Assembly: GCF_023161965.1 (NCBI RefSeq)
Contig: NZ_JALNTY010000001.1
Location: 912,501-976,500 of the forward strand
Length of the DNA: 64,000 bases
Reading direction: 5' to 3'
DNA from: Anaerosoma tenue
GTDB lineage: Bacteria; Actinomycetota; Coriobacteriia; Anaerosomatales; Anaerosomataceae
The position numbers and the translations under genes are program-made. Each line of letters starts with the position of its first letter. Positions within the stretch are counted from its first letter, which is position 1. Positions 1-64,000 of this stretch are shown one piece after another. The notes under the pieces were generated by a model that ran no database searches, had not been told where the DNA came from, and saw only the letters and a program-made list of their open reading frames with translations.

Positions 1-30
1 GACGTGTGCACGGGATCGGGCGGCGGCGCA

Positions 31-927
31 TCATGGCGCCTCCACGTCGGGCCACACCACGTGGGGCATGGACCACTGGACGGGGTCCTCTGTGATCCAG
101 CGCTCCACCGGGGCGAGCACCGCCTCGGCGTTGGCGCGCAAGACATCGGAGGTGGGGCGGTCGCCCACCATCGGGACCGGATCGGCCTGCAGGAGCTCGT
201 AGCGGCCGTCGGGCCTCCGCCGGCCAGTCATGGGAACGACCGGCACGCCCGCGCGCATGGCCAGGCGCACGTGCAGGAGCGGGAGCGGCGCGGGGCGGCC
301 GAAGAAGCGCGGCTGCACCTTGTCGGGCTCCGGCAACGGGCGGTCCAGGCCGGTGAGCACCGACGAACCCGACGCGAGACGCCGCGCCGCGGTCTTGAGC
401 GAGTCCATCGACACCGGGGTGACCTCGAAACCCGCCCGGTTGCGCATCTCGTTCTGCCACTGATAGCTGCCGCCGGGGTCGGCCACGGAGAGCACCTGCA
501 TCCGCCATCCGTTTCGGCCCAGCAGGCGTCCCACCAGGTCGAAGTTGCCCATGTGCGCGCCCACATAGACGAACGGACCGTCGGTGCGGTCGCGCTCGAT
601 AAACGCGTGGAACGCCTCGTCGCGCACCACCGCGGCGTCCTCGGCGGCGTCCCTGCCGAGGACCCGGTAGAGGTCGTAGAGGAAGAGCGCCATCGCACGC
701 ACGTTCTCGGCCACGGCGGCATCGAGGGCGTCGCCCGTGAGCGTGCCGCCAGAGGCGACGTACTGGTTGGTGCGTGACGCCCTCGCGAGCGCGGAGTCGG
801 GATCGCGGGCGATCCGGCGGGCCGCCGCCGACGCGAGAGTGCGGGCGAAGCCGGGTGGCGCCACACGCGCCGCCCCCACCGCAACGCGCATCCCCGCACG
901 ACCTATGACAGCTGCCACACGCCTCAC
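31..927 (-). CDS. Lysophospholipid acyltransferase family protein (LpxL/HtrB/PatA-like)
   Basis: Predicted membrane-associated acyltransferase of about 298 residues that would move an acyl chain onto a lipid or glycolipid, as actinobacterial phosphatidylinositol mannoside acyltransferases do. The family HX4D catalytic signature is visible as HMGNFD in the context YVGAHMGNFDLVGRLL, followed by a downstream VPVVPMTGRRRPDGRYEL segment typical of the family. The frame is open further upstream, but a GTG at 927 follows a GGAAGGA ribosome site by 3 bases, so I prefer it; the first ATG lies at 891. It is divergent from the gene starting at 1010 and shares an 82-base intergenic region. The substrate cannot be read from sequence. 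Confidence 0.8.
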   Translation of the reverse strand: MRRVAAVIGRAGMRVAVGAARVAPPGFARTLASAAARRIARDPDSALARASRTNQYVASGGTLTGDALDAAVAENVRAMALFLYDLYRVLGRDAAEDAAVVRDEAFHAFIERDRTDGPFVYVGAHMGNFDLVGRLLGRNGWRMQVLSVADPGGSYQWQNEMRNRAGFEVTPVSMDSLKTAARRLASGSSVLTGLDRPLPEPDKVQPRFFGRPAPLPLLHVRLAMRAGVPVVPMTGRRRPDGRYELLQADPVPMVGDRPTSDVLRANAEAVLAPVERWITEDPVQWSMPHVVWPDVEAP

Positions 928-1009
928 GCGTCCTTCCCGGATATCAGCACAGTGTACCAGCACCACACGCAGTGCTACGCTCGTTCGCGACACCTGCGAA
1001 GGAGGAGCG

Positions 1010-2209
1010 ATGAACGAGGCGGCCGGCCCGCTCCGGATCGACGAGATCCCGCTCGGGGACCCGCGGATGAAGGAGTTCGTGGCGTTTCACTGGAAGCTCT
1101 ACGAGGGCAACACGCACTGGGTCCCGCAGTTCGACGCAGACCTCCTCGGCAACAGGCTCCTCGGCCTCACCGGACTTCTCACGCCGCAGCACCCGTACCA
1201 CAAGTCGTCGGTCGCCACGCACTTCCTGGCCCTGCGCGGCAAGGAGACCGTGGGGCGCATCTCGGTGGTGGTGAACAACCGCTTCAACGAGTACTACGAC
1301 GTGCGCGTGGCGTTCTTCGGCTTCTTCGAGTTCGTGGAGGACTACGCGGTGGCCGAGGCGCTGCTGGATGCCGCGCGCGAGTGGGCCACCCGCCACGGGG
1401 CCACCGTGATGCGTGGGCCGGGCGAGTACTGCAACATCACCCATGAGCGGCAGGGCTGCCTGATCGACGGCTTCGATCAGGACGTGTACGTGGAGCACAC
1501 ATGGAACCCGCCGTATTACCAGGAGTTCATCGAGCGGTACGGCTGCGAGAAGGCGATGGACTACCACGCGTACATCATCGACCTCTCGAAGCCGATCACC
1601 GACCGGCTCGACAAGGTGGCCGACGGGGTGCGCCACCGGGGCCACCTCGAGGTGCGCCCGCTCGACATGTCGCGGTTCAACGAGGACCTCAAGCTCGTGA
1701 TCGACATCTACAACCAGGCCTGGGCGCAGAACTGGGGCTTCCTGCCGATCACCGAGTGGGAAGTGGACGCGCTGGTGGAGGCGCTGAAGCCCATCATCGA
1801 CCCGGGCCTCTGCCGGTTCGCCTACTACAAAGGCGAGCCGATCGCCGTGCTCGGCGCGTTCCCCGACCCCAACTACGCCACCCGGCCGCGCTGGAAGCTC
1901 TACGGCGACAGCGACTACGCCCGCATCGCGCGGCTGTTCGCCACGCGTCGCTCGATCCCCCGCGTGAGGCTCATCTTCTTCGGCATCCTGCCGGGGTTCC
2001 GGCGGCTCGGCGCCGACTCGCTCCTCTACCAGGAGGTGCACCGCTACGCGGTCTCCAAGGGGTACAAGGCCGTGGACGTGTCGTTGCTGCTCGAGGTGAA
2101 CGACCTCGTGATCCGCGCTGCCGAGTTCATGGGCGGTACGCGCTACAAGACGTGGCGGATCTGGGATCTCCCGCTCGAGGAACCCGGCGGGGACGGCGCC
2201 GCCAGCTGA
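1010..2209 (+). CDS. GNAT-like N-acyltransferase-fold protein of unknown substrate
   Basis: A protein of 399 residues with a GNAT-type acyltransferase feel: an early strand/helix block (FLALRGKETVGRISVVVNN), a central FFGFFEFVEDYAVAEALLDA block and a C-terminal block with LIFFGILPGFRRLGADSLL, where acetyl-CoA would bind. I recognise it as a conserved hypothetical family seen in Chloroflexi and Actinobacteria, sometimes misannotated as GTP cyclohydrolase. The ATG at 1010 is chosen because GAAGGAGGAGCG lies directly upstream. The open frame extends to 737, but that part overlaps the divergent acyltransferase gene. Pairing with a lipid acyltransferase hints at a lipid or envelope role, which is inference only. 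Confidence 0.7.
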   Translation: MNEAAGPLRIDEIPLGDPRMKEFVAFHWKLYEGNTHWVPQFDADLLGNRLLGLTGLLTPQHPYHKSSVATHFLALRGKETVGRISVVVNNRFNEYYDVRVAFFGFFEFVEDYAVAEALLDAAREWATRHGATVMRGPGEYCNITHERQGCLIDGFDQDVYVEHTWNPPYYQEFIERYGCEKAMDYHAYIIDLSKPITDRLDKVADGVRHRGHLEVRPLDMSRFNEDLKLVIDIYNQAWAQNWGFLPITEWEVDALVEALKPIIDPGLCRFAYYKGEPIAVLGAFPDPNYATRPRWKLYGDSDYARIARLFATRRSIPRVRLIFFGILPGFRRLGADSLLYQEVHRYAVSKGYKAVDVSLLLEVNDLVIRAAEFMGGTRYKTWRIWDLPLEEPGGDGAAS

Positions 2210-2219
2210 CGCGGGCTGA

Positions 2220-2828
2220 TCACCGCCCGGCTGCGATGCCCGTGACCCGGGCGACGATCGTCCGGGGAAGATCGCCGGTGTCCACCGTCTCCTCCGCTGC
2301 GCCGAGGCCGATCGCGGCCTCGGGCATGCTGGCCGCCGCCGCCGAGCGCGGTGACTCGACGATCGTCCGGCCGCCCGCGCGGCGGATCTCCAGCAGTCCG
2401 CGGGCGCCGTCGTTGCCGATGCCGCTCAGCACCACCCCGATCACGCCGTGCCTGAAGACCGCCGCCGCCGAGGTCATGAGCGTGTCGATCGAGGGGACGT
2501 AGAACGCATCGCCGCTGTCGGCGTCGAAGCGGATACGGGCCTCGGCCGGGGTGCCCACGATGCGCATGTGCCGGCCGGCCGGCGCCACGTAGACGGTGCC
2601 CCGCACGAACCGCTCGTGCTCGCGCGCCTCGCGCACGTCGAGCCAGCAGAGCTTGTCGAGCCGGGCCGCCCACTGGGCGGTGAAGCCGTCGGGCATGTGC
2701 TGGCAGACGGCAACGGGCGCCGGAAGGTCCGCCGGGAGTGCGCGGAGCAGCGACTCCACCACCGGCGTGCCGCCCGTGGATGCGCCGATCACCACCGCCT
2801 GCATGGCGAAGCCTGTGAAGGCTTCCAT
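2220..2828 (-). CDS. Stand-alone CheB-type protein-glutamate methylesterase domain
   Basis: About 202 residues covering only the catalytic half of CheB, the hydrolase that removes methyl groups (or deamidates) on chemoreceptor glutamates. The Ser-His-Asp triad is visible: Ser in VVIGASTGGTP, His in VCQHMPDGF and Asp in LSGIGNDGARG. There is no receiver domain before it, so the phosphorylation-controlled gate of normal CheB is missing. The start ATG at 2828 overlaps the stop of the upstream membrane protein gene in a TGATG arrangement, so the two are likely translationally coupled. No cheR, cheA or receptor gene is in the window. It may act on a non-chemotactic target. Confidence 0.85.
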   Translation of the reverse strand: MEAFTGFAMQAVVIGASTGGTPVVESLLRALPADLPAPVAVCQHMPDGFTAQWAARLDKLCWLDVREAREHERFVRGTVYVAPAGRHMRIVGTPAEARIRFDADSGDAFYVPSIDTLMTSAAAVFRHGVIGVVLSGIGNDGARGLLEIRRAGGRTIVESPRSAAAASMPEAAIGLGAAEETVDTGDLPRTIVARVTGIAAGR

Positions 2829-3307
2829 CACGGCCCGGCTTTCGAGCGCGGCGTGCGGGCGAAGGCGAGCGTGCCCGCCGTGACCACCGCCGTGAACTGC
2901 GCCAGCGGGCCCGCCACGAAGAGCAGCACGAGCCAGGCGATCTTGGAGGGCTGTGAAGCCCACAGGAGGAGCGGTACCCCGAGCTCGGCCGCATCGACCG
3001 CAGGGTCGAGGAAGACCGGGATCGCGCCCGCCCACACGAACACCAGGACGACGAGGGTCACCACCGCGAGCGCGGCGGCGTGCGCGAGAAGCGAGCGGAT
3101 ACGCGCGCGTTCCACGGCGGGGCCCCCGGTCTCGGGAAGGCTCTCGGGCAGCACGTGCGGTCCCCGCCTCACGAGCCACCAGCCCACGCCGAAACCGTAG
3201 AGGACGGCCAGGATCGGCAGGCTGAGACCGATGCCGATCGCGAAGACGTCGATCAGGGCGATCACGATGTACGGGAAGTTCTGACGCCAGAACGGTGCGC
3301 CTGCCAT
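2828..3307 (-). CDS. Hypothetical integral membrane protein coupled to CheB-like gene
   Basis: A 159-residue protein with three or four hydrophobic segments: an N-terminal pair around FPYIVIALIDVFAIGIGLSL and LAVLYGFGVGWWLV, a middle one around AAALAVVTLVVLVFVWAGAI, and a C-terminal one around IAWLVLLFVAGPLAQFTAVV. I do not recognise the family. The ATG at 3307 sits behind a GAGGTG ribosome site. Its stop overlaps the start of the CheB-domain gene by one base, which suggests equal production and perhaps a physical partnership in which this protein is the membrane anchor or the methylesterase target. That role is inference from gene order only. Confidence 0.65.
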   Translation of the reverse strand: MAGAPFWRQNFPYIVIALIDVFAIGIGLSLPILAVLYGFGVGWWLVRRGPHVLPESLPETGGPAVERARIRSLLAHAAALAVVTLVVLVFVWAGAIPVFLDPAVDAAELGVPLLLWASQPSKIAWLVLLFVAGPLAQFTAVVTAGTLAFARTPRSKAGP

Positions 3308-3393
3308 GGGACACCTCACATCGCAGAGGGCGGTCGTCTAGGTTGTAGAGGCCGATCGTCTAGAACGGTAGCAGACCCGGTGACCCCGCGTCG

Positions 3394-4872
3394 TCATACC
3401 CCCGCCTGCCGACGCATCTCCTCAAGAAGGCACACCATCGCGTAGGTATCCAGACCGCAGTACTCCGTGAGGTCGCGGACGGTGGCCGCGACCTCGTGGG
3501 CATCGGCCCTACCGGTGACGATGCGCAGATAGCGCACGCTCGCGGTCTGGCCGTCGGCGATCGGCATGTCAGCGTACGAGAGCGTGGGGCACCACGCCGG
3601 CAGCACCTGCTTGATGCTCGTGCGTCCCACGGTGGCAGGGTGACGCGTGTTGGCGCTGATCAGGGGCGCGAGGTCCACCAGGCGCTCGATGACGCGCCGG
3701 ATCGCGGGCGCGAGGCCGGGCAGAGCGGTCGCAAGAGCCTCGAGCTGCGTGCGCTCGTAGCGCGTGTAGTGCGTGACGGAACCCGTCTCTCCGACATCCG
3801 CCAGCAGGTGCTCGGCGAGCTCGCGCCGCGGGTCGCCGGGGCCGGCATGCAGGTACTCGCTGTGCTCCACGTCGCCGCCCTCGTGATGCGTGTGGATGGA
3901 GTACTGGAAGGGGATCTGTTGATACGGCCGCGTGCCCTGCCAGAGCGGCAGCGCGGGATTGACCGTCTCGAAGTCGAGATGATGCACCGGCCACCGCAGC
4001 CGCGCGAGATCACGCGCGAGCCCGGCGGCATCCACGTACGGCTGTCCGGTCTTCACGACAGCCACCACCTCGCGTTGGGCCGTGGTGAGGCCCGGGAACG
4101 AGTCGGGCACGTCACGGATGCTCGTGACCCCCGCATCGAGCAACGCGTGGAGCACGGGATCGGAGATCCTCGGCAGCGCTGTGACCGGGTACTCTACGGG
4201 CAGGAACGCATGGCAGTAGCCGACGAAATCGCAGGTGTACGGCGACGAGCACTGCGAGCCGATCCGCACCTGCGGCTCGGGGCCCTCGAGCATCGCGCCG
4301 AGCCGCGCCAGATCGCCGGGCACCGATGCCATGGCAGCGCGGGCGCGATCGGTCACGTCGGCTATCGTGAAGAGCGCACCGGGGTCGTACCCGCCGCCGT
4401 CGTAAACATACGACGTGTCGATGTGGACGATGTTGATGGTGCGGAGCGGCAGACCCGACCCCTCCACTGCGTACGCCTGCACCGCGGCATCAGTGATGTG
4501 AACGTCCTTGACCGAGCCGCTCGACTTCACCTCGTAGAGGTCCCATCGGCCATCGCCGGCGGCAGCGAGGATGTCCACACGCGCGAACGCGCCCCCGTAC
4601 GAGAAGGCCGGTTCGTAGAGCGCGGTGGCCCCTTCGGCCAGCAGCCGGCGTGTGGTGGCGAGAGCCTCGTCCGGGTGCCGGTGGTCCTCGGTGACCTCGA
4701 CGCCGCCCGGGAACAGCTGCTGCGCCAGGCGGCCGACCTCGCTGCCCTGGTCGAAGATCCACTGCTGCGACTCCGTGACCGGCGCCGCGAGATCGCGCCG
4801 GTGCACTGCAAGCCAGAGCGCCTTGGGGCACTGCAACCCTTTCTGGAACCGCGACTTGGAGAGACTGCTCAC
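3394..4872 (-). CDS. DUF2779 domain protein (RecB-like nuclease plus DnaQ-like fold)
   Basis: About 492 residues matching the DUF2779 family. The N-terminal part begins SKSRFQKGLQCPKALWL, typical of RecB/Cas4-type PD-(D/E)XK proteins, with the YEVKSSGSVKDVHITDAAVQ block as the D/E-X-K motif and cysteine pairs near CSSPYTCDFVGYCHAF that could hold an iron-sulphur cluster. The C-terminal part has HHLDFETVNPALPLW, an exonuclease-like DxE, and later CGLDTYAM. The GTG at 4872 is favoured because AAGGGGG precedes it by about 7 bases; the frame is open to 5010. A DNA-processing role is likely, but the biological job of the family is not established. Confidence 0.8.
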   Translation of the reverse strand: MSSLSKSRFQKGLQCPKALWLAVHRRDLAAPVTESQQWIFDQGSEVGRLAQQLFPGGVEVTEDHRHPDEALATTRRLLAEGATALYEPAFSYGGAFARVDILAAAGDGRWDLYEVKSSGSVKDVHITDAAVQAYAVEGSGLPLRTINIVHIDTSYVYDGGGYDPGALFTIADVTDRARAAMASVPGDLARLGAMLEGPEPQVRIGSQCSSPYTCDFVGYCHAFLPVEYPVTALPRISDPVLHALLDAGVTSIRDVPDSFPGLTTAQREVVAVVKTGQPYVDAAGLARDLARLRWPVHHLDFETVNPALPLWQGTRPYQQIPFQYSIHTHHEGGDVEHSEYLHAGPGDPRRELAEHLLADVGETGSVTHYTRYERTQLEALATALPGLAPAIRRVIERLVDLAPLISANTRHPATVGRTSIKQVLPAWCPTLSYADMPIADGQTASVRYLRIVTGRADAHEVAATVRDLTEYCGLDTYAMVCLLEEMRRQAGV

Positions 4873-4991
4873 TCCCACACCCCCTTCATCGCGCCCATCG
4901 TACCGCTCGGCTATGACACGGTCCTGCACTCCAGACACCCGGATGCGTTGCCGATACACTTGGCGAACAGTCGTATACGCAGAGCGGGCCG

Positions 4992-6236
4992 GTGACCGTG
5001 GAGACTGCACAACATCAGATGGGGATGCGCCGCTTCACCATACAGTTGGTGGTAGCGGCTATCGTCTTCACCGCTCTCACGTTCACCGCCATCTACGCCC
5101 GATCACGCGCGCTCCTCTACGAGTCGCTCCGCGACCAGGCGGCGAACCACTTCGATCTTATCGTGACCGCTCGCGCATGGAACGCGCATCAGAACGGCGT
5201 GTGGGTGGTGATGCGCGATGGCGTGGAACCCAACCCCTACCTCGACGACCTCGGCGTGGACGCGGTGATCGAGACGACAGACGGGCGACAGCTCACGCTG
5301 CGGAATCCCGCCATCATGGCCGATGAGATATCGCAGCTTCTCAAGACGCGGCGGGGTATCACCTACCACCTGGTGGCGCTCGAACCGGTGAACCCCTACA
5401 ACACGCCGGATGAGTGGGAGCGGGATGTCCTGCTCGGCTTCGACGACAGTGACGAGCCGCAGTGGACCATCGACCACCAGGAGCAGATGTTCCGCTACAT
5501 GCGTCCGCTCAAGGTGGAGGGCGCGTGCGTGCCGTGCCACCAGGCGCAGAGCTACGAGATCGGCCAGGTGGCGGGAGCCACCACCGTGGAGATTCCGATG
5601 GCGTCGCTCAACGACCGCCTTCGCGGCAACGTGGTGACGCTCGTGATCCTCGGAACGCTCTCGGCGATGGCGGCGACCGGCTCGATCCTGCTGATGACGC
5701 GCAGACTGAACGCGCAGGTGAGCGATGCGCGCAACCGGCTCGTGGACGTGGCGCGCACCGACGAGCTCACTGGCCTGCTCAACCGCCGCGGAACGCTCGC
5801 CCGGCTGGAGACCGAGGTTGCCCGCTCGGCACGCACGGGCACGCCGCTCGCCCTGGCGATGCTCGACCTCGACCACTTCAAGAACGTGAACGACACGTTC
5901 GGCCACAGCGTTGGCGACGAGATGCTCCGCCACTTCGCGCGGCTGGTGGATGACGAGAGCCGTTCGTACGACATCGTCGGCAGGCTGGGCGGCGAGGAGT
6001 TCCTGCTCATCGCGCCCGAGACCGACCTGGAGGAAGCGGCGATCGTGGCCGAGCGCATCCGCACACGAGTGGCCGCTGAGCCGCTCCGCATGAACGGCGA
6101 GCCCATACCCATGACCGTGAGCATCGGCGTGACCGAGCTGACAGACGGTGAGGATATCGACGCGCTGTTGTTGCGGGCCGATGCGGCGATGTACGCCGCG
6201 AAGGACGCCGGGCGCGACCAGGTGGTGGCCGGCTGA
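4992..6236 (+). CDS. Membrane diguanylate cyclase with c-haem sensor domain
   Basis: A 414-residue signalling protein. Order: transmembrane helix near residues 14-34, an extracytoplasmic Tll0287-like (DUF3365-type) domain carrying one haem c motif CVPCH, a second transmembrane helix, then a GGDEF domain starting at RTDELTGLLNRRG. The catalytic motif reads GGEEF and is preceded by RSYD at the spacing of the inhibitory I-site, so it should make cyclic di-GMP from two GTP and be product-inhibited. The covalent haem suggests redox or gas sensing. The first GTG at 4992 is used, but ribosome-site evidence is weak and an ATG at 5019 or 5025 is possible. It is divergent from the DUF2779 gene. Confidence 0.88.
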   Translation: MTVETAQHQMGMRRFTIQLVVAAIVFTALTFTAIYARSRALLYESLRDQAANHFDLIVTARAWNAHQNGVWVVMRDGVEPNPYLDDLGVDAVIETTDGRQLTLRNPAIMADEISQLLKTRRGITYHLVALEPVNPYNTPDEWERDVLLGFDDSDEPQWTIDHQEQMFRYMRPLKVEGACVPCHQAQSYEIGQVAGATTVEIPMASLNDRLRGNVVTLVILGTLSAMAATGSILLMTRRLNAQVSDARNRLVDVARTDELTGLLNRRGTLARLETEVARSARTGTPLALAMLDLDHFKNVNDTFGHSVGDEMLRHFARLVDDESRSYDIVGRLGGEEFLLIAPETDLEEAAIVAERIRTRVAAEPLRMNGEPIPMTVSIGVTELTDGEDIDALLLRADAAMYAAKDAGRDQVVAG

Positions 6237-6732
6237 CGGCGACGGCACGGGCGCATGCGGAAAGCGCTCCGGGGTGCTGCGCGGGGAATCGGCCGAACGG
6301 CCTGAGAATAGAGGTGTCCCGAGAAACCGCTCCTACGAAGATCCGGTACTCACTAGCTTCCCGTTTCTTACCATTGGGCGCTGAGAACATCCGGCCAGCT
6401 TGCGCGTGCCTTCCGATCCAACTCCCGCCGGCAGCTACTGGTACGCTACCTTTCGCGGTTCTCCCGGCTCGACCTCTCGGGACAACCACGACTCTACGGC
6501 ATGCAACGGAGCTGCGCAAGGGCAAAATCGCAAAATGTCGAGGATGCTGACGAACGGTATCTACTCGCCGTTCTCCGGCTATCTTGGAACGACAAGCGGT
6601 TTCCACCGAGGACGGGCGGGCGACTGCACACGCCACGGGGCGTTTTCGGGGTCTGAACGGCCGCTTCACGCATCGGGAGCCCGCAGGCTACACTCTTCAC
6701 AGCGTTGGACGACTCTCGCCGAGGAGGCCGCC
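6237..6732. other. Non-coding stretch of 496 bases with distant 10-base inverted repeats
   Basis: I see no convincing gene. TGTCCCGAGA at 6315-6324 is matched by its exact inverse complement at 6475-6484, so the 150 bases between could form a closed stem-loop structure or be a small transposon-derived element. Base composition is a little less GC-rich than its neighbours. No riboswitch consensus that I know is matched. The promoter of the lipoprotein gene at 6733 should lie in the last 100 bases, but I could not pick boxes with confidence. Confidence 0.35.
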
Positions 6733-7527
6733 ATGAAGCGGATCGCAGTGTTGGTGCTTTCGCTCGTGCTCGTGTTCCTGGTAGCGGGATGCAGTGGCGG
6801 CGCGGAGCCCGCGGACACGGGCGCAGCCGACGACGACGGCGCTCCGGCGTCGTCGGGCGACATCGACATGCTTGCCACGGTCGACGACCTGAGCGCGGCG
6901 CTCGAGCGCGACCACGCGGACGCCGAGTGGTACGGCGACATCACCGACATCACCGTCGACACGATGCTCGGCACCCAGGTACTCGTGGTGCATGTGGCGT
7001 GGGGCGGCACGGACCCCGACTATGAGACCACCAACCGCAAGGCGCAGGGCATCTCGGATGCGCTCTTTGCCTACAGGCAGACTATCGCGCCCAATTACGC
7101 GCTGATGCATGCCGACGGGAAGACGCTCTACATGGGCTCGTCGAGCGACCTCGACGCCACGCCGATGGACTCGGTCTTCACACTCCCGGCGGCGCCACAG
7201 ACGGCCGAAGAGGTCTCGGCATGGTTGGATACGGTCTACGGGTCCGGTGGCATCGTGACGCTCGGCCCCGATGAGACCTGGTACGGCACGATCGAGTCGA
7301 TCACCGTCTCACAGAAGGATTGGGGCTCCGGGCCGACAACGGTGCTCGAGGTGACCACGTCGCCAGCATCGCCCACCGACGTGAGCCTGCTTGGCGTCGC
7401 CCTGCAGACCACCGGCTCGCCGCTGCTGGCGAACTACAGCATCGTCGTGCCGGACGGCTCCGGCCCCGGCGGATCGGCCACGACCAACGGCCCGGGGACG
7501 GCCGGCTGGTTCTACCTGGCCGAGTAG
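6733..7527 (+). CDS. Secreted lipoprotein with internal duplication
   Basis: A 264-residue lipoprotein: MKRIAVL start, hydrophobic core, then lipobox LVAGC, so it should be lipidated and exposed outside the membrane. After an Ala/Asp-rich linker the mature part has two related halves. Each has an acidic helix, then EWYGDITDITVD or TWYGTIESITVS, then a strand pair ending VLVVHVAW or VLEVTT. The family is unknown to me. The ATG at 6733 has GAGGAGGCCGCC directly upstream. The duplication suggests two similar ligand-binding lobes or a pseudo-dimer. No enzymatic motif is visible. Confidence 0.8.
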   Translation: MKRIAVLVLSLVLVFLVAGCSGGAEPADTGAADDDGAPASSGDIDMLATVDDLSAALERDHADAEWYGDITDITVDTMLGTQVLVVHVAWGGTDPDYETTNRKAQGISDALFAYRQTIAPNYALMHADGKTLYMGSSSDLDATPMDSVFTLPAAPQTAEEVSAWLDTVYGSGGIVTLGPDETWYGTIESITVSQKDWGSGPTTVLEVTTSPASPTDVSLLGVALQTTGSPLLANYSIVVPDGSGPGGSATTNGPGTAGWFYLAE

Positions 7528-7539
7528 CAGCCGCTGCTG

Positions 7540-7562
7540 ACCGGGCGCGTCCGGCGCCCGGT
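7540..7562. terminator. Bidirectional hairpin between convergent genes
   Basis: ACCGGGCGC and GCGCCCGGT form a perfect 9-base stem with a 5-base loop, between the stops at 7527 and 7576. There is no T-tract, but position and strength fit a shared terminator. Confidence 0.5.
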
Positions 7563-7575
7563 CGCGCGACCGCCG

Positions 7576-8160
7576 CTACTTCTTGAACATCTTGCCCACG
7601 AAGCCCATCACGTCGTCCACGGCCGAGCCGTCCTTGTCGGCATCGAAGGCGGTGTTGAGTATGCCGAGAAGGTCGGGCGCGTCCTCGGCATCCTGTTGTT
7701 TGGCCGAGCCGAGCATGGAAGCCAGTCCGCTCGCGTCGAGCCCCTTCTCACGCTGCGTCTTGCCGAGCATGCCCATCACGAGCGGCGCGGCGATGGTGAG
7801 GATCTGGCCGATCTGATCGCCGGACAGACCGGTCTTCTGCGAGAGGCCCTTCTCCACCACCGGGCGCTTCTGCCCGAGCGCGTGCTTGAGGATGCCGGGC
7901 CCCTCGCCCGCCTGCGGATCCTGCAGCAGCCCGCCAAGGTCGCCGAGCACGGAGCCGTCGTGGTCTTTCTGGAGCGCGCGGAGCAGGTCGTTGGCGCCGG
8001 ACGGCTCCGACGCGTTGTTGGCGAGCGCGGAGACGAGCAACGGCATCGCTGCGGAAAGCGCGGACGACGCCTTGCTCTCATCGACGCCCACGGTCTTGCC
8101 GATCTCGGAGAGAGCGCCCGAGGAGAGCTGCTCCATGAGGTCACGGGTGAGTACGTCCAT
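7576..8160 (-). CDS. DUF937 domain protein (YidB-like)
   Basis: About 194 residues, mainly helical, matching DUF937: MDVLTRDLMEQLSSGALSEI at the start, repeated SALSAAMPLLVSALANNA and ILTIAAPLVMGMLGK helices, ending GFVGKMFKK. Function of the family is not established. The ATG at 8160 has GAAAGGACGCAT before it; the frame is open 11 codons further but without a ribosome site. It lies downstream of, and in the same direction as, the GlsB-type gene, 72 bases away, so both may belong to one stress-response unit. It converges on the lipoprotein gene. Confidence 0.8.
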   Translation of the reverse strand: MDVLTRDLMEQLSSGALSEIGKTVGVDESKASSALSAAMPLLVSALANNASEPSGANDLLRALQKDHDGSVLGDLGGLLQDPQAGEGPGILKHALGQKRPVVEKGLSQKTGLSGDQIGQILTIAAPLVMGMLGKTQREKGLDASGLASMLGSAKQQDAEDAPDLLGILNTAFDADKDGSAVDDVMGFVGKMFKK

Positions 8161-8232
8161 ATGCGTCCTTTCAGAAGCCCGCTGTGCGGGCACGGCAGTG
8201 CTATACGATAAGGAGAGCGGCGCGCTGAAGCG

Positions 8233-8484
8233 CTAGCGCTTCTTGATCATCCCGTAGACCACGAGCACGAGCACGGCGCCTGCGGTGGCCACGAGCAGCG
8301 TGGTGAGGTTGAAGCCCGTGATGGCCTCCTTGCCGATCAGGCTCATGATGCCGCCGCCGAGGAGCGCGCCCACGATGCCCAGGCCCGTGGTGAGGAAGAA
8401 GCCGGCTTTCTGATCGCCCGGCATGATCCACTTGGCGAGAAGCCCGGCGACGAGGCCGACGACGATCCATGACAAGATGCCCAT
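8233..8484 (-). CDS. GlsB/YeaQ/YmgE family stress-response membrane protein
   Basis: An 83-residue membrane protein of the transglycosylase-associated (YeaQ/YmgE) family, with three hydrophobic helices: ILSWIVVGLVAGLLAKWI, FFLTTGLGIVGALLGGGI and LLVATAGAVLVLVVYGMI. The G-x-G-rich second helix and the MPGD loop after the first are family hallmarks. Members rise under envelope or general stress, but the molecular job is unknown. Full length for the family. The stop codon lies inside a 16-base perfect palindrome (8227-8242), which may help terminate or stabilise the transcript. Confidence 0.9.
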   Translation of the reverse strand: MGILSWIVVGLVAGLLAKWIMPGDQKAGFFLTTGLGIVGALLGGGIMSLIGKEAITGFNLTTLLVATAGAVLVLVVYGMIKKR

Positions 8485-8696
8485 GAGATGCCCCCTTTGG
8501 GTGGCTTGCGGTTACCTGGAGTACATACCCGAGAAGGGCCGCCGCAGAGTCTCGAGGCGCGCAGACCCGGCAGATCAAGCGGCCGGCACCTCGCCCCCGG
8601 CGCTGCCCATCTTCGGGTATATAGGCCACACAGGCGCACCGGCAGCTGTCCGGGAGAACCGGCGCGTGACATCACGACCCACGGGGGGTGGGCTCC

Positions 8697-10532
8697 ATGT
8701 CCGATCCTGCAGCCGCACGCGCAGGCGAGATTCCCGGCGTGCGGTCTACGACCACTGTGTTGCGCTCCGGCGCGCGCTGGGCGATCGCGATGATCGTGGC
8801 CGGCGCGCTGCTGTATCTGCTCATGGGAGTCTTCTCGCTCGCGGTGCTCGTAGCAACGATCGGTCGACCTGACCCGAGGACCGTGCTGCTCGGCGTCGAG
8901 TGGGTGACGATCGTGCAGAATCTGCTCTACCTGGCCGGCGGGATCGTGGTGCTCGTGTGGCTCAGGGGCGTGAACGTGCGCCTGCGTGCAGCCGGACGCC
9001 AGGGGATGAAGTTCTCTCCGGGCTGGACTGTGGGGTGGTTCCTCATCCCGTTCGCCAACTTCGTGTTTCCGCCACAGGTCATGCAGGAGCTCTGGCGCGC
9101 TTCCGCACCTGAGGCCGGACCCAACACGTGGCAATCATCGAAGGGCTCACCGCTGCCGGCGCTCTGGTGGTATCCGTTCCTGGCGGGCAACATCCTGGGG
9201 AACGTGGCGACATCGCTTGCCCCTGTGGTCGGCACGCGCCTGCTGCTGATCGGGAACGTGATCACCACGGTGCTCCTGGGCGTGGGAGCCTTTGCGGCGG
9301 TGCGCTACATCCGGCAGGTCGGCGCCAGGATGTCCGCTCTCGAAGGGACAGAACGCGCCGAGCGGCCATCGGCGGGCCTCGCACTCCTTGGCGCCGCGGT
9401 CGGCGGCGCAGTGAGCGTCGGCGCGTACACCATCCTGTTCAACACGCTGGGCATCATCGGGCTTCTCCGCGGGTCCAACGTGCTCATGTTCCTGGTCGCG
9501 TTCATCGCAGGAGCGGTGGTGGGTTACTGGACCGCCTTTGGCGCAGGCGGAAGATCCCCCGTAATCGCAGCGATCGCCGGTGTGACAGCGTATCTCGCGC
9601 TGTCTTCCAGCGAGGTGATCCAGGAGATGAATCGCTTCATGGGATTCGCGTTCGATCTCGAACGGTTCACCAGGTTCTCCGGAACGATCCTCCTGCGAAC
9701 GTTGACCAACCCTTACGTCATCGGGGCGTCGATCGCGGCCGCACTGGGTGCGGTCGTCATCGCACTCGTGCGGCTGCCGTTCGATCCGTGGCGTGTGCGC
9801 CGGGTGGCGTCGACCAGCCCTGCAGCGGTCACGGAGACGCCTGCGCCGATGGCGGCGGCAGTGAACGCCGTACCGCCCGTTGCGCCGAACGAGGCGCAGA
9901 CCGCTCCGGCCGCCCCGCAAGCCGAGACCACCGCCGCGCCGATGCCGTCGGAGGACCCCGCCGCCATCGCACGCAAGCGGCGCACCGTGATCATCGCCGT
10001 CGCCGTCGGCGTGGCCCTGCTCCTGGGGTGCGGACTCTGTGCGACAGCGGCCCTGGTGGTTCCTCAGATCATGGCCGATCGCGGAAGCGCGCCTGCCGAG
10101 GTGACCGCGCCTGAGGTCCCGGTGGAAGTGCCCGCCCCCGAAGCGCCCTCCGAGCAGGTGGAAGAGGTGGAGGAAGAGCCGTGGGAGTCTGCCGAGGAAC
10201 CCGTGGAGCCGGACACGGCGTTCATGGCGACGCTCCTCCCGGATCAACTGGTCATCGTGCTGTATGCGGCAGCGTCTGCCGGCGACATGCCTGTGGTGCA
10301 GGCGGCGTTCGCGCAGCCCTCGGACTTCGACCCCGCGATGCTCGCAACCTGGGGCGATCCCGACTTCGCGGTCGAGGAGGTCACCGACGGCGAGGTGGGC
10401 GACGAGTACCTGCTGCAGGTCCGCGAGGCGGGCGGCGGGATCTCTGACGAGGACACCGTGACCTACACCGTGCGCCGGATCGACGGCAGTTGGCTCATCG
10501 TCGACTGGAGGCCGGGCGGATTGGCCGAGTAG
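8697..10532 (+). CDS. DUF4328-type multipass membrane protein with acidic linker and extracytoplasmic domain
   Basis: A 611-residue membrane protein. The first third matches DUF4328: four helices with the GMKFSPGWTVGWFLIPFANF signature and PPQVMQELWRAS loop. A second helical block (about residues 220-370) has LLGAAVGGAVSVGAYTILFN and further helices. A Pro/Ala-rich cytosolic linker leads to one more helix (VIIAVAVGVALLLGCGLCAT), an acidic Glu/Pro stretch, and a folded C-terminal domain of about 90 residues resembling small extracytoplasmic DUF4878-like folds (TYTVRRIDGSWLIVDW). ATG 8697 is preferred over GTG 8688 because GGGGGG ends 8 bases before it. Function unknown; possibly an envelope sensor. 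Confidence 0.8.
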   Translation: MSDPAAARAGEIPGVRSTTTVLRSGARWAIAMIVAGALLYLLMGVFSLAVLVATIGRPDPRTVLLGVEWVTIVQNLLYLAGGIVVLVWLRGVNVRLRAAGRQGMKFSPGWTVGWFLIPFANFVFPPQVMQELWRASAPEAGPNTWQSSKGSPLPALWWYPFLAGNILGNVATSLAPVVGTRLLLIGNVITTVLLGVGAFAAVRYIRQVGARMSALEGTERAERPSAGLALLGAAVGGAVSVGAYTILFNTLGIIGLLRGSNVLMFLVAFIAGAVVGYWTAFGAGGRSPVIAAIAGVTAYLALSSSEVIQEMNRFMGFAFDLERFTRFSGTILLRTLTNPYVIGASIAAALGAVVIALVRLPFDPWRVRRVASTSPAAVTETPAPMAAAVNAVPPVAPNEAQTAPAAPQAETTAAPMPSEDPAAIARKRRTVIIAVAVGVALLLGCGLCATAALVVPQIMADRGSAPAEVTAPEVPVEVPAPEAPSEQVEEVEEEPWESAEEPVEPDTAFMATLLPDQLVIVLYAAASAGDMPVVQAAFAQPSDFDPAMLATWGDPDFAVEEVTDGEVGDEYLLQVREAGGGISDEDTVTYTVRRIDGSWLIVDWRPGGLAE

Positions 10533-10553
10533 CGAAGGCCGAGGGGTACGCCG

Positions 10554-10569
10554 GACCCTCCCGAGGGTC
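10554..10569. terminator. Short hairpin after the DUF4328 gene
   Basis: GACCCTC, two bases, GAGGGTC: a 7-base perfect stem 21 bases after the stop at 10532. No T-run follows, so it is a weak terminator candidate. Confidence 0.35.
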
Positions 10570-10639
10570 GGGGTGAGGCCGGCTGCGCGCCCTGGTATCC
10601 TGAGCGCGGACAGCCTCGGACCTTCGAACGGAGACCGCT

Positions 10640-11326
10640 GTGGGCCTCTACTCGATCGGCTACATCGCGTACGGGTTCCTGCAGGCCGCGCTGGCCGTGT
10701 GGGCGTTCACGCTGTGGCGCCGCGACCGCACCGCCGGCGCGTTCATGCTGATGCTGCCGATCGCCACGGTCTGGTACGACAACCTCATCATCGGCCTGGG
10801 CAGCACGATCGGCGCAGGCGCCACGCTCGAGGCGCTCACGTTCCCGCGGTTCCTCGGGCACTCGCTCTTCACGCCGAGCTGGATCGTGGCGGCCGTGATG
10901 CTGGCCACGCGATTCGGCGCGTTCCGCGGCCGCGAGCGCATCGCGAAGATCGGGTCGTGGGTGCTGTACGCCGCGATGGTGGCCGTGGGATTCCTGAACG
11001 AGGTCATCTCGTTTGAGGGCGAGCTCGTGGCCGAGGCCGACGTGCTCTACTACACCAACGTGGGGCGCCTGTTCACGCCTCCCCCGCCCTCGCTCACGAT
11101 GACGATCGTGGTGCTGCTCGCCGGCATCTACATCGCCATCCGCACCAAGGGCCGCTGGCCGTGGATGGCGCTCGGCGCGGTGCTCGTGCCGGCAGGACAG
11201 TTCGTGAACGCCGAGGGGCCGATGTTCTTCGTGGTCAACTTCGGCGAGATCCTGATGTCGGCGTCGCTCGTGGCCACGCTCGCGTACGTGATGCGGCGGG
11301 AGCGGGCGGGAACGCGCGAACGATAA
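10640..11326 (+). CDS. Hypothetical multipass membrane protein
   Basis: A 228-residue protein with about seven hydrophobic segments and few charged loops, beginning MGLYSIGYIAYGFLQAALAV and ending in a basic tail after AYVMRR. I do not recognise the family and see no transporter signature or catalytic motif. The GTG start at 10640 has GGAGACC just upstream. It is alone between the DUF4328 gene (107 bases upstream) and a convergent VWA gene. Regular aromatic residues at helix ends support a true integral membrane protein. Confidence 0.75.
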   Translation: MGLYSIGYIAYGFLQAALAVWAFTLWRRDRTAGAFMLMLPIATVWYDNLIIGLGSTIGAGATLEALTFPRFLGHSLFTPSWIVAAVMLATRFGAFRGRERIAKIGSWVLYAAMVAVGFLNEVISFEGELVAEADVLYYTNVGRLFTPPPPSLTMTIVVLLAGIYIAIRTKGRWPWMALGAVLVPAGQFVNAEGPMFFVVNFGEILMSASLVATLAYVMRRERAGTRER

Positions 11327-11346
11327 CGGGTGCGATCCCTCGCATC

Positions 11347-11394
11347 CGATGTTAGTAACAAGCGATGTTAGTAACGTGCGATGTGAGTGAAGAT
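11347..11394. repeat. Tandem 16-base repeats, about 2.5 copies
   Basis: CGATGTTAGTAACAAG, CGATGTTAGTAACGTG and a diverged third copy starting CGATGTGAGTGA follow one another with a 16-base period between two convergent genes. The first two copies differ at two positions. No obvious function. Confidence 0.6.
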
Positions 11395-11441
11395 GCCACG
11401 AGCCGGAAGCCATCGCTGCGAGGCCTTACCGGCAGTTGTCG

Positions 11442-12167
11442 CTACGCCTTCTTCCCGCGCTTGCCCTCACCGGCTTTCTGGCGCTGCTTGTACTCCTCGT
11501 ACTCCATCGCGCCGACGGCCTCGAACTCAGGCGTGAAGAACGTTTCGTTCGCCAGCAGCGCCGTACCAGCCCGCCGGTAGCCGCGTACATTGCGCGACAT
11601 CCGCAGCATCGTGGCCGACGCCTGCTCGGGCGTGGCCTCCCAGTTCATGGCACGATCGGGTGCGATGCCGATCCGCTGGCTCGCCGCGTAGGAGTCCTGG
11701 TTGGCGCCGAGGTAGATGAACTCGTATCCCTTGTCCTCGCGGCGATCGCTGATCATACGGAAGACCGCACGCTGGTCGAACTCACGGCTGGAGTTCTCCT
11801 GGCCGTCGGTCATGATCACGAAGAGGACCTGGTCGGGGTGATGCTGCGCCACGTAGTCGTCGGTGATGCTCATGGTGTGCGCGATCGCGTCGTAGAGCGC
11901 GGTCATGCCGTCTGGGTGATACGTCTCATGGTTGAGCGGGGCCACGTGCCGCACCGGCACCGCCGATGCGACCGTCTCGAACCGCGTGTCGAACAGCGTG
12001 AGCGTCATGCGTGCGTCGCCGCCCTCGCGCTGCTGATCGCCGAGGAACTCGTCGAAGCCCGAGATGGTGGCCTCCCGGATCGAGCTCATCGACCCGCTCT
12101 TGTCGAGCACGAAGTTGATGAGGATGCTCCGCTCCTCCTGGCGCCTCGGTGTCGCGTTGCTGACCAT
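11442..12167 (-). CDS. VWA domain protein
   Basis: A 241-residue cytosolic protein that is essentially one von Willebrand factor A domain. The metal-binding MIDAS motif is intact as FVLDKSGSMSS, with the second site at DGMTALYDAI and the third at IMTDGQENSS. VWA domains bind partner proteins through a divalent metal; many bacterial ones assist AAA+ ATPases or metal insertion, but no such gene is adjacent. The ATG at 12167 follows AAGGGGGTCCACC. It is divergent from the XRE regulator at 12352, and operator-like repeats lie between, so the regulator may control it. Confidence 0.85.
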   Translation of the reverse strand: MVSNATPRRQEERSILINFVLDKSGSMSSIREATISGFDEFLGDQQREGGDARMTLTLFDTRFETVASAVPVRHVAPLNHETYHPDGMTALYDAIAHTMSITDDYVAQHHPDQVLFVIMTDGQENSSREFDQRAVFRMISDRREDKGYEFIYLGANQDSYAASQRIGIAPDRAMNWEATPEQASATMLRMSRNVRGYRRAGTALLANETFFTPEFEAVGAMEYEEYKQRQKAGEGKRGKKA

Positions 12168-12225
12168 GGTGGACCCCCTTCTTCTCATCCGCCCTGCCGA
12201 GTATGGCCGGTCGGTCTGACATCCC

Positions 12226-12311
12226 TGGCAATAGGTGTTTGCCAACCCTGTCAAATGGATAGTACCCACCCTTTGTCATTTCTGTCAAATCATTTGCCAG
12301 AGGTGTAGAAT
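12226..12311 (+). promoter_or_regulatory. Operator repeats and promoter between VWA and XRE genes
   Basis: TGGCAA (12226-12231) and TTGCCA (12239-12244) form an inverted repeat. CTGTCAAAT occurs twice, at 12248-12256 and 12282-12290, and TTGCCA recurs at 12294. A promoter for the XRE gene could use CTGTCA (12282) and TAGAAT (12306) with an 18-base spacer, placing repeats over the -35 box. This fits autoregulation by the XRE protein. Confidence 0.45.
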
Positions 12312-12351
12312 GGGACCGTACGGAGCAGCGAAACGGATGCGGGGGTTGGTG

Positions 12352-13005
12352 ATGAGCGAACTCGAGTTCGGCCGGAAGCTTCGCGCGCTCAGGCACGAAC
12401 GCAGCGAGACGCTCGAGGACGTGTCTGCGGCCACGGGGCTCTCCGTGGCAATGCTCTCGCGCGTGGAGCGCGGCCAGCGGCTCCCCTCCCCCGAGAGCGT
12501 GGAGGCGCTGGCGCGGCACTTCGGTCTGCCCACCGAAGAGCTCATGCGCGAGACGATCGCGAGCAGGATCGTGAACAGTTACGGGCGTGAGTGGACGGGG
12601 ACTGTAGCCGAGGAGGCGCCGGCCGGGCCGGTCCTCGCCAACAGGCTGGGGTCCTACGGGGACATCCTGCCGAATCGTGCGGTCGCAGCGCCGAGTGTTG
12701 CGAGTTCTGCGAACCGGGCGCCGGAGGTTCATCGCATGGAGTTCGCAGATTCGCTACAGCCCAGGTCAGCGGATGTGCGAACCACACCATCGAGACGCGC
12801 CGGGACCGTGTTCAGCGCGCGGCCCGTGGAGGAGTTGTTCGAGGGGGACGCCGCGCGCGACTCGCTTGTCGACGCGGCCCGCGTGGCCGAGGTGGCACTC
12901 GAGAGTGCGATGCGCGCAGTGCGCCGGGCGCAGGCGAGCGGCGACCCCCGGCAGGTGGAAGAAGCCGGGCGGGTGCTCCAGCGGCTGCGGGGGAAGATCG
13001 GCTAA
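12352..13005 (+). CDS. XRE-family helix-turn-helix regulator
   Basis: A 217-residue protein with an N-terminal XRE DNA-binding domain in residues 1-65 (FGRKLRALRHERSETLEDV, ATGLSVAMLSRVERGQR, LPSPESVEALARHFGL). The remaining 150 residues are low-complexity, Ala/Arg/Glu-rich with a predicted C-terminal helix (VAEVALESAMRAVRRAQASG) that could dimerise. The ATG at 12352 follows GGGGGTTGGTG. It is divergent from the VWA gene and the shared intergenic region has repeated TGTCAAAT and TTGCCA elements, so it probably regulates itself and perhaps the VWA gene. No ligand domain is recognisable. Confidence 0.85.
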   Translation: MSELEFGRKLRALRHERSETLEDVSAATGLSVAMLSRVERGQRLPSPESVEALARHFGLPTEELMRETIASRIVNSYGREWTGTVAEEAPAGPVLANRLGSYGDILPNRAVAAPSVASSANRAPEVHRMEFADSLQPRSADVRTTPSRRAGTVFSARPVEELFEGDAARDSLVDAARVAEVALESAMRAVRRAQASGDPRQVEEAGRVLQRLRGKIG

Positions 13006-13117
13006 GGGCCTGACGCGAGTCGTGGAGAACAGCGGCTACGGCCCCAGTGTAGTCAGGGCTCCTGCAGTCGCAGATTTCGATGTCAAGATCGGGCGATGGG
13101 CACCCATGACCGACCCG

Positions 13118-13477
13118 CTACTCGTCGCGCATGAGTTTGCGCAGAGCGGCTGTGGTTGGCTGAGGGTTCTCGATCAGGTCCCCCACGGCGTCGTACGACT
13201 CCGGCGAAAGCACGAGCGTGTCGACCTCCGACTGCACCTGCCCCCACGCGGCCTGGGCCTCGCGGGCGACCTGGATGGTCTCGATGGATCGCGAGAACTG
13301 CGGGTGCGCCTTCAGAACCGCCATCGCGGCATCAAGAATCCGAAGCTCCTCGATAGGCACGACCGCGGCCACGTCCGCGTCGTGGCGCGTCACGATGACG
13401 CGCTCCTTGCCGTAGGAGGCGCGGTTGAGGATCTCTGAGAAGTCGCGCCGCGCCTGCGCGGCGGTCACCCGTGTCAT
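13118..13477 (-). CDS. Phd/YefM-type antitoxin with TacA-like C-terminus, no visible toxin
   Basis: A 119-residue protein. The N-terminal half is a Phd/YefM DNA-binding fold (MTRVTAAQARRDFSEILNRA, then GKERVIVTRHDADVAAVVP). The C-terminal end, TLVLSPESYDAVGDLIENPQ followed by PTTAALRKLM, resembles the toxin-binding tail of DUF1778 (TacA) antitoxins that neutralise GNAT toxins, rather than a usual Phd tail. No toxin gene overlaps it: the next gene downstream (12352-13005) is convergent, and the upstream genes are AbiE. The ATG at 13477 is chosen by homology. It may be an orphan or a remnant of a lost pair. Confidence 0.7.
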   Translation of the reverse strand: MTRVTAAQARRDFSEILNRASYGKERVIVTRHDADVAAVVPIEELRILDAAMAVLKAHPQFSRSIETIQVAREAQAAWGQVQSEVDTLVLSPESYDAVGDLIENPQPTTAALRKLMRDE

Positions 13478-13587
13478 GGCTGCCTCTATCCCCAGTTCTG
13501 GACATCGAGAGAAGGATAGCACCATTGTACGTTTTGTACTCTTTGCACGTTCCCTTGAGCTTCGTGTGCCGCCAGCCGGCTGGTCCA

Positions 13588-14421
13588 TCACGACACCGCG
13601 TGGCGCAGCGCCGGATCAATGAGCGCCCGCGCGACCACAGCGCCCTCCTCAAGTGTCGAGGCCTGCAGGCCGAGATCCTTCGCCAGCGCTCGATACTGTG
13701 ACTCCCATGCACGCCGCGGTTCGGGAAGGTGAAGTGGCATTTCGCACGACAGGTCAGCCTCGAATGTGGCGATGAGCGCCGCACGCAACTCGAGTGGATC
13801 AACACTCGCTGTTTCCGCGATCAGGACGATGTCGACCAGGTCCTTGACCCTGCTGTTGTCCCGCCCACCTCGCGGACGAACGAGGGCATGTACCTTCTCC
13901 GCGAGATGCTGGCCGAGCGGGAAGCACGGGAACTCCACTGGCGGGATGCCAGCGAACTCAAGAAGCGACGACACCAGAAGATGCGAGACCGCGCCTATCC
14001 GTTCCTCCTCACATCCCAGGTCGACGTGGAAGGACTCGAACACTCGGCCGGCAAGCACGGAACGCACGGCGCACCGTAGCGGCGCGTCCACGGTGGATGG
14101 GCGCGCCACTTCGAACCTGAAGTGGTCGCCAAGATCGAGCAGAGCAACCGAGACGAGCAGGTTGAGTGCGGTCTCCGCCCGCTCCCGCGTGTGCAAGTCG
14201 ATATCCCTGGTCGTGCGCGCCCGGTCCTGAAGTCGCAACTGGAGCGCCAATCCGCCCTTGAGAACCCACGCATCCGGCTCCTGCTCGAGCAGCCGTGCAA
14301 GCAGCCGATCGAAAGCGACCGTCTTCCGCAGTCGTGAAAGCGCTACGCCGGTGGCAAGCGATTCGGTTCGCAGCCGTTCTTCGAGCGCCATGCGGAAGCA
14401 CGACGCGCTCTCGTACTTCAT
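13588..14421 (-). CDS. abiEii: AbiEii-type nucleotidyltransferase toxin
   Basis: A 277-residue nucleotidyltransferase of the AbiEii/AbiGii family, the toxin of type IV-like AbiE systems that stop growth during phage infection. Family toxins transfer nucleotides, in known cases onto tRNA. The core motifs are present: WVLKGGLALQLRL (GG signature) and TTRDIDLHTR (DxD metal site), followed by GQHLAEKVHALVRP and the NSRVKDLVDIVLIAE helix. Length is normal. Its start overlaps the stop of the upstream antitoxin gene by four bases (14418-14421), so translation is coupled. It appears intact and therefore probably active. Confidence 0.9.
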   Translation of the reverse strand: MKYESASCFRMALEERLRTESLATGVALSRLRKTVAFDRLLARLLEQEPDAWVLKGGLALQLRLQDRARTTRDIDLHTRERAETALNLLVSVALLDLGDHFRFEVARPSTVDAPLRCAVRSVLAGRVFESFHVDLGCEEERIGAVSHLLVSSLLEFAGIPPVEFPCFPLGQHLAEKVHALVRPRGGRDNSRVKDLVDIVLIAETASVDPLELRAALIATFEADLSCEMPLHLPEPRRAWESQYRALAKDLGLQASTLEEGAVVARALIDPALRHAVS

Positions 14422-15029
14422 CGCTGCGCGCGTTCCAGCAGAGACCGCATTCGTCCGCCACGCTTACGAGCGTACTCACGGAGTCGTGACGTTGTAGTAA
14501 GCCCACGGCCGAGGGCCTCGTCGATAGCCTGCAGGACGATCTCGTCGGAGAGTCCGCTGCGAGCAACGTCTGCGATCGTGCGCTCCACAGTCGTGACCCT
14601 CACACCGTCACGTTCCGTGATCTCGCCTGCCTCGAGCCTGCCGGTGTGGAGCCTCAGACCGGGTCGACGCCGCGAGGCGGTCCGGGGCACTGTGACATGC
14701 ACCTCGCCGGGCAGGATGTCCGAGAGGTCCCACAGCACGAGCGCACTCTCGTGCGAGACTGCCGCCGAATCCCCGGTGCGCAGGGAGGCGACCACGAGAT
14801 CCGAATGCGGAGATTCGGGGTAGCGCCGCAGGCGGTAGATGCCGTGGTCGACCCGCTCCAGATTCCCGGCGGCCGCGTGATGCGCCAGCAGCGCCCGCGA
14901 GTATCCGGCCTCCGCCGCCTGCGCCGTAGTGAAGTAACCGGCGCGAGTCTCAGCAGTGAGGTACAGCGCGTCCTCGCTGGGAGAGCCCTCTGAACCGTTG
15001 TGTGCGTAATGTATCGCTTTCTTTGACAT
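14418..15029 (-). CDS. abiEi: AbiEi-type antitoxin/transcriptional repressor
   Basis: About 203 residues. The N-terminal winged helix (YFTTAQAAEAGYSRALLAHH, then LERVDHGIYRLRRYP) matches AbiEi antitoxins, which repress their own promoter and block AbiEii. The C-terminal part contains GEVHVTVPRTASRRRPGLRL and VTTVERTIADVARS, the conserved AbiEi C-domain. I use ATG 15029, just after an inverted repeat; the frame is open with a TTG at 15065. Together with the downstream toxin gene this forms a complete AbiE pair. Confidence 0.88.
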   Translation of the reverse strand: MSKKAIHYAHNGSEGSPSEDALYLTAETRAGYFTTAQAAEAGYSRALLAHHAAAGNLERVDHGIYRLRRYPESPHSDLVVASLRTGDSAAVSHESALVLWDLSDILPGEVHVTVPRTASRRRPGLRLHTGRLEAGEITERDGVRVTTVERTIADVARSGLSDEIVLQAIDEALGRGLTTTSRLREYARKRGGRMRSLLERAQR

Positions 15030-15038
15030 ACCGCACAC
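15000..15038. promoter_or_regulatory. Inverted repeat at the abiE promoter
   Basis: GTGTGCG (15000-15006) and CGCACAC (15032-15038) flank the start codon of abiEi, each next to a TAATGT or ACATTA block. AbiEi proteins are known to repress by binding inverted repeats in this position, so this is the probable autoregulatory operator. Confidence 0.55.
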
Positions 15039-15098
15039 ATTACTCGCGTTGAGAGCGAAGAGCAAGGCTCATGAAACGCGAAACCCGCCAAGATCGAC

Positions 15099-15568
15099 TT
15101 ACGGCCTGAACCCCACCGGATTCCGCGGCTTCAGCGGCGGCGCTGTCAGGGCTTGGATTGCTTGGATGATGACTCTGAACTGCTCGTCGTAGCGCAATTC
15201 CATGTCGTCGAGCCGACGTGCCAGATCAGCGTTCTCCGCGAGGATTTCGCGGAGCCGCACGAACGCACGCATGATCTGCACGTTCACCGCAACCGCATTG
15301 GGGCTACGCAGCACGCTGGAGAGCATGGCGATGCCCTGTTCTGTGAAGGCGAGCGGCGGTGTTCGGCGCCCGCCCCAGCCATCGGTGGTCGATGCCGCGC
15401 TCCTGAGGGCCGTCCACTCCTCCGGTGTCAGCTCGAACATGAAGTCTGGAGGGAAACGGTCGGGGTTGCGGCGGCGAGGTCAGCATCAAGGATGACCCGC
15501 GTATCCCGGGCGACACGAATGCGCAACTCCGCAGCCTCAACCGGTATCAGGGCGGTTTCGTCCGTCAT
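15099..15568 (-). pseudogene. ORF6N-domain protein gene, broken by internal deletion and frameshift
   Basis: ORF6N proteins are phage-type DNA-associated proteins. The first part reads MTDETALIPVEAAELRIRVA, then RDTRVILDADLA, as in the family start. The frame then runs into a stop, while the next frame resumes with PDRFPPDFMFELTPEEWTAL and GGRRTPPLAFTEQGIAMLSS, the family's second half, through to a coiled C-terminus. About 13-15 codons that normally lie between (the LYGVETKALNQAVKRN-like region) are missing and the frame changes near 15450. The fragment from 15440 downstream could still be translated alone, but the DNA-associated fold is disrupted. Confidence 0.75.
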
Positions 15569-15580
15569 CGCTCCCCCCAA

Positions 15581-15645
15581 CTTGAAATCACAGTTTGTGA
15601 TGTCAAGATCGTTTCCCCTGGTCACAGGGTTGACTTGAAATCACA
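15581..15645. promoter_or_regulatory. Palindromic operator plus half-site upstream of ORF6N pseudogene
   Basis: CTTGAAATCACA (15581-15592) and TGTGATGTCAAG (15596-15607) are inverse complements at 11 of 12 positions. An exact extra copy of the left arm lies at 15634-15645. The site is only 13 bases above the pseudogene start, so it looks like a repressor operator that has outlived its gene. Confidence 0.55.
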
Positions 15646-15772
15646 GAGTACTCCCCCGTCGCCCATGATAGAACACGTGTTCGATTGGTCAAGACGCCGA
15701 AGATGGTGAGCCGCCCCCGCCCCTCTGCTACCCTGGTCTCAGCCCCATCCGCTCCCCCTCACGGAGCCGCCG

Positions 15773-16051
15773 ATGCTCGTGTACCAGGCCACCAAGCGCG
15801 AGTTCATGGACGACGTGGAAGCCGACGCCATCGCCGATGCCATCACGGCGGCCTTCGAGCGCAAGCTGCACCGCGCCAACCCTGCCGAGGTGACGAGCTG
15901 GCGCAACTCGATGGAGTACATGTACAAGGTGCTCAACACGCCCGCGCTGCCCGACGGCTGCGGCGTGGCGATCGAGTTCAGCGTGCCGTACACGTCGAGC
16001 CGCATCGACTTCCTGCTCACCGGCCGACAGGGCGGCTCGCGCGACGCCGCG
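15773..16051 (+). pseudogene. DUF2075 (COG3410) gene fragment, 5' end only
   Basis: The first 93 codons match the N-terminus of DUF2075 proteins, which continue into a superfamily 1-like helicase/ATPase domain of several hundred residues: MLVYQATKREFMDDVEADAI, then SWRNSMEYMYKVLNTPALP and GCGVAIEFSVPYTSSRIDF. Homology ends after LLTGRQGGSRDAA near 16051. From there the frame reads backwards through the 3' end of the McrC-like gene whose stop is at 16057. The rest of the DUF2075 gene is absent from the window. The simplest reading is that the defence operon was inserted here, or a deletion joined the two. Confidence 0.7.
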
Positions 16052-16056
16052 CGTAG

Positions 16057-17643
16057 TCAGAGAATCCGCTCGAGCAGCCGCCTCAGCTCTGCCCTATCGC
16101 CCGTCGGCTCCAGCGGAATCGCGCCCACGCCCTCCAGCGCTCCGGGTGCAACCTCGTAGAACCGCTCCTCAGTCCCCGGGTACAGAACCCACACCGTCGC
16201 GACCCGCGCACCCTCGCTGCCGAGGGCGTCCTTGTACGCATGCATCTTGTGGATGTCCGCGTTCTTCCACCAGCCCTTGCTGGCCACTCCCGCGCGGTCA
16301 TCGGCCTCGAGCTTGTCGAGCTCCTGGCTGTCGAGCTCGGTCGGCACATCCCATCGATCGACCCGGAACTTTGCATCGAACAGGTGCAGCGTGTCGCCCA
16401 CCTTGAGCACGATGTCTGGACGGAGCGGCACTGAGTACGAGCGCCACGTGCTGTTCGACCGGGAGAACGAACGGTTGTAGTGGAGCTCAATGCCACGCGG
16501 GAACACGGCCTTGATGCCCTCAGCGAGAAACGAGTGCAGATCATCACCGGAGACAAGCGCCTCGGTCGGGCGTCCGAGCAGTGAGGCCAACTGCTCCGCG
16601 AGCTCGAAGAAGCACCAGTACTCGTACAGCAGGCTCGCGCTCTTGGTCTCGATGATGCGGCGCAGGTCCTCTGCTGCCACGGGGTACCGCGAGGCAAGCA
16701 CAAGTGCCTGGTGATGCAACAGCAACTCGCGATAGCCTGCTCGCTTCTGCAGCACTTGCGAGTGGACCGGGAAGCGCTGCATCTGACCGACATCACGCAG
16801 GAAGTCCGCGCCTTCCATCGCGCGCAGCTGGCCAACAAGCTCGTCGGCATCTTTCAGCAGCCGCCGGTCGATGCCCTCAGTAGCCAGGAGCACCGCACGC
16901 GCACGCTCCGCTAACTCAAGCGCGAGGTCGACGAAGTACTTCGCGAATCGATTCTCGGGGTTGTCGATGCAGGTCTCGGCGGTGACTTCGACGACCTCCG
17001 TGGGGAAGTATGTGCGTCCTCGCAAGTCGGTGAGCTGCGAGCCGAGAGCGGTGGTTGCGAGCGGTGACCCGGCGGGCAGATGTGCCCAGGACTCGGGGTG
17101 CGAGGCGATCCGCTCGAGCGTCCTGGGCGTCACGCTACGAGCATCCCACGGCGTCACGCGCCGCTCTTCGCGGATGAGCGTCCGGTGCGGGTCCGCAGCC
17201 ACCAGCGCCCATGACTCCTCGAGCGATGGCCGCGCGAACCACATCGCCCAACGGAGGTAAACGAGCGCGTGATACAGGCGATCACGCTCATCAAGCGCCT
17301 CGCGGGCGAACGGGACGAATGACGGCGAGTTGATATCGAACGGCAAGTTCGACACTCGGTCGGTGATTTGCAGCAGCAGGGACTCGAATCCACCGGAATC
17401 GAGCTTGGACGAGCGGACCTCGACCAGCTGATCGCCGAGCCAGAGTAGACCGATGTAGTCACCGAAGTTGACCAGCCCACGCCAGATGTCATCGCCTGGG
17501 AGCTCGCGCTTGAGACAGCCCTCCGGCACCGTCGGCTTGCTGTCCGCCTCGATCACATACTCGCTCCAGCAGTCGAGGATGATGCGGCCACTCTCGGAGG
17601 GGAGGCACTCCTGATCGGAGCTCTTTCCGGCGAGGATGCGCAT
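16057..17643 (-). CDS. DUF2357/PD-(D/E)XK nuclease, McrC-like partner of the AAA+ motor
   Basis: A 528-residue protein in the McrC position. The first 350 residues form the DUF2357-type adaptor region (LVEVRSSKLDSGGFESLLLQ, then NRFAKYFVDLALELAER). The C-terminal third is a PD-(D/E)XK nuclease: PLRPDIVLKVGDTLHLFDAK gives the D and the DAK of the catalytic core, followed by DIHKMHAYKDAL. McrC-family subunits cut DNA when driven by a McrB-type motor at modified sites. Its ATG at 17643 lies one base after the stop of the motor gene (TAGCATG), so they are coupled. Last gene of the seven-gene operon. Confidence 0.85.
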   Translation of the reverse strand: MRILAGKSSDQECLPSESGRIILDCWSEYVIEADSKPTVPEGCLKRELPGDDIWRGLVNFGDYIGLLWLGDQLVEVRSSKLDSGGFESLLLQITDRVSNLPFDINSPSFVPFAREALDERDRLYHALVYLRWAMWFARPSLEESWALVAADPHRTLIREERRVTPWDARSVTPRTLERIASHPESWAHLPAGSPLATTALGSQLTDLRGRTYFPTEVVEVTAETCIDNPENRFAKYFVDLALELAERARAVLLATEGIDRRLLKDADELVGQLRAMEGADFLRDVGQMQRFPVHSQVLQKRAGYRELLLHHQALVLASRYPVAAEDLRRIIETKSASLLYEYWCFFELAEQLASLLGRPTEALVSGDDLHSFLAEGIKAVFPRGIELHYNRSFSRSNSTWRSYSVPLRPDIVLKVGDTLHLFDAKFRVDRWDVPTELDSQELDKLEADDRAGVASKGWWKNADIHKMHAYKDALGSEGARVATVWVLYPGTEERFYEVAPGALEGVGAIPLEPTGDRAELRRLLERIL

Positions 17644-17644
17644 G

Positions 17645-20581
17645 CTACTCGACGAAGCTCACGAAGCCGACCGCGCGAACGGTGGTCAGCATCCGACTGA
17701 CCTTGGCCGCGGACATATTCAGTCCCTCGCCCTCCAGATGCTCCAATAACGCCTCAAGCGGCTTCTCCAACTTCGCTCTGCTGCCCGAGAGCTTGGGCAG
17801 CACTTTCTGGAGCACCTGCAGGTCGAGTGCGAAATCGAGCTGGTCTTCGCCGACGAATTCCTTCGTCAGTGCCAGATATCGCGCAATCTCGTTGGCAACC
17901 CGGTAGCCGAAGTGCAGGTTGAACTCGGCCATGAGCGAATGGATCGCCCGGATGCGCTCCTGCGAGCGAGTCGAGATGACGGCCCAATCCTCAGGCCCTG
18001 GACGGCGTGACGCAGCGAGCAGTGCTTCAAGCGTCACATCGTCACTCAGACGGAAAGCGTCGGCGAGATCCGCTCCACCACGGCCATACTCGTCGAGATC
18101 TACTGAGTTGAACTCGATGGTGTTCGCCCGATCCAGCACCTTGGGACTGAACATGTACGTTGTCTCGTCCACGTTGACCGTCCCGGTGAAGAAGACGTTC
18201 GTTGGCACCTTCAGCCTGCGGGGAGGCAGTGGCTCCTCGGCGTCGGCCTCGTCGTCCTCGGCGTCGTGCAACACCATCTCGGTGCCCGACTCCATCGCCG
18301 AGAGGAAGTCCGAGAAGTAGTACTCCACCTTGGCCAGGTTCATCTCATCGAGCACGACGAAGTGTGGCTCATCGGGGTTGGCCTCGGCGCGCAACAACAG
18401 GCTGAGCAGCTCGGTTCCCTGATAGCGCTGCAGGAGTGGATTGAAGTAGCCAAGAAGAGCGCGATTGTCGGTCCAGTCAGGCCGCACGGACAGGAAGGCT
18501 ACGCGCTCAGATAGCACGCTCTCCATGCGTCGCTCAGATCGAACGACGCTCAGTTCGAGCTGAAACTCGGGGCTATCCGAGACAGGGGTCGTAGCCAGCT
18601 CGAGCAGGTCACCCATCTCAGCGTTTGCCCTGAACCACTCGTACAGTTGCGGCTTCATGTGCACCTGGTAGTTGCGGGCACTCGAATGTGCGTACAGACG
18701 CGCCTCGAATCGCTGACCACCCGCACGCACGATGAGGTCGCTAATCGAGTTCGGCTCCGGGACGACCACGCCGTCAAGCAGGACGTTGGGAATCGTCAGG
18801 CGCCGGTGCTGGAAGGCACTGGGGCGGATCGAGACTCTCACTGCGCCTTCGAGCTGTGGTGCCCGCGAGGGCTCGATCACCACTTCCCTATCCTGCACTG
18901 GTGCCACGAACTCGCTCACCAGCTGCGCCATCTTTGTCTTGCCAGTGCCCGAGATGCCCGAGAGGATCACGAGCGGCTTCGTGGCGAGGGAAAGCACATA
19001 GTCTGTCACCAGCCAGGCCGGGAACTGATAGCCCTTGCTGCGGATGTGTTCGTACACCGTCGCTGCGTGTGTGTCAGTCTGCACGCGCTCCCCCTCATCC
19101 TCAGCGCCTGCCGTCGCCGCCATCGGCGGCTCACCCGCCCGGTAGGCGACCCAGATGTAGCTCTGGATATCCAGCATCGTCTGGGGCTCGAAGGGCGCGA
19201 GCTGCTCTCGCAGATCTTCCGCGGCCTCTAGTATCGATGCGTAGACTTCACCCGATGCTTTCGATCCGAGTTTGAGCGAGACTCCCATCTGCTTGAGGAA
19301 CCACTTCGTGGCCTCAGGCTTCACGAAGATGTCAGTCTCGGGGTACATCAGCATCAGTAGATACGTCGGTAGCGTCCACTTCACTGGCAAGCCCTGCGCC
19401 CTCGCGTACGACGCGTAACGCTCGAGGCGCTCAGGGCTCGACCCCTCGCCATGCAGCAGATCGTAGAGTGCGCGTGAGAACGCTGCAGAATCGAAGTCCT
19501 GCCAGTACAGGATCGAAAGGTCGCCCTCACGGGGCATGCGCAGCCAGAGTAGGTTCGTCGACTGCGCGACCTGCTCGACGAGCTGTACCACCTGGTCGTA
19601 GTCCTCGCTGTCTATCAACTGCCGAAGCGTATCCGCGCCTAAACGTTCCTGAGTCTTCGCCGAGGCATCCATCTTGTAGGTGGTCTCGTCCCGGATGAAG
19701 CGCTCATCGGCGAAGCTCTGCCAGCCGGGGTATGCGGCCCTGAGGCGTTCCAGGAGTGGGGCATTCGCTTCCATCACGCCTCCCTGAAAACGGGAATTCC
19801 ACTGCACGACCAGCTCCGGGATCTCATAGAAATCAAAGCCGGGGCCATACGTCGGCTCCAGTGACTTCCGGATCTCCAGAATCGCTTTGTCCTCATCCAT
19901 CGCGGCTGCTGCCTCAGGTCCGCCGATGCGGTCAGCGAAGGCATCGACAAGCGCCTTCTTGTCGTTTCGAGCCACCGCACGTTCGAAGGCCTCGGGGAAG
20001 ACGAGGTGGAGGAGGGCGTTGCGCTGAAGCCAGGCGCTTCTGTTATCAACCGAGCATATCTGCTCCCTGAACGCCCAGGGCTCAGACAGCGCCTGCACCA
20101 GCGTCGAAGGCTCCAGGCGCTTCCAGGCGAGCATCCACTCGATGAAGAACCTCAGATGGGTGTCGCGACGGGTGTAGAAGTGCGTTCCGGGAGAAGCGAG
20201 CCCATAGTCCAGCGCTGCGTCTATGTCAGGAGGAATGACCACCGGGTCTCGCATCCAGCCCAACACACGCGAGATGCGCAGCCGCTTGGTATCCGCGCTC
20301 ATCCCATGAACGACCAGGAGATGCATCAGGAGGAGTTCGGCCATGAGCTGCTTCACTGTGTCGCTCGCACCATCAATCTGACGTTCCAGCTTCTGATCAA
20401 AGGAGTCGGACGAGTGGTCGGGGCTCAGCACGAATCGCTGCTCCAAGTCCTCCAGCGCGGGAATCGTCCACACCGCGCGGCCAGGGGTCAGCAACGACCC
20501 ATCGCGTTCCAGTGCCTGCTCGCGGAACAGCTGGGCAACCGCGTAGATCTTGTCAGCACCTTCACGCTTCAGGATTGCCAT
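17645..20581 (-). CDS. McrB-like AAA+ NTPase motor
   Basis: About 978 residues. The long N-terminal half (about 1-500) is a helical region without a domain I can name; it is where McrB-type proteins carry target recognition. The central AAA+ domain has Walker A (LSGISGTGKTKMAQ), Walker B (FVVLDEMNLAKVEYYFSDFL) and the McrB-type sensor loop GTVNVDETTYMFSPKVLDRA. The C-terminal 150 residues are the helical lid (NLHFGYRVANEIARYLAL). In McrBC the motor hydrolyses GTP and activates the nuclease. ATG 20581 follows GGAGGTGG and lies inside the 3' end of the GHKL gene, an overlap of 20 bases that couples translation. Confidence 0.88.
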   Translation of the reverse strand: MAILKREGADKIYAVAQLFREQALERDGSLLTPGRAVWTIPALEDLEQRFVLSPDHSSDSFDQKLERQIDGASDTVKQLMAELLLMHLLVVHGMSADTKRLRISRVLGWMRDPVVIPPDIDAALDYGLASPGTHFYTRRDTHLRFFIEWMLAWKRLEPSTLVQALSEPWAFREQICSVDNRSAWLQRNALLHLVFPEAFERAVARNDKKALVDAFADRIGGPEAAAAMDEDKAILEIRKSLEPTYGPGFDFYEIPELVVQWNSRFQGGVMEANAPLLERLRAAYPGWQSFADERFIRDETTYKMDASAKTQERLGADTLRQLIDSEDYDQVVQLVEQVAQSTNLLWLRMPREGDLSILYWQDFDSAAFSRALYDLLHGEGSSPERLERYASYARAQGLPVKWTLPTYLLMLMYPETDIFVKPEATKWFLKQMGVSLKLGSKASGEVYASILEAAEDLREQLAPFEPQTMLDIQSYIWVAYRAGEPPMAATAGAEDEGERVQTDTHAATVYEHIRSKGYQFPAWLVTDYVLSLATKPLVILSGISGTGKTKMAQLVSEFVAPVQDREVVIEPSRAPQLEGAVRVSIRPSAFQHRRLTIPNVLLDGVVVPEPNSISDLIVRAGGQRFEARLYAHSSARNYQVHMKPQLYEWFRANAEMGDLLELATTPVSDSPEFQLELSVVRSERRMESVLSERVAFLSVRPDWTDNRALLGYFNPLLQRYQGTELLSLLLRAEANPDEPHFVVLDEMNLAKVEYYFSDFLSAMESGTEMVLHDAEDDEADAEEPLPPRRLKVPTNVFFTGTVNVDETTYMFSPKVLDRANTIEFNSVDLDEYGRGGADLADAFRLSDDVTLEALLAASRRPGPEDWAVISTRSQERIRAIHSLMAEFNLHFGYRVANEIARYLALTKEFVGEDQLDFALDLQVLQKVLPKLSGSRAKLEKPLEALLEHLEGEGLNMSAAKVSRMLTTVRAVGFVSFVE

Positions 20582-22145
20582 GCGAGTCCACCTCCGGCCC
20601 ATCCGCAGAATCGGTGGGCTTGGGCTCCGTTTCCGCCTCTTCCTCTATCCATTGGTCCTTCACTGCGGCCGCCTTGCGCATGATCAGCTGCCGAATGTCA
20701 TCAAACTCATCTGCGGCGACACCGGCCTCTTGGATCAACAGCTCCGCGATGCTCTCCGCAATGTGCAAGGTCGCGTAGAACGCCTTGTCCTTCGTGGTGA
20801 AGTACGCCGGAAACTCGGTGTTGGTGTAGATTGCGAGCCCTTCTTCGGCGCTGAAACTCCACTGATACCAGGCTTCCTTCTCCCCGAGCGGCGCGAACTC
20901 GTGATCGAAGTCGACGCTCTTACCTTTGACCTTCACCGCATGACGGGGTTTCTGGTGCGTGACCCGAGGGACTCTCTCACGACTCGACTCCGTCGGTTGG
21001 GTGCGGGGAGCCGACGGCTCAGGATTCTCGGACCTCTCCCTTTGCTCGACCTCGATTTGCTCCTGCGCCTCGTCGCTTTCAGAGCGCTCGTACTCGCTCA
21101 GGGTGTGCACGGGGGACGTGAAGGGCTTCAGCTCTCGGGCCATCAGCGCCCGTGCGATCGAATCCTTCCAGCGCTCAAGTTCGTTGCGTACCGCCTTGGT
21201 GATGCTGTCCGACGAAGCACGCTGACGGGCCTGCCGCAGGAGGTCCTGCACCTCGATTCGCAGCGCGTCAACAGCAGCATCGTACTCCGCGGTCTTCTCC
21301 CACTCCCGCTTGTTGTGCGTCGGCTGCAAGTGGTCCAGATGCACCTCGCCGATGATTCGGGAAATCGTCGGGTGCTCACCGATTGCCATCTTGTCGAAGG
21401 TGGTGATCATCCGGCCGAGCCGATAGGTGTGGAATCCGTAGAGTCCTTTGTTAGAACCTTGCTTCAGGAGTCCATACCAGCCGTAGATCCGGTTGCCCGA
21501 CGCGTCCGCGATTTCGAACTCAATGCGCGTATCCTCGAGCAGATCGAACTCCTCTGGCTTGCACTTGCGCTTGTTAACCCGCAGCTCGACAGTACCGTCG
21601 TTGATGAACGGCGCGAATCGCTGCTGCAGGTCGCGTTGCACCACATCCACAACGCCGGCGTAGTACTTGTACAGCTTGGAGATCTCCACGATCGTGTAGT
21701 GGCCTCCGGGGTCGGCCAGCTCGGTCTCGAGCTCCATCTGCCACGAGCTCCCCGCGCTCACCCAGTCGTCCTCGTCATAGAACACGGAGTAGGCGTGCGG
21801 GTCACCGAGCCGCGACGACATCACCTTGAACCGCCTACCGAGGGCCGTGCACGATGTCTTCAACCCGAGACCGAATTCACCAAGCATGTTCCTCTTCGAC
21901 GACATACCGAGGATCATCGCCTTGTGAATGTCGTCACGCCCCATGCCGGTGCCGTTGTCCGCGACTGAGATCCCGTGCTTGCCTATCTTGACGGCAACAA
22001 GGAGCGGGTACCCCTCGATCCGAGCGTCGATAGCATTGTCCACAAGCTCAGCGATCGCTTGAGGGATTGAGTAGCCCGTCTTGCCAAGCTTCGGCATCAG
22101 GGTCTGATGCGGAGTGATGTCTATGACCTCGACGCTCTTCGACAC
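20562..22145 (-). CDS. MORC-like GHKL ATPase
   Basis: A 527-residue ATPase with a Bergerat (HSP90/MutL/histidine kinase) fold: N box IAELVDNAIDA, G1 box VADNGTGMG, G2 box GEFGLGLKT, all intact. The following 200 residues (LQPTHNKREWEKTAEYDAAV) resemble the S5-like and linker region of MORC ATPases, then a charged linker (about 340-410) and a C-terminal domain ending in an acidic tail. Prokaryotic MORC-like ATPases are known from restriction-associated operons, where an ATP-driven DNA clamp is proposed. The GTG at 22145 follows GAGGAGGT by 5 bases. It sits between the PC4 gene and the McrB-like motor gene. Confidence 0.87.
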   Translation of the reverse strand: MSKSVEVIDITPHQTLMPKLGKTGYSIPQAIAELVDNAIDARIEGYPLLVAVKIGKHGISVADNGTGMGRDDIHKAMILGMSSKRNMLGEFGLGLKTSCTALGRRFKVMSSRLGDPHAYSVFYDEDDWVSAGSSWQMELETELADPGGHYTIVEISKLYKYYAGVVDVVQRDLQQRFAPFINDGTVELRVNKRKCKPEEFDLLEDTRIEFEIADASGNRIYGWYGLLKQGSNKGLYGFHTYRLGRMITTFDKMAIGEHPTISRIIGEVHLDHLQPTHNKREWEKTAEYDAAVDALRIEVQDLLRQARQRASSDSITKAVRNELERWKDSIARALMARELKPFTSPVHTLSEYERSESDEAQEQIEVEQRERSENPEPSAPRTQPTESSRERVPRVTHQKPRHAVKVKGKSVDFDHEFAPLGEKEAWYQWSFSAEEGLAIYTNTEFPAYFTTKDKAFYATLHIAESIAELLIQEAGVAADEFDDIRQLIMRKAAAVKDQWIEEEAETEPKPTDSADGPEVDSHGNPEA

Positions 22146-22155
22146 GATGACCTCC

Positions 22156-22728
22156 TCAGAAGTAACCCTTCAGGTGGTCTGGCACACCCCTACCAGGGTC
22201 AGCGGGTGGCTCCGATTGCTCATACTCAGGCTTGGCCGGCGCAAAGAGCCCGCTTAGTCCCTCGCGCCAACTATGCAACGACACACTGACATGCTCGAGT
22301 CCGTCGGCCAGCTGGTCGATGTGGTCGACAGTGAGCCGTATGCCTTTGCGAGTCGGACCGGTGTAGTTGTCGCTGGTGACGAACTTGCGCACGTCCAGGA
22401 ATTGCCCGTCGGGCCGCGTATCATGCACCAGCACCTGGACCAGCCAGTTCGCCGTACGCCCGGCATCAAGAGAGGCGTACTCACAGGGCGGAGCGCACAG
22501 ACCGCGCTCCAGCTCATCAGACAACCGCCTGAGAACGGGAATCAATGCGTCAACCTGATACCGAGGCATGTCGATCCCCGACTTGGTCGGGCCGCAGTAC
22601 TTGTGGTTGTTGCGGAAGATCCGGGCAGACCCAAGCCGACGCTTGCCGAGCGAGTATGTTGTGAAGCACAACTCGAACTCGTCATCGATACGTGCCGTAT
22701 GAAGTAGCTCGACTTCGGTTGGCTCCAT
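22156..22728 (-). CDS. Tandem PC4/Sub1-like ssDNA-binding protein
   Basis: A 190-residue protein with two copies of a PC4 (transcriptional coactivator p15) fold. Copy 1 spans about 12-72 with SARIFRNNHKYCGPTKSGID followed by a helix; copy 2 spans about 94-148 with FLDVRKFVTSDNYTGPTRKG then IRLTVDHIDQLADGLEHV. The GPT-[KR]-x-G-I signature and the strand-strand-helix order are those of PC4, which binds single-stranded or melted DNA as a dimer; two domains in one chain would form a built-in dimer. It lies 10 bases upstream of the GHKL ATPase gene, with GGGGGCGG before its ATG. A role in sensing unwound DNA is inference. Confidence 0.7.
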   Translation of the reverse strand: MEPTEVELLHTARIDDEFELCFTTYSLGKRRLGSARIFRNNHKYCGPTKSGIDMPRYQVDALIPVLRRLSDELERGLCAPPCEYASLDAGRTANWLVQVLVHDTRPDGQFLDVRKFVTSDNYTGPTRKGIRLTVDHIDQLADGLEHVSVSLHSWREGLSGLFAPAKPEYEQSEPPADPGRGVPDHLKGYF

Positions 22729-22814
22729 ACCGCCCCCAGCGTCCGAACCGGTCGCCCCGATGCCACCCAGCCTTCACTCAGTACTTCGGCCTATCCTATG
22801 ACAAGCTTGACTCC

Positions 22815-25370
22815 CTACCCGTACACGCCCGCCTCTTCTCGTGCCACCACGGTATCGTACAGGCCGTAGTGCGTGAGCCCGGGATGACTGTCGATCCCCG
22901 TGTACCGCAGGGACGCATCCTCGTACCGTCGGAATGCGAACACAGCCTGGTTCATCCGTTCTGTGTTGAACACACGCAGTCTCACGAGCAGGTGGAAGTC
23001 CTTCACCGTAAGGCCGGTGACAGCGAGGAACAGGTCGGGCTCGAGCTTGGTGATGACATCTTGGAGGGTGTTCTCGCGGAAGTCCGTCAGATACATGAAA
23101 GCGGGAATCCGCGTAGCGAACTTGATCAGCTTCTCCTGGACCAGCTTCCTCTGCGACTTGAACTCCTTCTCCTCCGCGGTAAGCTCACGCTTCTCCTTCG
23201 CGGTGAGACCGCTCTCCTTCGCCTTGTTCTTGAGTTCTGTGATCTTCTCGCTCTTGTTGATGATGGTCTCGATGACGTTGTCGCCGAGCGCGCGCCAACC
23301 CTCGATGCGCTCCACGGCAGCAAGCGCTTCGGGGTCGTCCAGGATCCGGCGCAGGGTGTCGTTGTCGACATTCACCAGCAACGCAGACTCCCACTTCCGA
23401 GCCAGCAGCGTTCCCGAGGTACCGGCCATGGCGATGTCGAGGATGCTACCCGCATCGATCTGCATCATGTTGGCGCCGTCGTAGGCGAGCACCGGCAGGA
23501 ATGAGATCAGGTCCTTGACGGCGTTCTCCGGGTTGGATTCGCCGGGTGAGAGCCCTAGTCCGTACTCTGAGAGCTGCCGAAGAGCGCGCGTGGGCGCGAA
23601 GTCGAACACGAAGCAGACCGGCTTGAGGATCTCCTCCTCGTTCGGGTCGTCTCCGTTGGGATTGCGGATCGACCACGGCGACTGCACCCGGAATGCGGCC
23701 TGGAAGTAGGTCTCCGGCGAGGTGAGGTTGCGTAGCATCAGTATCGAGTACCACTGCGGCACGGTCACGCCCGTCGTGAGCTTCCCGCAGGACAGCGTGA
23801 TGGTCTTCGTCTCGAACCCGCTTCCGATCGCTGAACGGACCGGCGGCAACGCCTCAAGGCCGATACCAGCGGACGCGCCGGCTGCGACCACCACTGCGTA
23901 GTCGTGCCAGAACGTGTTGTGCTTCTCCGCGAGCAGGTTCGCCATCGCGTGACACGCAGCGACATCAGGCAGGAACCAGAACGAGTGCTGCATATAGGGC
24001 AGCAACCGATCATCCGAATACGGCCAGGGTGGCCGCGTGCCGGACTTGAGGTTCTCGATCCTGTGCGGCGCGTATGAACCGCGGATGATATCCAGCCACT
24101 TCTGCACGTCACTCTTGTGCTGGAACTGCGCATTCTTGCCCGTTCCCGTCGCAGTGAAGAACGCGTTCAGGTCGAACTCATCGAACTCCCCTGCGCTGGC
24201 TATCGCCAGCAGCTCATCAGGCATCTGGTACGTGAGCAGACGCATCTGTGGCAGCGCACTATAGGGATTCCATGCACCAAGGTGCGCCGCTGCGAACTGC
24301 TCCTTCGCGCGCTGCTCATCGGTGTATGTCCAGTTGAAAATCTGCTCCTCGATGAACTCGCCCGTAGCCAGTGCCTTGAAAGGCGTGCCTGACAAGTAAA
24401 GGTATGCCTTGGTCGTGATGGGAAGGAACTCCGTCTCCTTCTCGGAAAGCTCGCTCAGGTCCTGGTTCATCTCCTCCAGGCTGGCGGTGTACTCGAGCTT
24501 GGCCTCCTTCTTGGCTACCGCGTCATCCTCGCCCTCGAAGAGCTCCTTGGCGGTCTCTCGCCATGCGCCGAAGTGGTACTCATCAAAGACCACGAGGTCC
24601 CACTCAACCTTGTGCAGCCATTCGTTCTTCGCCTTGATGTTGCCGGCCTCATCGCGGCCCAGAAGGTCCTGGAAGGAGCCGAAGTAGACAAGCGGCGTCC
24701 TGCGACTAATCTTGGTGGGGTCCATATCGGAGTGACGGGACATGTACCGCCACCCGTTGAAGTCCGTGTGGGTCTCGAGGTCTGTCTGCCACGCGTCCTC
24801 GACCGCCGGCTTGAATGTCACCACCAGGACGCGGCGCGCCCCGAGCTTCTTGGCCAGCTGGTACGTCGTGAACGTCTTGCCAAAGCGCATCTTCGCGTTC
24901 CACAAAAAACGTGGAACAGCGTGCATGTCCTCAGCCCATATCGAGTGGAAGTAGGCGTGCGTCTTCTCCACGGCCTCGGCCTGTTCGCGGCGCATGGCAA
25001 AGGTCTGGTGATGGGTACCCGCGAACTTCTGGCCGGTGCGCAGCTCAGCCAGCACGGTCTGCACATCAGCAACCGTGCAGCGCATCCACTCCAGGTCGAC
25101 GTTCTCGAAACCCTTTCGAACAAGCGCTGCGCGCACCTCGTGGTCGGTGAACACGGTCCCATCGTCACGTTCAGCGGATTCATCTAGCTCAATAGTGAAG
25201 TTCTTGATGGCGGCTGTCTTCAGCTGGTCGGCGATGCGCTGCTTCACATCGCGGGTGGTCTGGCCGACTTTGAGAAGACCGGCATGGGCCTCATCGTGGA
25301 TGGTGTAAGCGTAGATCCGCGGACGCGCCTGCGGCTTGGGTACGAGAATGTCCTCGATCGTCCTGGTCAT
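22815..25370 (-). CDS. GIY-YIG nuclease/superfamily 2 helicase fusion (restriction subunit)
   Basis: An 851-residue protein. Residues 15-100 form a GIY-YIG-type domain of the T5orf172/MUG113 kind (RIYAYTIHDEAHAGLLKVGQ, TTRDVKQRIADQL), a probable nuclease. It is followed by a superfamily 2 helicase: motif I LWNAKMRFGKTFTTY, motif II LVVFDEYHFGAW, motif III LYLSGTPFKAL, and motif VI around YFQAAFRVQSPW. The last 250 residues contain a charged coiled stretch (ELKNKAKESGLTAKEKREL). The start overlaps the methyltransferase stop by four bases. Helicase plus nuclease next to methyltransferases is the layout of type I, III or ISP-like restriction, where translocation precedes cutting. Confidence 0.82.
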   Translation of the reverse strand: MTRTIEDILVPKPQARPRIYAYTIHDEAHAGLLKVGQTTRDVKQRIADQLKTAAIKNFTIELDESAERDDGTVFTDHEVRAALVRKGFENVDLEWMRCTVADVQTVLAELRTGQKFAGTHHQTFAMRREQAEAVEKTHAYFHSIWAEDMHAVPRFLWNAKMRFGKTFTTYQLAKKLGARRVLVVTFKPAVEDAWQTDLETHTDFNGWRYMSRHSDMDPTKISRRTPLVYFGSFQDLLGRDEAGNIKAKNEWLHKVEWDLVVFDEYHFGAWRETAKELFEGEDDAVAKKEAKLEYTASLEEMNQDLSELSEKETEFLPITTKAYLYLSGTPFKALATGEFIEEQIFNWTYTDEQRAKEQFAAAHLGAWNPYSALPQMRLLTYQMPDELLAIASAGEFDEFDLNAFFTATGTGKNAQFQHKSDVQKWLDIIRGSYAPHRIENLKSGTRPPWPYSDDRLLPYMQHSFWFLPDVAACHAMANLLAEKHNTFWHDYAVVVAAGASAGIGLEALPPVRSAIGSGFETKTITLSCGKLTTGVTVPQWYSILMLRNLTSPETYFQAAFRVQSPWSIRNPNGDDPNEEEILKPVCFVFDFAPTRALRQLSEYGLGLSPGESNPENAVKDLISFLPVLAYDGANMMQIDAGSILDIAMAGTSGTLLARKWESALLVNVDNDTLRRILDDPEALAAVERIEGWRALGDNVIETIINKSEKITELKNKAKESGLTAKEKRELTAEEKEFKSQRKLVQEKLIKFATRIPAFMYLTDFRENTLQDVITKLEPDLFLAVTGLTVKDFHLLVRLRVFNTERMNQAVFAFRRYEDASLRYTGIDSHPGLTHYGLYDTVVAREEAGVYG

Positions 25371-26989
25371 TCTTCGAGACTCCGCTGGAAGTCCATCGGA
25401 CGCACGAGCTTCTCGATGAAGGCAATCTCGTCTTCAGAGATGCTGTATTTCTCGTAGAGATCCTTGTCAGTCCACACCCTCGTCCATTCCTGAGTCGGCA
25501 CGAAGGTGTAGACCTTGCGGCTCGTGTGCTGAGAGGGCTTATGCAGGAGTACGAGGAGGCGGGTCAGTCGGCACGTGAGATACGACAGGGCACTTTCGGC
25601 CTCTGCCCGAGTATCGAACGGCCCAATGCAGAGGTAGGTCTCCGAAGACACGGTGCCAGGCTCTCCGACGAATGGAGTGCTTAGCACCCTGTGCGGATAG
25701 GTATCCCTGTTGCCGGTCCCGGGCGCAGCGGCGCCGACATAGACCTTCCACTTGTCAATCAAGTTAGTACCCGCGGTGATCGAGGATCGGTCGGCATACC
25801 CGATTCCACCGTTCTGATGAACGAGAAGGTCGTCGGGTGACTTGGTTGACTTGCCCTGAAAGAACGTGCGGAGTCCGAAGGGCTTGCTCGAGCTGACCAG
25901 CTGGTCAAAGCGCTTGCCCTCGGGAAGGGATATCGAATCTGATTGTCCGCTCTCCGCCGCGACAACCTTCTTGAGGATGGAGAGCCCCTCGTTGAAGCGG
26001 ATGAACACATCCGCGCCGGGCTCGAGCAGCGCACGAGTGCTGGTAGAGACCGGCCAGTCCTTGAAGTGCGTGGAAACGGTACAGGGTCCGGGGTTGTCGC
26101 GGTCCCAGAGGAAGTAACACACGCCGCCCTTGAGCCCGACGCCCGGAAAGACATCCGACGCACTGAGGTGATCGTCGATGGACCGCAGGCGATTATCGGA
26201 GAGCATCGATTCCCTGAACTCATCGAGGCCCTTGCCACCGGCGAACCAACGCGCGGGTATGACCATGGACAGATACCGCGGCTCAAGCGCCTTCGCTTGG
26301 TCAACGAACAGCTGATAGATCGGTGCTGCGCTGGTGCCGTAGCCACCGTCATCCAGCTGGTACGGCGGGTTGCCGATAATCACATCGAACTGCATGTCTC
26401 CTCCAAAGAGTTCGGCCACCCGGGCCTTCGTGTCGTCGGCGTGGATAAGCGCATAGGCATGAGTCTCAAGCTGATCGCCTCGCGCCAGAGTCTTCTTACT
26501 GGCGCCGCAGTATCGACAGCGGCCGTCGACCCAGGTGTGCTCGGTGCGCTCGAACCAGATGTTGCCGTGGTCGCTCGAGAACGACGTGACGACGGAGTGC
26601 TCGCCCTGGGCGTGCTTCGAGCAGTACAAGCTCCTGCGCGCAAGCAGGCTGGTGAGCTGCGTGATCCCGATCCCGAACACCTGCTTGGTCAGGATGTGGT
26701 CGACGCGCTCCTGAAGGTCGGGAATCTGGTCGGCAAGACCCCTATTGAGGCGGCTTGTGATCTCACGGAGGAAGACCCCGGATTTCGTGACCGGGTCAAG
26801 GAACCTGACCGACGGGTCCGACCAGATGTCTGCCCCGTTGTTGTCGGCCATCCATGCATTGGCGAGAGTGTCGAGCATCCTGTTAGCGAGCTCGGGAGGA
26901 GTGAAGACCTCATCATTCGAGAGGTTCGCAATGCACGTAAGCACATCGGGATTGCGACCGCGGAGTGAGAGGTTCGCCTGACCGTTCAT
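25367..26989 (-). CDS. Eco57I-type adenine DNA methyltransferase (modification/specificity subunit)
   Basis: A 540-residue methyltransferase. Motif X/helix DEVFTPPELANRMLDTL opens the fold; motif I reads FLDPVTKSGVFLREI, a form with Lys in the glycine loop; the catalytic motif IV is NPPY in FDVIIGNPPYQLDDGG. An insert with CRYCGASKK plus an upstream cysteine may bind zinc. The C-terminal 250 residues probably act as the target-recognition region. It should methylate adenine N6 in its site and protect self DNA. It overlaps both neighbours by four bases (ATGA junctions at 26986 and 25367), so it is translated in step with the small methyltransferase and the helicase. Confidence 0.87.
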   Translation of the reverse strand: MNGQANLSLRGRNPDVLTCIANLSNDEVFTPPELANRMLDTLANAWMADNNGADIWSDPSVRFLDPVTKSGVFLREITSRLNRGLADQIPDLQERVDHILTKQVFGIGITQLTSLLARRSLYCSKHAQGEHSVVTSFSSDHGNIWFERTEHTWVDGRCRYCGASKKTLARGDQLETHAYALIHADDTKARVAELFGGDMQFDVIIGNPPYQLDDGGYGTSAAPIYQLFVDQAKALEPRYLSMVIPARWFAGGKGLDEFRESMLSDNRLRSIDDHLSASDVFPGVGLKGGVCYFLWDRDNPGPCTVSTHFKDWPVSTSTRALLEPGADVFIRFNEGLSILKKVVAAESGQSDSISLPEGKRFDQLVSSSKPFGLRTFFQGKSTKSPDDLLVHQNGGIGYADRSSITAGTNLIDKWKVYVGAAAPGTGNRDTYPHRVLSTPFVGEPGTVSSETYLCIGPFDTRAEAESALSYLTCRLTRLLVLLHKPSQHTSRKVYTFVPTQEWTRVWTDKDLYEKYSISEDEIAFIEKLVRPMDFQRSLEE

Positions 26990-27642
26990 TCCGCCCTCCC
27001 AAACGTATCGCTGGTGCCCACCTCGGCCAGCTCACGCACCGTCATTGGTGGGTAGGTCTTGGTCGGCGTGAGGATCTCGTGCTTCTCGAGCTGAGAGAAG
27101 AGCGACCCCTCAGCGTGGAGCGCAGCCATCTGGGTGAGGGCGTCTAGCCGGAAGTCACGCCGCTGGAACCTACCTTTGCCCAGGTAGCCCCACTCCGCGA
27201 AGGTAATGGCCTGGTCGTCGCTGGTGCGCATCGTGAGCGCGTTGCCACGAACCAGGTTCAGCGAGAGCACGTAGGAGGCGGCGCGGTGCAGGTCTTCCGA
27301 TTCTTCGAGCCGCAGGTAATCGGACAGGACCTCGAGCATGTTCGCGCGACATTCGGCGACGTTGTCTTCGAGAAGCTCGATGCCGTAGCAACACATCAGG
27401 GCGAGTAGGGTGAAGTGGCGCTTGTCGAAGTCGGACTTCTCGAACTTCAGCTCCACGGCGGCGAGCTTGCGCTGTAGAATCCGGACGAGGAAGTTGCCAC
27501 TCCCGCACGCTGGCTCCAAGAAGCGCGAGTCGATCCGCTCAGTCTCGCCTTGCACGAGATCGAGCATCGCATCGACCAGCCACGCGGGCGTGAAGACCTC
27601 CCCGTGGTCGACGACGCGCTGTTGTGACTTGATCAGGCTCAT
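26986..27642 (-). CDS. Small DNA methyltransferase-like protein lacking the NPPY motif
   Basis: A 218-residue protein with the first half of an N6-adenine methyltransferase fold: HGEVFTPAWLVDAMLDLV, then a textbook SAM-binding motif I, FLEPACGSGNFLVRIL, and acidic motif II around YGIELLEDNVAECRANM. Where NPPY should follow, the chain reads LVRGNALTMRTSDDQAITFA and ends 70 residues later. It can probably bind SAM but not catalyse alone. It is the first gene of the operon and overlaps the second methyltransferase by four bases, so the two may work as a heterodimer. No good ribosome site precedes ATG 27642. Confidence 0.75.
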   Translation of the reverse strand: MSLIKSQQRVVDHGEVFTPAWLVDAMLDLVQGETERIDSRFLEPACGSGNFLVRILQRKLAAVELKFEKSDFDKRHFTLLALMCCYGIELLEDNVAECRANMLEVLSDYLRLEESEDLHRAASYVLSLNLVRGNALTMRTSDDQAITFAEWGYLGKGRFQRRDFRLDALTQMAALHAEGSLFSQLEKHEILTPTKTYPPMTVRELAEVGTSDTFGRAE

Positions 27643-27851
27643 GCGACGCGGACAATCCGTCGTGGATCACACGGGCCGTGCGCGAATATGCTGTGTGAAC
27701 GCTCAGCCATGGACTGCGCTCCCAGTACGCTGCTGATGTGCCTGGGGAAGTTAGATAGCCTCGCCACCCCGATTGAGTCTACCTCATGCCGGAGTTGGTG
27801 ATGGCCAAGGCGGCCATGGCAAACATCATAAGTCTTCGTACTGGCGGAAGC

Positions 27852-28349
27852 TCAAGCGACAATCGAGACCGCCTCTTCGCCCGCCTTGAGAATGCCACGA
27901 GCCCAGGCAGGCAGAAGATCCAGGCCTTCGCGCAGACTTCCGAGCACCGTTCGACCAGCACCCAGCATGTCACCCGCGGTTGCTGTCTTGTGAATCCACT
28001 GGCCCTTGACTGGAGGCGCGACACGCCTCGCGTCTTGCACTTCATGGAGTGGGTCTCGGTCGGTGACTTCCATGTAGCTGTCGCCGAAAGCTGCAATTTC
28101 GAGCCGGAGCAGCCGCTTGAAGGCGTCCTCAACACCGGTCTCCGCATCGTTAGCCGTGAGAGCCTTGTCCAGTTCGCGGATGAATGCGTCCTGGCGCAGG
28201 GCACCACACGCTTCATCGATGAACTGCCGGTAAGCGTTCAGATTCGGCTTCCCGGGGCGCCTAAGGCGGACCTCGAGAAGCGCCTTCAGCGTCGCGACAA
28301 ACAGCAGCCACTCGCGAGATCCGTTAGGTTCCTGCACTTGTGCCTCCAT
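27852..28349 (-). CDS. Hypothetical protein (165 aa)
   Basis: I do not recognise this protein. It is mixed helical: FVATLKALLEVRLRR, then NAYRQFIDEACGALRQDAFI and a C-terminal helix after DLLPAWARGILKAGEEAVS. There is no signal peptide, membrane span or catalytic motif. The reading frame is open with codon use like its neighbours. It lies 209 bases upstream of the methyltransferase operon, same strand, and could be co-transcribed with it or be an independent accessory gene. ATG 28349 has no clear ribosome site. Confidence 0.5.
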   Translation of the reverse strand: MEAQVQEPNGSREWLLFVATLKALLEVRLRRPGKPNLNAYRQFIDEACGALRQDAFIRELDKALTANDAETGVEDAFKRLLRLEIAAFGDSYMEVTDRDPLHEVQDARRVAPPVKGQWIHKTATAGDMLGAGRTVLGSLREGLDLLPAWARGILKAGEEAVSIVA

Positions 28350-28543
28350 CCGTATCGACAGAACTCGACAGCAACGACATCCGCCTCACCCTCCGGCTCA
28401 CCGACGGAGTCGCAACTCCGTGCATGGCTCGCTGCCGCGTGACTGTGGAGGCGCTCGCGCTCATCGCGCCTTCTGCTCGCCGCGACCGAGACAGAGAGCG
28501 GAGAATCCCGTGTGAATATCCAACGTGTTTGCGCTTCACCTGA
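28340..28543 (+). CDS. Possible small protein (67 aa), low confidence
   Basis: A GTG-start frame reading DSNDIRLTLRLTDGVATPCM, then RCRVTVEALALIAPS. The pattern of a strand pair followed by C-x-V-x-x-EAL resembles small DUF1488-like proteins, but the match is loose. In favour: a strong terminator-like hairpin with a following T-rich stretch lies 20 bases after its stop, oriented for the plus strand. Against: its start overlaps the start of the minus-strand gene at 28349 and the ribosome site is poor. Confidence 0.25.
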   Translation: MPPSVSTELDSNDIRLTLRLTDGVATPCMARCRVTVEALALIAPSARRDRDRERRIPCEYPTCLRFT

Positions 28544-28562
28544 AGCGCGCCCCTTCGCCCTT

Positions 28563-28598
28563 CCTGCCCGAGTCCACCGGACTCGGGCAGGCTTTCTG
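28563..28598 (+). terminator. Strong intrinsic terminator-like hairpin
   Basis: CCTGCCCGAGTCC and GGACTCGGGCAGG form a perfect 13-base stem around a 3-base loop, followed by CTTTCT on the plus strand. It is preceded by another palindrome, GCGCTTCACCTGAAGCGC (28531-28548). It would end transcription coming from the left, or mark a cassette edge. Confidence 0.55.
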
Positions 28599-28611
28599 GC
28601 GAAAGCGCGGA

Positions 28612-29175
28612 TTACCCACCCGTCCTGTCGTACGGGCTGGCCTCATCGAGCACGGAGTCACGCCATGCTGATAGCTGAGGGACCAAGTCCCCGAAGAGCG
28701 GATAATCCATAGAGGTGAGGATCTGCAGTGCGTTTGTCAGCGGGTAGGAATCCTGAACTCCCAGCGCCACCAAACCATCGTGGGTTCTTTGGGCGCTGCT
28801 ACTGAGCGGTTCGGACCACTCGTCGCAGTGCTTCCACCAGTTGGCGGCATGGTTTGTCAGCCGGGCAATCGTTGCCCCCGTAGGATGACAACGCCCCACA
28901 TCAAGAGAGGCGGTCTTGGAGACCGACATCTCTGAACACACGCCCGTGATGTATCCCTGACACGCTGCGAAACCGAGCCCGATCACGTACTCGATGAGCT
29001 CGGGAATGTCCAACTGGTCTGCGAGGTCGAAGTCACTCTCGACTCGCTTGTAGTGACGGCGGAGTGCTTGATCGACTAGTTGACACGCGTGGTCGAGGAA
29101 CTCCATACCGTAATCGAATGACCAGTCGAGCTTGATGGGGACCAACTCACGGTACCTTCCGATCGGAGTGCCCAA
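28612..29175 (-). CDS. Hypothetical protein, possibly HEPN-like (187 aa)
   Basis: Unrecognised, largely helical protein. Conserved-looking features are LVDQALRRHYKRVESDFDLA, a Gly/Ala helix GLGFAACQGYITGVC, and NHAANWWKHCDEWSEPL, whose aromatic-Lys-His pattern recalls HEPN-type or abortive-infection proteins. The start is unclear: the longest frame begins with TTG at 29175, immediately inside GTTGGGC; the first ATG would drop 23 residues. It lies downstream of the UvrD-type helicase gene by 65 bases on the same strand. Confidence 0.5.
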   Translation of the reverse strand: MGTPIGRYRELVPIKLDWSFDYGMEFLDHACQLVDQALRRHYKRVESDFDLADQLDIPELIEYVIGLGFAACQGYITGVCSEMSVSKTASLDVGRCHPTGATIARLTNHAANWWKHCDEWSEPLSSSAQRTHDGLVALGVQDSYPLTNALQILTSMDYPLFGDLVPQLSAWRDSVLDEASPYDRTGG

Positions 29176-29240
29176 CGTCTGACCGATAACCTGCGAGCGA
29201 GGCGCGTCCGCTCGACCCCCGGGCTAGGACGACACCGTGA

Positions 29241-30896
29241 TCACTCACCGTCGCCGTCGTCCGACCAGTAGTCCTTGTTCACAACTACATCCTCGAGTCT
29301 CTCACTTGCAATCCAAGAGATGAAGCACGAGGGCTTCAGCCATTTGGTGCCGAAGTGTCCCGTGTGAATCAGGTAGCAGCGCTTTCTTGTTCGAGTCAGT
29401 CCGACAATGAACCTGCATATCTCCATGTCCTTCACGGCAGCGGGATCGCCTGGGAGTTCGCCGTCGTGAAGGCCAGCGATGAAGACATGCTGTGCTGAAA
29501 GCCCCTTCGACCCCTCGAAGGACGTGACTCTCACAAGCGGACGCTCGTCCTCATCAGCGGGGTGGCCCTCCACGTCCACGTCGTCTGGCGGCTCGAAAGC
29601 CGCGGCCTCTTCCATGCAGGGCTCGCGGTACTCCGCTGGCAACGTGTCTACGAGGGCCACTGAACCGTCAGCGGTGGCAGCAATGGATGCGCTCCCGAAC
29701 GACGGTTGGTCGCAATGCAGAAGGATTCTCCATCCTAGGCTTGAGCCCGGGTCTTCCTTCAGGATCGCAAGCCCAGCAGCCCGCTGAATCCCGCTCGCAG
29801 GCTCGACCCGCGTCTCGATGCGATAGCCGCTCTCTTGAAGGTGCTCAACAATCTGGTCACGATACGGACGTGCGACTATGACAAGAGCAGCCGGATATCC
29901 AGCGGCAGCTGCGGCTTGCACCTCATCCGGCGGGATTACATCAACGGCTTGAGCGATGAACCGACCAATGTAGTTGACCTTCTTGCTTTGCACCGAAGTT
30001 CGCACATTGGCGATTGTGGGGTACTTGGCGCTGTCCTCGCCCTTCGCCAGCGGAAAGTGTTTGTATGGCTTGTCGATTCTGCCGTCGAGACAATGCTCTT
30101 CGCGAGCTCTGGAGATGATGTCGGCGACTGCATCGACCAGCACTTTCGGACATCGCATGCAGTACGGCAGGGTGAAGACCTCATACTCCCCGGCCTGGCT
30201 CAGTCCTCTGATGTAATCGCAGCTTGCGTCACGGAATTGGCTGTACAGTGCCTGGTCATCGTCACCAGCGACCAGCATGTTGCTGGTCTCCCCAAGAGCA
30301 TCAATGATGGAGGCTTCGAGCCGATTGAAGTCCTGATACTCGTCGATCAGAACCAGATCGTACGAATCTGGCGAGGCGTGACCTAAGGCGTACGCCGCGT
30401 GCACGCGATACACAGAGTCGTCAAAATCCACCGCATCGTAGTAGTCCCCGCGGGCGAGATAGAAGTCGAGGTTGTTCCCCTCAGCCAGAGCGCGCATTTC
30501 TGACACGAACTTGGGCGCCTCCGTCTGGTGGATTATCTCCCAGTCCTCCGAAATCAACGAAGCCAGGTTTGGACAGCATCGTGCGTCTTGGGTCAGCGCA
30601 CCCCTGAGCGAGGGAGTTCGGTGCAAGAGCCCTAGGCAGAAGGAATGCAGCGTATGGGCGTGTGCAAGGTGACCGAGATCTGCCTCCAGGTCGCTCTTCA
30701 GGTTGTTGATGAAGGTGAGGACGATGCGTTTGTCCGGGTCATCGGGTGAGGACTCGAGAATCAACTTGAAGAGCGTCGTCTTCCCGGTTCCAGGGCCGGC
30801 GACGACCAGCTTCTTGGGACTCGGCGACTCCACCACCGCGTCGATTGCGGCCTTGAGTTCCGCTTCCTCTGGAGTGAGTCCGGGCTCGTCCGTCAC
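29241..30896 (-). CDS. UvrD/Rep-like superfamily 1 helicase
   Basis: A 551-residue compact DNA helicase. Motifs in order: Walker A LVVAGPGTGKTT near residue 32, motif Ia VLTFINNLKSD, motif II DLVLIDEYQDF, motif III VAGDDDQALYSQFRDA, motif V TSFEGSKGLSAQHVFIAG and motif VI IVGLTRTRKRCYLIHTG. All look active. Such short UvrD-like proteins are common in defence loci (for example beside OLD nucleases in Gabija), but no OLD nuclease gene is here. GTG 30896 has AGGGGG 8 bases upstream. Neighbours are unknown or abortive-infection-like proteins, supporting a defence role by context. Confidence 0.8.
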   Translation of the reverse strand: MTDEPGLTPEEAELKAAIDAVVESPSPKKLVVAGPGTGKTTLFKLILESSPDDPDKRIVLTFINNLKSDLEADLGHLAHAHTLHSFCLGLLHRTPSLRGALTQDARCCPNLASLISEDWEIIHQTEAPKFVSEMRALAEGNNLDFYLARGDYYDAVDFDDSVYRVHAAYALGHASPDSYDLVLIDEYQDFNRLEASIIDALGETSNMLVAGDDDQALYSQFRDASCDYIRGLSQAGEYEVFTLPYCMRCPKVLVDAVADIISRAREEHCLDGRIDKPYKHFPLAKGEDSAKYPTIANVRTSVQSKKVNYIGRFIAQAVDVIPPDEVQAAAAAGYPAALVIVARPYRDQIVEHLQESGYRIETRVEPASGIQRAAGLAILKEDPGSSLGWRILLHCDQPSFGSASIAATADGSVALVDTLPAEYREPCMEEAAAFEPPDDVDVEGHPADEDERPLVRVTSFEGSKGLSAQHVFIAGLHDGELPGDPAAVKDMEICRFIVGLTRTRKRCYLIHTGHFGTKWLKPSCFISWIASERLEDVVVNKDYWSDDGDGE

Positions 30897-30915
30897 CGGG
30901 CATCCCCCTGTGCTT

Positions 30916-31003
30916 GTCCTAAAGTCACGGCGCTTCAGCTGTGCGCCACTGACTTCCCTTCACAGCTTACCGGTTGTGCCGTCGGCTGAAGCGCTTGTTA
31001 GGC
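30916..31003 (-). repeat. attC-like inverted repeat after the Abi_C-type gene
   Basis: Read on the minus strand, GCCTAAC begins 8 bases after the stop of the upstream gene, followed by AAGCGCTTCAGC; about 45 bases later the inverse arm GCTGAAGCGC appears, then a degenerate TTTAGGA. GCCTAAC fits the integron attC core RYYYAAC, the arms are a perfect 10-base match, and the 88-base size is typical. The distal core does not fit GTTRRRY well. No integrase gene is in the window, so this may be a relic or a look-alike. Confidence 0.35.
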
Positions 31004-31011
31004 AGGCAAAT

Positions 31012-31818
31012 TCAGAAGGGGATTCGGTCGTCCCAGTCCAACGCATGGCCAATCTCGCGATCAACTCGACTCTCAACCGAGCCCAAGAACCAGACGACCG
31101 ACGAGACATGCGAGAACACCAGCACACTCTCATCGTGGTCCATCAAGTCGTTGTCGTGCGCCAAACTACGCTCGTTGCGAGCGCTATTGAGATCCTCGAG
31201 GATTGAGATCGTCGACCGCAGTATCCGAAGCGTAATCTTTGATTCGATGGGACCCTGTTCACGCACTGCCTTGGAGTACTCGCCCATTAGGCTATGGAGG
31301 GGCTTGTCCCGGGTCACCTCTATGCCCCGACGCGTGCAGAGCCGACGCAAGTACTTGACCATGAAGGTGTGCAGCCGATCTATTGCGGCCTCAGGCTCAT
31401 TACGCTCAATCGCTTCGCGAACGTGCCGTGCCACGGTAACAAATGCCTCGTCTGCACCCACCGGGGCCGCAAGCGCGCTCGTGTCCACCACGGGGCCACA
31501 TCCGCGCAATCGTTCGATGATCGCAAGTGCCTCTCGAGTAGGCGGCTTGAAGCCAACCGTAGGCAAGTATTCCCAGTTCTCCAATAGTGTACCGAGTACA
31601 GTGGCAACGGTGTAGTTGGGCTCAAGCTCCCAGAATGCGCGCATGCGATTGGCCTTCGAGGTCCCCCCGCGAGCGTACTTCGCGTCATAGATGTCTATGT
31701 GCGCGACATCCGCGAAGAAGTCGCCGAAACTGGCGTTGGAGAACTCCAGCACGTAACCGTTGTGCATACCGAGCAGCCGCTCTAGCTTCCGCTGCTCGAT
31801 CGCGCTGAGATCACCCAC
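31012..31818 (-). CDS. Abi_C-like abortive infection protein with HEPN-type motif
   Basis: A 268-residue protein resembling bacterial abortive infection proteins with an Abi_C C-terminal domain. The N-terminal half (FSNASFGDFFADVAHIDIYD, then LLENWEYLPTVG) is the domain commonly preceding it. The C-terminal helices contain LRSTISILEDLNSARNERSL followed by AHDND, giving R-N-x5-H, a HEPN RNase-type signature. If active it would cleave RNA and arrest growth on infection; that is family inference. GTG 31818 follows GGGGAG by 7 bases. A 3' attC-like repeat separates it from the helicase gene. Confidence 0.65.
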   Translation of the reverse strand: MGDLSAIEQRKLERLLGMHNGYVLEFSNASFGDFFADVAHIDIYDAKYARGGTSKANRMRAFWELEPNYTVATVLGTLLENWEYLPTVGFKPPTREALAIIERLRGCGPVVDTSALAAPVGADEAFVTVARHVREAIERNEPEAAIDRLHTFMVKYLRRLCTRRGIEVTRDKPLHSLMGEYSKAVREQGPIESKITLRILRSTISILEDLNSARNERSLAHDNDLMDHDESVLVFSHVSSVVWFLGSVESRVDREIGHALDWDDRIPF

Positions 31819-31931
31819 GGCATACTCCCCGATTTGCTCTGTCGAACGTGTTTCGGCACCACCTGCGGCGCGCCGCTCGATGTCGGCGACTGAAGTCTAC
31901 CGCACGCGCACCTTCGGCGTGGATGCCGGGT

Positions 31932-32615
31932 TTAGGCCGACTTCCGAGTTGCCGCCGCGACCTCGAGGACTTCGATGGCGTGCCGCCGGAAGCCATCAAT
32001 CATCGTTTCGATATCAGCAGGACCCCACGGGCCGAACGTGGTCACTTGGTGCGAGAACTCATCAATGGTCGTCGTCCGACTGAGCGGGTCCGGAGCATCC
32101 TTCGCATTCCTCTCGGGGAAGCCAGAGTGCTTCAGGTGATTGACAAGCGCACATAGATCGCGGCACTCGGGTGAATCCCAGAGATTCTTCACCGCGGTTG
32201 AAACCGCTTGGAGGCTGCTATCCTCCGCCAGCTTGACTACAACATCCGAGGGAAGCTTCTTACTGTCGCGGTCGACACCGAGCTCGAACACTGCGTTCAG
32301 AAGTTGGGCTAGGGCATCGATGCCCGCGTGCAGTGAGCGCAGTGTCGCTTCAGTCAGCCACCAATCGAAGTCCCACCGATGCACACCAGTGAGTGTCTCG
32401 TGCGGTGGAACCCGGGAGACATCAGCCTCGTTGAGTTCCTGCGAGTTGAGCGCGGAGCGAACCCGATACTCAAGCACCTCGCTCTTGAAGGCCGCATCGA
32501 TGGCCCGGACGATGCTCTGCATATCCCGACTCACGTCCAGACCGTCCAAGAGGGTTGGCTGCGTTTCACGCCACCGAAGCAAGTCCGAATGCGCTTTCTG
32601 GAATCGCGGAACCAT
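31932..32615 (-). CDS. Hypothetical helical protein (227 aa)
   Basis: Not recognised. It is rich in helices, with FDWWLTEATLRSLHAGIDAL, then QLLNAVFELGV and CRDLCALVNHLKHSGFPERN, a pattern resembling HEPN-like helical-bundle proteins of unknown function (the NHLKH stretch is typical of such families). There is no signal peptide, transmembrane span or clear catalytic motif. ATG 32615 has GGAGGACC immediately upstream. It is transcribed in the same direction as the Abi_C-like gene, 113 bases away, and forms part of a run of single accessory genes. Confidence 0.5.
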   Translation of the reverse strand: MVPRFQKAHSDLLRWRETQPTLLDGLDVSRDMQSIVRAIDAAFKSEVLEYRVRSALNSQELNEADVSRVPPHETLTGVHRWDFDWWLTEATLRSLHAGIDALAQLLNAVFELGVDRDSKKLPSDVVVKLAEDSSLQAVSTAVKNLWDSPECRDLCALVNHLKHSGFPERNAKDAPDPLSRTTTIDEFSHQVTTFGPWGPADIETMIDGFRRHAIEVLEVAAATRKSA

Positions 32616-32710
32616 GGTCCTCCGCCTCCGGGCATCGTGTGGGAGTACGGCCTGACCCGCACTACTCCACTTCGCATGACACCATACCGCACCACGCTGA
32701 CACCCCGCTG

Positions 32711-33064
32711 CTAGCAGTCCATCTCCATCACAAGCGCAATCGCCGCCAGCACATCGTCCATATCATCAGGACTCAACCCGCCGATGCGCTTGGAGAACCG
32801 CTCTAGAGCGATACCTCGCAGTTGTAGAACGTCGACGCACCCGTCCTTCGTCAGTCCGTTGGCCTTAGTGGGTCGCACCTGCACGAGCCAGGGATGGCTC
32901 GCTCTGCTCGGCGGTCTGCCGGTGATCGGCGCGATGAGTTTGATTGCGAGCACTCCGACATCGTCGGAGCTCAACACCACGACCGGTCGCTTCTTGTTGA
33001 TCTCATCGCCCCGAGTCGGCTCGAGGTCCGCCCACCAGATCTCACCGCGAATAGGGCTATTCAT
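32711..33064 (-). CDS. MazF/PemK-family toxin (endoribonuclease)
   Basis: A 117-residue PemK-like protein: RGEIWWADLEPTRGDEINKK then RPVVVLSSDDVG, and LIAPITGRP, matching the MazF fold with the conserved RGEIW start and the KRPVVV strand that carries catalytic Arg/Thr-type residues. Members cut mRNA at short motifs. Its ATG at 33064 overlaps the end of the upstream gene by 8 bases, so it is coupled to an XRE-ImmA protein rather than to a small MazE-like antitoxin. A conventional antitoxin gene is not visible. Confidence 0.85.
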   Translation of the reverse strand: MNSPIRGEIWWADLEPTRGDEINKKRPVVVLSSDDVGVLAIKLIAPITGRPPSRASHPWLVQVRPTKANGLTKDGCVDVLQLRGIALERFSKRIGGLSPDDMDDVLAAIALVMEMDC

Positions 33065-34244
33065 GCTCGTGATCCCATTCGCCCAGGTCCGCATCCAGCC
33101 ACGCTTGGTCGATCATGGCGTTGTACTCCGCCGCATGCGCCTCAGCCTGTGCTCGCATGTAAGCCCTGCGCTCGGCAAGCGGCAGCCTCAGGAGCGCACG
33201 GCGGTCGATATCCTCCGGTGCTGTTCGACTGCTGACGGCAGGGATGTACTCGGCCAGCGCCTCCCGCGCGATGAGTCCTTCGGCGGCCGCGCGATGCGCG
33301 TGTGTCTCCACCCACGTGGAGTGCTCCCGCGGCTCCTCGCCTGGCTCCTCCGTGCGCCAGCCGGCGCGGTTCACGAACATGCACCACCACTTGTAGCTGG
33401 TCTCGTCAATCACCTGGAGATCGCGGAGACGGCGAAGCACACCCTGAACGCTCATCCCCCAGCGCTTCTTGGCGGCCAGAAGCTCGTCGACGGTGACGCG
33501 GCTGCGGCGTGCACCGAACTCGGTCTGGACTGCATCCGCCGGGTACAGAAATGCCCCCGCGAACCGACGCGCCGTCGCCTCCTCATCAACGCTCTCAGTG
33601 ACTCGAACGGCCAGGTGACCGAGCTCGTGTGCGTGGCTCATTCTCTGCCTGGCCTGGGATACCTCAAGGCGAGCCGCGATGCCACATGCAACACGCTTGC
33701 CGGTCTCGTCCGTCGCGATCACCGTAAGCCCATCGAACTTCCGCTCGGTATCGACATCGATCAGGTGCACACCTTTGGACTCCAGGGTATCCACGACGCT
33801 CGCGATTGGGGCACCGCCGAGATTCCATGCGTGGCGTAGCTCCTCGGCGGCATGTTCCACCTCACGAACATCATCCCTGATCTCCAGCGGTTCACTAAAT
33901 GGGTACTCGGGGGTGATACCGAGTTTGTCCATGAGGGTGAGCCGACGTTCCAGCTCAAGCTCGACCGCGCTCTCGATCGTCTCCTGCTCCTTCTTCGGCA
34001 GTGAGGCCAGCGCGCGGTATGCAACGGGCTCGAAGTGGTACCGCGGCTCGGACATGAGATGTGCTGCCCTCACGTCGAGCGCTTTGGCGAGTGCGATCAG
34101 CACCGTGGGGCGCGGCGTGGCGCGATCATGCTCGTACTTGGACAAAGCCTGCTTTGAGACAAGCCCGCCCATGCGCTCGGCGAGCTCGTCGAGCGTGTAG
34201 TTGCGGGCCGTTCTGTACTGATGCAAGCGCGCGCCGAGCGACAT
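33057..34244 (-). CDS. XRE regulator fused to ImmA/IrrE metallopeptidase
   Basis: A 395-residue protein. Residues 1-65 are an XRE helix-turn-helix (ARLHQYRTARNYTLDELAER, then VSKQALSKYEHDRATPRPTV). After a helical linker comes an ImmA/IrrE metallopeptidase with zinc motif HELGH in RMSHAHELGHLAVRV and the downstream ATARRFAGAFLYPAD helix. Such proteins cleave or sense partners to lift repression, as ImmA does for ICEBs1 and IrrE in Deinococcus. ATG 34244 follows GGGGAGGCTTC. The MazF gene overlaps its 3' end, so this protein may be the regulator or atypical antitoxin of that toxin. Confidence 0.87.
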   Translation of the reverse strand: MSLGARLHQYRTARNYTLDELAERMGGLVSKQALSKYEHDRATPRPTVLIALAKALDVRAAHLMSEPRYHFEPVAYRALASLPKKEQETIESAVELELERRLTLMDKLGITPEYPFSEPLEIRDDVREVEHAAEELRHAWNLGGAPIASVVDTLESKGVHLIDVDTERKFDGLTVIATDETGKRVACGIAARLEVSQARQRMSHAHELGHLAVRVTESVDEEATARRFAGAFLYPADAVQTEFGARRSRVTVDELLAAKKRWGMSVQGVLRRLRDLQVIDETSYKWWCMFVNRAGWRTEEPGEEPREHSTWVETHAHRAAAEGLIAREALAEYIPAVSSRTAPEDIDRRALLRLPLAERRAYMRAQAEAHAAEYNAMIDQAWLDADLGEWDHEHE

Positions 34245-34330
34245 GAAGCCTCCCCTTGGTTGACGTGCAGATAGACTATACCAACTTTTGTCTACCAAAC
34301 ACAGGTGCGCTTCGAAAGGAGGTGCGCGCA

Positions 34331-34504
34331 GTGGCGAAGTCGCTCAAGCCCGGCCAGGCAACCCCGGCATCCGGCCAGTACGAGGAGATCGGCCCCCGGG
34401 GCGGCCGCACCGGGCATGAGGTCACGTCAACGAAAGGTAACCCTCTGCCCCCGACCAGCAAGACGGGCAACGGATTCATCCTCGTCGACAAGACCAAACA
34501 CTAG
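34331..34504 (+). CDS. YjzC-like small protein
   Basis: A 57-residue basic protein: KSLKPGQATPASGQYEEIGP, then TSTKGNPLPPTSKTG and FILVDKTKH. The K-P-G-Q-x-x-P-x-S-G-x-Y opening and the KG-x-x-(L/F)PPT block match the YjzC family of small proteins of unknown role. The frame is open upstream to 34256, but GTG 34331 with AAGGAGG 8 bases before it is clearly the start. Divergent from the XRE-ImmA gene, with an intergenic region of 86 bases; likely an independent unit ending in a hairpin. Confidence 0.75.
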   Translation: MAKSLKPGQATPASGQYEEIGPRGGRTGHEVTSTKGNPLPPTSKTGNGFILVDKTKH

Positions 34505-34534
34505 GGAGTGAACATGCGCAGGAGGGGGCTCAGG

Positions 34535-34563
34535 GCCCGCTGACGGACTGTCGGCGGGCTTTA
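34535..34563 (+). terminator. Intrinsic terminator after YjzC-like gene
   Basis: GCCCGC (34535-34540) and GCGGGC (34554-34559), extended by a partly paired interior, precede TTTA 31 bases past the stop codon. The structure fits a plus-strand terminator and also faces the convergent HNH gene. Confidence 0.6.
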
Positions 34564-34565
34564 GA

Positions 34566-35504
34566 CTACCCCCGCCACACGCTCTCGCCGTGCCACGCGA
34601 GCAGTTCCCTGCTCGGCTGCATCCACTCGGCATCGGGCACCACCACACGCCGATCCCGCTCGGCGTAGTACGTCCTGCCGTTATGGAAATCTTCAGCAAG
34701 CGCGTCGGAGACCTTGAAGCGGTACTCGGGCGTGACTGTCACGTAGCCCAGGTCGAACAGGCGGTGGATGTCGCTTCTGAGCAGCAGCCCGTTGGTGACG
34801 TCGTGTGTGCCGCCGTCGGCGTACGGCATGATGTGCGCCGCCTCGAGCACCGGCAGCGAGTGCTCGCCCGTGACCGCGCACGCGCGGTCGTACGCATCGA
34901 GTACCGACACCCGGAAGATGCCCTGCCCGAGCCGCGGCTTCACGAGCGTCGGCTCGCCGTAGCGGGGGCGGTCCGGCTCGGCGAGAAGCGTCGGAACGCC
35001 CAGCTGCTGCGCCCGCTCCAGGCACTCGGTGAAGATGCGCAGACCCTCGCCGCGCGTGAGGTCCTCGCCGCGCCCGCGCACGATGTTGGGTGCCCAGTCG
35101 GCCGGCTCGCGCACCCAGAGCTCCTGCGGGAAGAACACCGGGCTTGCCACCATGATGCAGCCGATCGCATAGTCGCCCGGCCGCCCGGGGTCCGTCGCGC
35201 CGCTCCTGCGACGGTAGCGCTCGATCCGCGCGCGCATCTCGTCGAAGTCGGCGGCGCCGTTGGTGCGCCCGAAGCTCTCCCACGCGAGCCACGCCGGAAG
35301 CGCGCTGTAGCTCGCGAAGTACCCGAAGCCCGCGATCGCGTTGTGAGGCGACTTGAGGCGGAAGAAGAACGGCTCCCCCGGGCTCACCACGCCGAACCTG
35401 CCGCCGCCTCCCGACGGCTGCCAGAAGTTCACCTCGTCGATGTCCGGCTGCGCCGCCAAGAAGCGGTACCAGTCGTAGTCGGTGTTCCCGATGAAGCCGC
35501 GCAT
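34566..35504 (-). CDS. HNH endonuclease domain protein
   Basis: A 312-residue protein. The C-terminal third is an HNH nuclease (HNH_2 type): VLDAYDRACAVTGEHSLPVL, EAAHIMPYADGGTHDVTNGL and LRSDIHRLFDLGYVTV, containing the His-His-Asn-His catalytic and metal residues. The N-terminal two-thirds (TDYDWYRFLAAQPDIDEVNF, then FFRLKSPHNAIAGFGYFASY) resembles the SRA/EVE-like or YhcG-like substrate domain often fused to HNH, which may read modified bases. The start at 35504 follows a GAGAGGATCC ribosome site. Possibly a modification-dependent restriction enzyme; target unknown. Confidence 0.85.
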   Translation of the reverse strand: MRGFIGNTDYDWYRFLAAQPDIDEVNFWQPSGGGGRFGVVSPGEPFFFRLKSPHNAIAGFGYFASYSALPAWLAWESFGRTNGAADFDEMRARIERYRRRSGATDPGRPGDYAIGCIMVASPVFFPQELWVREPADWAPNIVRGRGEDLTRGEGLRIFTECLERAQQLGVPTLLAEPDRPRYGEPTLVKPRLGQGIFRVSVLDAYDRACAVTGEHSLPVLEAAHIMPYADGGTHDVTNGLLLRSDIHRLFDLGYVTVTPEYRFKVSDALAEDFHNGRTYYAERDRRVVVPDAEWMQPSRELLAWHGESVWRG

Positions 35505-35570
35505 GGGCGGATCCTCTCGGCGGGCGGGGCGTGATGCCAGTGTAGCGCAGGGGATGCGTGGGGTTTGGAT

Positions 35571-35609
35571 TCCGGTGACATTCCGATAAGCGCCTCGTAC
35601 GAGACTCGG
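35571..35609 (+). promoter_or_regulatory. 39-base upstream element, copy A
   Basis: This stretch begins TCCGGTGACAT and ends GAGACTCGG, and is identical at 34 of 39 positions to 41167-41205. It lies 44 bases before the NYN gene. Both copies point the same way relative to the next gene, so it is probably a shared promoter or operator; GTGACA could serve as a -35 box. Confidence 0.5.
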
Positions 35610-35652
35610 CCTGTCAGCACCGACCGCATCGCTTGACAGGGACCGCGAGCCG

Positions 35653-36378
35653 ATGGAATATCGTCGTATCTTTACCCCGCTGGATCAGCCCTCGGGCCAC
35701 TGGCGGGGTCAGTCTTTTCTCGGAGCAGAGCGCAGCGCCGCACCTCCCGTGCCGGCCATCCTCCGCACTCATGTCTTCTTCGACGGCCAGAACCTGTTCC
35801 GCTCGGTGAAGCACTGCTTCGGCTACTCATACCCGAACTACGATGTGGTAGCCCTCGCGCAGCTGGTATGCACGCGTCAGTGCCTTCAGTGCGCCGGACT
35901 TCACTTCTACACCGGCATCCACAAGCCCGGTGAGAACAGGTTCTGGTACGACTTCTGGAGCCGCAAACTCACCGTTCTGGGTACCCGGGGTGTCGACGTT
36001 TACTCGCGGAACCTCGCCTACGCAGACGAACCTGTGATCCTGCCCGATGGTACTCGCGCTTCGGTGCGCATCGCCCGTGAGAAGGGCGTCGACGTGCGGA
36101 TCGCACTCGACATGGTCCGCCTGGCGCGCGAGGGTGCCTACGATGTCGCAGTGCTCTTCAGTCAGGACCAGGACCTCAGCGGGGCGGTGACGGATATCCA
36201 CAGGATCCGTGCGGAGACCGGTCGCTGGATGAAGGTGTACTCAGCGTATCCCGTGGCCGACGATGGAAGGCACACGCCGGCAATCAAGGGTGCGGCGCCG
36301 CTCCCCATCACGCGCGCGGAGTACGAGCGCTGCATCGATCCGCTCGACTACAGGGGCCAGAGGGACGGCCGCCCCTAG
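35653..36378 (+). CDS. NYN domain (PIN-like RNase) protein
   Basis: A 241-residue protein with a NYN/LabA-type nuclease fold. Acidic residues of the metal site appear in THVFFDGQNLFRSVKH, EKGVDVRIALDMVRLAREG and VAVLFSQDQDLSGAVTDI, in the order and spacing of the family. NYN domains are predicted RNases. The first ATG (35653) is weakly supported; an internal GTG near codon 33, just before the fold, is an alternative. It carries the 39-base upstream element shared with the Phd/ParE locus. Its stop overlaps that of the convergent GIY-YIG gene. Confidence 0.8.
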   Translation: MEYRRIFTPLDQPSGHWRGQSFLGAERSAAPPVPAILRTHVFFDGQNLFRSVKHCFGYSYPNYDVVALAQLVCTRQCLQCAGLHFYTGIHKPGENRFWYDFWSRKLTVLGTRGVDVYSRNLAYADEPVILPDGTRASVRIAREKGVDVRIALDMVRLAREGAYDVAVLFSQDQDLSGAVTDIHRIRAETGRWMKVYSAYPVADDGRHTPAIKGAAPLPITRAEYERCIDPLDYRGQRDGRP

Positions 36379-36707
36379 ATGCCGTACCAGACAGCGTAGC
36401 CGCGCTTACGGAGGCTCAGCGCACGCCGCTCCTCGGCGCGCTCGGCCTCCTCGCGCGTGGGGTAGTCCTGCCAGCTGCGATAGAGCCGGGGCATCAGCCG
36501 CGTGCCGTACTTGTGCGCGAACGCGTTCGACTTGTAGCCGGCAAGGTGCTGTTGGAACCGCTCCTCAGGCGTAAGCGCTGTGGACCCGACGTACACGCAC
36601 GGCTTGGCCGGGTTCCAGTCGGGGTTGGCCGTGCGGAACTTGGCGCTGCTGTACACCTCGTCGTCGAGTTGGATCACGTAGACGGTGTAGACATGCTGCG
36701 CAGTCAC
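36375..36707 (-). CDS. GIY-YIG family nuclease-like protein
   Basis: A 110-residue protein: YTVYVIQLDDEVY at the start, then CVYVGSTALTPEERFQQHLA and KSNAFAHKYGTRLMPRLY. The paired YxxY-type strands, VGST-x-R-x-x-QH helix and the glutamate-rich tail (TREEAERAEERRAL) match small GIY-YIG proteins. The insertion between the two strands is longer than usual. It could be a structure-specific nuclease. The gene converges on the NYN gene and the two stop codons share CTAG at 36375-36378, leaving no room for a terminator between them. Confidence 0.7.
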   Translation of the reverse strand: MTAQHVYTVYVIQLDDEVYSSAKFRTANPDWNPAKPCVYVGSTALTPEERFQQHLAGYKSNAFAHKYGTRLMPRLYRSWQDYPTREEAERAEERRALSLRKRGYAVWYGI

Positions 36708-36872
36708 GAACCTGCCCCCTCGGAAGGACTGACCCGAGTCTAGCGCAGGGGCATGCCGCAGCGCGGGCCCCGGTCACCTCTCAGAAAGCGCCGTGCGGGA
36801 CACCCGGCCAGTCAGCGCCTACCGCGCCGAAGACGGCCGCAAGCCGCCAACGGCGTCACCCCGCCCGCTACG

Positions 36873-39800
36873 CTACGACGTACCACTCCCCGCGCTCCGC
36901 GTGCGGATCGCCCATCCGGCGAGCCCCACGCCGGCAAGCACCCCGGCCACCGCGAGCATCCACCACGGGAAGCCGGACTCGTCGTCTGCAGGCTCGTCGG
37001 CCTCGGGCTCGTCGGCGGCAGCCGCCTCATCGGCGTCTTCGGCTTCGGCATCGCCATCATCGGTATCCTCGGCGGGCGCGTCTGTCTCGGTCGCAGTATC
37101 GCTCTGGGCGTCCTCATCGGCGGTCGCGCCAGAATCCTGCTCGTCGGGCGACGTCCCGCCGCTGCTGGTCACCGGAGGGCTGTAGGTGCTCGTGGGCGGC
37201 TGCTCATCCGCAACCTCGGCCACTGTGATCGTGATCGTTTCGGAGTCCGACGCAGTGCCGTCCGAGACGGTCACGGTGATGCTGTACGTACCCGGCCCCT
37301 GCGCCTCGGTGGGCGTCCAGGTGAAGACGCCCGTGGCGCTGTCGATCGCCGCCCCCGCGGGCGCACCCGCGCCGAGCGAGTAGGTGAGCGTGTTCGCGGG
37401 CACGTCCGCATCGGTCGCGCTCGCTGTGAACGTGAGCTCGTCGAGCTCATCCACGCTCTTATCGCCGATCGCGCCGAGCACGGGCGCCGTGTTGACCTCG
37501 GCCACGGTGACCGTGATGGTCTCGGAGTCGGTCAGCTCCCCGTCTGAGGCGACGACCGTGAAGGCGTGGGCGCCATTCTGGGCCTCAGTGGGCGTCCAGG
37601 AGAACACGCCGGTCGTGCTGTCGATCGAAGCTCCGGCAGGCGCACCGGCGCCGAGCGAGTAGGCGAGCGTGTTCGCGGGCAGGTCGGCGTCGGTGGCGCT
37701 GGCCGTGAACGTCAGCTCGGCGAGCTCATCGACCGACTTGTCGCCGATGGCGTCGAGCACGGGCGCGGCGTTGACCTCGGCCACGGTGACCGTGATGGTC
37801 TCGGAGTCGGACGCGGTGCCGTCCGAGACGGTCACGGTGATGTCGTAGCTCCCCGGCCCCTGCGCCTCGGTGGGCGTCCAGGTGAAGACGCCGGTCGTGC
37901 TGTCGATCGAAGCTCCCGAAGGCGCACCCGCGCCGAGCGAGTAGGTCAGCGTGTTCGCGGGCAGGTCGGCATCGGTGGCGCTGGCCGTGAACGTGAGCTC
38001 GGACAGCTCGTCGACCGTCTTATCGCCGATGGCGCCAAGCACGGGCGGGGCGTTGACCTCGGCCACGGTGACCGTGATCGTTTCGGAGTCCACGCCGCCC
38101 TTGCCGTCGGTGACGACCACGGTGATGTCGTAGCTGCCCGACCCCTGCGCCTCGGTGGGCGTCCATGAGAACACGCCGGTCGTGCTGTCGATCGAAGCTC
38201 CCGCGGGAGCACCGGCGGCGAGCGAGTAGGTCAGCGTGTTCGCGGGCAGATCGGCGTCTGTGGCGGTCGCCGTGAACGTGAGCTCGGCGAGCTCGTCGGC
38301 CGTCTTATCGCCGATGGCGCCAAGCACGGGCGCGGCGTTGACCTCGGCTACTGTGATCGTGATGGTCTCGAACGCAGACGAGACGCCGTCGGTGACGATA
38401 ACGGTGACCGGGTAGCTGCCCGGGCCGTGCGCCTCGCTGGGCGTCCAGGTGAAGACACCGTCGGGCGTCATCGCTGCTCCCGCCGGAGCGGGGATGGCGA
38501 GCCTGTAGGTGAGCGCCTGCGCCGGGATGTCGGCGTCGGTGGCGCTCGCTGTGAACGTGAGCTCAGAAAGCTCGTTCACGCTCTTGTCGCCGATCGCACC
38601 GAGCACGGGCGCGCTGTTCACCTCGGCCACCGTGACGGTGATCGCCTCGGAGTCCACGCCGCCCTTGCCGTCGGAGACGGAAACGGTGACCGGATAGCTT
38701 CCCGGCCCCTGGGCCTCGGTGGGCGTCCAGGTGAACACACCGGTGGCGCTGTCGATCGCCGCTCCCACTGGCGCGCTCGCGTCGAGCGAGTAGGCGAGCG
38801 TATCGGCAGGCACGTCCGCATCGGTGGCGGTCGCCGTGAACGTGAGCTCGGAAAGCTCATCGACCGACTTGTCGCCGATCGGGCCGAGCGCCGGCGGCGC
38901 CGCCAGAAGCGTGGGAGCCGTGAAACGGCTAGGAGCATCCGCACCGAATCCGAGATGGTCCTCGAGGTTGTAGCCCCACAACCAGGCGCTCCCGTCGGTC
39001 TTGAGAGCGCCGGAGTCGTTCACCCCTGCTACCGGGAACGCCCAGTCCGTCCCGATGCCGACCTGCGTGGGCACCAAGCGGTTGTTCAGATCGCCGAGAC
39101 CGAGATTGCCGGCGTAGTTGTTTCCCCAAGCCCACAGCGTGCCATCCGTGCGCACAGCGATCACGTGCCGGGAACCGCCTTCCACTCCCGCCCAGTCGCT
39201 GTCCGTGTCCACCTGTGTAGGCGAGGTGCGATTTGCCGTGTCGCCTTGGCCGAGCTGCCCGGCGGTGTTGTCACCCCAGGCCCAGAGCGTCCCGTCGCTT
39301 CGGATGCCCATGGCGAAACTCTCTCCACTCTGGACCGTGACCCAGTCGGTGTCCGTGCCCACCTGCGTGGGAGAGGTGCGATTGGCTGTGTCACCGAGAC
39401 CCAGCTGCCCGTAGTAGTTGTAGCCCCACGCCCACAACGCACCACCGGTCTTGATGGCGTAGCTCGAATAGCCATTGCCAGCCGCCTGCGCCCAGTCGGT
39501 GTCGGTGCCCACCTGCGTGGGCGAGGTGCGATTGACCGTGTCGCCTTGGCCTAGCTGTCCGAAGGGGTTGTAGCCCCACACCCACAACGTCCCGTCAGCC
39601 TTGATCGCGAGCGAATGATGCCGTCCCACAGTGACTGACACCCAGTCGGTGTCCGTGCCCACCTGCGTGGGAGAGGTGCGATTGGCTGTGTCACCGAGAC
39701 CCAGCTGCCCATAGTTGTTGTAGCCCCACGCCCAAAGCGTGCCATCGTCTTTCAGTGCGAGCGAATGTCCCACGCCGGCATAGCCGCCCGCGGCGACCGA

Positions 39801-40124
39801 GACCCAGTCGGTATCGGTGCCGGCCTGCACAGGCACCAAGCGGTCGGCTGTGTCGCCGAGGCCAAGCTGTCCGTTGTTGTTGTAGCCCCACACCCAGAGC
39901 GTGCCGTCGCTCCGGATCTGCAGCTTGTGTCCCCCGGAACCCATCGCGAGACTCTGCCCCCCGGGCGCTGCGTGCGCCAACATGGTCGGCGCGACCGCGA
40001 GAGCCACTGCCAGGAGCGTGAGGATGGCGAGGCGCATGAACCCCGCCGGGTACAGGGATCGCGCGGAGCGTTCCCCCTGGAAGCCTGTTCGAGTCCTCGT
40101 ACCAGTCAGCGAGCCAGCAGCCAT
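36873..40124 (-). CDS. Large surface protein with RCC1 repeats and Ig-like repeats
   Basis: About 1083 residues, exported. After a short basic leader, RLAILTLLAVALAVAPTMLA is the signal sequence. Seven RCC1-type repeats of about 50 residues follow (DGTLWAWGYNNYGQLGLGDT pattern), enough for one beta-propeller. Then come six Ig/cadherin-like repeats of about 94 residues starting GAIGDKSVDEL and ending ITVTVAEVN. A Thr/Asp/Glu-rich stalk leads to a C-terminal helix (FPWWMLAVAGVLAGVGLAGW) and basic tail, so it stays anchored in the membrane. No LPXTG motif. ATG 40124 has GAAGGGAAG before it. Probable role: adhesion or extracellular ligand binding. Confidence 0.88.
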   Translation of the reverse strand: MAAGSLTGTRTRTGFQGERSARSLYPAGFMRLAILTLLAVALAVAPTMLAHAAPGGQSLAMGSGGHKLQIRSDGTLWVWGYNNNGQLGLGDTADRLVPVQAGTDTDWVSVAAGGYAGVGHSLALKDDGTLWAWGYNNYGQLGLGDTANRTSPTQVGTDTDWVSVTVGRHHSLAIKADGTLWVWGYNPFGQLGQGDTVNRTSPTQVGTDTDWAQAAGNGYSSYAIKTGGALWAWGYNYYGQLGLGDTANRTSPTQVGTDTDWVTVQSGESFAMGIRSDGTLWAWGDNTAGQLGQGDTANRTSPTQVDTDSDWAGVEGGSRHVIAVRTDGTLWAWGNNYAGNLGLGDLNNRLVPTQVGIGTDWAFPVAGVNDSGALKTDGSAWLWGYNLEDHLGFGADAPSRFTAPTLLAAPPALGPIGDKSVDELSELTFTATATDADVPADTLAYSLDASAPVGAAIDSATGVFTWTPTEAQGPGSYPVTVSVSDGKGGVDSEAITVTVAEVNSAPVLGAIGDKSVNELSELTFTASATDADIPAQALTYRLAIPAPAGAAMTPDGVFTWTPSEAHGPGSYPVTVIVTDGVSSAFETITITVAEVNAAPVLGAIGDKTADELAELTFTATATDADLPANTLTYSLAAGAPAGASIDSTTGVFSWTPTEAQGSGSYDITVVVTDGKGGVDSETITVTVAEVNAPPVLGAIGDKTVDELSELTFTASATDADLPANTLTYSLGAGAPSGASIDSTTGVFTWTPTEAQGPGSYDITVTVSDGTASDSETITVTVAEVNAAPVLDAIGDKSVDELAELTFTASATDADLPANTLAYSLGAGAPAGASIDSTTGVFSWTPTEAQNGAHAFTVVASDGELTDSETITVTVAEVNTAPVLGAIGDKSVDELDELTFTASATDADVPANTLTYSLGAGAPAGAAIDSATGVFTWTPTEAQGPGTYSITVTVSDGTASDSETITITVAEVADEQPPTSTYSPPVTSSGGTSPDEQDSGATADEDAQSDTATETDAPAEDTDDGDAEAEDADEAAAADEPEADEPADDESGFPWWMLAVAGVLAGVGLAGWAIRTRSAGSGTS
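37205..38895. repeat. Six near-identical ~282-base repeats inside the surface-protein gene
   Basis: The Ig-like repeat units are highly similar at DNA level, with long exact stretches shared between units 3, 4, 5 and 6. This favours recombination and copy-number change between strains. Assembly collapse is possible, so the true number of units should be treated with care. Confidence 0.75.
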
Positions 40125-40340
40125 TGAACTTCCCTTCTTGTGCAGGAGGCCTGTCAACCGGCGGATCTCCCCCACCACAGACGATCTCTTCCCGAGAGTG
40201 ACAGAGCGCCTCGCGTCTGTCACGCCGGCTGCGCCCAGCACGCCCGCCACGCTTGCCGTGCACCCCGCTCCGTGCGTCAGCCCCACCCCCCGCCTTGGGT
40301 ACATCCCTTCTGTACGCCGCTCTCACGAGGGGGACTCGCG

Positions 40341-40649
40341 ATGGGATGCTGTCTGGGTGCCGTTCTGCTTGCGGGCGCGCCGCGCCTGGCACTGGTGCTG
40401 TGGTGGTTCTTCGACCCGGCGCGCGTGGAATCCACGTTCAGCTGGACCGTCGCTCTCGGCAGCTGGACGGTGCCCGCGTGGCTCTGGGCCGTGCTCGGCT
40501 TCGTGTTCTTCCCATGGGTCGCGGTGGCGCTCGTGTTCACCTCGCCCGGCGGGATCGTCGGGTTCGACTGGGCGATCATCGTCATCGCCCTGCTGTTCGA
40601 CCTCGGCGCATTCGGCAGCGGACGGGAAGCGCAGCGCCGACGGACGTGA
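40341..40649 (+). CDS. Small membrane protein (102 aa)
   Basis: A hydrophobic protein with three probable helices: CLGAVLLAGAPRLALVLWWF, WTVPAWLWAVLGFVFFPWVA and IVGFDWAIIVIALLFDLGAF, ending in a basic tail. The pattern resembles widespread small actinobacterial membrane proteins of unknown role. The ATG at 40341 has GAGGGGGAC upstream; the open frame extends to 40140 but that part is Arg/Pro-rich and overlaps the divergent surface-protein leader. It converges on the DUF3221-like lipoprotein gene with nine bases between stops. Confidence 0.75.
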   Translation: MGCCLGAVLLAGAPRLALVLWWFFDPARVESTFSWTVALGSWTVPAWLWAVLGFVFFPWVAVALVFTSPGGIVGFDWAIIVIALLFDLGAFGSGREAQRRRT

Positions 40650-40658
40650 CCGCGTCCC

Positions 40659-41081
40659 CTACTGCAGCCCCGGCGGTTCTGGAAGCTCGCCGCTGTAGCT
40701 GCCGAGGATGACGACGGCGCCGGCCGTGGCCTGCACCGGGTAGGACTCGGCCACCGGCCCCTCGAACCACGCCTCCACCACCGTGCCCACCGCGATGTCG
40801 TCGACTGCTGCGTCGGTCACCGATCCGTCCGCCGCACGAGTGAGGATCTCCGTGGCGGCGTTCGCGGTCACCTGCGCGGCGTCGTAATCTTCCTGCGCGC
40901 CGACGGCGTCGTCGTTCATCCACACCACCCGGAACGACGCCCCGTCACCTGCATCCGAGACCGACGTCACCACGCCCCGGATATCCGGCTCGGTGCTCGG
41001 CGGCTCGGGCGCGCTCGTTGCGCACCCCGCAAGCGCCAGACCAGCCGCTACCGCCACGATGACCCACCCGATGCGCTTCAT
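40659..41081 (-). CDS. DUF3221-like lipoprotein
   Basis: A 140-residue lipoprotein with lipobox ALAGC. The mature part starts PDIRGVVTSVSDAGDGASFR and continues VVWMNDD, YDAAQVTANAATEILTR, then VGTVVEAWFEGPVAESYPVQ, the beta-barrel pattern of the DUF3221 (YobA-like) family, whose role is unknown. ATG 41081 has GGAGGGTGAC directly upstream. It is divergent from the Phd/ParE pair with 208 bases between. Confidence 0.8.
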   Translation of the reverse strand: MKRIGWVIVAVAAGLALAGCATSAPEPPSTEPDIRGVVTSVSDAGDGASFRVVWMNDDAVGAQEDYDAAQVTANAATEILTRAADGSVTDAAVDDIAVGTVVEAWFEGPVAESYPVQATAGAVVILGSYSGELPEPPGLQ

Positions 41082-41166
41082 GTCACCCTCCACGATCTCG
41101 CATACAGTGCCACCCGTATGACGTTACCCACGGCGCACGGGTTCGGATGGCACTCCCTGGTCAGAC

Positions 41167-41205
41167 TCCGGTGACATCCCGTTAAGCGCCTTGTGTGAGA
41201 CTCGG
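41167..41205 (+). promoter_or_regulatory. 39-base upstream element, copy B
   Basis: Second copy of the element at 35571-35609 (34 of 39 identical), in the same orientation and 84 bases before the Phd-type antitoxin gene. Differences fall at single scattered positions, as expected for a conserved binding site or promoter. Confidence 0.5.
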
Positions 41206-41289
41206 GTCGTCCTGCACGAGTCTTCGGAGGTGTTAGAATTCAGACAGTTACCTGATATATCCCACGCCATCCGCGCAGGGAGGCCTCAC

Positions 41290-41562
41290 GTGCTCATCAA
41301 GCCGTCCACCGCCATCCGCCAGGACTACACCGGGCTGGCCGAGCTCTGCCACTCGATCGACGAGCCGGTGGTCCTCACCCGCAACGGCGAGGCCGACCTC
41401 GTGGTGATGAGCTACGAAGCGTACAGGCGCGCCGAGGCCCGCGTGAAGCTACAGGCGCGGCTCATCGCGGCGGACCGCCAGGCCGGGGACCCCACGGCGC
41501 TGCTCGACGCTACGTCAGTGTTCGACCGCATCCGGGCGAGGATCGATGATGCCGAGGCGTAG
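41290..41562 (+). CDS. Phd/YefM-family antitoxin
   Basis: A 90-residue antitoxin: MLIKPSTAIRQDYTGLAELC, then EPVVLTRNGEADLVVMSYEA and a helical, charged C-terminus (RLIAADRQAGDPTALLDATS) for toxin binding. The N-terminal fold binds operator DNA in this family. The GTG at 41290 follows GGGAGG by 7 bases; the frame is open to 41191 but without a ribosome site. The downstream toxin gene overlaps it by 17 bases, so the antitoxin is made first. Confidence 0.85.
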   Translation: MLIKPSTAIRQDYTGLAELCHSIDEPVVLTRNGEADLVVMSYEAYRRAEARVKLQARLIAADRQAGDPTALLDATSVFDRIRARIDDAEA

Positions 41563-41869
41563 CCTGCGGGTCGTGCTCACCCGCGCGGCAGCAGACGATC
41601 TCGACGAGGCGTTCGCCTACGTCGCGGAGCGCAACCGCCAGGCGGCGCTCGACACGCTCACCCGCGTCGAGACGGCAGTCCGCACGCTCGGCGAGTTCCC
41701 CGACATGGGCGCGCCACTCTCCTCCGAGGAGTACGGGCTCCTGCCAGCGGGCATCCGCTTCGTGGTCGTGGAGCCGTACGCGATCTTCTACCGCGCGTCG
41801 GCCGATACCGTGACAGTCCTCCGTATCCTGCACCTTCGGCGCGACTTCCTCGGCGAGATGCTCGGGTAG
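41546..41869 (+). CDS. RelE/ParE-family toxin
   Basis: A 107-residue toxin: RSLRVVLTRAAADDLDEAFA, then YVAERNRQAALDTLTRVETA and the C-terminal strand block RFVVVEPYAIFYRASADTVT followed by VLRILHLRRDF. This is the RelE/ParE fold; the YAIFYR and ILHLRRDF ends fit ParE-like members that poison gyrase or RelE members that cut mRNA, and sequence alone does not decide. Start at 41546 or the next ATG (41549). Overlap with the antitoxin gene shows a normal type II operon. Confidence 0.85.
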   Translation: MMPRRSLRVVLTRAAADDLDEAFAYVAERNRQAALDTLTRVETAVRTLGEFPDMGAPLSSEEYGLLPAGIRFVVVEPYAIFYRASADTVTVLRILHLRRDFLGEMLG

Positions 41870-41886
41870 CGCCGCGACAGCGCCCC

Positions 41887-43590
41887 CTACCGCACCACGC
41901 CGTCCACGGTGGCCTTCACGGCGCAGCTCACCGCGCTGTCGCCGCCGAGGTAGCGAAGCGACCGCACCTCGGCGCAGTCCGCCGCCAGCCGCGCACGCAC
42001 CGCATCGGCAAGCTTCGTGCCCTGCGTGAGCAGCAGCACCGAGCGGCTGCGGCCCTGCAGCACGCCGCCCGCCAACGCGTCGGGGAAGTCGGTGCCCACG
42101 GCGATCGCGGCGCCCTCCCACTGGAGCCCCTCGGCCACCGCCCTGTCGGCGATTTTCGCGGCGGTCTCATAGCGGTCGGCGCCGGCGATACGCTCCACAG
42201 CAGCGCCACCGAGCCACGCCTCGAGCGCGCTCTCCACCGGCGCGCCCACAACACCGGTGCCGCCCAGCACCACCGCCTGCGACACGCGCATCTCCTCCAT
42301 CGCGCGCGCCGTGGAGTCCGCGAGGCCGTCCGGAGGCGTGAGCACGAGCAGCCATCCCTCGGCCGCCGAGAGCGGCGATGCGGCAAGCGCATCCGGGAAG
42401 CTCGCGCCGGTGGCCACGAAGCACTGCCCGCCGTACCCGTCGCCGAGCGCCGCACGCGCGGCGCGCGCCACGAACACGGAGGTCTCGTACCGGTCCGCCC
42501 CGCCGATGCGGGTCACCGAACCCGGGCCCAGCTCGGCCACAAGCGCCTGCTCCACCGCGGTCGACACGGCTCCGGCGCCGCCGAGGATCACCACGCTGCG
42601 CGCCCGCAGTCGGCGGATCTCGGCCAGCGTCTCTCCCGGAAGCGAAGCAGTGCGGGTGAGCAGGATAGGCGCGTCCTTGGCGCCCGCGAGCGCGGCCCCG
42701 CCGAGCGCGTCGGGCCAGTTCTCGCCGGTCACCAGCACCACTGTCTCCGCCGAGTCGAACGCCGCCGCGCTCATCCTGGCCGCGGTCTCGTAGCGGTTGG
42801 AGCCTGCGATGGTGGTGAAGGCCACGGACGGATCCGCGGCGTCGAAGTCGATCGTGAAGGTCACGCTCCTTGTGGCGGTGTTGCCCGCGCGGTCGGTCGC
42901 CGTGATCGTGAGCGTGTGCTCGCCCTCGGCGGAGATCGTGGAGCACGACGCGAACGCGCTGCCATCGAGGGTGGCGTTCACGGCGGCGAGCGAGGCGTCG
43001 GAGGCGGTGAATGCAGGCGTTATCGGACCCGCGTAGGTGGCGCCGTCGGCCACGCACGCAAGCGTGATCACGGGCGGCGTGGTGTCGGCGGGCAGGTCGT
43101 GGAAGTGGATGAAGCCGCTCACGGACGACGCGGTGATCGTGCGCCTCGTGTAGCCGCGGTCCACGCTGTAGTTGTAGTCCTCAACGACGATCGTGCCGTT
43201 GGCGTTCACGGCCTCCACGTACGCCACATGGCCGCTGGAACTCACGGTTCCGGCCGCCCACCAGGCTATCGCCCCCACCTCGGGAGTGCGGTCCACGGTG
43301 ATGCCGAGGTTTCGCGCGTTATTCGCCCAGTTCCCGGCATCGCCCCACCGGCCGCCGTCCATGAAGTTGGTGAAGCTGCCCTCGCCCGCGTTCTGGTTCA
43401 TCCGCCACGCCACGAACGACGTGCAGTAGCCCTTGTAGAAGCCCCACGGATCAGTACCTGTCTGGCCCTTGAACGGGTAGTCGTCAACGGCCATCGCGGC
43501 GGACGGCGCCATGATGAGCGCGGCTGTGATGAGGAGCGCTATGCCGAGGCGTGCCCGGGGCGAACGAGACAGTCCTGGAATGCCGATCAC
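41887..43590 (-). CDS. CHAP-domain wall protein with three CWB2 repeats
   Basis: About 567 residues, secreted. After a signal sequence (LGIALLITAALIMAPSAAMA) lies a CHAP amidase/peptidase domain: catalytic Cys in FYKGYCTSFVAWRM and His in SSGHVAYVEAV, with WANNARNLGI between. An Ig-like domain follows, then three cell-wall-binding repeat 2 units, each starting around RIAGADRYETA and containing a (D/E)NWPDALGGAALAG-like segment. CWB2 units anchor proteins non-covalently to wall polymers in Gram-positive bacteria. The GTG at 43590 is my choice; the frame is open to 43668. Likely a wall hydrolase or remodelling enzyme. Confidence 0.85.
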   Translation of the reverse strand: MIGIPGLSRSPRARLGIALLITAALIMAPSAAMAVDDYPFKGQTGTDPWGFYKGYCTSFVAWRMNQNAGEGSFTNFMDGGRWGDAGNWANNARNLGITVDRTPEVGAIAWWAAGTVSSSGHVAYVEAVNANGTIVVEDYNYSVDRGYTRRTITASSVSGFIHFHDLPADTTPPVITLACVADGATYAGPITPAFTASDASLAAVNATLDGSAFASCSTISAEGEHTLTITATDRAGNTATRSVTFTIDFDAADPSVAFTTIAGSNRYETAARMSAAAFDSAETVVLVTGENWPDALGGAALAGAKDAPILLTRTASLPGETLAEIRRLRARSVVILGGAGAVSTAVEQALVAELGPGSVTRIGGADRYETSVFVARAARAALGDGYGGQCFVATGASFPDALAASPLSAAEGWLLVLTPPDGLADSTARAMEEMRVSQAVVLGGTGVVGAPVESALEAWLGGAAVERIAGADRYETAAKIADRAVAEGLQWEGAAIAVGTDFPDALAGGVLQGRSRSVLLLTQGTKLADAVRARLAADCAEVRSLRYLGGDSAVSCAVKATVDGVVR

Positions 43591-43780
43591 CGTCCTCGGC
43601 GAGCGTGCAGTACCAGGCCATTGTAGGGAACCGGACGGCCCGTGCAACACCGCCGAACGGACTGTCACCCAGACGTGTCAAAGGGGGCGGCTGCGCCTTG
43701 CCGGACTTCCCCGCAGACACATCCGCCCAGGCATAGTACGATTCCGGCACGGCCCGTATCCGGGGGCAAGGGAGGCGATC

Positions 43781-44593
43781 ATGAAGGCAAACGGCACAAC
43801 CATCGCGATCACCGGCGGCGGCAACGGCATCGGCAGGGAGCTCACGCTGCAGCTCCTCGACAAGGGAGCGCGCATCGCGGCGCTCGACATCAGCGAAGAG
43901 GGGCTGGCCGAGACAGCGAGACTCGCCGGCGCCAACGCCGATCGCCTCACCACGCACGTGGCCAACATCACCGATCGCGCCGCGGTGGAAGCGCTCCCTG
44001 CGGCGATCATCGAGGCGCACGGACAGGTCGACGGCCTCATGAACGTAGCCGGCATCATCCAGCCGTTCGTGAAGGTGAACGAGCTCGAGTACTCGGCCAT
44101 AGAGCGCGTGATAAACGTGAACTTCTGGGGCACGATGCACACCATCAAGGCGTTCCTGCCGCATCTGCTCGAGCGCCCCTCGGCACACATCGTGAACGTG
44201 TCGAGCATGGGCGGCTTCCTGCCGGTGCCCGGCCAGTCGGTCTACGGCGCGTCCAAGGCGGCCGTGAAGCTGCTCACCGAAGCGCTCCACTCCGAGCTCA
44301 CCGACACGCCCGTGCGCGTGACCGTGATCTTCCCGGGCGCCATCGGCACCGACATCTCCAAGAACTCCGGAATCGACGCCCCCACCGCCGCGGAAGCGGC
44401 CGAGGGCGGCAAGCAGGAGTTCAAGACCACCTCCCCGCAGGATGCCGCGCGCATGATCATCGAGGCGATGGAGGCCGACAAGTTCCGCGCCACCATCGGC
44501 AAGGACGCCGCGATGATGGACAAGCTCTCGCGCCTGATGCCCGAGCGCGCGGCCGCCATCATCTACAAGCAGATGAAGAGCCTGCTGGGGTAG
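43781..44593 (+). CDS. Short-chain dehydrogenase/reductase
   Basis: A 270-residue SDR oxidoreductase. The Rossmann motif TGGGNGIGREL near residue 10 binds NAD(P); NVAG follows at about residue 88; the catalytic Ser is in NVSSMGGFLP and the YxxxK pair is YGASKAAVK. ALDISEEGL, with Asp after the second strand, favours NAD. The C-terminal part is short and helical (AAAIIYKQMKSLL). ATG 43781 has GGGAGGCGATC upstream. The substrate is not evident. Confidence 0.88.
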   Translation: MKANGTTIAITGGGNGIGRELTLQLLDKGARIAALDISEEGLAETARLAGANADRLTTHVANITDRAAVEALPAAIIEAHGQVDGLMNVAGIIQPFVKVNELEYSAIERVINVNFWGTMHTIKAFLPHLLERPSAHIVNVSSMGGFLPVPGQSVYGASKAAVKLLTEALHSELTDTPVRVTVIFPGAIGTDISKNSGIDAPTAAEAAEGGKQEFKTTSPQDAARMIIEAMEADKFRATIGKDAAMMDKLSRLMPERAAAIIYKQMKSLLG

Positions 44594-44610
44594 AGAAGCC
44601 CGCGAACTGC

Positions 44611-44642
44611 GATGGCCGGGCGCATCGCTGCGCCCGGCCATC
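44611..44642. terminator. Perfect 14-base hairpin after the SDR gene
   Basis: GATGGCCGGGCGCA, loop TCGC, TGCGCCCGGCCATC, starting 18 bases past the SDR stop. There is no T-run, but the stem is very stable and is the likely terminator for the SDR and perhaps the convergent AOR operon 1. Confidence 0.65.
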
Positions 44643-44654
44643 GAGGGTACCTAC

Positions 44655-44681
44655 GCGGCCCCCGCAGGGGTAAGGGGGTGT
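44655..44681. repeat. GC-rich motif downstream of AOR operon 1 (copy 1)
   Basis: The sequence GCGGCCCC...GCAGG...TAAGGGGG-TGT also occurs, with two small gaps, at 56183-56207. Each copy lies beyond the 3' end of one AOR operon and about 90-150 bases from its last stop. It may be a shared 3' RNA element inherited from the operon duplication. Confidence 0.4.
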
Positions 44682-44767
44682 TCCGCCGTCTCCCAAGGAG
44701 GTGTACCTGCGCGCCGGCATGCGCGCTGGTGCTGGTTGAGACGACGGGCGGTCGGCCGCGGCTGACC

Positions 44768-45292
44768 CTACTGCTCGAGGAAGTCCAGGATCGCCTCCTG
44801 CTCCTCGCTGGTGAGTTCCAGTCCGTGCGACTCCTGCATGCGGCTCACGACATCGAGCCACGACGTGCCGTTCTCTGCCTGGTACACCTTCTCCAGGGAG
44901 TGGCAGTCGGTGCACTTCTCGGCGATCAGGGTCTCGGCCTCCGAGGGTTCGCGGGATGCGAGGTACTGCACCACGGCGTTCGCCTCATCATCGGTAAGCA
45001 CCACCTGATGGCTCTCCTCCATCCGCTGGACCACCATGTCCCAGTCCAGCCCTTCTTGCGGACCGCCCACGAACGCGGCGGTGAAGGCCATCTCGCTGTG
45101 GCACTCGAGGCAGACGCTGTCCGCCACTTGTTCGCCCTCCGCTACGACATCGTCTTCAGACGTGGCGGGCGACTCCGTTGCGTCCTGGCCGCCGTCAGCA
45201 GGCTCCTCGGCAGGGGCGGAACACCCGCCCATCGCAAGCAGTCCCACGATCAGCACGGCCACCAGGACCACGATCATGCTGCGTGTCTTCAT
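44768..45292 (-). CDS. Dihaem cytochrome c lipoprotein
   Basis: A 174-residue lipoprotein (lipobox AMGGC) with two haem c motifs, CLECH and CTDCH. The two halves are similar: each has the haem motif, then about 25 residues, then RMEESH or RMQESH, which supplies a candidate Met ligand, then a helix ending VVQYL or ILDFL. This is the quinohaemoprotein-type dihaem domain pattern. It should sit outside the membrane and pass electrons. It is the last gene of AOR operon 1, 17 bases after the accessory gene; copy 2 of the operon lacks it. ATG 45292 has AGAGGAACC upstream. Confidence 0.88.
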   Translation of the reverse strand: MKTRSMIVVLVAVLIVGLLAMGGCSAPAEEPADGGQDATESPATSEDDVVAEGEQVADSVCLECHSEMAFTAAFVGGPQEGLDWDMVVQRMEESHQVVLTDDEANAVVQYLASREPSEAETLIAEKCTDCHSLEKVYQAENGTSWLDVVSRMQESHGLELTSEEQEAILDFLEQ

Positions 45293-45309
45293 CACATCGG
45301 TTCCTCTCA

Positions 45310-45642
45310 TCAGCTGCCGACCTGGGCAAGGCGCTCACCGATCAGCGCGCGGGCGGCCTGCATGCACTCGTAGCCTGTGGAACAGGAGCCGTACGCGGCC
45401 TTCACCGCCTCGGCCAGTTCGCTGTCTCCCAGGGGTCCGGCGAGCCACTCCACCAGCCCGTCCGGGTCCAGGCACGCGTCGTCGGCGCCGAGGAACCCGT
45501 GCACCTGCGCCAGGCTGAAGAGCCTGCCGCCCACGCGGCTCCGTCCGTTGATGCGGAAGGCCGCCACGTAGTCACCCGGCCTGACCGGACGCATCACGCG
45601 CTCGGCCACCTCCGGAGTAGGAGTGTTGAGGGTACCCATCAT
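45310..45642 (-). CDS. AOR-linked small protein, copy 1
   Basis: A 110-residue soluble protein of no family I know. It starts MMGTLNTPTPEVAERVMRPV, has FLGADDACLDPDGLVEWLAG then PLGDSELAEAVKAAY, and ends with a helix. It is homologous to the protein at 56359-56739, which has the same position behind the second AOR gene: PEAAERLV and ALADWVSGNLGDPGLAAAI align. The start overlaps the AOR stop (ATGA), so it is made together with it. A maturation, chaperone or cofactor-delivery role for the tungsten enzyme is my inference. Confidence 0.75.
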   Translation of the reverse strand: MMGTLNTPTPEVAERVMRPVRPGDYVAAFRINGRSRVGGRLFSLAQVHGFLGADDACLDPDGLVEWLAGPLGDSELAEAVKAAYGSCSTGYECMQAARALIGERLAQVGS

Positions 45643-47714
45643 TCACCACCCAGCTTTCCGGCCGCTTCCAGCGTGTCGGCCACGTGGCCGAGGTCCACGC
45701 CTTCGAGCGTCTCGCGTGTAGGCCATCCTGTTGATACGTCCCAGCCCTCGAGCTCGTAGAACATCGTCTTGACGTCCTCCATGCGTTCGCGATCGATGAC
45801 CCTGCCGGTCACGAGACGGTAGTCCCACGTCCCGTCCTCGAAGGTCGGCATCCAGTACGGCCCGTACAGGTGTCCGCCGTACGGGACCTCGTAGAGGTAC
45901 TCCGAGTACTTGACCATGTCGCGGTGACGGCCCTGGATCGTCCAGATGGCGTTGTCCAGGTTCCAGATACGCCGCCCAAGCTCCATGCCGTCGGTGAAGC
46001 TCATGCCGTCGCCGGTCACGGCGTTCCAGAAGAGCGGTTCGCCCTCAGGGGTGAAGCCGCCGCGATCCTCGGTCTTGGGGCTGTAGAAGTCCGCGAACCG
46101 GTAGTCGCAGTAGAGCGCCGATTCCTTCCAGAAGCGCGTGTAGTGACGGTGCCACGCGGTGAGCTTGACCTGACCCTCGGAGTACATGCCGTCCTCGGAG
46201 AAGTCGAGCATCATCGGGTCGGGGTCGAACGGAAGCATCCGCTCCGCGAACTTGGTCACGAACTCCTCGGCTTCCATCCAGCTGGGGATGCCGTACCACT
46301 TGGCGATCGACGGCTTCCAGAACAGGTTGTTGAAGTCGTGCTCGTTGATGTCGCGGTCGCCGAGGATGCTGCCCCAGCCCCAGTACGCCTCAGCGCGAGG
46401 GTCGTAGCCGTGCTCGGGCAGACCCCAGTACGAGTAGTGGAGCACGCCGCTGGCGGTGTCCTCCTCCAGGCGTCCCCAGTGCTCGGCGGCGCGCCACATG
46501 CCCTCGGCCAGGATGTCGCCCGCCCCTTCGCGGTCGGCCACCATCCTCTGGTAGGTCTCGATGAACTCGCGGCTGCCGTACGTGTCCCACGGCAGGTCGA
46601 TATCCACCTGCTTGCCTACGCCGGCGATGCCCTCCTGGTAGAGGTGGTAGAGCCAGTTGAGACCGTGGTCGATCTCGTAGACGTTGATGCCCAGGCGCTG
46701 CACCATCTCCGCCGAGTACCGAACGGTCGGCGTGGTCTGACCCTGGTTGTACATCATGTCCGCGAAGAAGTAGAAGTACGTCTCCTCGCAGCTCGACTCG
46801 TTGCCGAGGCCGTCGCTGAAGCGCGCGCGGCACGAGGAGATGCAGCTCTGGCAGGCCTGTGGGCGCGACCCCACATCGGTGGGCATCGGGTACATGACCG
46901 CCGGCGACGGATTGCCCGAGAAGCGCGCCCAGCCAAAGCCGTCCTTGGGCTCGTCCACATTCACGCCAAGATCCTCACGCGCCGAGAAGCGCGCGTTAAG
47001 CAGCGCCGCCGCGTCGGCCACGTCGATGTCCTTGGAGCCGATCACGCTGATGGCCTTCAGGTTCTTGGCGCCCCACACACCGCCGAAACCGCCCTGCGCG
47101 GCCGCGTTGCCAGCGTCGTGGATGAGAGCGCCCACGCGCGACTTCTTCTCGCCCGAGGGGCCGATCGTGATCACGGCCGACTGCAGCGCGGCGCGCTCGC
47201 CCGACTTCGTGCCGATCTCACGCCAGCCGTCCGAGTTGGCCACCTGGAGGTTCCAGATGCGCTCCTGCGTGTCGTAGGTGTCGAGACCCCAGAGGCCGTC
47301 GGTCTCCGCGTCGCGCAGGACCACGCGGTCGTTCTCGATCTCGATCCACGTCGGCTTGGAGGCCGCACCTTCGAGCACGATGCCGTCCCAGCCGGCGAAC
47401 TTCATCATCGTGGCGAACCGGCCGCCCATGTTCGAGCGGGTGAACCATTCCGGCGTGGACTGCACGCCGATGCCCTGGATCTCGAGCCGCGAAGCCGACG
47501 GCGCCAGCGTGCCCGCAAGCGGCGAACTCATGATCGTGATCACATTGGCCGGGTCGAAGCCCGAGATCGTCTTGTCCGCGCAGAGGTCCCAGAAGATGGC
47601 CGAGCCCATACCGTGGCCGCCACCCCACTCCCGGTACTGCTCGGTCTCGATCTCCGAGACCGTGCCCGCGGTGAGATCCACCCGCAGGATCTTCCCAGCG
47701 TATCCATTACCCAT
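45639..47714 (-). CDS. Aldehyde:ferredoxin oxidoreductase family protein, catalytic subunit, copy 1
   Basis: A 691-residue tungsten/molybdopterin enzyme of the AOR family, longer than the usual 600-620. The [4Fe-4S] cysteines are C288, C291 and C295 in QACQSCISSCRARF and a fourth near C536 in SALYCDYRF. The N-terminal domain (YAGKILRVDLTAGTVSEIET, then WGGGHGMGSAIFWDL) matches the pterin-binding fold. AOR enzymes oxidise aldehydes or reduce acids with low-potential carriers; the true substrate here is unknown. No signal peptide. Third gene of a cytochrome b-ferredoxin-AOR-accessory-cytochrome c operon. Confidence 0.9.
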   Translation of the reverse strand: MGNGYAGKILRVDLTAGTVSEIETEQYREWGGGHGMGSAIFWDLCADKTISGFDPANVITIMSSPLAGTLAPSASRLEIQGIGVQSTPEWFTRSNMGGRFATMMKFAGWDGIVLEGAASKPTWIEIENDRVVLRDAETDGLWGLDTYDTQERIWNLQVANSDGWREIGTKSGERAALQSAVITIGPSGEKKSRVGALIHDAGNAAAQGGFGGVWGAKNLKAISVIGSKDIDVADAAALLNARFSAREDLGVNVDEPKDGFGWARFSGNPSPAVMYPMPTDVGSRPQACQSCISSCRARFSDGLGNESSCEETYFYFFADMMYNQGQTTPTVRYSAEMVQRLGINVYEIDHGLNWLYHLYQEGIAGVGKQVDIDLPWDTYGSREFIETYQRMVADREGAGDILAEGMWRAAEHWGRLEEDTASGVLHYSYWGLPEHGYDPRAEAYWGWGSILGDRDINEHDFNNLFWKPSIAKWYGIPSWMEAEEFVTKFAERMLPFDPDPMMLDFSEDGMYSEGQVKLTAWHRHYTRFWKESALYCDYRFADFYSPKTEDRGGFTPEGEPLFWNAVTGDGMSFTDGMELGRRIWNLDNAIWTIQGRHRDMVKYSEYLYEVPYGGHLYGPYWMPTFEDGTWDYRLVTGRVIDRERMEDVKTMFYELEGWDVSTGWPTRETLEGVDLGHVADTLEAAGKLGGE

Positions 47715-47753
47715 AGCGATAAGCGCCTTTCTCTCGTAAGAGTGCGATCGGGC

Positions 47754-48458
47754 CTAGCCCTCGATGTCGGCCACGTAGCCGAACGAGGCCCAGTTCTCCG
47801 TGCGGAGGTTCGGCGAGTAGCCGTCCTCTGTCTGCTCAGGAAGGTCAGTGGTGAACTTGATGGCCCGCATCGGGCACACGCTCTCGCACGCGCGGCGACC
47901 ATCGATGCCGCCCTCGTCGTCCATGTACGGCGTGTCGAGGCACAGGTCGCACTTCTGAGAAGCGTGACCCTCCTCGCTCCACTGCACTGCGGAGACCGCG
48001 CGCGGGCATGCCGCCACGCAGCGCAGGCATCCGATGCACCGCAACTGATCCACGGTACGCACGCCCGTCTCGGGGTCCACGTGCATCGCGCCGGTGGGAC
48101 ACGCCTGAACGCACTCGTCGCACTGCCAGCACTGCACCGGATCGATGTCGTAGGGGAACGCCTTGAACGGGTTCTGTGTGATCTGGATACGGGAAAGCGA
48201 GTGGTTCGCCGCGCCATGGTGTGCGATCGCGCAGGCGGCCATGCACGTGGAGCAGCCGGAGCACTTCTTCTGGTCCACGAGCAGGAACCCGCCCGAGACC
48301 GGATAGGCGATCACCTCATCGGGAAGCAGGAACACCTGGGCGACCGCGCCACCGATGACGCCGAGCGCGCCAAGGGCGCCGATACCGCCCATGAACTGCC
48401 GGCGCGATAGACCTCTGGCGCCGTCTTCAGCCGGATTGACGTCTTTGATGTCCGACAT
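47754..48458 (-). CDS. Tat-signal ferredoxin subunit with four [4Fe-4S] clusters, copy 1
   Basis: A 234-residue electron-transfer protein of the DmsB/PhsB type. The N-terminus has a twin-arginine signal, LSRRQFMGGIGALGALGVIG. Sixteen cysteines follow in four groups: CSGCSTCMAAC, CWQCDECVQAC, CIGCLRCVAAC, and CDLC with CESVC. It would link the AOR subunit to cytochrome b. The Tat signal means the subunit is folded before export; because AOR has no signal, it may travel with this subunit. ATG 48458 has GGAGG upstream, two bases after the cytochrome b stop. Confidence 0.9.
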   Translation of the reverse strand: MSDIKDVNPAEDGARGLSRRQFMGGIGALGALGVIGGAVAQVFLLPDEVIAYPVSGGFLLVDQKKCSGCSTCMAACAIAHHGAANHSLSRIQITQNPFKAFPYDIDPVQCWQCDECVQACPTGAMHVDPETGVRTVDQLRCIGCLRCVAACPRAVSAVQWSEEGHASQKCDLCLDTPYMDDEGGIDGRRACESVCPMRAIKFTTDLPEQTEDGYSPNLRTENWASFGYVADIEG

Positions 48459-48460
48459 GG

Positions 48461-49321
48461 CTACGCCTCCTTTCCGGTGGTCGTGCTCTCGGAGGCGCTC
48501 AGGCGCTGATACCAGCCGGCGTGCTCCTTCTCCGCGTACTCGCGGGGGACGTAGCCGGTGAACATCGAGCGCAGGACAGGCCATGACATCGGCAGCACGC
48601 TCGAGAAGAACACGTGCGCCACGAAGAACAGCAGCATCGCGATCGTGGAGACGCCGTGGACGGGGGTCGCCGCCGACACGAGCCAGGCGGGGAGATCCAT
48701 CAGGTGGGCGAGCACCTTCACGATCCCGCTCAGGATCACACCCACGCTGGCGAGGATGGCCAGGATGTACGCCATCTTCTCGCTCTCGAAGTACTTGTCC
48801 TCGGGCGGCATGGTGAACTTCTTGATGCCGAGGAGCTTGCCGTAGTGCTGCACCGTGAACGAGAACGCGTTGCCGGTGGGCAGGTGCTCCTTGAAGCGAT
48901 AGGCCGAGACGATCGTGTTGGCCGCGTAGTAGAACGTGCCGAACAGGAACACCACCACGCCCACGAAGTGCAGGTTCATCATGAGCCACACGCCGTCGGT
49001 GTCGCGCACGAGCCGGGGCACGAACAGGAAGCCGAGCCCCACGCCGGTGGCGAGCAGCAGGGCCGTGCCGAGGCCGTGGGCCCAGTGCTCCAGGCGAGCC
49101 GCTCCGTCGTGGCGGAGCACCCTGTCGCCCTCGATGCGCGGATCCTGCCTGCGAGTGAGCCCCGCGGCAAGCACGCCAAGGAACGGTGCGAGGAAGACCA
49201 GCCACCAGGCTGAATCGAACAACAGGCCACCGCCCTCGCTGCGGGTAGCCTGCACGGCCCACAGACTGCCGAGCCCGAGGGCCAGCGTCAGGCCGAGCAC
49301 GGGTAGGACGCCCTTCTTCAT
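48461..49321 (-). CDS. Cytochrome b subunit (FdnI/formate dehydrogenase gamma-like), copy 1
   Basis: A 286-residue membrane protein with about six helices, resembling dihaem cytochrome b subunits of formate dehydrogenase. Helices include WWLVFLAPFLGVLAAGL, LGTALLLATGVGLGFLFVP, LMMNLHFVGVVVFLFGTFYY and STIAMLLFFVAHVFFSSVLP. Candidate haem-ligating histidines are in EHWAHGLG, NLHFVG, PVHGVS and VAHVFF. It would exchange electrons with quinones. The first gene of AOR operon 1; ATG 49321 follows GAAGGAGAGAGT. Divergent from the Fic-like regulator, 202 bases away. Confidence 0.88.
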   Translation of the reverse strand: MKKGVLPVLGLTLALGLGSLWAVQATRSEGGGLLFDSAWWLVFLAPFLGVLAAGLTRRQDPRIEGDRVLRHDGAARLEHWAHGLGTALLLATGVGLGFLFVPRLVRDTDGVWLMMNLHFVGVVVFLFGTFYYAANTIVSAYRFKEHLPTGNAFSFTVQHYGKLLGIKKFTMPPEDKYFESEKMAYILAILASVGVILSGIVKVLAHLMDLPAWLVSAATPVHGVSTIAMLLFFVAHVFFSSVLPMSWPVLRSMFTGYVPREYAEKEHAGWYQRLSASESTTTGKEA

Positions 49322-49388
49322 ACTCTCTCCTTCGTTTGCCGGAACGAACCCGTGTACAAGAAGCGGCGCAGAGCTGTATGCTGTCAAT

Positions 49389-49413
49389 ATTCGATAACTG
49401 ATAGTTTTAGAAT
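49389..49413. promoter_or_regulatory. Imperfect dyad between cytochrome b and Fic-like regulator
   Basis: ATTCGATAACT, GAT, AGTTTTAGAAT: the two arms match at 9 of 11 positions around a 3-base centre. The surrounding sequence is AT-rich for this genome, 68 bases above the cytochrome b start. A candidate operator or promoter core for AOR operon 1. Confidence 0.45.
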
Positions 49414-49470
49414 CGCCCTGGTAACGTACGCTATTTCAGTTCGATTCAAGTCAGGATTCGGTCAGTTTTC

Positions 49471-49503
49471 GAGGCTTTCTATCAGTCATTGATAGAAAGC
49501 CTC
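49471..49503. promoter_or_regulatory. Perfect 14-base inverted repeat before the Fic-like regulator gene
   Basis: GAGGCTTTCTATCA, five bases GTCAT, TGATAGAAAGCCTC, ending 20 bases before the ATG at 49524. It could be a DNA operator for the winged-helix protein or an mRNA hairpin that limits its translation; the ribosome site GGAAGGG lies just after it. Confidence 0.7.
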
Positions 49504-49523
49504 GCGCGGAAGGGAAGCCGCAT

Positions 49524-50828
49524 ATGAGTCCCATGCACGACCGAACGCTGCTCGATGGACTGCTCGGCCAGATCGGCGGCACCCGCCTTGAGGACACGCT
49601 GCATCGAGCCAACAGCCCGTACCTCTTCCGCACCGAGTTCCAGCGGATGCCTCTGCCGAAGGGAGTGGACCAGGACGCCGCCTGGCGTCTGCTCGACTGG
49701 GCGCGACGAGTCTGCCGACGGACGATCGTGACGGTGCCGGGCAGGGACGAGGTGTGGTACTTCCCCACCGACGAGATCACCCGGTGCCTGCATCGCATCG
49801 ACATGCTCGCGGGCTGGCCGATGCAGTCTGCGCTTCGCGGCCTGGGCGCGGAGCAGACGCGGTTCTCGGGCTCGGCCGCGATGAAAGAAGCCGTTGCGGC
49901 ATGCATCGACCGGGACCACGCTCACCTGGCCCCCGACCTGGTGGCAGACCTGAAGCGCGGCGCGCAGCCGGAGACGGTGCTCGGGCAGCAGATCGCCAAC
50001 TACTACGACGCGGTATCGCGCATCGAGGAGTTCGCACGGTCGCCGTTCGACGTGGCCTTGCTGAAGCGGCTACAGGTGGACCTGTCCCGGGGACTCATCC
50101 TCACCGAGGACGAAGCGCTGCGGCTGCGAGAGACGCCCAACGCCGACGAGGGCCCCATCGACGAGTGGGCCAAGTCGGGCCCCACGGCCCCGGAGAGGAT
50201 CGAAGCGGAGATGCAGCGCATCGAGGCGCTCTCCGCTGACTCGGGCGGCTTCCTGCACCCGATGATCAGGGCCATGGTGATCTACTTCTGGCTCGAGGAC
50301 ATGCGTCCGTTCGCGCACCGCCAACCGGGGATGGCGCGGCTTGCGTTCCTCGTGTTCCTGCGCCAGCAGGGCTACGTGAACCTCGAGCTGGTGCCGCTCG
50401 CGCAGATCACCCTCGAGCGCGGCGGCGAGCTGCCGCGCGCCTGGCGCGCCGCCATCGTGAACGAACGCGACCTCACCGGGTTCCTCACGTTCAACCTCCA
50501 GGCGCTCGTCGGCGCCCTTGAGGACATGCAGCAACGGATCGAGATGGCGTCGCGTCGCTACGACGCCGTCCGGCAGGCGCTGCGCGCGAAGGAGGACCTC
50601 AACCACCGGCAGGTGTCCATTCTCGGGCGCGCGCTACGCGTCCCCGGCGCGACGTTCACGATCGCCTACCACAAGCGGGCCTACGACATCGCCTATGCCA
50701 CCGCACGCGGCGACCTGCTCGATCTCGTGGACAAGGGCTACCTCGAGTACGAGCGCGTGAGCCACGAGTATGTGTTCACGCCTGCGCCGGGGCTCGGCAA
50801 ACGCCTGAAGTCCGGCGCCGGCGGGTGA
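49524..50828 (+). CDS. Fic-fold/winged-helix regulator with dead active site, copy 1
   Basis: A 434-residue protein. A Fic-like core is recognisable at about 245-275: GGFLHPMIRAMVIYFWLEDM followed by RPFAHRQPGMARL, where active Fic enzymes have HPFxDGNGRxxRL. His is replaced by Arg and the GNGR loop is lost, so AMP transfer is not expected. The C-terminus (about 359-418) is a winged helix: LNHRQVSILGRALR, then AYATARGDLLDLVDKGYLEY, as in Fic-wHTH proteins. It is divergent from AOR operon 1, with a perfect hairpin before its start. I infer a transcriptional regulator of that operon using the dead Fic fold as a sensor. Confidence 0.75.
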   Translation: MSPMHDRTLLDGLLGQIGGTRLEDTLHRANSPYLFRTEFQRMPLPKGVDQDAAWRLLDWARRVCRRTIVTVPGRDEVWYFPTDEITRCLHRIDMLAGWPMQSALRGLGAEQTRFSGSAAMKEAVAACIDRDHAHLAPDLVADLKRGAQPETVLGQQIANYYDAVSRIEEFARSPFDVALLKRLQVDLSRGLILTEDEALRLRETPNADEGPIDEWAKSGPTAPERIEAEMQRIEALSADSGGFLHPMIRAMVIYFWLEDMRPFAHRQPGMARLAFLVFLRQQGYVNLELVPLAQITLERGGELPRAWRAAIVNERDLTGFLTFNLQALVGALEDMQQRIEMASRRYDAVRQALRAKEDLNHRQVSILGRALRVPGATFTIAYHKRAYDIAYATARGDLLDLVDKGYLEYERVSHEYVFTPAPGLGKRLKSGAGG

Positions 50829-50875
50829 TGCGAGCCGCTCCGGTGGAGCGGGACGCCGTAACGTCCACGCCCCCC

Positions 50876-53263
50876 CTACCGCCGTCCAGCGTTCAACACC
50901 CGGAGGATGGTGTCGAGCCTGCGGTACGACAGGCGGCCGCCCGAGGCCATCACGAGCTGCCTGAGCGGCATGTCCTCGATCACGCGCTCCACCATCGCCG
51001 CGCGCGTGGGATCGCCGCCCGCGATGCCCGCCATCTGCTTGCGCACCATCGCCATGATCCCCTTACGCAGCAACCGTCCGCGCCAGGTCTGCGCCAGGTC
51101 GGCGATCGTGGTGTTGCGCCGGTACGGCAGCGGCCCCTCGGCCTCGGGGATGGGATGGCCGAGCATGGCGGCGAACGCCACCTCGCCGGCCACGCGATCG
51201 GGGTGCACGGGCGCCTCGGCATCCACACCGTCGCCCGCCACGACGACGGTCGCGCGTACGCGCACATCGTCCACCGATCCGCCAAGGCGCAGCTCGTAGA
51301 CGCCACCGGGGGTGCGCCACGCCCCGCCCGCGGCGTCCCAGTACTGGAACGCACGTGGCCCGATCTCCACCACCGCCTCGCGGGTCTCACCGGGCTCCAG
51401 CCGGAACCTGGCGAAGCCACCCAGCACCCGGTCCGGGCCGGGCACACCGCCTTCGACCCGGCGCACGTATACCTGCGTCACCGCGCTCCCCGCCCTGGCG
51501 CCGGAGTTCGTCACCGGTACCGTCACCGATAACCCTTGGCCGGGCGCGATCCTCTCGGCGGACAGCACCGGCGTGCCACCACGGAACGTGGTGTACGAGA
51601 GCCCGTGGCCAAAGCAGAACCGCACCGGCACGTGGGCCGTGGTGAAATAGCGGTACCCCACGTTCAGACCTTCCCGGTACTCGACCTGCCTCGGCGCTCC
51701 GGGGAAGTTCTCGTCGGCAGGCACATCGGCAAGCTCTACCGGCCAGGTCTCGGCGAGCCGCCCCCCGGGCTCCGCATCGCCAAAGAGCACGTCGGCCACC
51801 GCCGACCCGCCCGCTTGCCCACCAAGATACGGCAGGAGGATCGCCGCCGGCTTGTGCGCCCAGGACATCTCCACCGGCGAGCCGGCCATGAGCACCACCA
51901 CAGTGCGCGAGTTGACCGCCGCGACCTCCTGCACCAATCGGTCGTGGCAGGCCGGCATCCGCATCGTGTCGCGATCGAAGCCCTCCGACTCGTACACGGG
52001 CGGCAATCCCACGAACACGAGCGCTACGTCGGCAGTAGCGGCTGCTGCCACCGCATCCGCCACCCCGCCGGACAGCTCCGCGCCGCACACCGGGTCGTAT
52101 ACGGCCGCGTAGGTGACGGCCGCGGTCTCGGCGCGCTCGCGGATCGCGTCGAGCGGCGTATCGAGGCGCGTGGGCGCGATCTCGGAGCTGCCGGCGCCCT
52201 GGTAGCGCGGGCGCTCGGCAAGCGCTCCCACCACCGCGATGCTCGACGGCCACCGGAGCGGGAGGACTCCGTTGTTCACGAGCAGGACGGTGCTCGCTGC
52301 CGCCGCGCGTCGCGCGAGTTCGTGGTGTGCCTCGGCGTCGTACGGCGCCGAGGGGTCGATCTCGGCCGCGCCCGCGAACGCGAGCGTTGCCACGCGGGTG
52401 GCCGCCCGCCGCACGTCGGCCTTGTCGAGGGCGCCGCTCACCGCAGCCTGCAGCACCACCCCGGCGTTCGCCCCGGGACCGGGCATCTCGAGGTCGAGTC
52501 CGGCCCGTACGCCGGCCACGCGGTCGTTCACCGCACCCCAGTCGCTCATCACGAGCCCGCCGAAGCCCCACTCGTCGCGCAGCACCCGGGTGAGGAGCCA
52601 GCCGCTGTCAGAGCAGTACACTCCGTTCACGCGGTTGTACGCGCACATCACCGCCCAGGGCTCGCCCTCCCTGACAGCGATCTCAAAACCCGTCAGGTAC
52701 AGCTCCCTGAGCGTGCGCGCATCCACGATGGCGTCCACGGTCATCCGGGCCGCCTCCTGGTTGTTCGCGGCGAAGTGCTTCACGCACGCGCCCACGCCCG
52801 CCGACTGCAGCCCTCGCACGAGCCCTGCCGCCATCTTCCCGGAGAGCAACGGATCTTCCGAGAAGTACTCGAAGTTGCGGCCGCAGCACGGATGCCGCTT
52901 GAGGTTGAGGCCCGGCCCGAGGACCACCGACACGCCATTGGCCTTCGCCTCGGCGCCGATGGCACGTCCGATCTCCTCGGCCAGCGCGGGGTCCCATGAA
53001 CACGCCAACGTCGCCGCCGGCGGGAAGCACGTCGCCGGCACGCTCTCGGCCAGCCCGATCTCCGCCGGATCGCCGAGCTGCTTGCGGAGCCCATGCGGAC
53101 CGTCGGCCACCCAGATGCGCGGCACCTCGGCTATGCCGCCCACGTTCCACATGTCGCGGCCGGCGAGCAGCGCGACCTGCTCTTCGAGCGTCAGCCCGGC
53201 CACGAGTTCCTCGGCGTCGGCCGCCGCGCTCCCGGGGAACGCCGTGTCACCCGCACTCACCAC
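50876..53263 (-). CDS. Glycoside hydrolase family 3 beta-glucosidase-like enzyme
   Basis: A 795-residue GH3 enzyme with the full family layout: TIM-barrel part beginning TLEEQVALLAGRDMWNVGGI, KHFAANNQE substrate-binding block, nucleophile Asp in FGGLVMSDWGAVNDR, then the second alpha/beta domain and a fibronectin III-like domain near residues 590-690 (VTNSGARAGSAVTQVYV). It lacks a signal peptide, so it would work in the cytoplasm on imported sugars, probably releasing beta-linked glucose. The GTG at 53263 or the one just after it follows GGAGGTGCA. It converges on the first Fic-like gene with 47 bases between stops. Confidence 0.9.
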   Translation of the reverse strand: MVSAGDTAFPGSAAADAEELVAGLTLEEQVALLAGRDMWNVGGIAEVPRIWVADGPHGLRKQLGDPAEIGLAESVPATCFPPAATLACSWDPALAEEIGRAIGAEAKANGVSVVLGPGLNLKRHPCCGRNFEYFSEDPLLSGKMAAGLVRGLQSAGVGACVKHFAANNQEAARMTVDAIVDARTLRELYLTGFEIAVREGEPWAVMCAYNRVNGVYCSDSGWLLTRVLRDEWGFGGLVMSDWGAVNDRVAGVRAGLDLEMPGPGANAGVVLQAAVSGALDKADVRRAATRVATLAFAGAAEIDPSAPYDAEAHHELARRAAAASTVLLVNNGVLPLRWPSSIAVVGALAERPRYQGAGSSEIAPTRLDTPLDAIRERAETAAVTYAAVYDPVCGAELSGGVADAVAAAATADVALVFVGLPPVYESEGFDRDTMRMPACHDRLVQEVAAVNSRTVVVLMAGSPVEMSWAHKPAAILLPYLGGQAGGSAVADVLFGDAEPGGRLAETWPVELADVPADENFPGAPRQVEYREGLNVGYRYFTTAHVPVRFCFGHGLSYTTFRGGTPVLSAERIAPGQGLSVTVPVTNSGARAGSAVTQVYVRRVEGGVPGPDRVLGGFARFRLEPGETREAVVEIGPRAFQYWDAAGGAWRTPGGVYELRLGGSVDDVRVRATVVVAGDGVDAEAPVHPDRVAGEVAFAAMLGHPIPEAEGPLPYRRNTTIADLAQTWRGRLLRKGIMAMVRKQMAGIAGGDPTRAAMVERVIEDMPLRQLVMASGGRLSYRRLDTILRVLNAGRR

Positions 53264-53305
53264 TGCACCTCCACATCGTGCGCCGGCACCTCCGGCGCGC
53301 CCGCG

Positions 53306-53890
53306 CTATCGGCCGCGCGGGTACAGCATGCGCTCGGCGGCCAGAGCAAGGCGCGGGTACCGCGCCGCCTGCGGACCGTCCAACGCCTCATCGCCCTGCG
53401 CGAGAGCCACGGCCACGGCGGGCGCCGCGGCTACCGTGCACCTGCGCAGGAAGTAGAGCGGGATACCGCCGAACACGAGCAGGTTGAGCAGCCCGGCCGC
53501 CAGGCTGATGCCAAGCAGCATGACGCTCCCCCAGGCCACCGCGGTGGTGAACGACGCGCCGCTGGCAAGAAGCCCGTCGGCGATCGCGTGGAACTCCATG
53601 TGGCCGATGGGTTCGAGCACGTCTCTCTGGATGGGGAGCCAGGGGATCAGCGCGGCCACCGAGATCGCCGTAGCCGCAAGCCCCGGCCCGAAGCGTCGCG
53701 AAGCCTCCAACGCGCTCCGCTCGGCATCGGCGAGCACGGTATCGTCGACTGCAAGAGGCGGCTCCACACGCACGCCCACCGCGCGCGCCATTGGCACCCA
53801 CCACGAGGCCGGACCGCCGAACACGAGGTACAGCGAGCGACGCTCCCAGCGTCCGATACCCTGCGGACCGTCGTTCTGCGCATCGGCCAT
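53306..53890 (-). CDS. Hypothetical membrane protein (194 aa)
   Basis: Not recognised. It has two clear hydrophobic helices, GLAATAISVAALIPWLPI (about 70-88) and WGSVMLLGISLAAGLLNLLV followed by FGGIPLYFL (about 120-148), with a soluble N-terminal part containing SLYLVFGGPASWWVPMARA. No catalytic motif. It lies upstream of the GH3 gene on the same strand, 42 bases away, and may be co-transcribed with it. It is divergent from the ABC exporter genes by 140 bases. Confidence 0.6.
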   Translation of the reverse strand: MADAQNDGPQGIGRWERRSLYLVFGGPASWWVPMARAVGVRVEPPLAVDDTVLADAERSALEASRRFGPGLAATAISVAALIPWLPIQRDVLEPIGHMEFHAIADGLLASGASFTTAVAWGSVMLLGISLAAGLLNLLVFGGIPLYFLRRCTVAAAPAVAVALAQGDEALDGPQAARYPRLALAAERMLYPRGR

Positions 53891-54030
53891 CGTCTGTTCC
53901 TCTCGCGAGCAAGCGCCGCTTGTCCTTATGTTATCGGACTCCGGGGCCGTTGCCTTGATAGGCGTGACGACTCATTGTGGGTGGGGTACCACCTTCTCTG
54001 GACCCCATGCACGATAGAGATTGGAGAACC

Positions 54031-54786
54031 GTGTCCACATCGAACATACCCGTACTACGGGTGCGGGAGCTCACCAAGCGCTACGGGGAACTCGAGGCCG
54101 TCCGCGGCATCGACTTCGACGTGGCGCCGGGAGAGGTCTTCGCCCTCATCGGCCCCAACGGAGCGGGCAAGACCACCACGCTCCGGATGGTGGCCACTAT
54201 CCTCCGCCCCACCTCCGGAGAGATCACCGTGGCCGGCGCCGATGCCGTGAAGGACCCGGCCACGATCCGCGAGAACATCTCGTATCTGCCTGAAGAGGCG
54301 GGCGCGTACAAGAACCTCAAGGCGATCGACTACCTCAAGTTCGTTGCCGACATCTTCTTCGAAGACCGCGCACGTGCGGCGAAGGCGGTGGAGGTGGGCC
54401 GAGAGGTCTCGGGGCTTGGCGACCGGCTGAACGACAAGCTCGGCAGCTACTCCAAGGGAATGACCCGCAAGCTGCTGCTGGCCCGGACGGTGATGACCGA
54501 GCCGGCGCTCGCCATCCTCGATGAGCCCACGAGCGGACTCGACGTGATCAACGCGATCGAGCTGCGCGAGCGCATCAAGCAGATGGCGCGCGAGGGCATG
54601 TCGGTGCTGCTCTCGAGCCACAACATGCTGGAGATCGAGTTCCTCTCAGACCGCGTGGCCATGATCGCCCAGGGCCGCATCCACGCCACCGGCACGCCCG
54701 CCGAGCTCAAGGAACGCTACGGCGCCGAGAACCTCGAGCAGGTCTTCGCCCGCGTGGCGCGCGACGGACAGGAGGTGCCGGCATGA
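54031..54786 (+). CDS. ABC transporter ATP-binding protein (NatA-like)
   Basis: A 251-residue ABC ATPase: Walker A IGPNGAGKTTTL, signature SYSKGMTRKLLLA (a YSKGM form of LSGGQ seen in NatA-type exporters), Walker B LAILDEPTSGLD and H-loop LLSSHNM. Together with the downstream permease it forms an ABC-2 type exporter like the NatAB sodium exporter; the actual cargo is unknown. The GTG at 54031 has GGAGAACC directly upstream. It overlaps the permease gene by four bases. Confidence 0.88.
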   Translation: MSTSNIPVLRVRELTKRYGELEAVRGIDFDVAPGEVFALIGPNGAGKTTTLRMVATILRPTSGEITVAGADAVKDPATIRENISYLPEEAGAYKNLKAIDYLKFVADIFFEDRARAAKAVEVGREVSGLGDRLNDKLGSYSKGMTRKLLLARTVMTEPALAILDEPTSGLDVINAIELRERIKQMAREGMSVLLSSHNMLEIEFLSDRVAMIAQGRIHATGTPAELKERYGAENLEQVFARVARDGQEVPA

Positions 54787-56081
54787 GGCGCTTCCTCGTC
54801 CTGTTCAAGAAGGAGCTTGCCGAGCTCATCACGCCGCAGATCATCCTGCCGTTCGTGGTGGTGGTGCTCATGTTCGGCATGCTCGGCCAGACCATGTCGA
54901 GCATCGGCGCCGAGCAGCCATCCACGTTCCCCATCGCCGTTGCCGACCGCGACGGAGGGCCGCTTGCCGAGGTGGTTCTGGGCGCGCTGGAGCAGTCGGG
55001 CTTCGAGCCCACGCTGATCGATGGCGCCCCCGATGAGGACACCGTCGTCTCGATCCTCGATGATCTCGACGCGAACATCGTGATCGAGATACCCGAGGGC
55101 TTCTCGGCCTCGCTTGCCGCTGGCGAGCCCCAGCGGATCGAGTCGTGGACGCGCGTACGCAACTTCTCCTTCGTGGGCAACAACGACATCTCGTCGTTCG
55201 CCGGCGCGATGGAGGTGGTGAACTCGGCGGTGGCGTCGATGATCGCCGCCGAGGCGGCACCCAGCGTTCCCGCGCAGATGCTGCAGCGCCCGGTGATGGC
55301 CGACGAACGCGTGGTCGTGGGCGACCGCTCGGCCGAGACGTCGGCGATGACGGTGATGGCGTTCGTGAGCCAGCAGACGACGTTCATCCCGATCGTGCTG
55401 TTCCTGGTGATCGTGTTCGCCGCGCAGATGATCGCCACGGCGATCGCCACCGAGAAGGAGAACAAGACGCTTGAGACGCTGCTCTCCTACCCGGTGAGCA
55501 GGGCGAGCCTCGTCACCTCCAAGATGACCGCGGCAGGCCTCATCGCTCTGCTCGCCGCGGGCGCGTACATGCTCGGCATGCAGCGGTACATGGAGGGCAT
55601 GACGCAGGGCCTGGGTGGTGACGCGGCGGGCGACGCCATGCAGGCATCCGAGGCCGCGATGGCGCAACTGGGCCTCACCTTCGGGCCGTCGGACTACGCG
55701 ATGCTCGGTCTCACGCTCTTCGCCGGCATCCTGGTGGCGCTGGCGATCGCGATCATCCTAGGCGCATTCGCCGAGAGCGTGAAGTCGGTAGGCGCTCTCA
55801 TCACCCCGCTGATGGTGCTGATGCTCATCCCCTACTTCCTCACGCTCTTCCTCGACCTCTCGATGCTGCCCGACGCCGCGCGCTACGCGGTGCTGGCCAT
55901 CCCGTTCACCTATCCGTTCATCACCGGGCCTAACCTCTTCCTCGGCAACTACGGGATCGTGTGGTTCGGCATCGCCTACCAGCTGGTGTGGTTCGCGGTG
56001 TTCGTGACGATCGCCGCGCGGGTGTTCTCGAGCGACCGCATCCTCACGATGAAGCTCTCGCTGGGACGCAAGAAGCGGTAG
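54783..56081 (+). CDS. ABC-2 type transporter permease (NatB-like)
   Basis: A 432-residue permease. The first helix (ITPQIILPFVVVVLMFGMLG) is followed by a large outside domain of about 150 residues, then five more helices including FIPIVLFLVIVFAAQMIATA, YAMLGLTLFAGILVALAIAI, LITPLMVLMLIPYFLTLFLD and IVWFGIAYQLVWFAVFVTIA. The cytosolic ATEKENKTLETLL coupling segment with the conserved EKE is typical of NatB. Start overlaps the ATPase gene (ATGA). Confidence 0.87.
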   Translation: MRRFLVLFKKELAELITPQIILPFVVVVLMFGMLGQTMSSIGAEQPSTFPIAVADRDGGPLAEVVLGALEQSGFEPTLIDGAPDEDTVVSILDDLDANIVIEIPEGFSASLAAGEPQRIESWTRVRNFSFVGNNDISSFAGAMEVVNSAVASMIAAEAAPSVPAQMLQRPVMADERVVVGDRSAETSAMTVMAFVSQQTTFIPIVLFLVIVFAAQMIATAIATEKENKTLETLLSYPVSRASLVTSKMTAAGLIALLAAGAYMLGMQRYMEGMTQGLGGDAAGDAMQASEAAMAQLGLTFGPSDYAMLGLTLFAGILVALAIAIILGAFAESVKSVGALITPLMVLMLIPYFLTLFLDLSMLPDAARYAVLAIPFTYPFITGPNLFLGNYGIVWFGIAYQLVWFAVFVTIAARVFSSDRILTMKLSLGRKKR

Positions 56082-56137
56082 CGGCGGGAGATGCGGCGAT
56101 CCGTCGGCGGCACGGACGTCCGGGGGCCGCAGGTAAC

Positions 56138-56171
56138 GAGGCCGGACCCACGTCTGGGTCCGGCCTCTTGT
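56138..56171 (+). terminator. Intrinsic terminator after the ABC exporter
   Basis: GAGGCCGGACCCA, loop CGTC, TGGGTCCGGCCTC is a perfect 13-base stem, followed by TTGT, 57 bases after the permease stop. Confidence 0.75.
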
Positions 56172-56182
56172 ATGCACACACA

Positions 56183-56207
56183 GCGGCCCCGCAGGTAAGG
56201 GGGGTGT
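56183..56207. repeat. GC-rich motif downstream of AOR operon 2 (copy 2)
   Basis: Shares GCGGCCCC, GCAGG and TAAGGGGG-TGT in order with 44655-44681, the region beyond AOR operon 1. The two copies differ by short gaps only. Confidence 0.4.
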
Positions 56208-56358
56208 GGAAGACCCGCCGCTCATTGGACGCCGTGAGCCGGCATAGCATCACGGGTCAGGACGGGATCTCATGCACTCGGGGGCACACGCTGCGTGATA
56301 CCTGGATGTGTGGTGGATGGGCGGCCAACACCAGGCGGCCCATCCACCATTGAAGCCC

Positions 56359-56739
56359 CTACTCGAGCTCCGCTCCCGCCGCATCGGCTGTGCCGTCCGC
56401 CTCCGCAAGCACCACCGTGGCCTCCTCGAACCTGGCAGCCATCGCCACACGCGCGGGACCGGCCACTTTGAAGGCCGGTACACCCTCGCACGCTTCGTGG
56501 ATAGCCGCCGCAAGGCCTGGGTCGCCAAGGTTGCCGGAGACCCAGTCGGCCAGCGCGTCAACGGAGAACACGGGCTCGAGCACCTGCGATACCTTGAGGA
56601 ACTCCTCGGCCGAACAGACCGGCACCTGCTCGAATCCGCCGTGCTTGCCGATCACACTCACGGTGAGCCGCTTGTCGTACGGCTGCCGTGCAACGAGCCG
56701 CTCGGCGGCCTCGGGCGTCATCGCAGCCAGTTCCGCCAT
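56359..56739 (-). CDS. AOR-linked small protein, copy 2
   Basis: A 126-residue protein homologous to the one at 45310-45642. It starts AELAAMTPEAAERLVARQPY, has a strand pair (RLTVSVIGKHGGFEQVPVC), then VLEPVFSVDALADWVSGNLG followed by DPGLAAAIHEACEG, and ends in an Ala/Glu-rich tail not found in copy 1. The gene begins two bases after the AOR stop. The conserved position in both operons is the main clue to a role with the tungsten enzyme. No metal-binding or catalytic motif is evident. Confidence 0.72.
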   Translation of the reverse strand: MAELAAMTPEAAERLVARQPYDKRLTVSVIGKHGGFEQVPVCSAEEFLKVSQVLEPVFSVDALADWVSGNLGDPGLAAAIHEACEGVPAFKVAGPARVAMAARFEEATVVLAEADGTADAAGAELE

Positions 56740-56741
56740 CG

Positions 56742-58817
56742 CTAGCCTCCCAGCTTCCCGGCCGACTCGAGCGTGTCGGCGACCTCCGGGAGTCCGACCT
56801 CTTCGAGAGTCTCCCGCGTGGGCCAGCCTGAGGCCAGATCCCAGCCTTCGAGCGTGTAGAAGCGGTCCTTCCACTGCTCGAAGCCGTCGATGTCGAGCGC
56901 GCGGCCGAGCGCGTTGATGTACGTCCACTCCCCGTCCACCTTGCCGGCGAGCGGGTAGAACGGGCCTACGAGGCTCGTCTCGAGCGGGACCTGGTACATG
57001 TACGGCGCAAGCTTCACGATGTCGCGGTGGCGACCCTGCAAGGCCCAGATGGCGTTGTCGAGGTTCCATATCCTGCGGCCGAGTTCGATACCCTCGGCAT
57101 AGGTCATGTCGTCACCGGTCACCGCGTTCCAGAAGAGCGGCTCACCATCGCCGGTCATACCCACATCGTCGGCGGCGGCGAAGTTGGCCAGGTCGGGCCA
57201 GCGGAAGTCGCAGTACAGCGCGCTCTGCTTCCAGAAGCGTGTGTAGTGCCGCTGCCACGAGACCAGCTTGGCCATCGACTCCGAGTAGATGTTGCCGGTG
57301 CTGAAGTCCACCATGTCCATGTCGCCCTCGTAGGGGACCATCTTGGCGGTGACGATCTCGGCATATCGCTCGGCGGAGATCGGCACGTCGAGCCCGGCGC
57401 CCATGTGGTTGATCACGGCCCAGAAGTGCGCGTTCAGACCATGCTCGTTCATATCGCGCTCGCCCATGATCGAGCCGTAGCCCCACTCCACCTCCGTGCG
57501 CGGATCATACCCATGGTTGGCGTAGCCCCAGTACGGGAAGTCGAGGATGCCCGTCTGCCAGTCTTCTTCCAGCCGGCCCCACTTCTCAGCTGCGCGCACG
57601 AACCCTTCGGCTATGTCCTCGCCGATGTCCTCGCGCATCGCGACCTTGGTGATGAAGTCCACCGCGAATGAGGTCTCGCCGATGGTAGAGAAGTCGAGTT
57701 TCGTGTCGATCTCGAGACCGGGGCCGAGGATTCCCATCTGGTTGAGCGCGTACAGGTAGCTGAGACCCCGGGCGAGTTCGTAGGAGTTGATGCCATACCG
57801 CTGCACGAGATCGGTGGCGATCACCGACGCGTCGGTGTGCGCGCCGTGCTTGAGCGCATCGAACGTGGTGTACACGCCGGTCTCCTGGCACGACGACTCG
57901 TTGGCCAGCCCGTCGCTCCAGCGCGGACGGCACCCGGCGATGCAGCCCTGGCACGCTTGCGGGCCCATCGTCACCTCGGTCTTGCGCTTGAAGAACAGCG
58001 TGGGTGACGGAGCCCTGCCGAGCGACGGTCCGTTTGGCGGGGCCGGCTGGCCCGTCTCGGCACCGAACTCGTCCTTGGCAAGCATGCGGGCGTTGAACAG
58101 GGCGATCGGATCGGCGATCTCCACCGAACCGGTCCCCACCACGCTGATCGCCTTGAGATTCTTCGAGCCGAAGACCGCGCCGAAACCGCCCTGGCCAGCG
58201 CCGTTGCCAGCGTCGTGGATGAGGCAACCGAGGCTTGAGAGGTTCTCGCCAGCGGGACCGATCGTGACGACCGCCGACTTCTGCGTGGTGCGGCCCGCAT
58301 CGCGCGCGGCACCCACGTTGTCCCAGCCGTGGGCCTCGTCGTCCTTCTGCCCCCAGATGAGCTTCTGCGTCTCCTGAGTGTCCTTGCCCCACAGGTCAGC
58401 CGCATCGCGGAACTCCACGGAGTCGTTCACGATGTCGATCCACACGGGAGCCTCGGACTTGCCGGTGATCACGATGCCGTCCCAGCCCGCGTACTTGAGC
58501 TGCCCGCCGAACCGCCCGCCGAAGTTGGAGCGGGTGAACCAGCGGATGGGATACCCCGCCGCGCCGATGCCCTGGACCTCCACACGTCCCGAAGCCGACG
58601 GGACCATCGTCCCGGAGAGTGGCGACGTCATCATGGTGACCACGTTCTTCGGGTCGTCCCACGCGACGTTCTTGTCTTCCACGAGATCCCAGAAGATCGC
58701 GGACCCCATGCCGTGACCGCCGCCCCACTGCTTGTACTGCCCGGTGTCGATCACCGAGTGCTCTCGAGCGGTGAGATCCAGCATGAGGATCTTGCCGCTG
58801 TAACCGTCCTTCGCCAT
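56742..58817 (-). CDS. Aldehyde:ferredoxin oxidoreductase family protein, catalytic subunit, copy 2
   Basis: A 691-residue AOR-family subunit clearly paralogous to 45639-47714 and the same length. Cluster cysteines are C289, C292 and C296 in QACQGCIAGCRPRW plus the later SALYCDFRW. The pterin-binding N-terminus reads YSGKILMLDLTAREHSVIDT, then WGGGHGMGSAIFWDL. Much of the C-terminal half is conserved with copy 1 (LFWNAVTGD, RRIWNLDNAIW, QGRHRD), while loops near 120-180 and 240-280 differ, which may change substrate. No signal peptide. The gene is 53 bases downstream of its ferredoxin gene. Confidence 0.9.
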   Translation of the reverse strand: MAKDGYSGKILMLDLTAREHSVIDTGQYKQWGGGHGMGSAIFWDLVEDKNVAWDDPKNVVTMMTSPLSGTMVPSASGRVEVQGIGAAGYPIRWFTRSNFGGRFGGQLKYAGWDGIVITGKSEAPVWIDIVNDSVEFRDAADLWGKDTQETQKLIWGQKDDEAHGWDNVGAARDAGRTTQKSAVVTIGPAGENLSSLGCLIHDAGNGAGQGGFGAVFGSKNLKAISVVGTGSVEIADPIALFNARMLAKDEFGAETGQPAPPNGPSLGRAPSPTLFFKRKTEVTMGPQACQGCIAGCRPRWSDGLANESSCQETGVYTTFDALKHGAHTDASVIATDLVQRYGINSYELARGLSYLYALNQMGILGPGLEIDTKLDFSTIGETSFAVDFITKVAMREDIGEDIAEGFVRAAEKWGRLEEDWQTGILDFPYWGYANHGYDPRTEVEWGYGSIMGERDMNEHGLNAHFWAVINHMGAGLDVPISAERYAEIVTAKMVPYEGDMDMVDFSTGNIYSESMAKLVSWQRHYTRFWKQSALYCDFRWPDLANFAAADDVGMTGDGEPLFWNAVTGDDMTYAEGIELGRRIWNLDNAIWALQGRHRDIVKLAPYMYQVPLETSLVGPFYPLAGKVDGEWTYINALGRALDIDGFEQWKDRFYTLEGWDLASGWPTRETLEEVGLPEVADTLESAGKLGG

Positions 58818-58870
58818 TGCATTACCTCCCGGTAGTCACTGCGTCATGCAGCGCGTGTTCGCGTGGTCGT

Positions 58871-59614
58871 CTAGTGCGAGGCCGTGGCGGCCGCGGGGTT
58901 CTCCGTGCCGGCGTCGTCGATCGGGTAGCCGATCTTCGCCCACCCGGCGTCGCGCAGATTCACCACGTAGCCCTCGTCCGACTGCAGCGGAATCTCCTTC
59001 GTGAAGCTGATGGCGCCCGTGGGGCATACCTGCTCGCACGCACGCTTGCCGTCGGGTCCGCCCTGCTCGTCCCAGTAGGGGGTGTCCTTGCACAGGTCGC
59101 ACTTCTGCGCGTGCTTGTCCTCGGTGTTCCAGATCACTCGGCTCGTATCCATCGGGCATGCGTTCACGCACTCCTGGCAGCCGATGCACTTGGCCACGTC
59201 CACCGTGCGCACGCCTGTCTCGGTATCCACGTGCATCGCCCCGGTGGGGCACGCCTCCACGCACGCCGGGTAGGGGCACTGGCGGCACTGGATGATCGCC
59301 TTGTCGTTGGGGAACGACTCGAACGGGTCCTGCACCACCTGGATGCGGCTGAGCGACAGGCTCTGCACGCCGTGATGCGTGAGCGAGCACGCCATCATGC
59401 AGGTGCTGCAACCCTGGCACTTCATGGGATCCACCAGCAGGTAGCCGTCCGAGGCCGGTATGGCGATCACCTCGTCGGGCAGGAGGAAGCCCTTCACCAC
59501 GAGGCCGCCGAGGACCAGGCCGAAGCCCGCCCCGCCGACGCCGGTGATGAACTCGCGGCGTGAGACGCCCGTGCTCTCGGCGGCAACGCCGGTCGTCGTG
59601 TCCTTGTCCACCAT
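58871..59614 (-). CDS. Tat-signal ferredoxin subunit with four [4Fe-4S] clusters, copy 2
   Basis: A 247-residue paralogue of 47754-48458. Twin-arginine signal VSRREFITGVGGAGFGLVLG, then the same FLLPDEVIAIPASDGYLLVD junction and four cysteine groups: CQGCSTCMMAC, CRQCPYPACVEAC (two extra residues here), CIGCQECVNAC, and CDLC with CEQVC. Role: electron wire between AOR copy 2 and cytochrome b copy 2, probably outside the cytoplasm. Its ATG shares one base with the cytochrome b stop (TGATG), so the two are coupled. Confidence 0.9.
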   Translation of the reverse strand: MVDKDTTTGVAAESTGVSRREFITGVGGAGFGLVLGGLVVKGFLLPDEVIAIPASDGYLLVDPMKCQGCSTCMMACSLTHHGVQSLSLSRIQVVQDPFESFPNDKAIIQCRQCPYPACVEACPTGAMHVDTETGVRTVDVAKCIGCQECVNACPMDTSRVIWNTEDKHAQKCDLCKDTPYWDEQGGPDGKRACEQVCPTGAISFTKEIPLQSDEGYVVNLRDAGWAKIGYPIDDAGTENPAAATASH

Positions 59615-60537
59615 CAGTCGTTTCCTTTCGCTCTCGTCGGCCCTGGGTGCGCCGGTGTGTCGTGAGATGCCTGGTGCCCTCCCGCTGCGACCACCGCGAC
59701 GGATGGCTCGTCGCCGAGGGAGGCCAGCCAGCCGGCGTGTTCGTGGCGTGCGTACTCCAACGGCACGTAGCCGGTGAACATCGAGCGCAGCACCGGCCAG
59801 CTCATCGGGAGGATCGCGGCGAAGAACACGTGCGCGAGGAAGAACGCCAGCATCGCGATCGTGGCGATGTCGTGCGCCGGCGTTGCGACGGCCATGAGCC
59901 AGCCCGGTACATCGACCGCGTGAGCCGCGACCTTGAGGAACCCGGTGACGATGATGACCGCCGTGGATACGAGCGCGAGGAGGTACGCCATCTTCTCGCT
60001 CTCGAAGTACTTGCGCTCGGGTGGGAACGCGAGCTTCTTGAACCCGAGCAGCAGGCCATAGTGGCGGCGCGTGAAATCGACCGCGTCGCGCGTGGGCAGG
60101 TGCTCGCGGAAACGATGCGTCGCGAGCAGCGTGTTGGCCCCGTAGTAGAAGGTGCCGAACAGGAACACCAGCACCGCGACGAAGTGGATGTTCATCGCCG
60201 CCCGCACCGGCGCCCCGCTTCCAAGCAGCGTGGGTACGAACAGGAAGCCCAGAGCGATGCCGCTTGCCAGCAGCGCCGCCGTCCCCACGCCATGGGTCCA
60301 GTGCTCGACGATCGCCGCGCCATCGTGCCTGAGCACGCGGTCGCCTTCGATCACCGGGTCCCTGCGTCTCGTGAGCCCGGCGGCCAGCACACCCGCGAAC
60401 GGTGCCAGCCACACGAGCCATGTCGCCGAGTCGAACAGGAGTCCTGCCCCCTCGGCCGATGCCGAACGCACCGCGTAGGCGATGCCGACGATGAACGCCA
60501 GCACTGCGAGTGCTCCGGCGATGGCACGTCGTGCCAT
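59614..60537 (-). CDS. Cytochrome b subunit (FdnI-like), copy 2
   Basis: A 307-residue paralogue of 48461-49321 with the same six-helix plan: N-terminal helix ALAVLAFIVGIAYAVRSASA, WLVWLAPFAGVLAAGL, AALLASGIALGFLFVPTL, NIHFVAVLVFLFGTFYYGAN and ATIAMLAFFLAHVFFAAILP. Histidines in EHWTHGVG, NIHFVA, PAHDIA and LAHVFF are kept, supporting haem b binding. It carries a longer C-terminal tail than copy 1. ATG 60537 follows GGAAGGGG by 7 bases. First gene of AOR operon 2 and divergent from the second Fic-like regulator. Confidence 0.88.
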   Translation of the reverse strand: MARRAIAGALAVLAFIVGIAYAVRSASAEGAGLLFDSATWLVWLAPFAGVLAAGLTRRRDPVIEGDRVLRHDGAAIVEHWTHGVGTAALLASGIALGFLFVPTLLGSGAPVRAAMNIHFVAVLVFLFGTFYYGANTLLATHRFREHLPTRDAVDFTRRHYGLLLGFKKLAFPPERKYFESEKMAYLLALVSTAVIIVTGFLKVAAHAVDVPGWLMAVATPAHDIATIAMLAFFLAHVFFAAILPMSWPVLRSMFTGYVPLEYARHEHAGWLASLGDEPSVAVVAAGGHQASHDTPAHPGPTRAKGND

Positions 60538-60921
60538 ACGCACACCCCTTCCCTTGTTCCATTGACGGACTGGCCGGATCCGTGAAGCCACCCCAGCAAA
60601 GCAGGGTCTGAACTACTAGTCAAGGTCATACTAGTATTTAAAAGGCCCCCCACCCCGATTCCGGGCCTGGAAACGGCAATCTGCAGCTACCGTTGTCTTC
60701 ACCAAGGTGTACAGATTCTAGGTTCAAACAGCAGAATCCAACCTTCAAACCCAGCGCTCGCTTCCATGGCAGGAACCTTTTCCCCTAGAATGTCGATTAT
60801 GGTAGTTGGCGAGTACACCAGCGCACCTCATGCCGCAGAGCGCGCGTCGAGGAATAGCCAGCGTGATACGCTGCGACCATCGTCTCAGGGGACACTGATC
60901 GAGAAGGGGCTCCAGCGCTCG
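60538..60921. promoter_or_regulatory. Divergent control region of AOR operon 2 and Fic-like gene 2
   Basis: A 384-base stretch with no gene I trust. It is AT-rich relative to the genome. TACTAGT (60614-60620) and ACTAGTA (60630-60636) form an inverted repeat with a 9-base spacer, followed by TTTAAAA, a likely operator over or next to the AOR promoter. A frame open from 60766 reads into the regulator, but its first 52 codons look non-coding and alignment with copy 1 supports the ATG at 60922. Confidence 0.5.
60614..60636. promoter_or_regulatory. TACTAGT/ACTAGTA inverted repeat
   Basis: Two 7-base perfect arms, 9 bases apart, 77 bases above the cytochrome b copy 2 start. Each arm also contains the self-complementary ACTAGT. 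It fits a dimeric DNA-binding protein such as the divergent winged-helix regulator. Confidence 0.55.
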
Positions 60922-62199
60922 ATGACTGAGGACATCGACAGAGATATCGCGATGCGGGTCATCGAGGCTTTCGAGTCGGGACGCCTCGACTACCTGTTCG
61001 CGGAGACGAACATCCAGTACTTCGACCGTGCCGACTTCGAGGGCATGCGGTTTGGCACCGGACTACCACGCGACTCGATCTGGCGGCTCCTCGCCTCGGT
61101 GCGCAGGGCAACCGGTCTCGTGGTCTTCGAGAGCGCCTGGGGCGACGCTCAGGTACGTGTCTCACTCACGGCACAGCTCCTCAAGGCACTCTCTGAGATC
61201 GACACCTGGCCGCGACGCAGTCTGTTCGGCCGCAGTGGACTCCCCGCAGACGAGGAGGGGATCGTCAGGGATCGGCTGCTTGTTGAGGAGGCCACCCTGA
61301 TCGGGCTGTTCAAGACCGGCGCCGATCCCACTGCCAGCGCAGCGTTGGAGGAGGTGCGCTCATCGGTGATCGCTTCGGTCTATGACGGGATACCGCCCGC
61401 CGACGAGGCATCATCGATCGCCACACGCTTCTACGAGATCTCGCGCGAATTGCCACACCTGCTCAACGACCCGCCAACACCGGATGACATCCGCGGCATC
61501 CATGCACGACTCCGAGGCGACGCGCCTGACGCCGGCCGCTTCCGAACCGCAGCGGGCGACCCGGACGGCCTTCGTTCCGCACCCGGTGTTGCGCCCGAGC
61601 GGATCGAGCGTGAGATGGATATGCTGTGCGCGTATGCCGGCAGCACAGACGTTCCATTCATCCACCCGCTCATCAAGAGCATCGCTATCGCCTGGTGGAT
61701 CCGATACGTGCAGCCGTTCGACGAGTACAACTACCTGGTAGGCCGCCTCGTGTCTCTCGGCTGGATCGTGCATCAGGGCTACACGCTGCTGGGCATCGCT
61801 GACCCACACTACCGCTTCAAGTCGGCAACGGTCGCTTCGGGCGACCAGACCGCGAAGTTCATCCGCCATCTTGAGGTCATCAGAGACGCGGCGAGTCTCG
61901 GTGAGGAGCGCCTCGAGGAGCGTGTCGAACGCTATGCGATCGTGATGGGTCGTTTCGGTCATCTCGACATCAACCACAGGCAGGCGTTCATCCTCGACCG
62001 TGCCACGCAGCGCCCGGACACCGAGTTCACGATCAAGCATCATGCGCGCACGCGACAGCTGTCCTACGAAACGGCGCGCCAGGACCTCCTGCGCTTGGTG
62101 GAGATGGGATACCTGGAGCAGAGCAAGCGCGGCCGCGCCTTCGTGTTCACGCTCGCCCACAGCATGGTGGACCAGCTCGGCCGGGACGCACGGGGCTGA
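60922..62199 (+). CDS. Fic-fold/winged-helix regulator with dead active site, copy 2
   Basis: A 425-residue paralogue of 49524-50828. The Fic core near residues 246-276 reads DVPFIHPLIKSIAIAWWIRY, then VQPFDEYNYLVGRL: the catalytic His is Gln and the GNGR loop is NYLV, so it cannot transfer AMP in the normal way. The C-terminal winged helix has INHRQAFILDRATQ and LSYETARQDLLRLVEMGYLE. Overall identity to copy 1 is modest, but domain order and length agree. It is divergent from AOR operon 2. ATG 60922 has GAAGGGG about 12 bases upstream and aligns with the copy 1 start. Probable operon-specific regulator. Confidence 0.73.
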   Translation: MTEDIDRDIAMRVIEAFESGRLDYLFAETNIQYFDRADFEGMRFGTGLPRDSIWRLLASVRRATGLVVFESAWGDAQVRVSLTAQLLKALSEIDTWPRRSLFGRSGLPADEEGIVRDRLLVEEATLIGLFKTGADPTASAALEEVRSSVIASVYDGIPPADEASSIATRFYEISRELPHLLNDPPTPDDIRGIHARLRGDAPDAGRFRTAAGDPDGLRSAPGVAPERIEREMDMLCAYAGSTDVPFIHPLIKSIAIAWWIRYVQPFDEYNYLVGRLVSLGWIVHQGYTLLGIADPHYRFKSATVASGDQTAKFIRHLEVIRDAASLGEERLEERVERYAIVMGRFGHLDINHRQAFILDRATQRPDTEFTIKHHARTRQLSYETARQDLLRLVEMGYLEQSKRGRAFVFTLAHSMVDQLGRDARG

Positions 62200-62208
62200 C
62201 GCCAGACT

Positions 62209-63369
62209 CTACCCGAGCGCGCGCACGATCCGGTCGAGCGCCTCATCGAGCACGGCGCGCGTGGTGGCGAAGTTGAGGCGCGCGAACCCGTGGCCATGCA
62301 CGCCGAAGTCGGGCCCTGACCCGAGCGCGACCTTCGCGTGCTCCACGAGCCACGCAGCGGGATCGTCACCCAGGCCGTGGTCGCGCAGGTCGAGCCACGC
62401 GAGGTAGGTGGCCTCGGGGGGTGTCATCCGCACACGCGGCAACTCCGCCCCCACTCGCGCCCGAACGTGGTCGCGCTGCGAGGCGAGATAGCGCACCGTC
62501 TCCTCGACCCACGGCCCGCCCTCGGTCCAGCCCGTGTACGAAGCCACAGCGCCCGGCGTGCTCACCGCCCCGAGCATATGGCCCGGCAACTCGGCGATGC
62601 TCGCTTCGATCTCCTCCGCGCCGATGTGCGCCACCGCGCACCTGAGGCCCGCCACGCTGAAGGTCTTGCTTGCTGCCGAGGCGGTGACGGTACGCGCTGC
62701 CGCCCCGTCTGAGAGCGATGCGAACGGGACGTGCTCATTCCCGTCGAAGATGATGTCGGCCCAGATCTCGTCGCTGATCACCAGAAGGTCGTGCTGGAGC
62801 GCCACCTCCGCGATCGCCTCGAGCTCTCCCCGGCTGAAGACGCGGCCGGTAGGGTTGTGCGGATTGCAGAGCAGCACCGCGCGTACAGGCGTCCCGGCGC
62901 GTTCCGCCTCCGCTATCGCCGCCTCGAGCCGGCCGGACTCCAGGCGCCACGTGTCCTGATCGAGCGGACAGTCCACCGCCACCCTGCCGATGCTCTCCAC
63001 ACAGCGGAAGAACGGCGGATAGACAGGGGTGAAGAGCAGAACACCGTCGCCTGGCCTGGTGCCGAACCACAGCGCAAGATCCACCGCCTGCAAGACGTCG
63101 CTGAACACGCGCACGCGCTCCACGTCGGGCCGCCAGCCGTGACGTGCCGCCTGCCACTCGGCCCAGGCATCCGGAAGCGCGGCGGGTGCGCTGAAGTTGT
63201 AGCCGAGGTCGCCCCGCCTCACCAGGTCCGTGAGCGCTTCTGCGATCACCGGCGCGGTCCCGATGTCCATGTCGGCCACCCAGCACGGCAGCACGTCATC
63301 GGGATAGCGGTTCCACTTGATGCCGGTGAGGCTTCGGAGCCGCGCGAGGTCACTGGCGAGGTCTGTCAC
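62209..63369 (-). CDS. MalY/PatB-type pyridoxal-phosphate C-S lyase or aminotransferase
   Basis: A 386-residue fold-type I PLP enzyme. The Schiff-base lysine is in TASAASKTFSVAGLRCAVAH, the cofactor contacts CNPHNPTGRVF and VISDEIWADIIFDG are present, and the start (GIKWNRYPDDVLPCWVADMD) is diagnostic of the MalY/PatB group, which cleaves cystathionine and related C-S bonds. Length is normal. It converges on the second Fic-like gene nine bases away. It lies 4 bases downstream of the PARG-like gene on the same strand, so the two are likely one transcript. Confidence 0.9.
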   Translation of the reverse strand: MTDLASDLARLRSLTGIKWNRYPDDVLPCWVADMDIGTAPVIAEALTDLVRRGDLGYNFSAPAALPDAWAEWQAARHGWRPDVERVRVFSDVLQAVDLALWFGTRPGDGVLLFTPVYPPFFRCVESIGRVAVDCPLDQDTWRLESGRLEAAIAEAERAGTPVRAVLLCNPHNPTGRVFSRGELEAIAEVALQHDLLVISDEIWADIIFDGNEHVPFASLSDGAAARTVTASAASKTFSVAGLRCAVAHIGAEEIEASIAELPGHMLGAVSTPGAVASYTGWTEGGPWVEETVRYLASQRDHVRARVGAELPRVRMTPPEATYLAWLDLRDHGLGDDPAAWLVEHAKVALGSGPDFGVHGHGFARLNFATTRAVLDEALDRIVRALG

Positions 63370-63373
63370 TGCG

Positions 63374-64000
63374 CTACGTCCCCTCGCTCCGGCCCCACTC
63401 GAACGCCATGGCGTCGATGCGGTCGATCAGGTCGCCGGCCGAAGGGCTCTCGCTCGACGACAGTTCCTCGGTGATGATCCGCATGGCCTCAACGAGCGGC
63501 GCATCCTCGGCGTTGGCGGTGTGGAAGACCAGGCACGTGACCTCGGCCATGCCTGCGGCGAGCAGCTGGAGCAGCGACATGAGCACACGATTGCCGCCGA
63601 ACGCGCCGCAACCCCAATAGCCGGTGTGGATCGCAACGGGGGCGCCAGGCGCCAGGCGCTCCGACTCGGCCACCGCGGCGGCGAATCCCGTGTACGCCGT
63701 CACCAGGATGCGCTCGATCATCGAGCGCTCGTACCTTCCGTTGCGGTAGGTGGGCGCGGCCATCGCGATGATGTTGGTGATCGTGGGCGGGTCGATCCGC
63801 TTGGTGGCGCGCTCAACGGCCTCGGGAGAGGCCACGGCGAACTCGTTGCCGTAGAGTCCGCGCGGGCGGCCCTTCTTGGCGTTCATGTTCGTCTTGACCT
63901 TCACGCGACGCTCCACACCGGTCACCAGCACGGGGGTGGGGCCGTCGGCGGTCTCCGTCACGGCCCTGTGTCCGTCGGCACGCAGCGCTTCCACGAGCGC
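63374..64000 (-). CDS. PARG-like (poly(ADP-ribose) glycohydrolase fold) protein, partial
   Basis: The 5' end lies outside the window; about 208 residues are visible. The block PVAIHTGYWGCGAFGGNRVL then MSLLQLLAAGMAEV strongly resembles the conserved TGNWGCGAFGGD-type segment of PARG catalytic domains. An upstream helix, RYERSMIERILVTAYTGFAA, fits the same domain. The catalytic GGG and EE residues of PARG would lie before this segment and are not in the visible part, so activity cannot be judged. Enzymes of this fold remove ADP-ribose from proteins. It probably shares a transcript with the PLP enzyme. Confidence 0.6.
   Translation of the reverse strand, partial: ALVEALRADGHRAVTETADGPTPVLVTGVERRVKVKTNMNAKKGRPRGLYGNEFAVASPEAVERATKRIDPPTITNIIAMAAPTYRNGRYERSMIERILVTAYTGFAAAVAESERLAPGAPVAIHTGYWGCGAFGGNRVLMSLLQLLAAGMAEVTCLVFHTANAEDAPLVEAMRIITEELSSSESPSAGDLIDRIDAMAFEWGRSEGT

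Follow-up and report, generated by a model that had tools for sequence, protein, structure and literature searches.

What does an enzyme of the aldehyde oxidoreductase (AOR) family do in an operon laid out like that of a respiratory formate dehydrogenase? The question is raised by positions 44768-49321 of a 64-kb stretch of the Anaerosoma tenue genome, which we call the window. A preliminary description of this DNA had proposed that the locus couples an aldehyde or acid reaction directly to the membrane quinone pool or to extracellular acceptors. Judging from sequence comparisons, we consider it likely that the locus encodes an exported, membrane-anchored respiratory oxidoreductase with a W- or Mo-bis-pyranopterin cofactor, a Class V-type WOR by its subunit make-up.

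Organization of the Operon

All five open reading frames lie on the minus strand, and their coordinates and Pfam domains agree with the five-gene operon originally described. From 49321 down to 44768 they are:

48461..49321 (-): dihaem cytochrome b, FdnI/PhsC-like, 286 aa, five to six hydrophobic segments (PF01292, E 3e-14)
47754..48458 (-): four-cluster ferredoxin, WorS-like and NrfC-like, with Tat signal SRRQFMG (Fer4 families including PF12838 and PF13187)
45639..47714 (-): AOR-family catalytic subunit, WorL-like, 691 aa, no signal peptide (PF02730, E 8e-50; PF01314, E 2e-31)
45310..45642 (-): small conserved companion protein, 110 aa, no signal, no Pfam or NCBIfam family
44768..45310 (-): dihaem c-type cytochrome, probable lipoprotein (PF09098, E 2e-15; two CxxCH motifs; probable lipobox from reading the sequence)

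The genes are tightly packed: the cytochrome b and FeS genes are separated by 2 bp and the FeS and AOR genes by 39 bp, the AOR gene overlaps the small gene by 4 bp, and the small gene overlaps the cytochrome c gene by 1 bp. The same order, without cytochrome c, is repeated at 56359-60537 (copy 2):

59614..60537 (-): cytochrome b, start codon uncertain (homology to copy 1, 384 bits; four His kept)
58871..59614 (-): Tat four-cluster ferredoxin, motif SRREFIT (profile match and homology to copy 1)
56742..58817 (-): AOR-family catalytic subunit, 52% identical to copy 1 (domain and profile matches)
56359..56739 (-): small companion protein (alignment with the copy 1 family)

The copy 1 cytochrome b scores 49.9 bits against TIGR01583, under the cut-off of 115.85, and it has the four haem-ligand histidines in transmembrane helices that define the FdnI/PhsC type: His79, 118, 222, and 236 are kept in 42-43 of 43 aligned sequences, E. 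coli YdhU included. In the FeS protein, which starts at 48458, SRRQFMG is followed by a hydrophobic stretch and by 16 cysteines in four ferredoxin-type groups; it reaches 89 bits against the NrfC model, under that model's cut-off, and the RR motif and 16 cysteines are common to the FeS subunits of its relatives. Homologues of the c-type cytochrome sit behind the small gene in sister operons. The genome also encodes TatC, and a MenA that scores over its cut-off.

With a catalytic subunit, a four-cluster FeS protein, an FdnI-like dihaem cytochrome b, and a cytochrome c all identified, the formate dehydrogenase-like respiratory layout first proposed is supported. The first three of these components are shared with formate dehydrogenase-N (FdnGHI) and with PhsABC-type enzymes. 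In FdnGHI and PhsABC the catalytic subunit has a Tat signal of its own and is a member of the DMSO reductase (MopB) superfamily, which is unrelated to the AOR family of the catalytic subunit here.

Genes for FdhD, for the genome's single MoeA, and for TupA-like and TupB-like proteins lie within a stretch of about 4 kb, an arrangement that recalls the Tup/FdhD/MoeA neighbourhood given for a Cetobacterium Class V enzyme in the main text of PMC13328260. With 199 bits against an equivalog cut-off of 400, the TupA-like protein is named for its best match only. These genes make the tungsten assignment of the preliminary description plausible, and tungsten is the likely metal; since a ModA is also present elsewhere in the genome, molybdenum could serve as well.

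A Deep and Widely Distributed Lineage

The genome (2.1 Mb, 99% complete) contains nine AOR-family genes, three of which look canonical and six of which are of the window type, the other five being 46-52% identical to copy 1. Those paralogues for which a relative was included in the tree pair with orthologues from other genomes and hence do not stem from recent tandem duplication. Of the six, two are at contig ends; cytochrome b is directly upstream in all four whose upstream side is covered. The same holds for every Anaerosomatales locus whose contig continues beyond the ferredoxin gene on that side; where such a locus also extends past the AOR gene at the other end, the small gene comes next.

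A search of other genomes for AOR genes adjoining an FdnI-like cytochrome b, the check proposed at the outset, found the order across several phyla. Cytochrome b-FeS-AOR recurs in Bacillota, Ferrimonas, Shewanella, Campylobacterota, and a Gordonibacter MAG, and the four-gene order that includes the small gene is conserved across Anaerosomatales, Bacillota, Gammaproteobacteria, and Campylobacterota, a recurrence that places the arrangement far beyond chance. Other phyla often have the Tat-ferredoxin/AOR pair alone. In Malonomonas rubra and Thioalkalivibrio the gene immediately after the small gene encodes a cytochrome with eight CxxCH motifs (L095:10492-11493, L099:10099-11571), and no cytochrome b is adjacent.

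The catalytic subunits form a clade (44 rows) that a branch of 1.2 changes per site (SH-aLRT 100) sets off from YdhV, BamB, and the canonical AORs; YdhV joins it in the best tree with a support of only 58, and the trees give no well-supported order among the clade and these three groups. Of 298 sampled Coriobacteriia genomes, 29 match the clade profile at E 1e-60. The YdhV equivalog model (NF007354) scores above its cut-off in 73 of the 298, none of them among the listed genomes of the window's family, and seven named genomes that carry the window lineage, including Shewanella, have no YdhV match over that cut-off.

The Predicted Metal Site

The AF2 model of the catalytic subunit matches AOR-family structures with Z scores of 29-34. 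Its FeS-cluster cysteines (Cys288, 291, 295, and 536; CxxCxxxC plus a distal Cys) align with residues 288, 291, 295, and 494 of Pyrococcus furiosus AOR (PfAOR; 1aor). In three clade sequences from Acidobacteria (L132, L138) the motif reads CxxCxxxD, Asp replacing the third cluster Cys, and the Cys at the metal position is kept.

That further Cys, Cys309, occupies its sequence position in all 44 clade members, and in the hmmsearch alignment it falls on Cys322 of BamB, the class II benzoyl-CoA reductase (PDB 4z3w), whose fold the subunit shares (Z 32). A 2025 review (PMC12096430) reports that Cys322 of BamB and Cys336 of YdhV ligate the metal and that both proteins are without the second-shell residues typical of AOR; according to the same review, the remaining characterised AOR clades all oxidize aldehydes with no protein ligand to the metal. 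Counted directly, the motif Cys of YdhV is residue 336, and its match to Cys309 is one of motif, because the multiple alignment puts the two in different columns. Since pLDDT in the AF2 model is under 50 at residues 252-308, which makes the active-site geometry unusable, the position of Cys309 is taken from sequence alignment, and on that basis we predict that Cys309 is probably a metal ligand.

At other positions the agreement with the classical enzymes is partial. His459 (PfAOR His448) is found in 44 of the 44 clade members, Tyr437 (PfAOR Tyr427) in 34, and an acidic residue at 311 (PfAOR Glu313) in 28; PfAOR Thr243 is aligned to a gap. By sequence, then, the site is a mixture, the position of a Cys ligand being combined with counterparts of the AOR-type Tyr, His, and acid. 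If the metal is Cys-ligated, as is probable, classical aldehyde oxidation is an unlikely reaction for the enzyme; the retained Tyr427 and His448 counterparts and the frequent acid would still permit aldehyde chemistry.

The Small Companion Protein

Searches of Pfam and NCBIfam with the 110-aa protein returned no match. Across 40 aligned members of its family, Trp66, Asp73, and Arg104 are invariant. Its AF2 model is of high confidence (pLDDT 94.6), and comparison of the fold with the PDB gave no significant match (Foldseek E 1.9 or worse; best VIA Z 4.9), a result that leaves the fold without an assignment but does not establish it as a new one. Identity with E. coli YdhW was rejected (hhalign probability 0.2%). 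Several lineages have the small gene after the AOR gene both with and without a neighbouring cytochrome b, and for this reason the protein seems tied to the catalytic pair. A 2023 review (PMC10609526) reports that no member of the aldehyde oxidoreductase family has a recognised enzyme-specific chaperone. The small protein is a candidate for either a dedicated maturation factor or an extra subunit, two roles that we regard as equally open.

Flanking Genes and Inverted Repeats

Upstream of each operon in the window is a divergently oriented gene of the Fic type:

49470..49504 (no strand): perfect 15-bp inverted repeat CGAGGCTTTCTATCA/TGATAGAAAGCCTCG with a 5-bp spacer, between the cytochrome b gene and the Fic-like gene, just upstream of the latter
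49524..50828 (+): divergent Fic-fold protein, Fic active motif lost (homologous to the copy 2 gene; no match in Pfam)
60766..62199 (+): copy 2 divergent Fic-fold gene, degenerate motif VQPFDEYNYLVGRL (PF02661, E 1e-5)

A Fic-type gene likewise flanks most Anaerosomatales copies of the operon. The catalytic His of the Fic motif, HxFx(D/E)GN, is gone in all 26 homologues in which the motif is readable, and it is possible that these putative, catalytically dead Fic proteins have been reused as operon regulators; a search of the literature on Anaerosomatales or Fic-type regulators found nothing relevant. The core pattern of the 15-bp repeat is unique in the window, where none would be expected, and the repeat is possibly an operator. 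The repeat at copy 2 (60611-60639) is another one, imperfect and of 10 bp. The six paralogues, together with their separate Fic-type genes, suggest differing substrates.

In about 20 sister operons, from Anaerosomatales, Bacillota, and one archaeon, a B12-binding radical SAM gene (PF02310 and PF04055) lies 13-183 bp behind the small gene; the window operons are without it. Examples are:

L010:10707-11984 (-): B12-binding radical SAM gene
L010:4954-6240 (-): B12-binding radical SAM gene
L080:10528-11823: B12-binding radical SAM gene
L094:10506-11813: B12-binding radical SAM gene

Elsewhere in the window, 41887-43668 (-) encodes a secreted protein with a CHAP-like N-terminus and cell-wall-binding-type repeats (translation read by eye), and 36873-40304 (-) encodes a large protein with RCC1-like repeats and bacterial Ig/Rib domains.

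Discussion

The central idea of the preliminary description is already in print as a class. In the main text of Putumbaka et al. (2026, PMC13328260), Class V WORs (Clade 41) are defined by a WorL, a WorS with a Tat signal and/or transmembrane segment, membrane association, and at least one further membrane or cytochrome subunit; a respiratory role is proposed, the E. coli ydh operon (ydhYVWXUT) typifies the class, and Coriobacteria are among its holders. The same text assigns roughly one in ten catalogued WORs to Class V, with a reaction or physiological role known for none, and reports the class from Clade 41 alone within a 92-clade tree. The window operon has the corresponding parts: a WorL, a WorS with its Tat motif, hydrophobic stretch, and 16 cysteines, and further subunits in the cytochrome b directly upstream and the cytochrome c downstream. 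It is matched to Class V by this make-up and not by placement in Clade 41. Its WorL is of a deep lineage that scores below the cut-off of the YdhV equivalog; and its companions differ, being the small protein, the dihaem cytochrome c, and the Fic-type genes, with B12-radical SAM genes in sister operons.

Because the FeS subunit carries a Tat signal, it and the AOR subunit that accompanies it are expected to face outward, a point that the preliminary description did not spell out, and a respiratory-type membrane complex with a cytochrome c makes coupling to the quinone pool the best reading. We envisage that the catalytic subunit would assemble with the ferredoxin in the cytoplasm, perhaps with the help of the small protein, and leave through the Tat system by hitch-hiking on the ferredoxin's signal; outside the cell the enzyme would dock onto the dihaem cytochrome b, which would trade electrons with menaquinone. 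In copy 1, alone of the two window copies, the dihaem cytochrome c may offer a second electron route. The membrane and quinone part of the coupling originally proposed is upheld by the sequence and by the Class V and ydh precedents, and the c-type cytochrome is the sole direct pointer to extracellular acceptors.

As to the direction of electron flow, we lean toward a dehydrogenase that oxidizes a periplasmic substrate and reduces quinone, which we rate somewhat above a quinol-dependent reductase. The latter, in which menaquinol would feed cytochrome b, the ferredoxin, and finally an external acceptor in a layout like that of PhsABC or DmsABC, is a less probable but serious contender. The cytochrome b ligands are common to YdhU; BamB, with the same Cys ligand, acts as a reductase; and six diverged paralogues, the majority of those covered on the upstream side having a separate regulator-like gene next to them, would suit a set specific for different acceptors. 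Tungsten sites, however, usually have a low potential, and this speaks for oxidation in which menaquinone accepts the electrons.

A genuine aldehyde:quinone oxidoreductase, an outward-facing membrane AOR that converts aldehyde to acid with quinone or cytochrome c as acceptor, would fit the AOR fold and the residues Tyr437, His459, and often Glu/Asp311 that align with those of PfAOR. The characterised aldehyde-oxidizing clades lack a protein ligand to tungsten, however, and at the sequence level Cys309 sets the window enzyme apart from them; Thr243 of PfAOR falls opposite a gap in the alignment, and the main text of PMC13328260 reports that a Class V relative, CsWOR41L, was inactive with 46 aldehydes. 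We regard this explanation as improbable, and the aldehyde or acid reaction in the original proposal finds no support. P. furiosus AOR itself has no protein ligand to W, is cytoplasmic, and uses ferredoxin.

It is very unlikely that the catalytic subunit is a true orthologue of E. coli YdhV, a bis-Mo-MPT enzyme. The two systems have in common an AOR-family subunit with an extra Cys, a four-cluster ferredoxin, and a cytochrome b with the same four histidines, and the best tree groups them at the low support given above. The gene order nevertheless differs, the catalytic subunits are 29% identical, one ferredoxin is present here versus two in E. coli, the long branch separates the clade, the small protein is not YdhW, and no homologue of YdhW or YdhT was found; YdhV has no Tyr at the AOR Tyr427 position, whereas most of the window clade does. 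Orthology was rejected on the equivalog score (210.5 bits against a curated cut-off of 868). BamB also differs in setting, being cytoplasmic and part of a bifurcating complex, while the window enzyme is apparently exported and associated with a quinone-type cytochrome b. A soluble AOR of the ordinary kind, linked to ferredoxin and with unrelated neighbours, would account for the fold and the missing signal peptide and is scarcely credible given the overlapping genes and their constant order in many phyla, the Tat signal on the adjacent ferredoxin, the dihaem cytochrome b, and the grouping of the genome's three other AOR-family genes, which are not of the window type, with canonical AORs.

Returning to the exported respiratory oxidoreductase, several of its features are not found in the main text of PMC13328260: a separate deep lineage, an active site of mixed character, the expansion to six genes in one genome, and the linkage to Fic-type and B12-radical SAM genes. 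More speculatively, and with considerable doubt, we suggest that the window operons represent a second deep lineage of exported WORs apart from YdhV, with a hybrid metal site, a non-aldehyde chemistry in the cell envelope, substrate-specific paralogues, and a small protein that is the first dedicated maturation factor of the AOR family.

The predicted Cys ligand argues against a search for substrates that is confined to aldehydes, and the fixed set of ferredoxin, cytochrome b, and small protein tells the experimenter which partners to co-express; in the two Class V expression attempts so far recorded in the main text of PMC13328260, the L subunit was used alone or was all that was obtained. 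The lineage is found in many phyla and has multiplied in environmental Anaerosomatales. The Fic-type genes, and the B12-radical SAM gene of the sister operons, provide new handles on inducers and substrates. Should the suggested role of the small protein prove true, the AOR family would have its first dedicated maturation factor.

Follow-up and report, generated by a model that had tools for sequence, protein, structure and literature searches.

Operon B of Anaerosoma tenue (Table 1) appears, from its sequence, to be an intact, selectively kept and membrane-bound module of the class V WOR (YdhV) type, one of a set in which a single quinone-linked chassis would serve different substrates under dedicated control. 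We put the probability of this explanation as a whole at roughly two in three; counted against it is the identity of YdhV to the catalytic subunit of copy B, which is only 28%. A preliminary description of the window (the whole stretch of 64,000 nucleotides that was analyzed) had presented operon B as a second, diverged copy of the nearby operon A, with both retained for two substrates or for opposite reaction directions. The same window also holds a 1054-residue protein in which RCC1 repeats precede tandem Ig/cadherin-like domains, its DNA repeats being about 80% identical (36873-40037), and a CHAP-domain protein that carries three CWB2 cell-wall-binding domains (41887-43590).

Table 1. Positions of the features discussed; plain numbers refer to the window, those with a prefix to other loci and contigs of the genome.
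Feature	Position	Strand	Remarks
Operon B (cytochrome b, FeS, AOR, small)	56359-60537	-	all frames open
Copy B cytochrome b, 307 aa	59614..60537	-	PF01292, FdnI/b561-like; Pfam E 5.9e-16
Copy B FeS subunit, 247 aa	58871..59614	-	WorS / NrfC-DmsB type; SRREF, 16 Cys
Copy B catalytic subunit, 691 aa	56742..58817	-	AFOR_N + AFOR_C; Pfam, homologue alignment, BamB alignment
Copy B small subunit, 126 aa	56359..56739	-	fast-evolving; without Pfam family
Copy B divergent Fic-like regulator with C-terminal winged helix (predicted)	60922..62199	+	Pfam, alignment, AF2, Foldseek
Copy B predicted operator TACTAG-N11-CTAGTA	60614..60636	-	overlaps -35 TTGACT
Operon A (same order plus dihaem cytochrome c)	44768-49321	-	about 7.0 kb from operon B
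Copy A cytochrome b, 286 aa	48461..49321	-	
Copy A FeS subunit, 234 aa	47754..48458	-	SRRQF, four [4Fe-4S] motifs
Copy A catalytic subunit, 691 aa	45639..47714	-	lone long branch; nearest relative 56% identical
Copy A small subunit, 110 aa	45310..45642	-	
Copy A dihaem cytochrome c lipoprotein	44768..45310	-	two CxxCH
Copy A divergent Fic-like regulator (predicted), 431 aa	49533..50828	+	
Copy A predicted operator CTATCAGTTATCGAATATTGACA	49382..49404	-	TATCAA-N3-TTGATA variant adjoining -35
Perfect palindrome CTTTCTATCA-N5-TGATAGAAAG	49475..49499		copy A divergent promoter region; half-sites TATCA/TGATA
Orphan dihaem cytochrome c lipoprotein	C2:219053-219595 (L168, G000:C2:217000-236000, 2054-2596)		site 2753-2775
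Distant AOR with PEYE/PELE	L009 7074-8930		
Distant AOR with PEYE/PELE	L013 4119-5906		
Distant AOR with PEYE/PELE	L013 14565-16499		

Six paralogues and the relationship of operons A and B

The two operons share the core gene order of cytochrome b, FeS subunit, AOR and small subunit, lie about 7.0 kb apart and encode catalytic subunits of exactly 691 residues, all of which agrees with the preliminary description. The claim that they also share the same overlaps does not hold: the cytochrome b and FeS genes, 2 nt apart in A, share 1 nt in B, and the AOR and small-subunit genes share 4 nt in A but lie 2 nt apart in B. Nor is "second copy" an apt term. A search of the genome (2.1 Mb on six contigs) with AOR B recovered six full-length AORs of this kind, namely B itself, A (52% identical to B), C (53%), D (50%), E (47%) and F (47%); identities among the six catalytic subunits run from 45 to 53%, and A and B are no nearer to each other than other pairs are. 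Three further, more distant AORs with the classical PEYE/PELE motif are present in the same genome, one of them near MoaD/ThiS-like genes and another adjoining an alcohol-dehydrogenase-like gene.

Phylogenetic analysis was based on a large tree of 98 AORs and a careful tree of 38 rows. Copy B and five orthologues form one clade (support 100/100), with members in at least five further genomes of Coriobacteriia; the closest orthologue, 97% identical, is that of the congener Coriobacteriia bacterium Zod_maxbin.0135_3 (locus L014, genome G002), followed by one in an Anaerosomatales MAG (83%) and three more at 71-72%. AORs of this kind occur in 17 of the 69 genomes of the order Anaerosomatales. Copy A is a lone long branch whose nearest relative is 56% identical, with none above 54% among 396 genomes of the class; separate orthologues in other genomes exist for each of C, D, E and F. 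The 38-row tree separates A from B, and an enforced A+B grouping is disfavored (p-AU 0.017), a rejection which is only modest because the branch of A is long. These trees point to separate histories for the six, A and B probably being two of six old paralogues and not a duplicate pair.

Two similar operons 7 kb apart could also be taken for a recent redundant duplication, or for an operon beside its decaying copy, and we consider this extremely improbable: the 52% identity, the separate B clade and the tree test argue against recency, and the open frames and, for B, the low dN/dS against decay. Between the AOR of B and its congener orthologue dN is 0.019 and dS 0.476; strong purifying selection acts on the copy B AOR. 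The start codon of the copy B cytochrome b gene is the same as in that orthologue's operon. Both modules are old and intact, as the preliminary description had supposed. It was also correct in placing a dihaem cytochrome in A and none in B, but this absence is a stable trait of the whole B clade, which rules it out as a lesion. Loci of the B clade have kept the divergent Fic-like gene and the series cytochrome b, FeS, AOR and small subunit (locus L017 ends within the AOR), with neither a dihaem cytochrome adjoining nor a radical-SAM gene downstream. B12-binding radical SAM proteins are encoded downstream of many of the other operons (for example, L011 6954-8240 and 12707-13987), as well as in loci from Bacillota and Methanohalarchaeum, and it is possible that they are enzymes of cofactor or substrate modification.

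Active site, electron-transfer subunits and substrate

The catalytic subunit of copy B matches the Pfam families AFOR_N (E 4e-52) and AFOR_C (E 1.5e-31), and its candidate FeS ligands are conserved, with C289, C292 and C296 present in 99 of 99 homologues and C536 in 98. When a profile of the six paralogues was aligned with BamB (PDB 4z3w), the invariant Cys310 of B fell on BamB Cys322; E. coli YdhV also has Cys in this column, as do 98 of the 99 rows. This residue (Cys322 in BamB, Cys336 in YdhV) ligates the metal and no other AOR/WOR member has it; the BamB and YdhV clades are also without the second-shell residues used for aldehyde oxidation (2025 review, PMC12096430). The PEYE active-site motif (Glu313) is replaced by SSCQE in B, which sets it apart from the aldehyde:ferredoxin oxidoreductases sensu stricto, whose metal has no ligand from the protein. 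The label "AOR" of the preliminary description is misleading in this respect, the active site being apparently of the Cys-ligated BamB/YdhV type, and aldehyde oxidation of the ordinary kind by copy B is unlikely. Among NCBIfam models YdhV (PRK09849) comes nearest, at 214 bits against a cut-off of 868, and B is not a YdhV equivalog.

Class V WORs are described, in the main text of a recent survey, as YdhV-like enzymes with a Tat-type FeS subunit, membrane partners and no known activity, one partly purified member having oxidized none of the 46 aldehydes tried (PMC13328260, 2026). The operons studied here encode a WorS with a Tat motif (SRREF, SRRQF) and a membrane-associated cytochrome b (PF01292). 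Because all six catalytic subunits carry the metal-ligand Cys of BamB and YdhV, we regard them as probable YdhV-like, class V WORs and not aldehyde oxidases, an assignment made by features; class V corresponds to clade 41 of the published 92-clade tree. Clade 41, as the survey's main text presents it, resembles operon B in combining WorL with a Tat-signal WorS and a membrane subunit, occurs in Coriobacteria among others and has no known substrate; that text reports diverse subunit sets, mentions no Fic proteins and does not describe a six-fold multiplication with homogenized cytochrome b (Putumbaka et al., 2026; PMC13328260). The E. coli operon YdhYVWXUT also has FeS and cytochrome b partners for an enzyme of the same family with the same Cys (YdhV, a bis-Mo-MPT enzyme with no known substrate), but differs in having two FeS proteins as well as two other genes (YdhW, YdhT), and no Fic-like gene annotated nearby. 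BamB of class II benzoyl-CoA reductase shares the ligand Cys but is part of the large Bam complex and not of a Tat-type cytochrome b module.

In the proposed mechanism, the catalytic subunit would cross the membrane together with the Tat FeS subunit and work on the outer face, going by the motif of the FeS subunit alone, with the FeS chain and the haem b groups carrying electrons either to menaquinone or from it. The FeS subunit of B has a twin-arginine motif (SRREF) and 16 Cys in four [4Fe-4S] motifs, and His 71, 79, 118, 222 and 236 of cytochrome b, candidate haem-b ligands, are invariant in 37 of 37 homologues. The genome has genes for TatC and for MenA, the sole gene of the classical menaquinone route that was looked for; MqnA of the futalosine route was looked for in the genome and not found. 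Quinones went undetected in cultured members of the order (PMC9686372), which calls for caution. The fourth protein of the operon may be either a subunit or a chaperone. Small subunits are about 18-35% identical between paralogues and evolve faster than the AOR, and the copy B protein, modeled by AF2 at pLDDT 95, gave no PDB fold match (best E 0.55) and no HMM or profile match to YdhW.

Residue 311, beside the metal-ligating Cys310, is Q in B, E in A, V in C and D, F in E and Y in F; it is V or L in a seventh clade, and elsewhere is fixed within each clade and mostly different between clades. Residue 522, another position that differs by clade, is Q only in B. That residue 311 is clade-specific speaks for a common electron-transfer chassis serving different substrates, and different substrates are favored for A and B. 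It is unlikely that the two carry out the same reaction and are kept only for different expression or amount; their common subunit plan, equal length of 691 residues and differing operators and regulators would suit such an arrangement, but they are only 52% identical, they differ at the clade-specific residues 311 and 522, the residues typical of B are retained by its orthologues in at least five other genomes, and the small subunits of A and B are only about 20% alike.

The cytochrome b of A and that of B are 63% alike, and elsewhere this gene has apparently been exchanged between operons. A stretch of about 1 kb comprising the promoter, cytochrome b and the start of the FeS gene is 99-100% identical in C and D (2 mismatches in 840 nt), beyond which identity drops to about 70%; in the Yes46-06 MAG, the operon of the B orthologue and a different operon of the same genome have nearly identical cytochromes b. 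Contig C2 stops at both ends at one and the same point of cytochrome b, and E and F start just within the FeS gene, as expected of an unresolved identical cytochrome b repeat; the promoters and truncated cytochrome b genes at the C2 ends are most probably those of E and F. The same break point is seen in about twelve operons of this genome and its relatives. Contig ends lying in cytochrome b/FeS repeats were seen on C1 (L010), C2 (L176, L177) and C4 (L012), and short-read assemblies may undercount copies of these operons. The pattern points to homogenization of cytochrome b by gene conversion, between C and D directly and between E and F on the evidence of the contig ends.

This bears on the alternative that A and B run opposite ways, one oxidizing a donor and the other reducing an acceptor, which we consider quite improbable. 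A dihaem cytochrome c within the operon is found only in A and could mark a different electron route; set against this are the likeness of the two cytochromes b and their conversion in other operons, and since cytochrome b is homogenized while pocket residues differ, opposite directions find no support. Moreover, the C and D operons are without a dihaem cytochrome of their own, but an orphan dihaem cytochrome c gene carries the promoter motif found at both, so that its absence from an operon is not a sign of a different route. Of the two options offered by the preliminary description, two substrates is the one favored by the differences at residue 311; for opposite directions, with the same type of cytochrome b in both operons, there is no evidence.

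Fic-like neighbors and predicted operators

What is new here is the presence of five catalytically dead Fic-fold winged-helix proteins beside the operons. Exactly five are encoded in the genome, one each at A, B and D and one at either end of contig C2, and none of this kind lies away from these operons. The protein at B scores 27 bits against the Pfam Fic model (cut-off 24), and in place of the HPFx[DE]GN[GK]R motif of active Fic AMP transferases it reads QPFDEYNYLVGR; the catalytic His and the GNGR are gone from all aligned WOR-linked Fic-like proteins. SoFic of Shewanella oneidensis consists of a Fic fold followed by a C-terminal winged helix. An AF2 model of regulator B (pLDDT 84) supports the same combination, its Foldseek matches including SoFic (3eqx) and Mycobacterium marinum Fic (7cb8, E 1.4e-8), with weaker ones (E about 0.01) to the MarR-type DNA binders AbfR and HsmR. 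Regulator B differs from these two Fic proteins in having lost HPFx[DE]GNGR and in sitting opposite a respiratory operon, apparently as its regulator.

A Fic-like gene adjoins cytochrome b in most Coriobacteriia loci with enough flanking sequence, mostly head-to-head and, in Eggerthellaceae loci, in tandem. Among the 69 genomes of the order, the regulator is present in 16 of the 17 with these AORs versus 10 of the 52 without (Fisher p 4e-8). In one genome without a class V WOR, a Fic-like gene is divergent to genes for a formate-dehydrogenase-like molybdopterin oxidoreductase and FeS and cytochrome-b-like proteins (L183 126-6463); in another locus (L178) it lies beside a flavoprotein gene, with no AOR of this type. 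A search of open-licence papers for Fic-type regulators near these enzymes returned nothing relevant.

Two types of predicted operator were recognized. The type 2 motif, TACTAG-N11-CTAGTA, occurs without mismatch at B (chance expectation in the window 0.03), where it is the single site within three mismatches in the 2.1-Mb genome, and it lies upstream of cytochrome b within three mismatches in four of the five B orthologues; the remaining one, the closest orthologue, is a marginal match with five mismatches in the left arm and an intact right arm. The type 1 motif, TATCAA-N3-TTGATA just 5' of TTGACA, has three sites in the genome, at the promoters of C, D and the orphan dihaem cytochrome c, and the reversed control pattern has none; the orphan cytochrome with its type 1 site recurs in a congener (L053, site 5833). 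TATCCA and TATCGA variants are found at the two probable E and F promoters, and the perfect palindrome at copy A arose in none of 100 shuffles. Nearly all motif matches in 1.74 Mb of loci precede cytochrome b or a dihaem cytochrome. The motifs were derived partly from these same promoters, and their independent support comes from uniqueness in the genome, the orphan cytochrome and the extra loci.

Regulators whose winged helix has ETARQ(D) pair with type 2 sites, and ATARxDL is mostly accompanied by type 1 sites. We infer that the Fic-like proteins bind these predicted operators. A and B apparently have separate regulators, as first described, each operon having its own divergent neighbor gene and a different predicted operator. 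It is rather unlikely that the Fic-like neighbors are bystanders and that another transcription factor uses the palindromes: members of the family are indeed found in 10 genomes of the order that lack these AORs, but operator type tracks regulator type, most flanked Coriobacteriia loci have the head-to-head layout, and five regulators stand beside six operons, two of which have one common operator. With the Fic-like protein as regulator, it would sense a substrate-related ligand, and operon B alone would come under the control of regulator B, through binding to the palindrome that overlaps the -35 element. The odds are even, in our estimation, that the dead Fic-fold winged-helix proteins are a previously undescribed family of substrate-sensing regulators in Coriobacteriia, each with a distinct operator and each controlling one or two of the multiplied W/Mo enzymes with their gene-converted anchor and diversified heads.

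Implications for class V WORs

The six paralogues would combine a homogenized common membrane anchor with divergent catalytic pockets, and this combination makes it most likely that A and B act on different substrates and are separately switched. Class V WORs make up about one tenth of the WOR family and are without a known substrate. The operator-regulator pairs offer a direct route to it, as reporters built from a promoter and its own Fic-like regulator could be screened against candidate compounds. One membrane chassis with six different catalytic heads is also a natural experiment, and comparison of the heads can reveal the residues which determine the substrate.

Follow-up and report, generated by a model that had tools for sequence, protein, structure and literature searches.

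The window that we analysed, a stretch of 64,000 nucleotides from Anaerosoma tenue (contig NZ_JALNTY010000001.1, positions 912,501 to 976,500), contains two operons for tungsten-type aldehyde oxidoreductases (AOR) and two genes for proteins that combine a degenerate Fic domain with a winged helix (table 1). Regulator 1 is divergent from operon 2 and regulator 2 is divergent from operon 1. The start of the cytochrome b gene in operon 2 (60537) was placed by the upstream GGAAGGGG and by conservation. For the catalytic subunit of this operon the best NCBIfam model is PRK09849 (YdhV-type), at 5.4e-63 and under the cut-off of that model. A gene of 110-155 amino acids follows the AOR gene in every operon that we read, in operon 1 at 45310-45642 and likewise in L017, L054, L111, L112, L161 and L179. 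The copy in operon 2 is without a Pfam or NCBIfam match, and it is possible that this small gene encodes a subunit or a maturation factor. Some AOR operons are followed by genes that resemble B12-binding radical-SAM genes, as judged by inspection of their N termini only (L017 955-2241 and 6708-7988, L111 12615-14999, L112 8834-10195). The home genome as a whole (2,107,022 bases, 6 contigs) has five pseudo-Fic genes and nine AFOR_N genes, six of which are cytochrome-linked. Two of the five pseudo-Fic genes are found at contig ends, where their partners seem to run on in the next contig, and in the stretches read no pseudo-Fic gene adjoins the three AORs that lack a cytochrome b gene.

Table 1. 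Genes and predicted sites of the two AOR loci, in coordinates of the window
Feature	Position	Strand	Description and basis
Pseudo-Fic/winged-helix regulator 1	60922..62199	+	425 aa, ATG start; Pfam, structure model, loop/helix alignment
Predicted operator 1, TACTAGTCAAGGTCATACTAGTA	60614..60636	.	23-bp dyad, 7-bp arms, 9-bp spacer
Cytochrome b561-type membrane subunit, AOR operon 2	59614..60537	-	Pfam Ni_hydr_CYTB 6.9e-16
FeS subunit, operon 2	58871..59614	-	Twin-arginine-like N terminus SRREFITG (by inspection); NCBIfam NrfC/HybA/DmsB-type matches
AOR catalytic subunit (tungsten-type aldehyde oxidoreductase family), operon 2	56742..58817	-	Pfam AFOR_N 4e-52, AFOR_C 1.5e-31
Small conserved gene 3' of AOR, operon 2	56359..56739	-	Similar genes follow AOR at other loci
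Pseudo-Fic/winged-helix regulator 2	49524..50828	+	Loop RPFAHRQPGMARL; PADLOC SoFic 8.8e-14; model pLDDT 84.1
Predicted operator 2, CGAGGCTTTCTATCA-N5-TGATAGAAAGCCTCG	49470..49504	.	Perfect 15-bp inverted repeat just before regulator 2 start
Second related site (half-copy), TCGATAACTGATAG	49391..49404	.	Cytochrome b side; 86% complementary to 49479-49492
Cytochrome b, AOR operon 1	48461..49321	-	60% identity to operon 2 copy
FeS subunit, operon 1	47754..48458	-	Twin-arginine-like N terminus SRRQFMGG; inspection, NCBIfam
AOR catalytic subunit, operon 1	45639..47714	-	Pfam AFOR_N 7.8e-50

Regulator 1 is a full-length Fic and winged-helix protein without the catalytic motif. The initial annotation had described it in this way from the letters of the DNA, and we find that the open reading frame is real, that the loop QPFDEYNYLVGRL is present as given and that the Fic fold is backed by both Pfam and AlphaFold2. 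The Pfam Fic family (PF02661) matches residues 186-277 with 27 bits (cut-off 24, 8.2e-6), and for the C terminus Pfam gives a weak hint of a winged helix. The AlphaFold2 model, built on an alignment of 23 sequences, has a pLDDT of 87.5 and a pTM of 0.85 and presents the complete Fic-plus-winged-helix fold. It aligns with SoFic along the whole chain (309-310 residues, Z about 21.8-21.9), and further fold matches are Coxiella CbFic2, the Fic domain of FICD and AvrB (Z 11.6-11.7). The winged helix extends approximately over residues 340-412, with helices at 371-378 and 382-394 and strands at 398-403 and 406-411 in the model. The degenerate loop lies at about residues 264-275, and in the motif region QPFDEYNYLVGR the His, the Gly and the first Arg are gone, so that the catalytic motif HxFx(D/E)GN(G/K)RxxR is broken. 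The inhibitory helix of class II Fic proteins, (S/T)xxxE(G/N), is absent from regulator 1 in the alignment; other clades have degenerate forms ending in DG, and intact kin have SSQIEG. The PADLOC SoFic model matches regulator 1 at 1.3e-10, compared with 2.4e-49 for L063, a relative with an intact motif. The kinship to Fic is independent of such intact members, because a profile built without any of them still matches Fic proteins in the PDB (8cil, 1.2e-9). The same architecture was claimed to recur beside the other AOR operon, and this is the case for regulator 2: Pfam Fic gives no match to it, and its model has the Fic and winged-helix fold with Z scores of 21.5-23.0 to Fic proteins. The two regulators share about 25-31% identity only, and are therefore old paralogues.

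The family search covered 61 genomes, the home genome and 60 relatives, and members were found in 25 of them. Among all loci fetched, 29 members are divergent from a cytochrome b gene; the AOR gene is assembled in 21 of these pairs, and in the other eight the contig stops within the cytochrome b or FeS gene. A divergent pseudo-Fic gene is missing from four complete cytochrome b operons. Three of these belong to tandem arrays (the second of the tandem pair in the home genome and two in G008), and the fourth, in G021, is found beside a SorC-type regulator. A SorC-type sugar-binding regulator in place of the pseudo-Fic gene is seen at L112 (2020-3849), where the cytochrome of the cytochrome b-FeS-AOR operon has diverged (41%). 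The frames are full-length at nearly all loci; at L179 (6566-7890) a pseudo-Fic gene adjoining a cytochrome b-FeS-AOR operon is split into two overlapping frames. The two cytochrome b copies of the tandem operons in L017 (5642-6526 and 11455-12339) score equally and have identical N termini, and contig ends fall inside the cytochrome b gene in many cases (L018, L019, L069, L072, L078, L080). Together this suggests that the cytochrome subunit alone underwent gene conversion or a recent duplication.

The family is not confined to AOR loci. A class-wide search also found it in another family of the Coriobacteriia, probably the Eggerthellaceae of the gut, mostly beside Tat-exported FAD_binding_2 reductases, and in one genome of that family a member adjoins an AOR operon on the same strand. 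The family recurs in anaerobic subsurface and, probably, in gut actinobacteria. At L071 (1831-4965), in the Anaerosomatales, the divergent partner of the pseudo-Fic gene is a formate dehydrogenase-like molybdopterin oxidoreductase, which is broken into two frames, perhaps by an in-frame TGA. One of the intact-motif relatives, L067, is found near patatin-like and metallo-beta-lactamase-like genes (1985-7897), a neighbourhood that by inspection is defence-island-like.

Active Fic motifs at most AOR loci would have made the two window genes simple pseudo-enzymes, and none of the 29 AOR-divergent members has an intact motif. The catalytic His, the loop Gly and the first motif Arg (R1) are each found in 0 of the 29, and the last Arg (R2) is kept in all of them. 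The Tyr, Thr, Ala and Asp of the winged helix are invariant in the 27 AOR-divergent members that reach this region. The members linked to FAD reductases retain the winged-helix signature and have no intact motif either, and R2 is found in 0 of 11. None of the seven relatives with an intact motif (L063-L068, L087) has an AOR alongside. Within each orthologous group an alignment shows the degenerate loop to be conserved above the rest of its domain, with 0.64-0.89 for the loop against 0.50-0.70 for the surrounding Fic domain, and 0.73-0.80 for the winged helix. In three of the four degenerate groups that were compared, conservation of the winged helix matches or exceeds that of the loop, and the intact kin have 0.95 for the loop and 0.53 for the winged helix.

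The initial annotation also argued that the non-catalytic fold is under selection. We agree, as the loop is conserved within groups and the degenerate Fic domain is under purifying selection (for L082 and L084, dN 0.01 and dS 0.15). For pairwise comparisons dN/dS is 0.02/0.21 in the closest pair and 0.40/1.44 between the window gene and L053, and overall it is about 0.1-0.3. One could suppose that these genes are decaying pseudo-enzymes or leftovers of defence systems which lie beside AOR operons by chance, given that intact relatives such as L063 match the SoFic anti-phage model strongly and that L067 is found among patatin-like and other island-type genes. We consider this highly improbable, since the nearly universal full-length frames, the dN/dS values, the same divergent position in 29 loci and the conserved dyads described below rule out ordinary decay as a general account. 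The claim that catalysis decayed independently at the two loci is not established. On the tree the intact clade sits on short branches amid several long-branched degenerate clades, and the intact and degenerate states need a minimum of two changes, of which the starred branches force one. A tree constrained to a single loss, with the intact rows kept in one group, is worse by 1.46 log units, and the AU test does not reject it (p 0.43). A single loss with later divergence is no worse an explanation than several losses, and regulators 1 and 2 may owe their different loops to drift after a common loss.

The best clue to the function of regulator 1 is the predicted operator, which the initial annotation did not note. 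Predicted operator 1 has a single exact match in the 2.1-Mb genome and lies 77 bp from the start of the cytochrome b gene and 286 bp from the start of regulator 1. We searched for dyad motifs in 11 intergenic regions of the window-gene clade, which were trimmed of coding and ribosome-binding sequence beforehand, and found a site in all 11 at a width of 23. The log-likelihood ratio is 87.2 at this width, against 33.7 +/- 1.7 for shuffles that ignore the kinship of the loci, and only 51-64 at widths 22 and 24. A second clade has its own dyad, TGTCAATCTCTCAATAGTTGATA, with 82.5 against 32.7 +/- 1.8 for shuffles. The dyad arms are 84% paired at slide 0 and 6-65% when slid, and their pair counts show no covariation beyond column make-up; at L053 the right arm is out of register by one base. 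As the shuffle null ignores relatedness and the arms do not covary, the evidence for the operator is its position, register and symmetry, not compensation. A scan of the intergenic region of regulator 1 and operon 2 for the sigma-70 consensus found no promoter, and a TTGACT falls inside the dyad on the operon strand. The 29-bp core of predicted operator 2 likewise occurs once in the genome, even if as many as 3 mismatches are allowed.

The regulators differ between clades in the residues that might read these sites. The recognition-helix pair E383/Q387 is almost wholly confined to the clade with the TACTAGT dyad, and in the other clades, whose sites differ, position 383 is mostly A or S and position 387 mostly A or R. 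The window operon can also be compared with that of G002 (L053), where the AOR is 96% identical (dS 0.48) and the cytochrome b has a dS of 0.23. The regulators of these two loci have 56% identity only (dS 1.44), and similarity drops around the operator. With near-identical operons and such dissimilar regulators, operon and regulator have different histories.

We propose that regulator 1 is an exapted pseudo-enzyme that locally controls transcription of the operon for a membrane-bound tungsten-type oxidoreductase, and that its remodelled pocket tunes DNA binding via a ligand; we would give this reading a probability of about 0.75. This goes beyond the fold, the motif loss, the linkage, the purifying selection and the conserved dyads, which were established by computation. 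An ancestor of the SoFic, CbFic2 and CccR kind, with an N-terminal helical part, a Fic domain and a C-terminal winged helix, would have lost AMP transfer and been retained as a local one-component regulator. We infer that its dimer would bind the clade-specific intergenic dyad by the winged helices and would regulate transcription of the divergent cytochrome b-FeS-AOR operon and perhaps of its own gene. A local transcription factor is the best account because CccR and CbFic2 offer precedents, the gene is divergent from its operon, dyads are present and the conservation of loop and winged helix is inverted. The sign of regulation is probably repression, considering the CccR precedent and a site 77 bp from the operon start. 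The remodelled pocket with the last motif Arg would most likely hold a small anionic ligand, which would tune DNA binding; candidates are a nucleotide, or an acid that is substrate or product of the paired enzyme. Sensing in the old pocket seems plausible because R2 is kept and because regulator distances track AOR distances. In 16 loci the Mantel correlation between the two is 0.74, and 0.71 when partial on cytochrome b. This tracking is suggestive, with r of 0.25-0.35 and p of 0.015-0.07 at one locus per cluster, and R2 might be structural instead of ligand-binding.

It is possible, though less likely, that the Fic domain is a dimerisation scaffold only and senses nothing, in which case the protein would be a constitutive or autoregulated DNA-binding repressor. 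CccR dimerises via N-terminal and Fic residues and needs dimers for binding to its palindrome (PMC9755527), the AOR-linked members have all lost R1, Gly and His, and the winged helix shows higher identity than the Fic domain. A mere scaffold fits less well with a loop whose conservation within each group exceeds that of the remaining Fic domain, or with an R2 that is kept in every AOR-linked member and in no FAD-reductase-linked one. The presence of one regulator per operon, with its own site in each clade, furthermore suggests separate signals.

As AvrB demonstrates, enzymatic activity is possible for a Fic fold that lacks the motif. The pocket of regulator 1 might by analogy carry out another chemistry as a non-canonical transferase, and both the conservation of the loop in a new form and the presence of AvrB among the fold matches would agree with this. 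We regard it as unlikely, as the new loops differ between clades, which would be unusual for a common enzymatic activity, and the winged helix equals or exceeds the loop in conservation in most degenerate groups.

If regulator 1 is the local transcription factor that we propose, a dedicated one-component regulator with a candidate operator in what is apparently a cultivated type strain offers a direct route to the inducer of each Class V enzyme. The family also makes the exaptation from Fic to regulator quantifiable, because the intact kin conserve the loop and vary the winged helix, and the dead kin nearly reverse this. In other Coriobacteriia, regulators of this kind may also control the Tat-exported FAD-dependent reductases next to which relatives are found. 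We raise only tentatively the wider idea that Coriobacteriia hold a class-wide set of transcription factors derived from Fic AMPylases that have lost their activity. Each would serve a single operon for a respiratory oxidoreductase, whether a tungsten AOR, an FAD-dependent reductase or a molybdopterin enzyme, and would read the substrate or product of its own enzyme in the former ATP pocket. Should this be true, the regulators would guide to the substrates of the Class V tungsten oxidoreductases.

With an AOR large subunit, an FeS subunit with a Tat-like signal and a membrane subunit, operon 2 has the make-up of these Class V enzymes (Clade 41, E. coli Ydh), which have been reported in Coriobacteria and whose physiological role is not known (PMC13328260). 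The operons described here differ in their order of cytochrome b-FeS-AOR, in the small extra gene and in the dedicated pseudo-Fic regulator. Fic or regulators are not mentioned in that paper (PMC13328260), and the description of Anaerosoma tenue M08DHB does not mention 'aldehyde' (PMC9686372). In open-licence PubMed Central papers we found no catalytically dead, operon-dedicated Fic family with clade-specific operators, no paper joining aldehyde ferredoxin oxidoreductase with the Fic family, and none joining Eggerthella lenta, Fic, transcriptional regulator and reductase.

Among known Fic-like proteins, the AvrB-type folds without a Fic motif have a similarly degenerate loop, but they are without a winged helix-turn-helix (wHTH) and come from the unrelated context of a plant-pathogen effector. 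The class II proteins SoFic (PDB 3eqx, 3zcn) and CbFic2 (PDB 8cil) share the whole-chain fold and the wHTH with regulator 1, and CbFic2 binds DNA through its wHTH (PMC10628234). Their catalytic motif and inhibitory helix are intact, whereas both are lost in regulator 1. The SoFic-like members of the present family are the intact kin L063-L068, and the AOR-linked members lack the intact Fic motif that characterises the SoFic anti-phage proteins. Another close parallel is CccR of Yersinia pseudotuberculosis, a Fic-HTH protein whose dimer binds a palindrome in its own promoter and represses its own gene (PMC9755527), so that neither the Fic-wHTH architecture nor its use in a regulator is new. Regulator 1 shares with it the helical N terminus, the Fic domain and the HTH at the C terminus, the last seen as a winged helix in the model, and a dyad operator at the regulated promoter is present as a predicted site at 11 loci. 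CccR, however, has an intact motif, AMPylates FtsZ, is a secreted effector and regulates itself, whereas regulator 1 has lost the motif and is paired with a respiratory-type operon.
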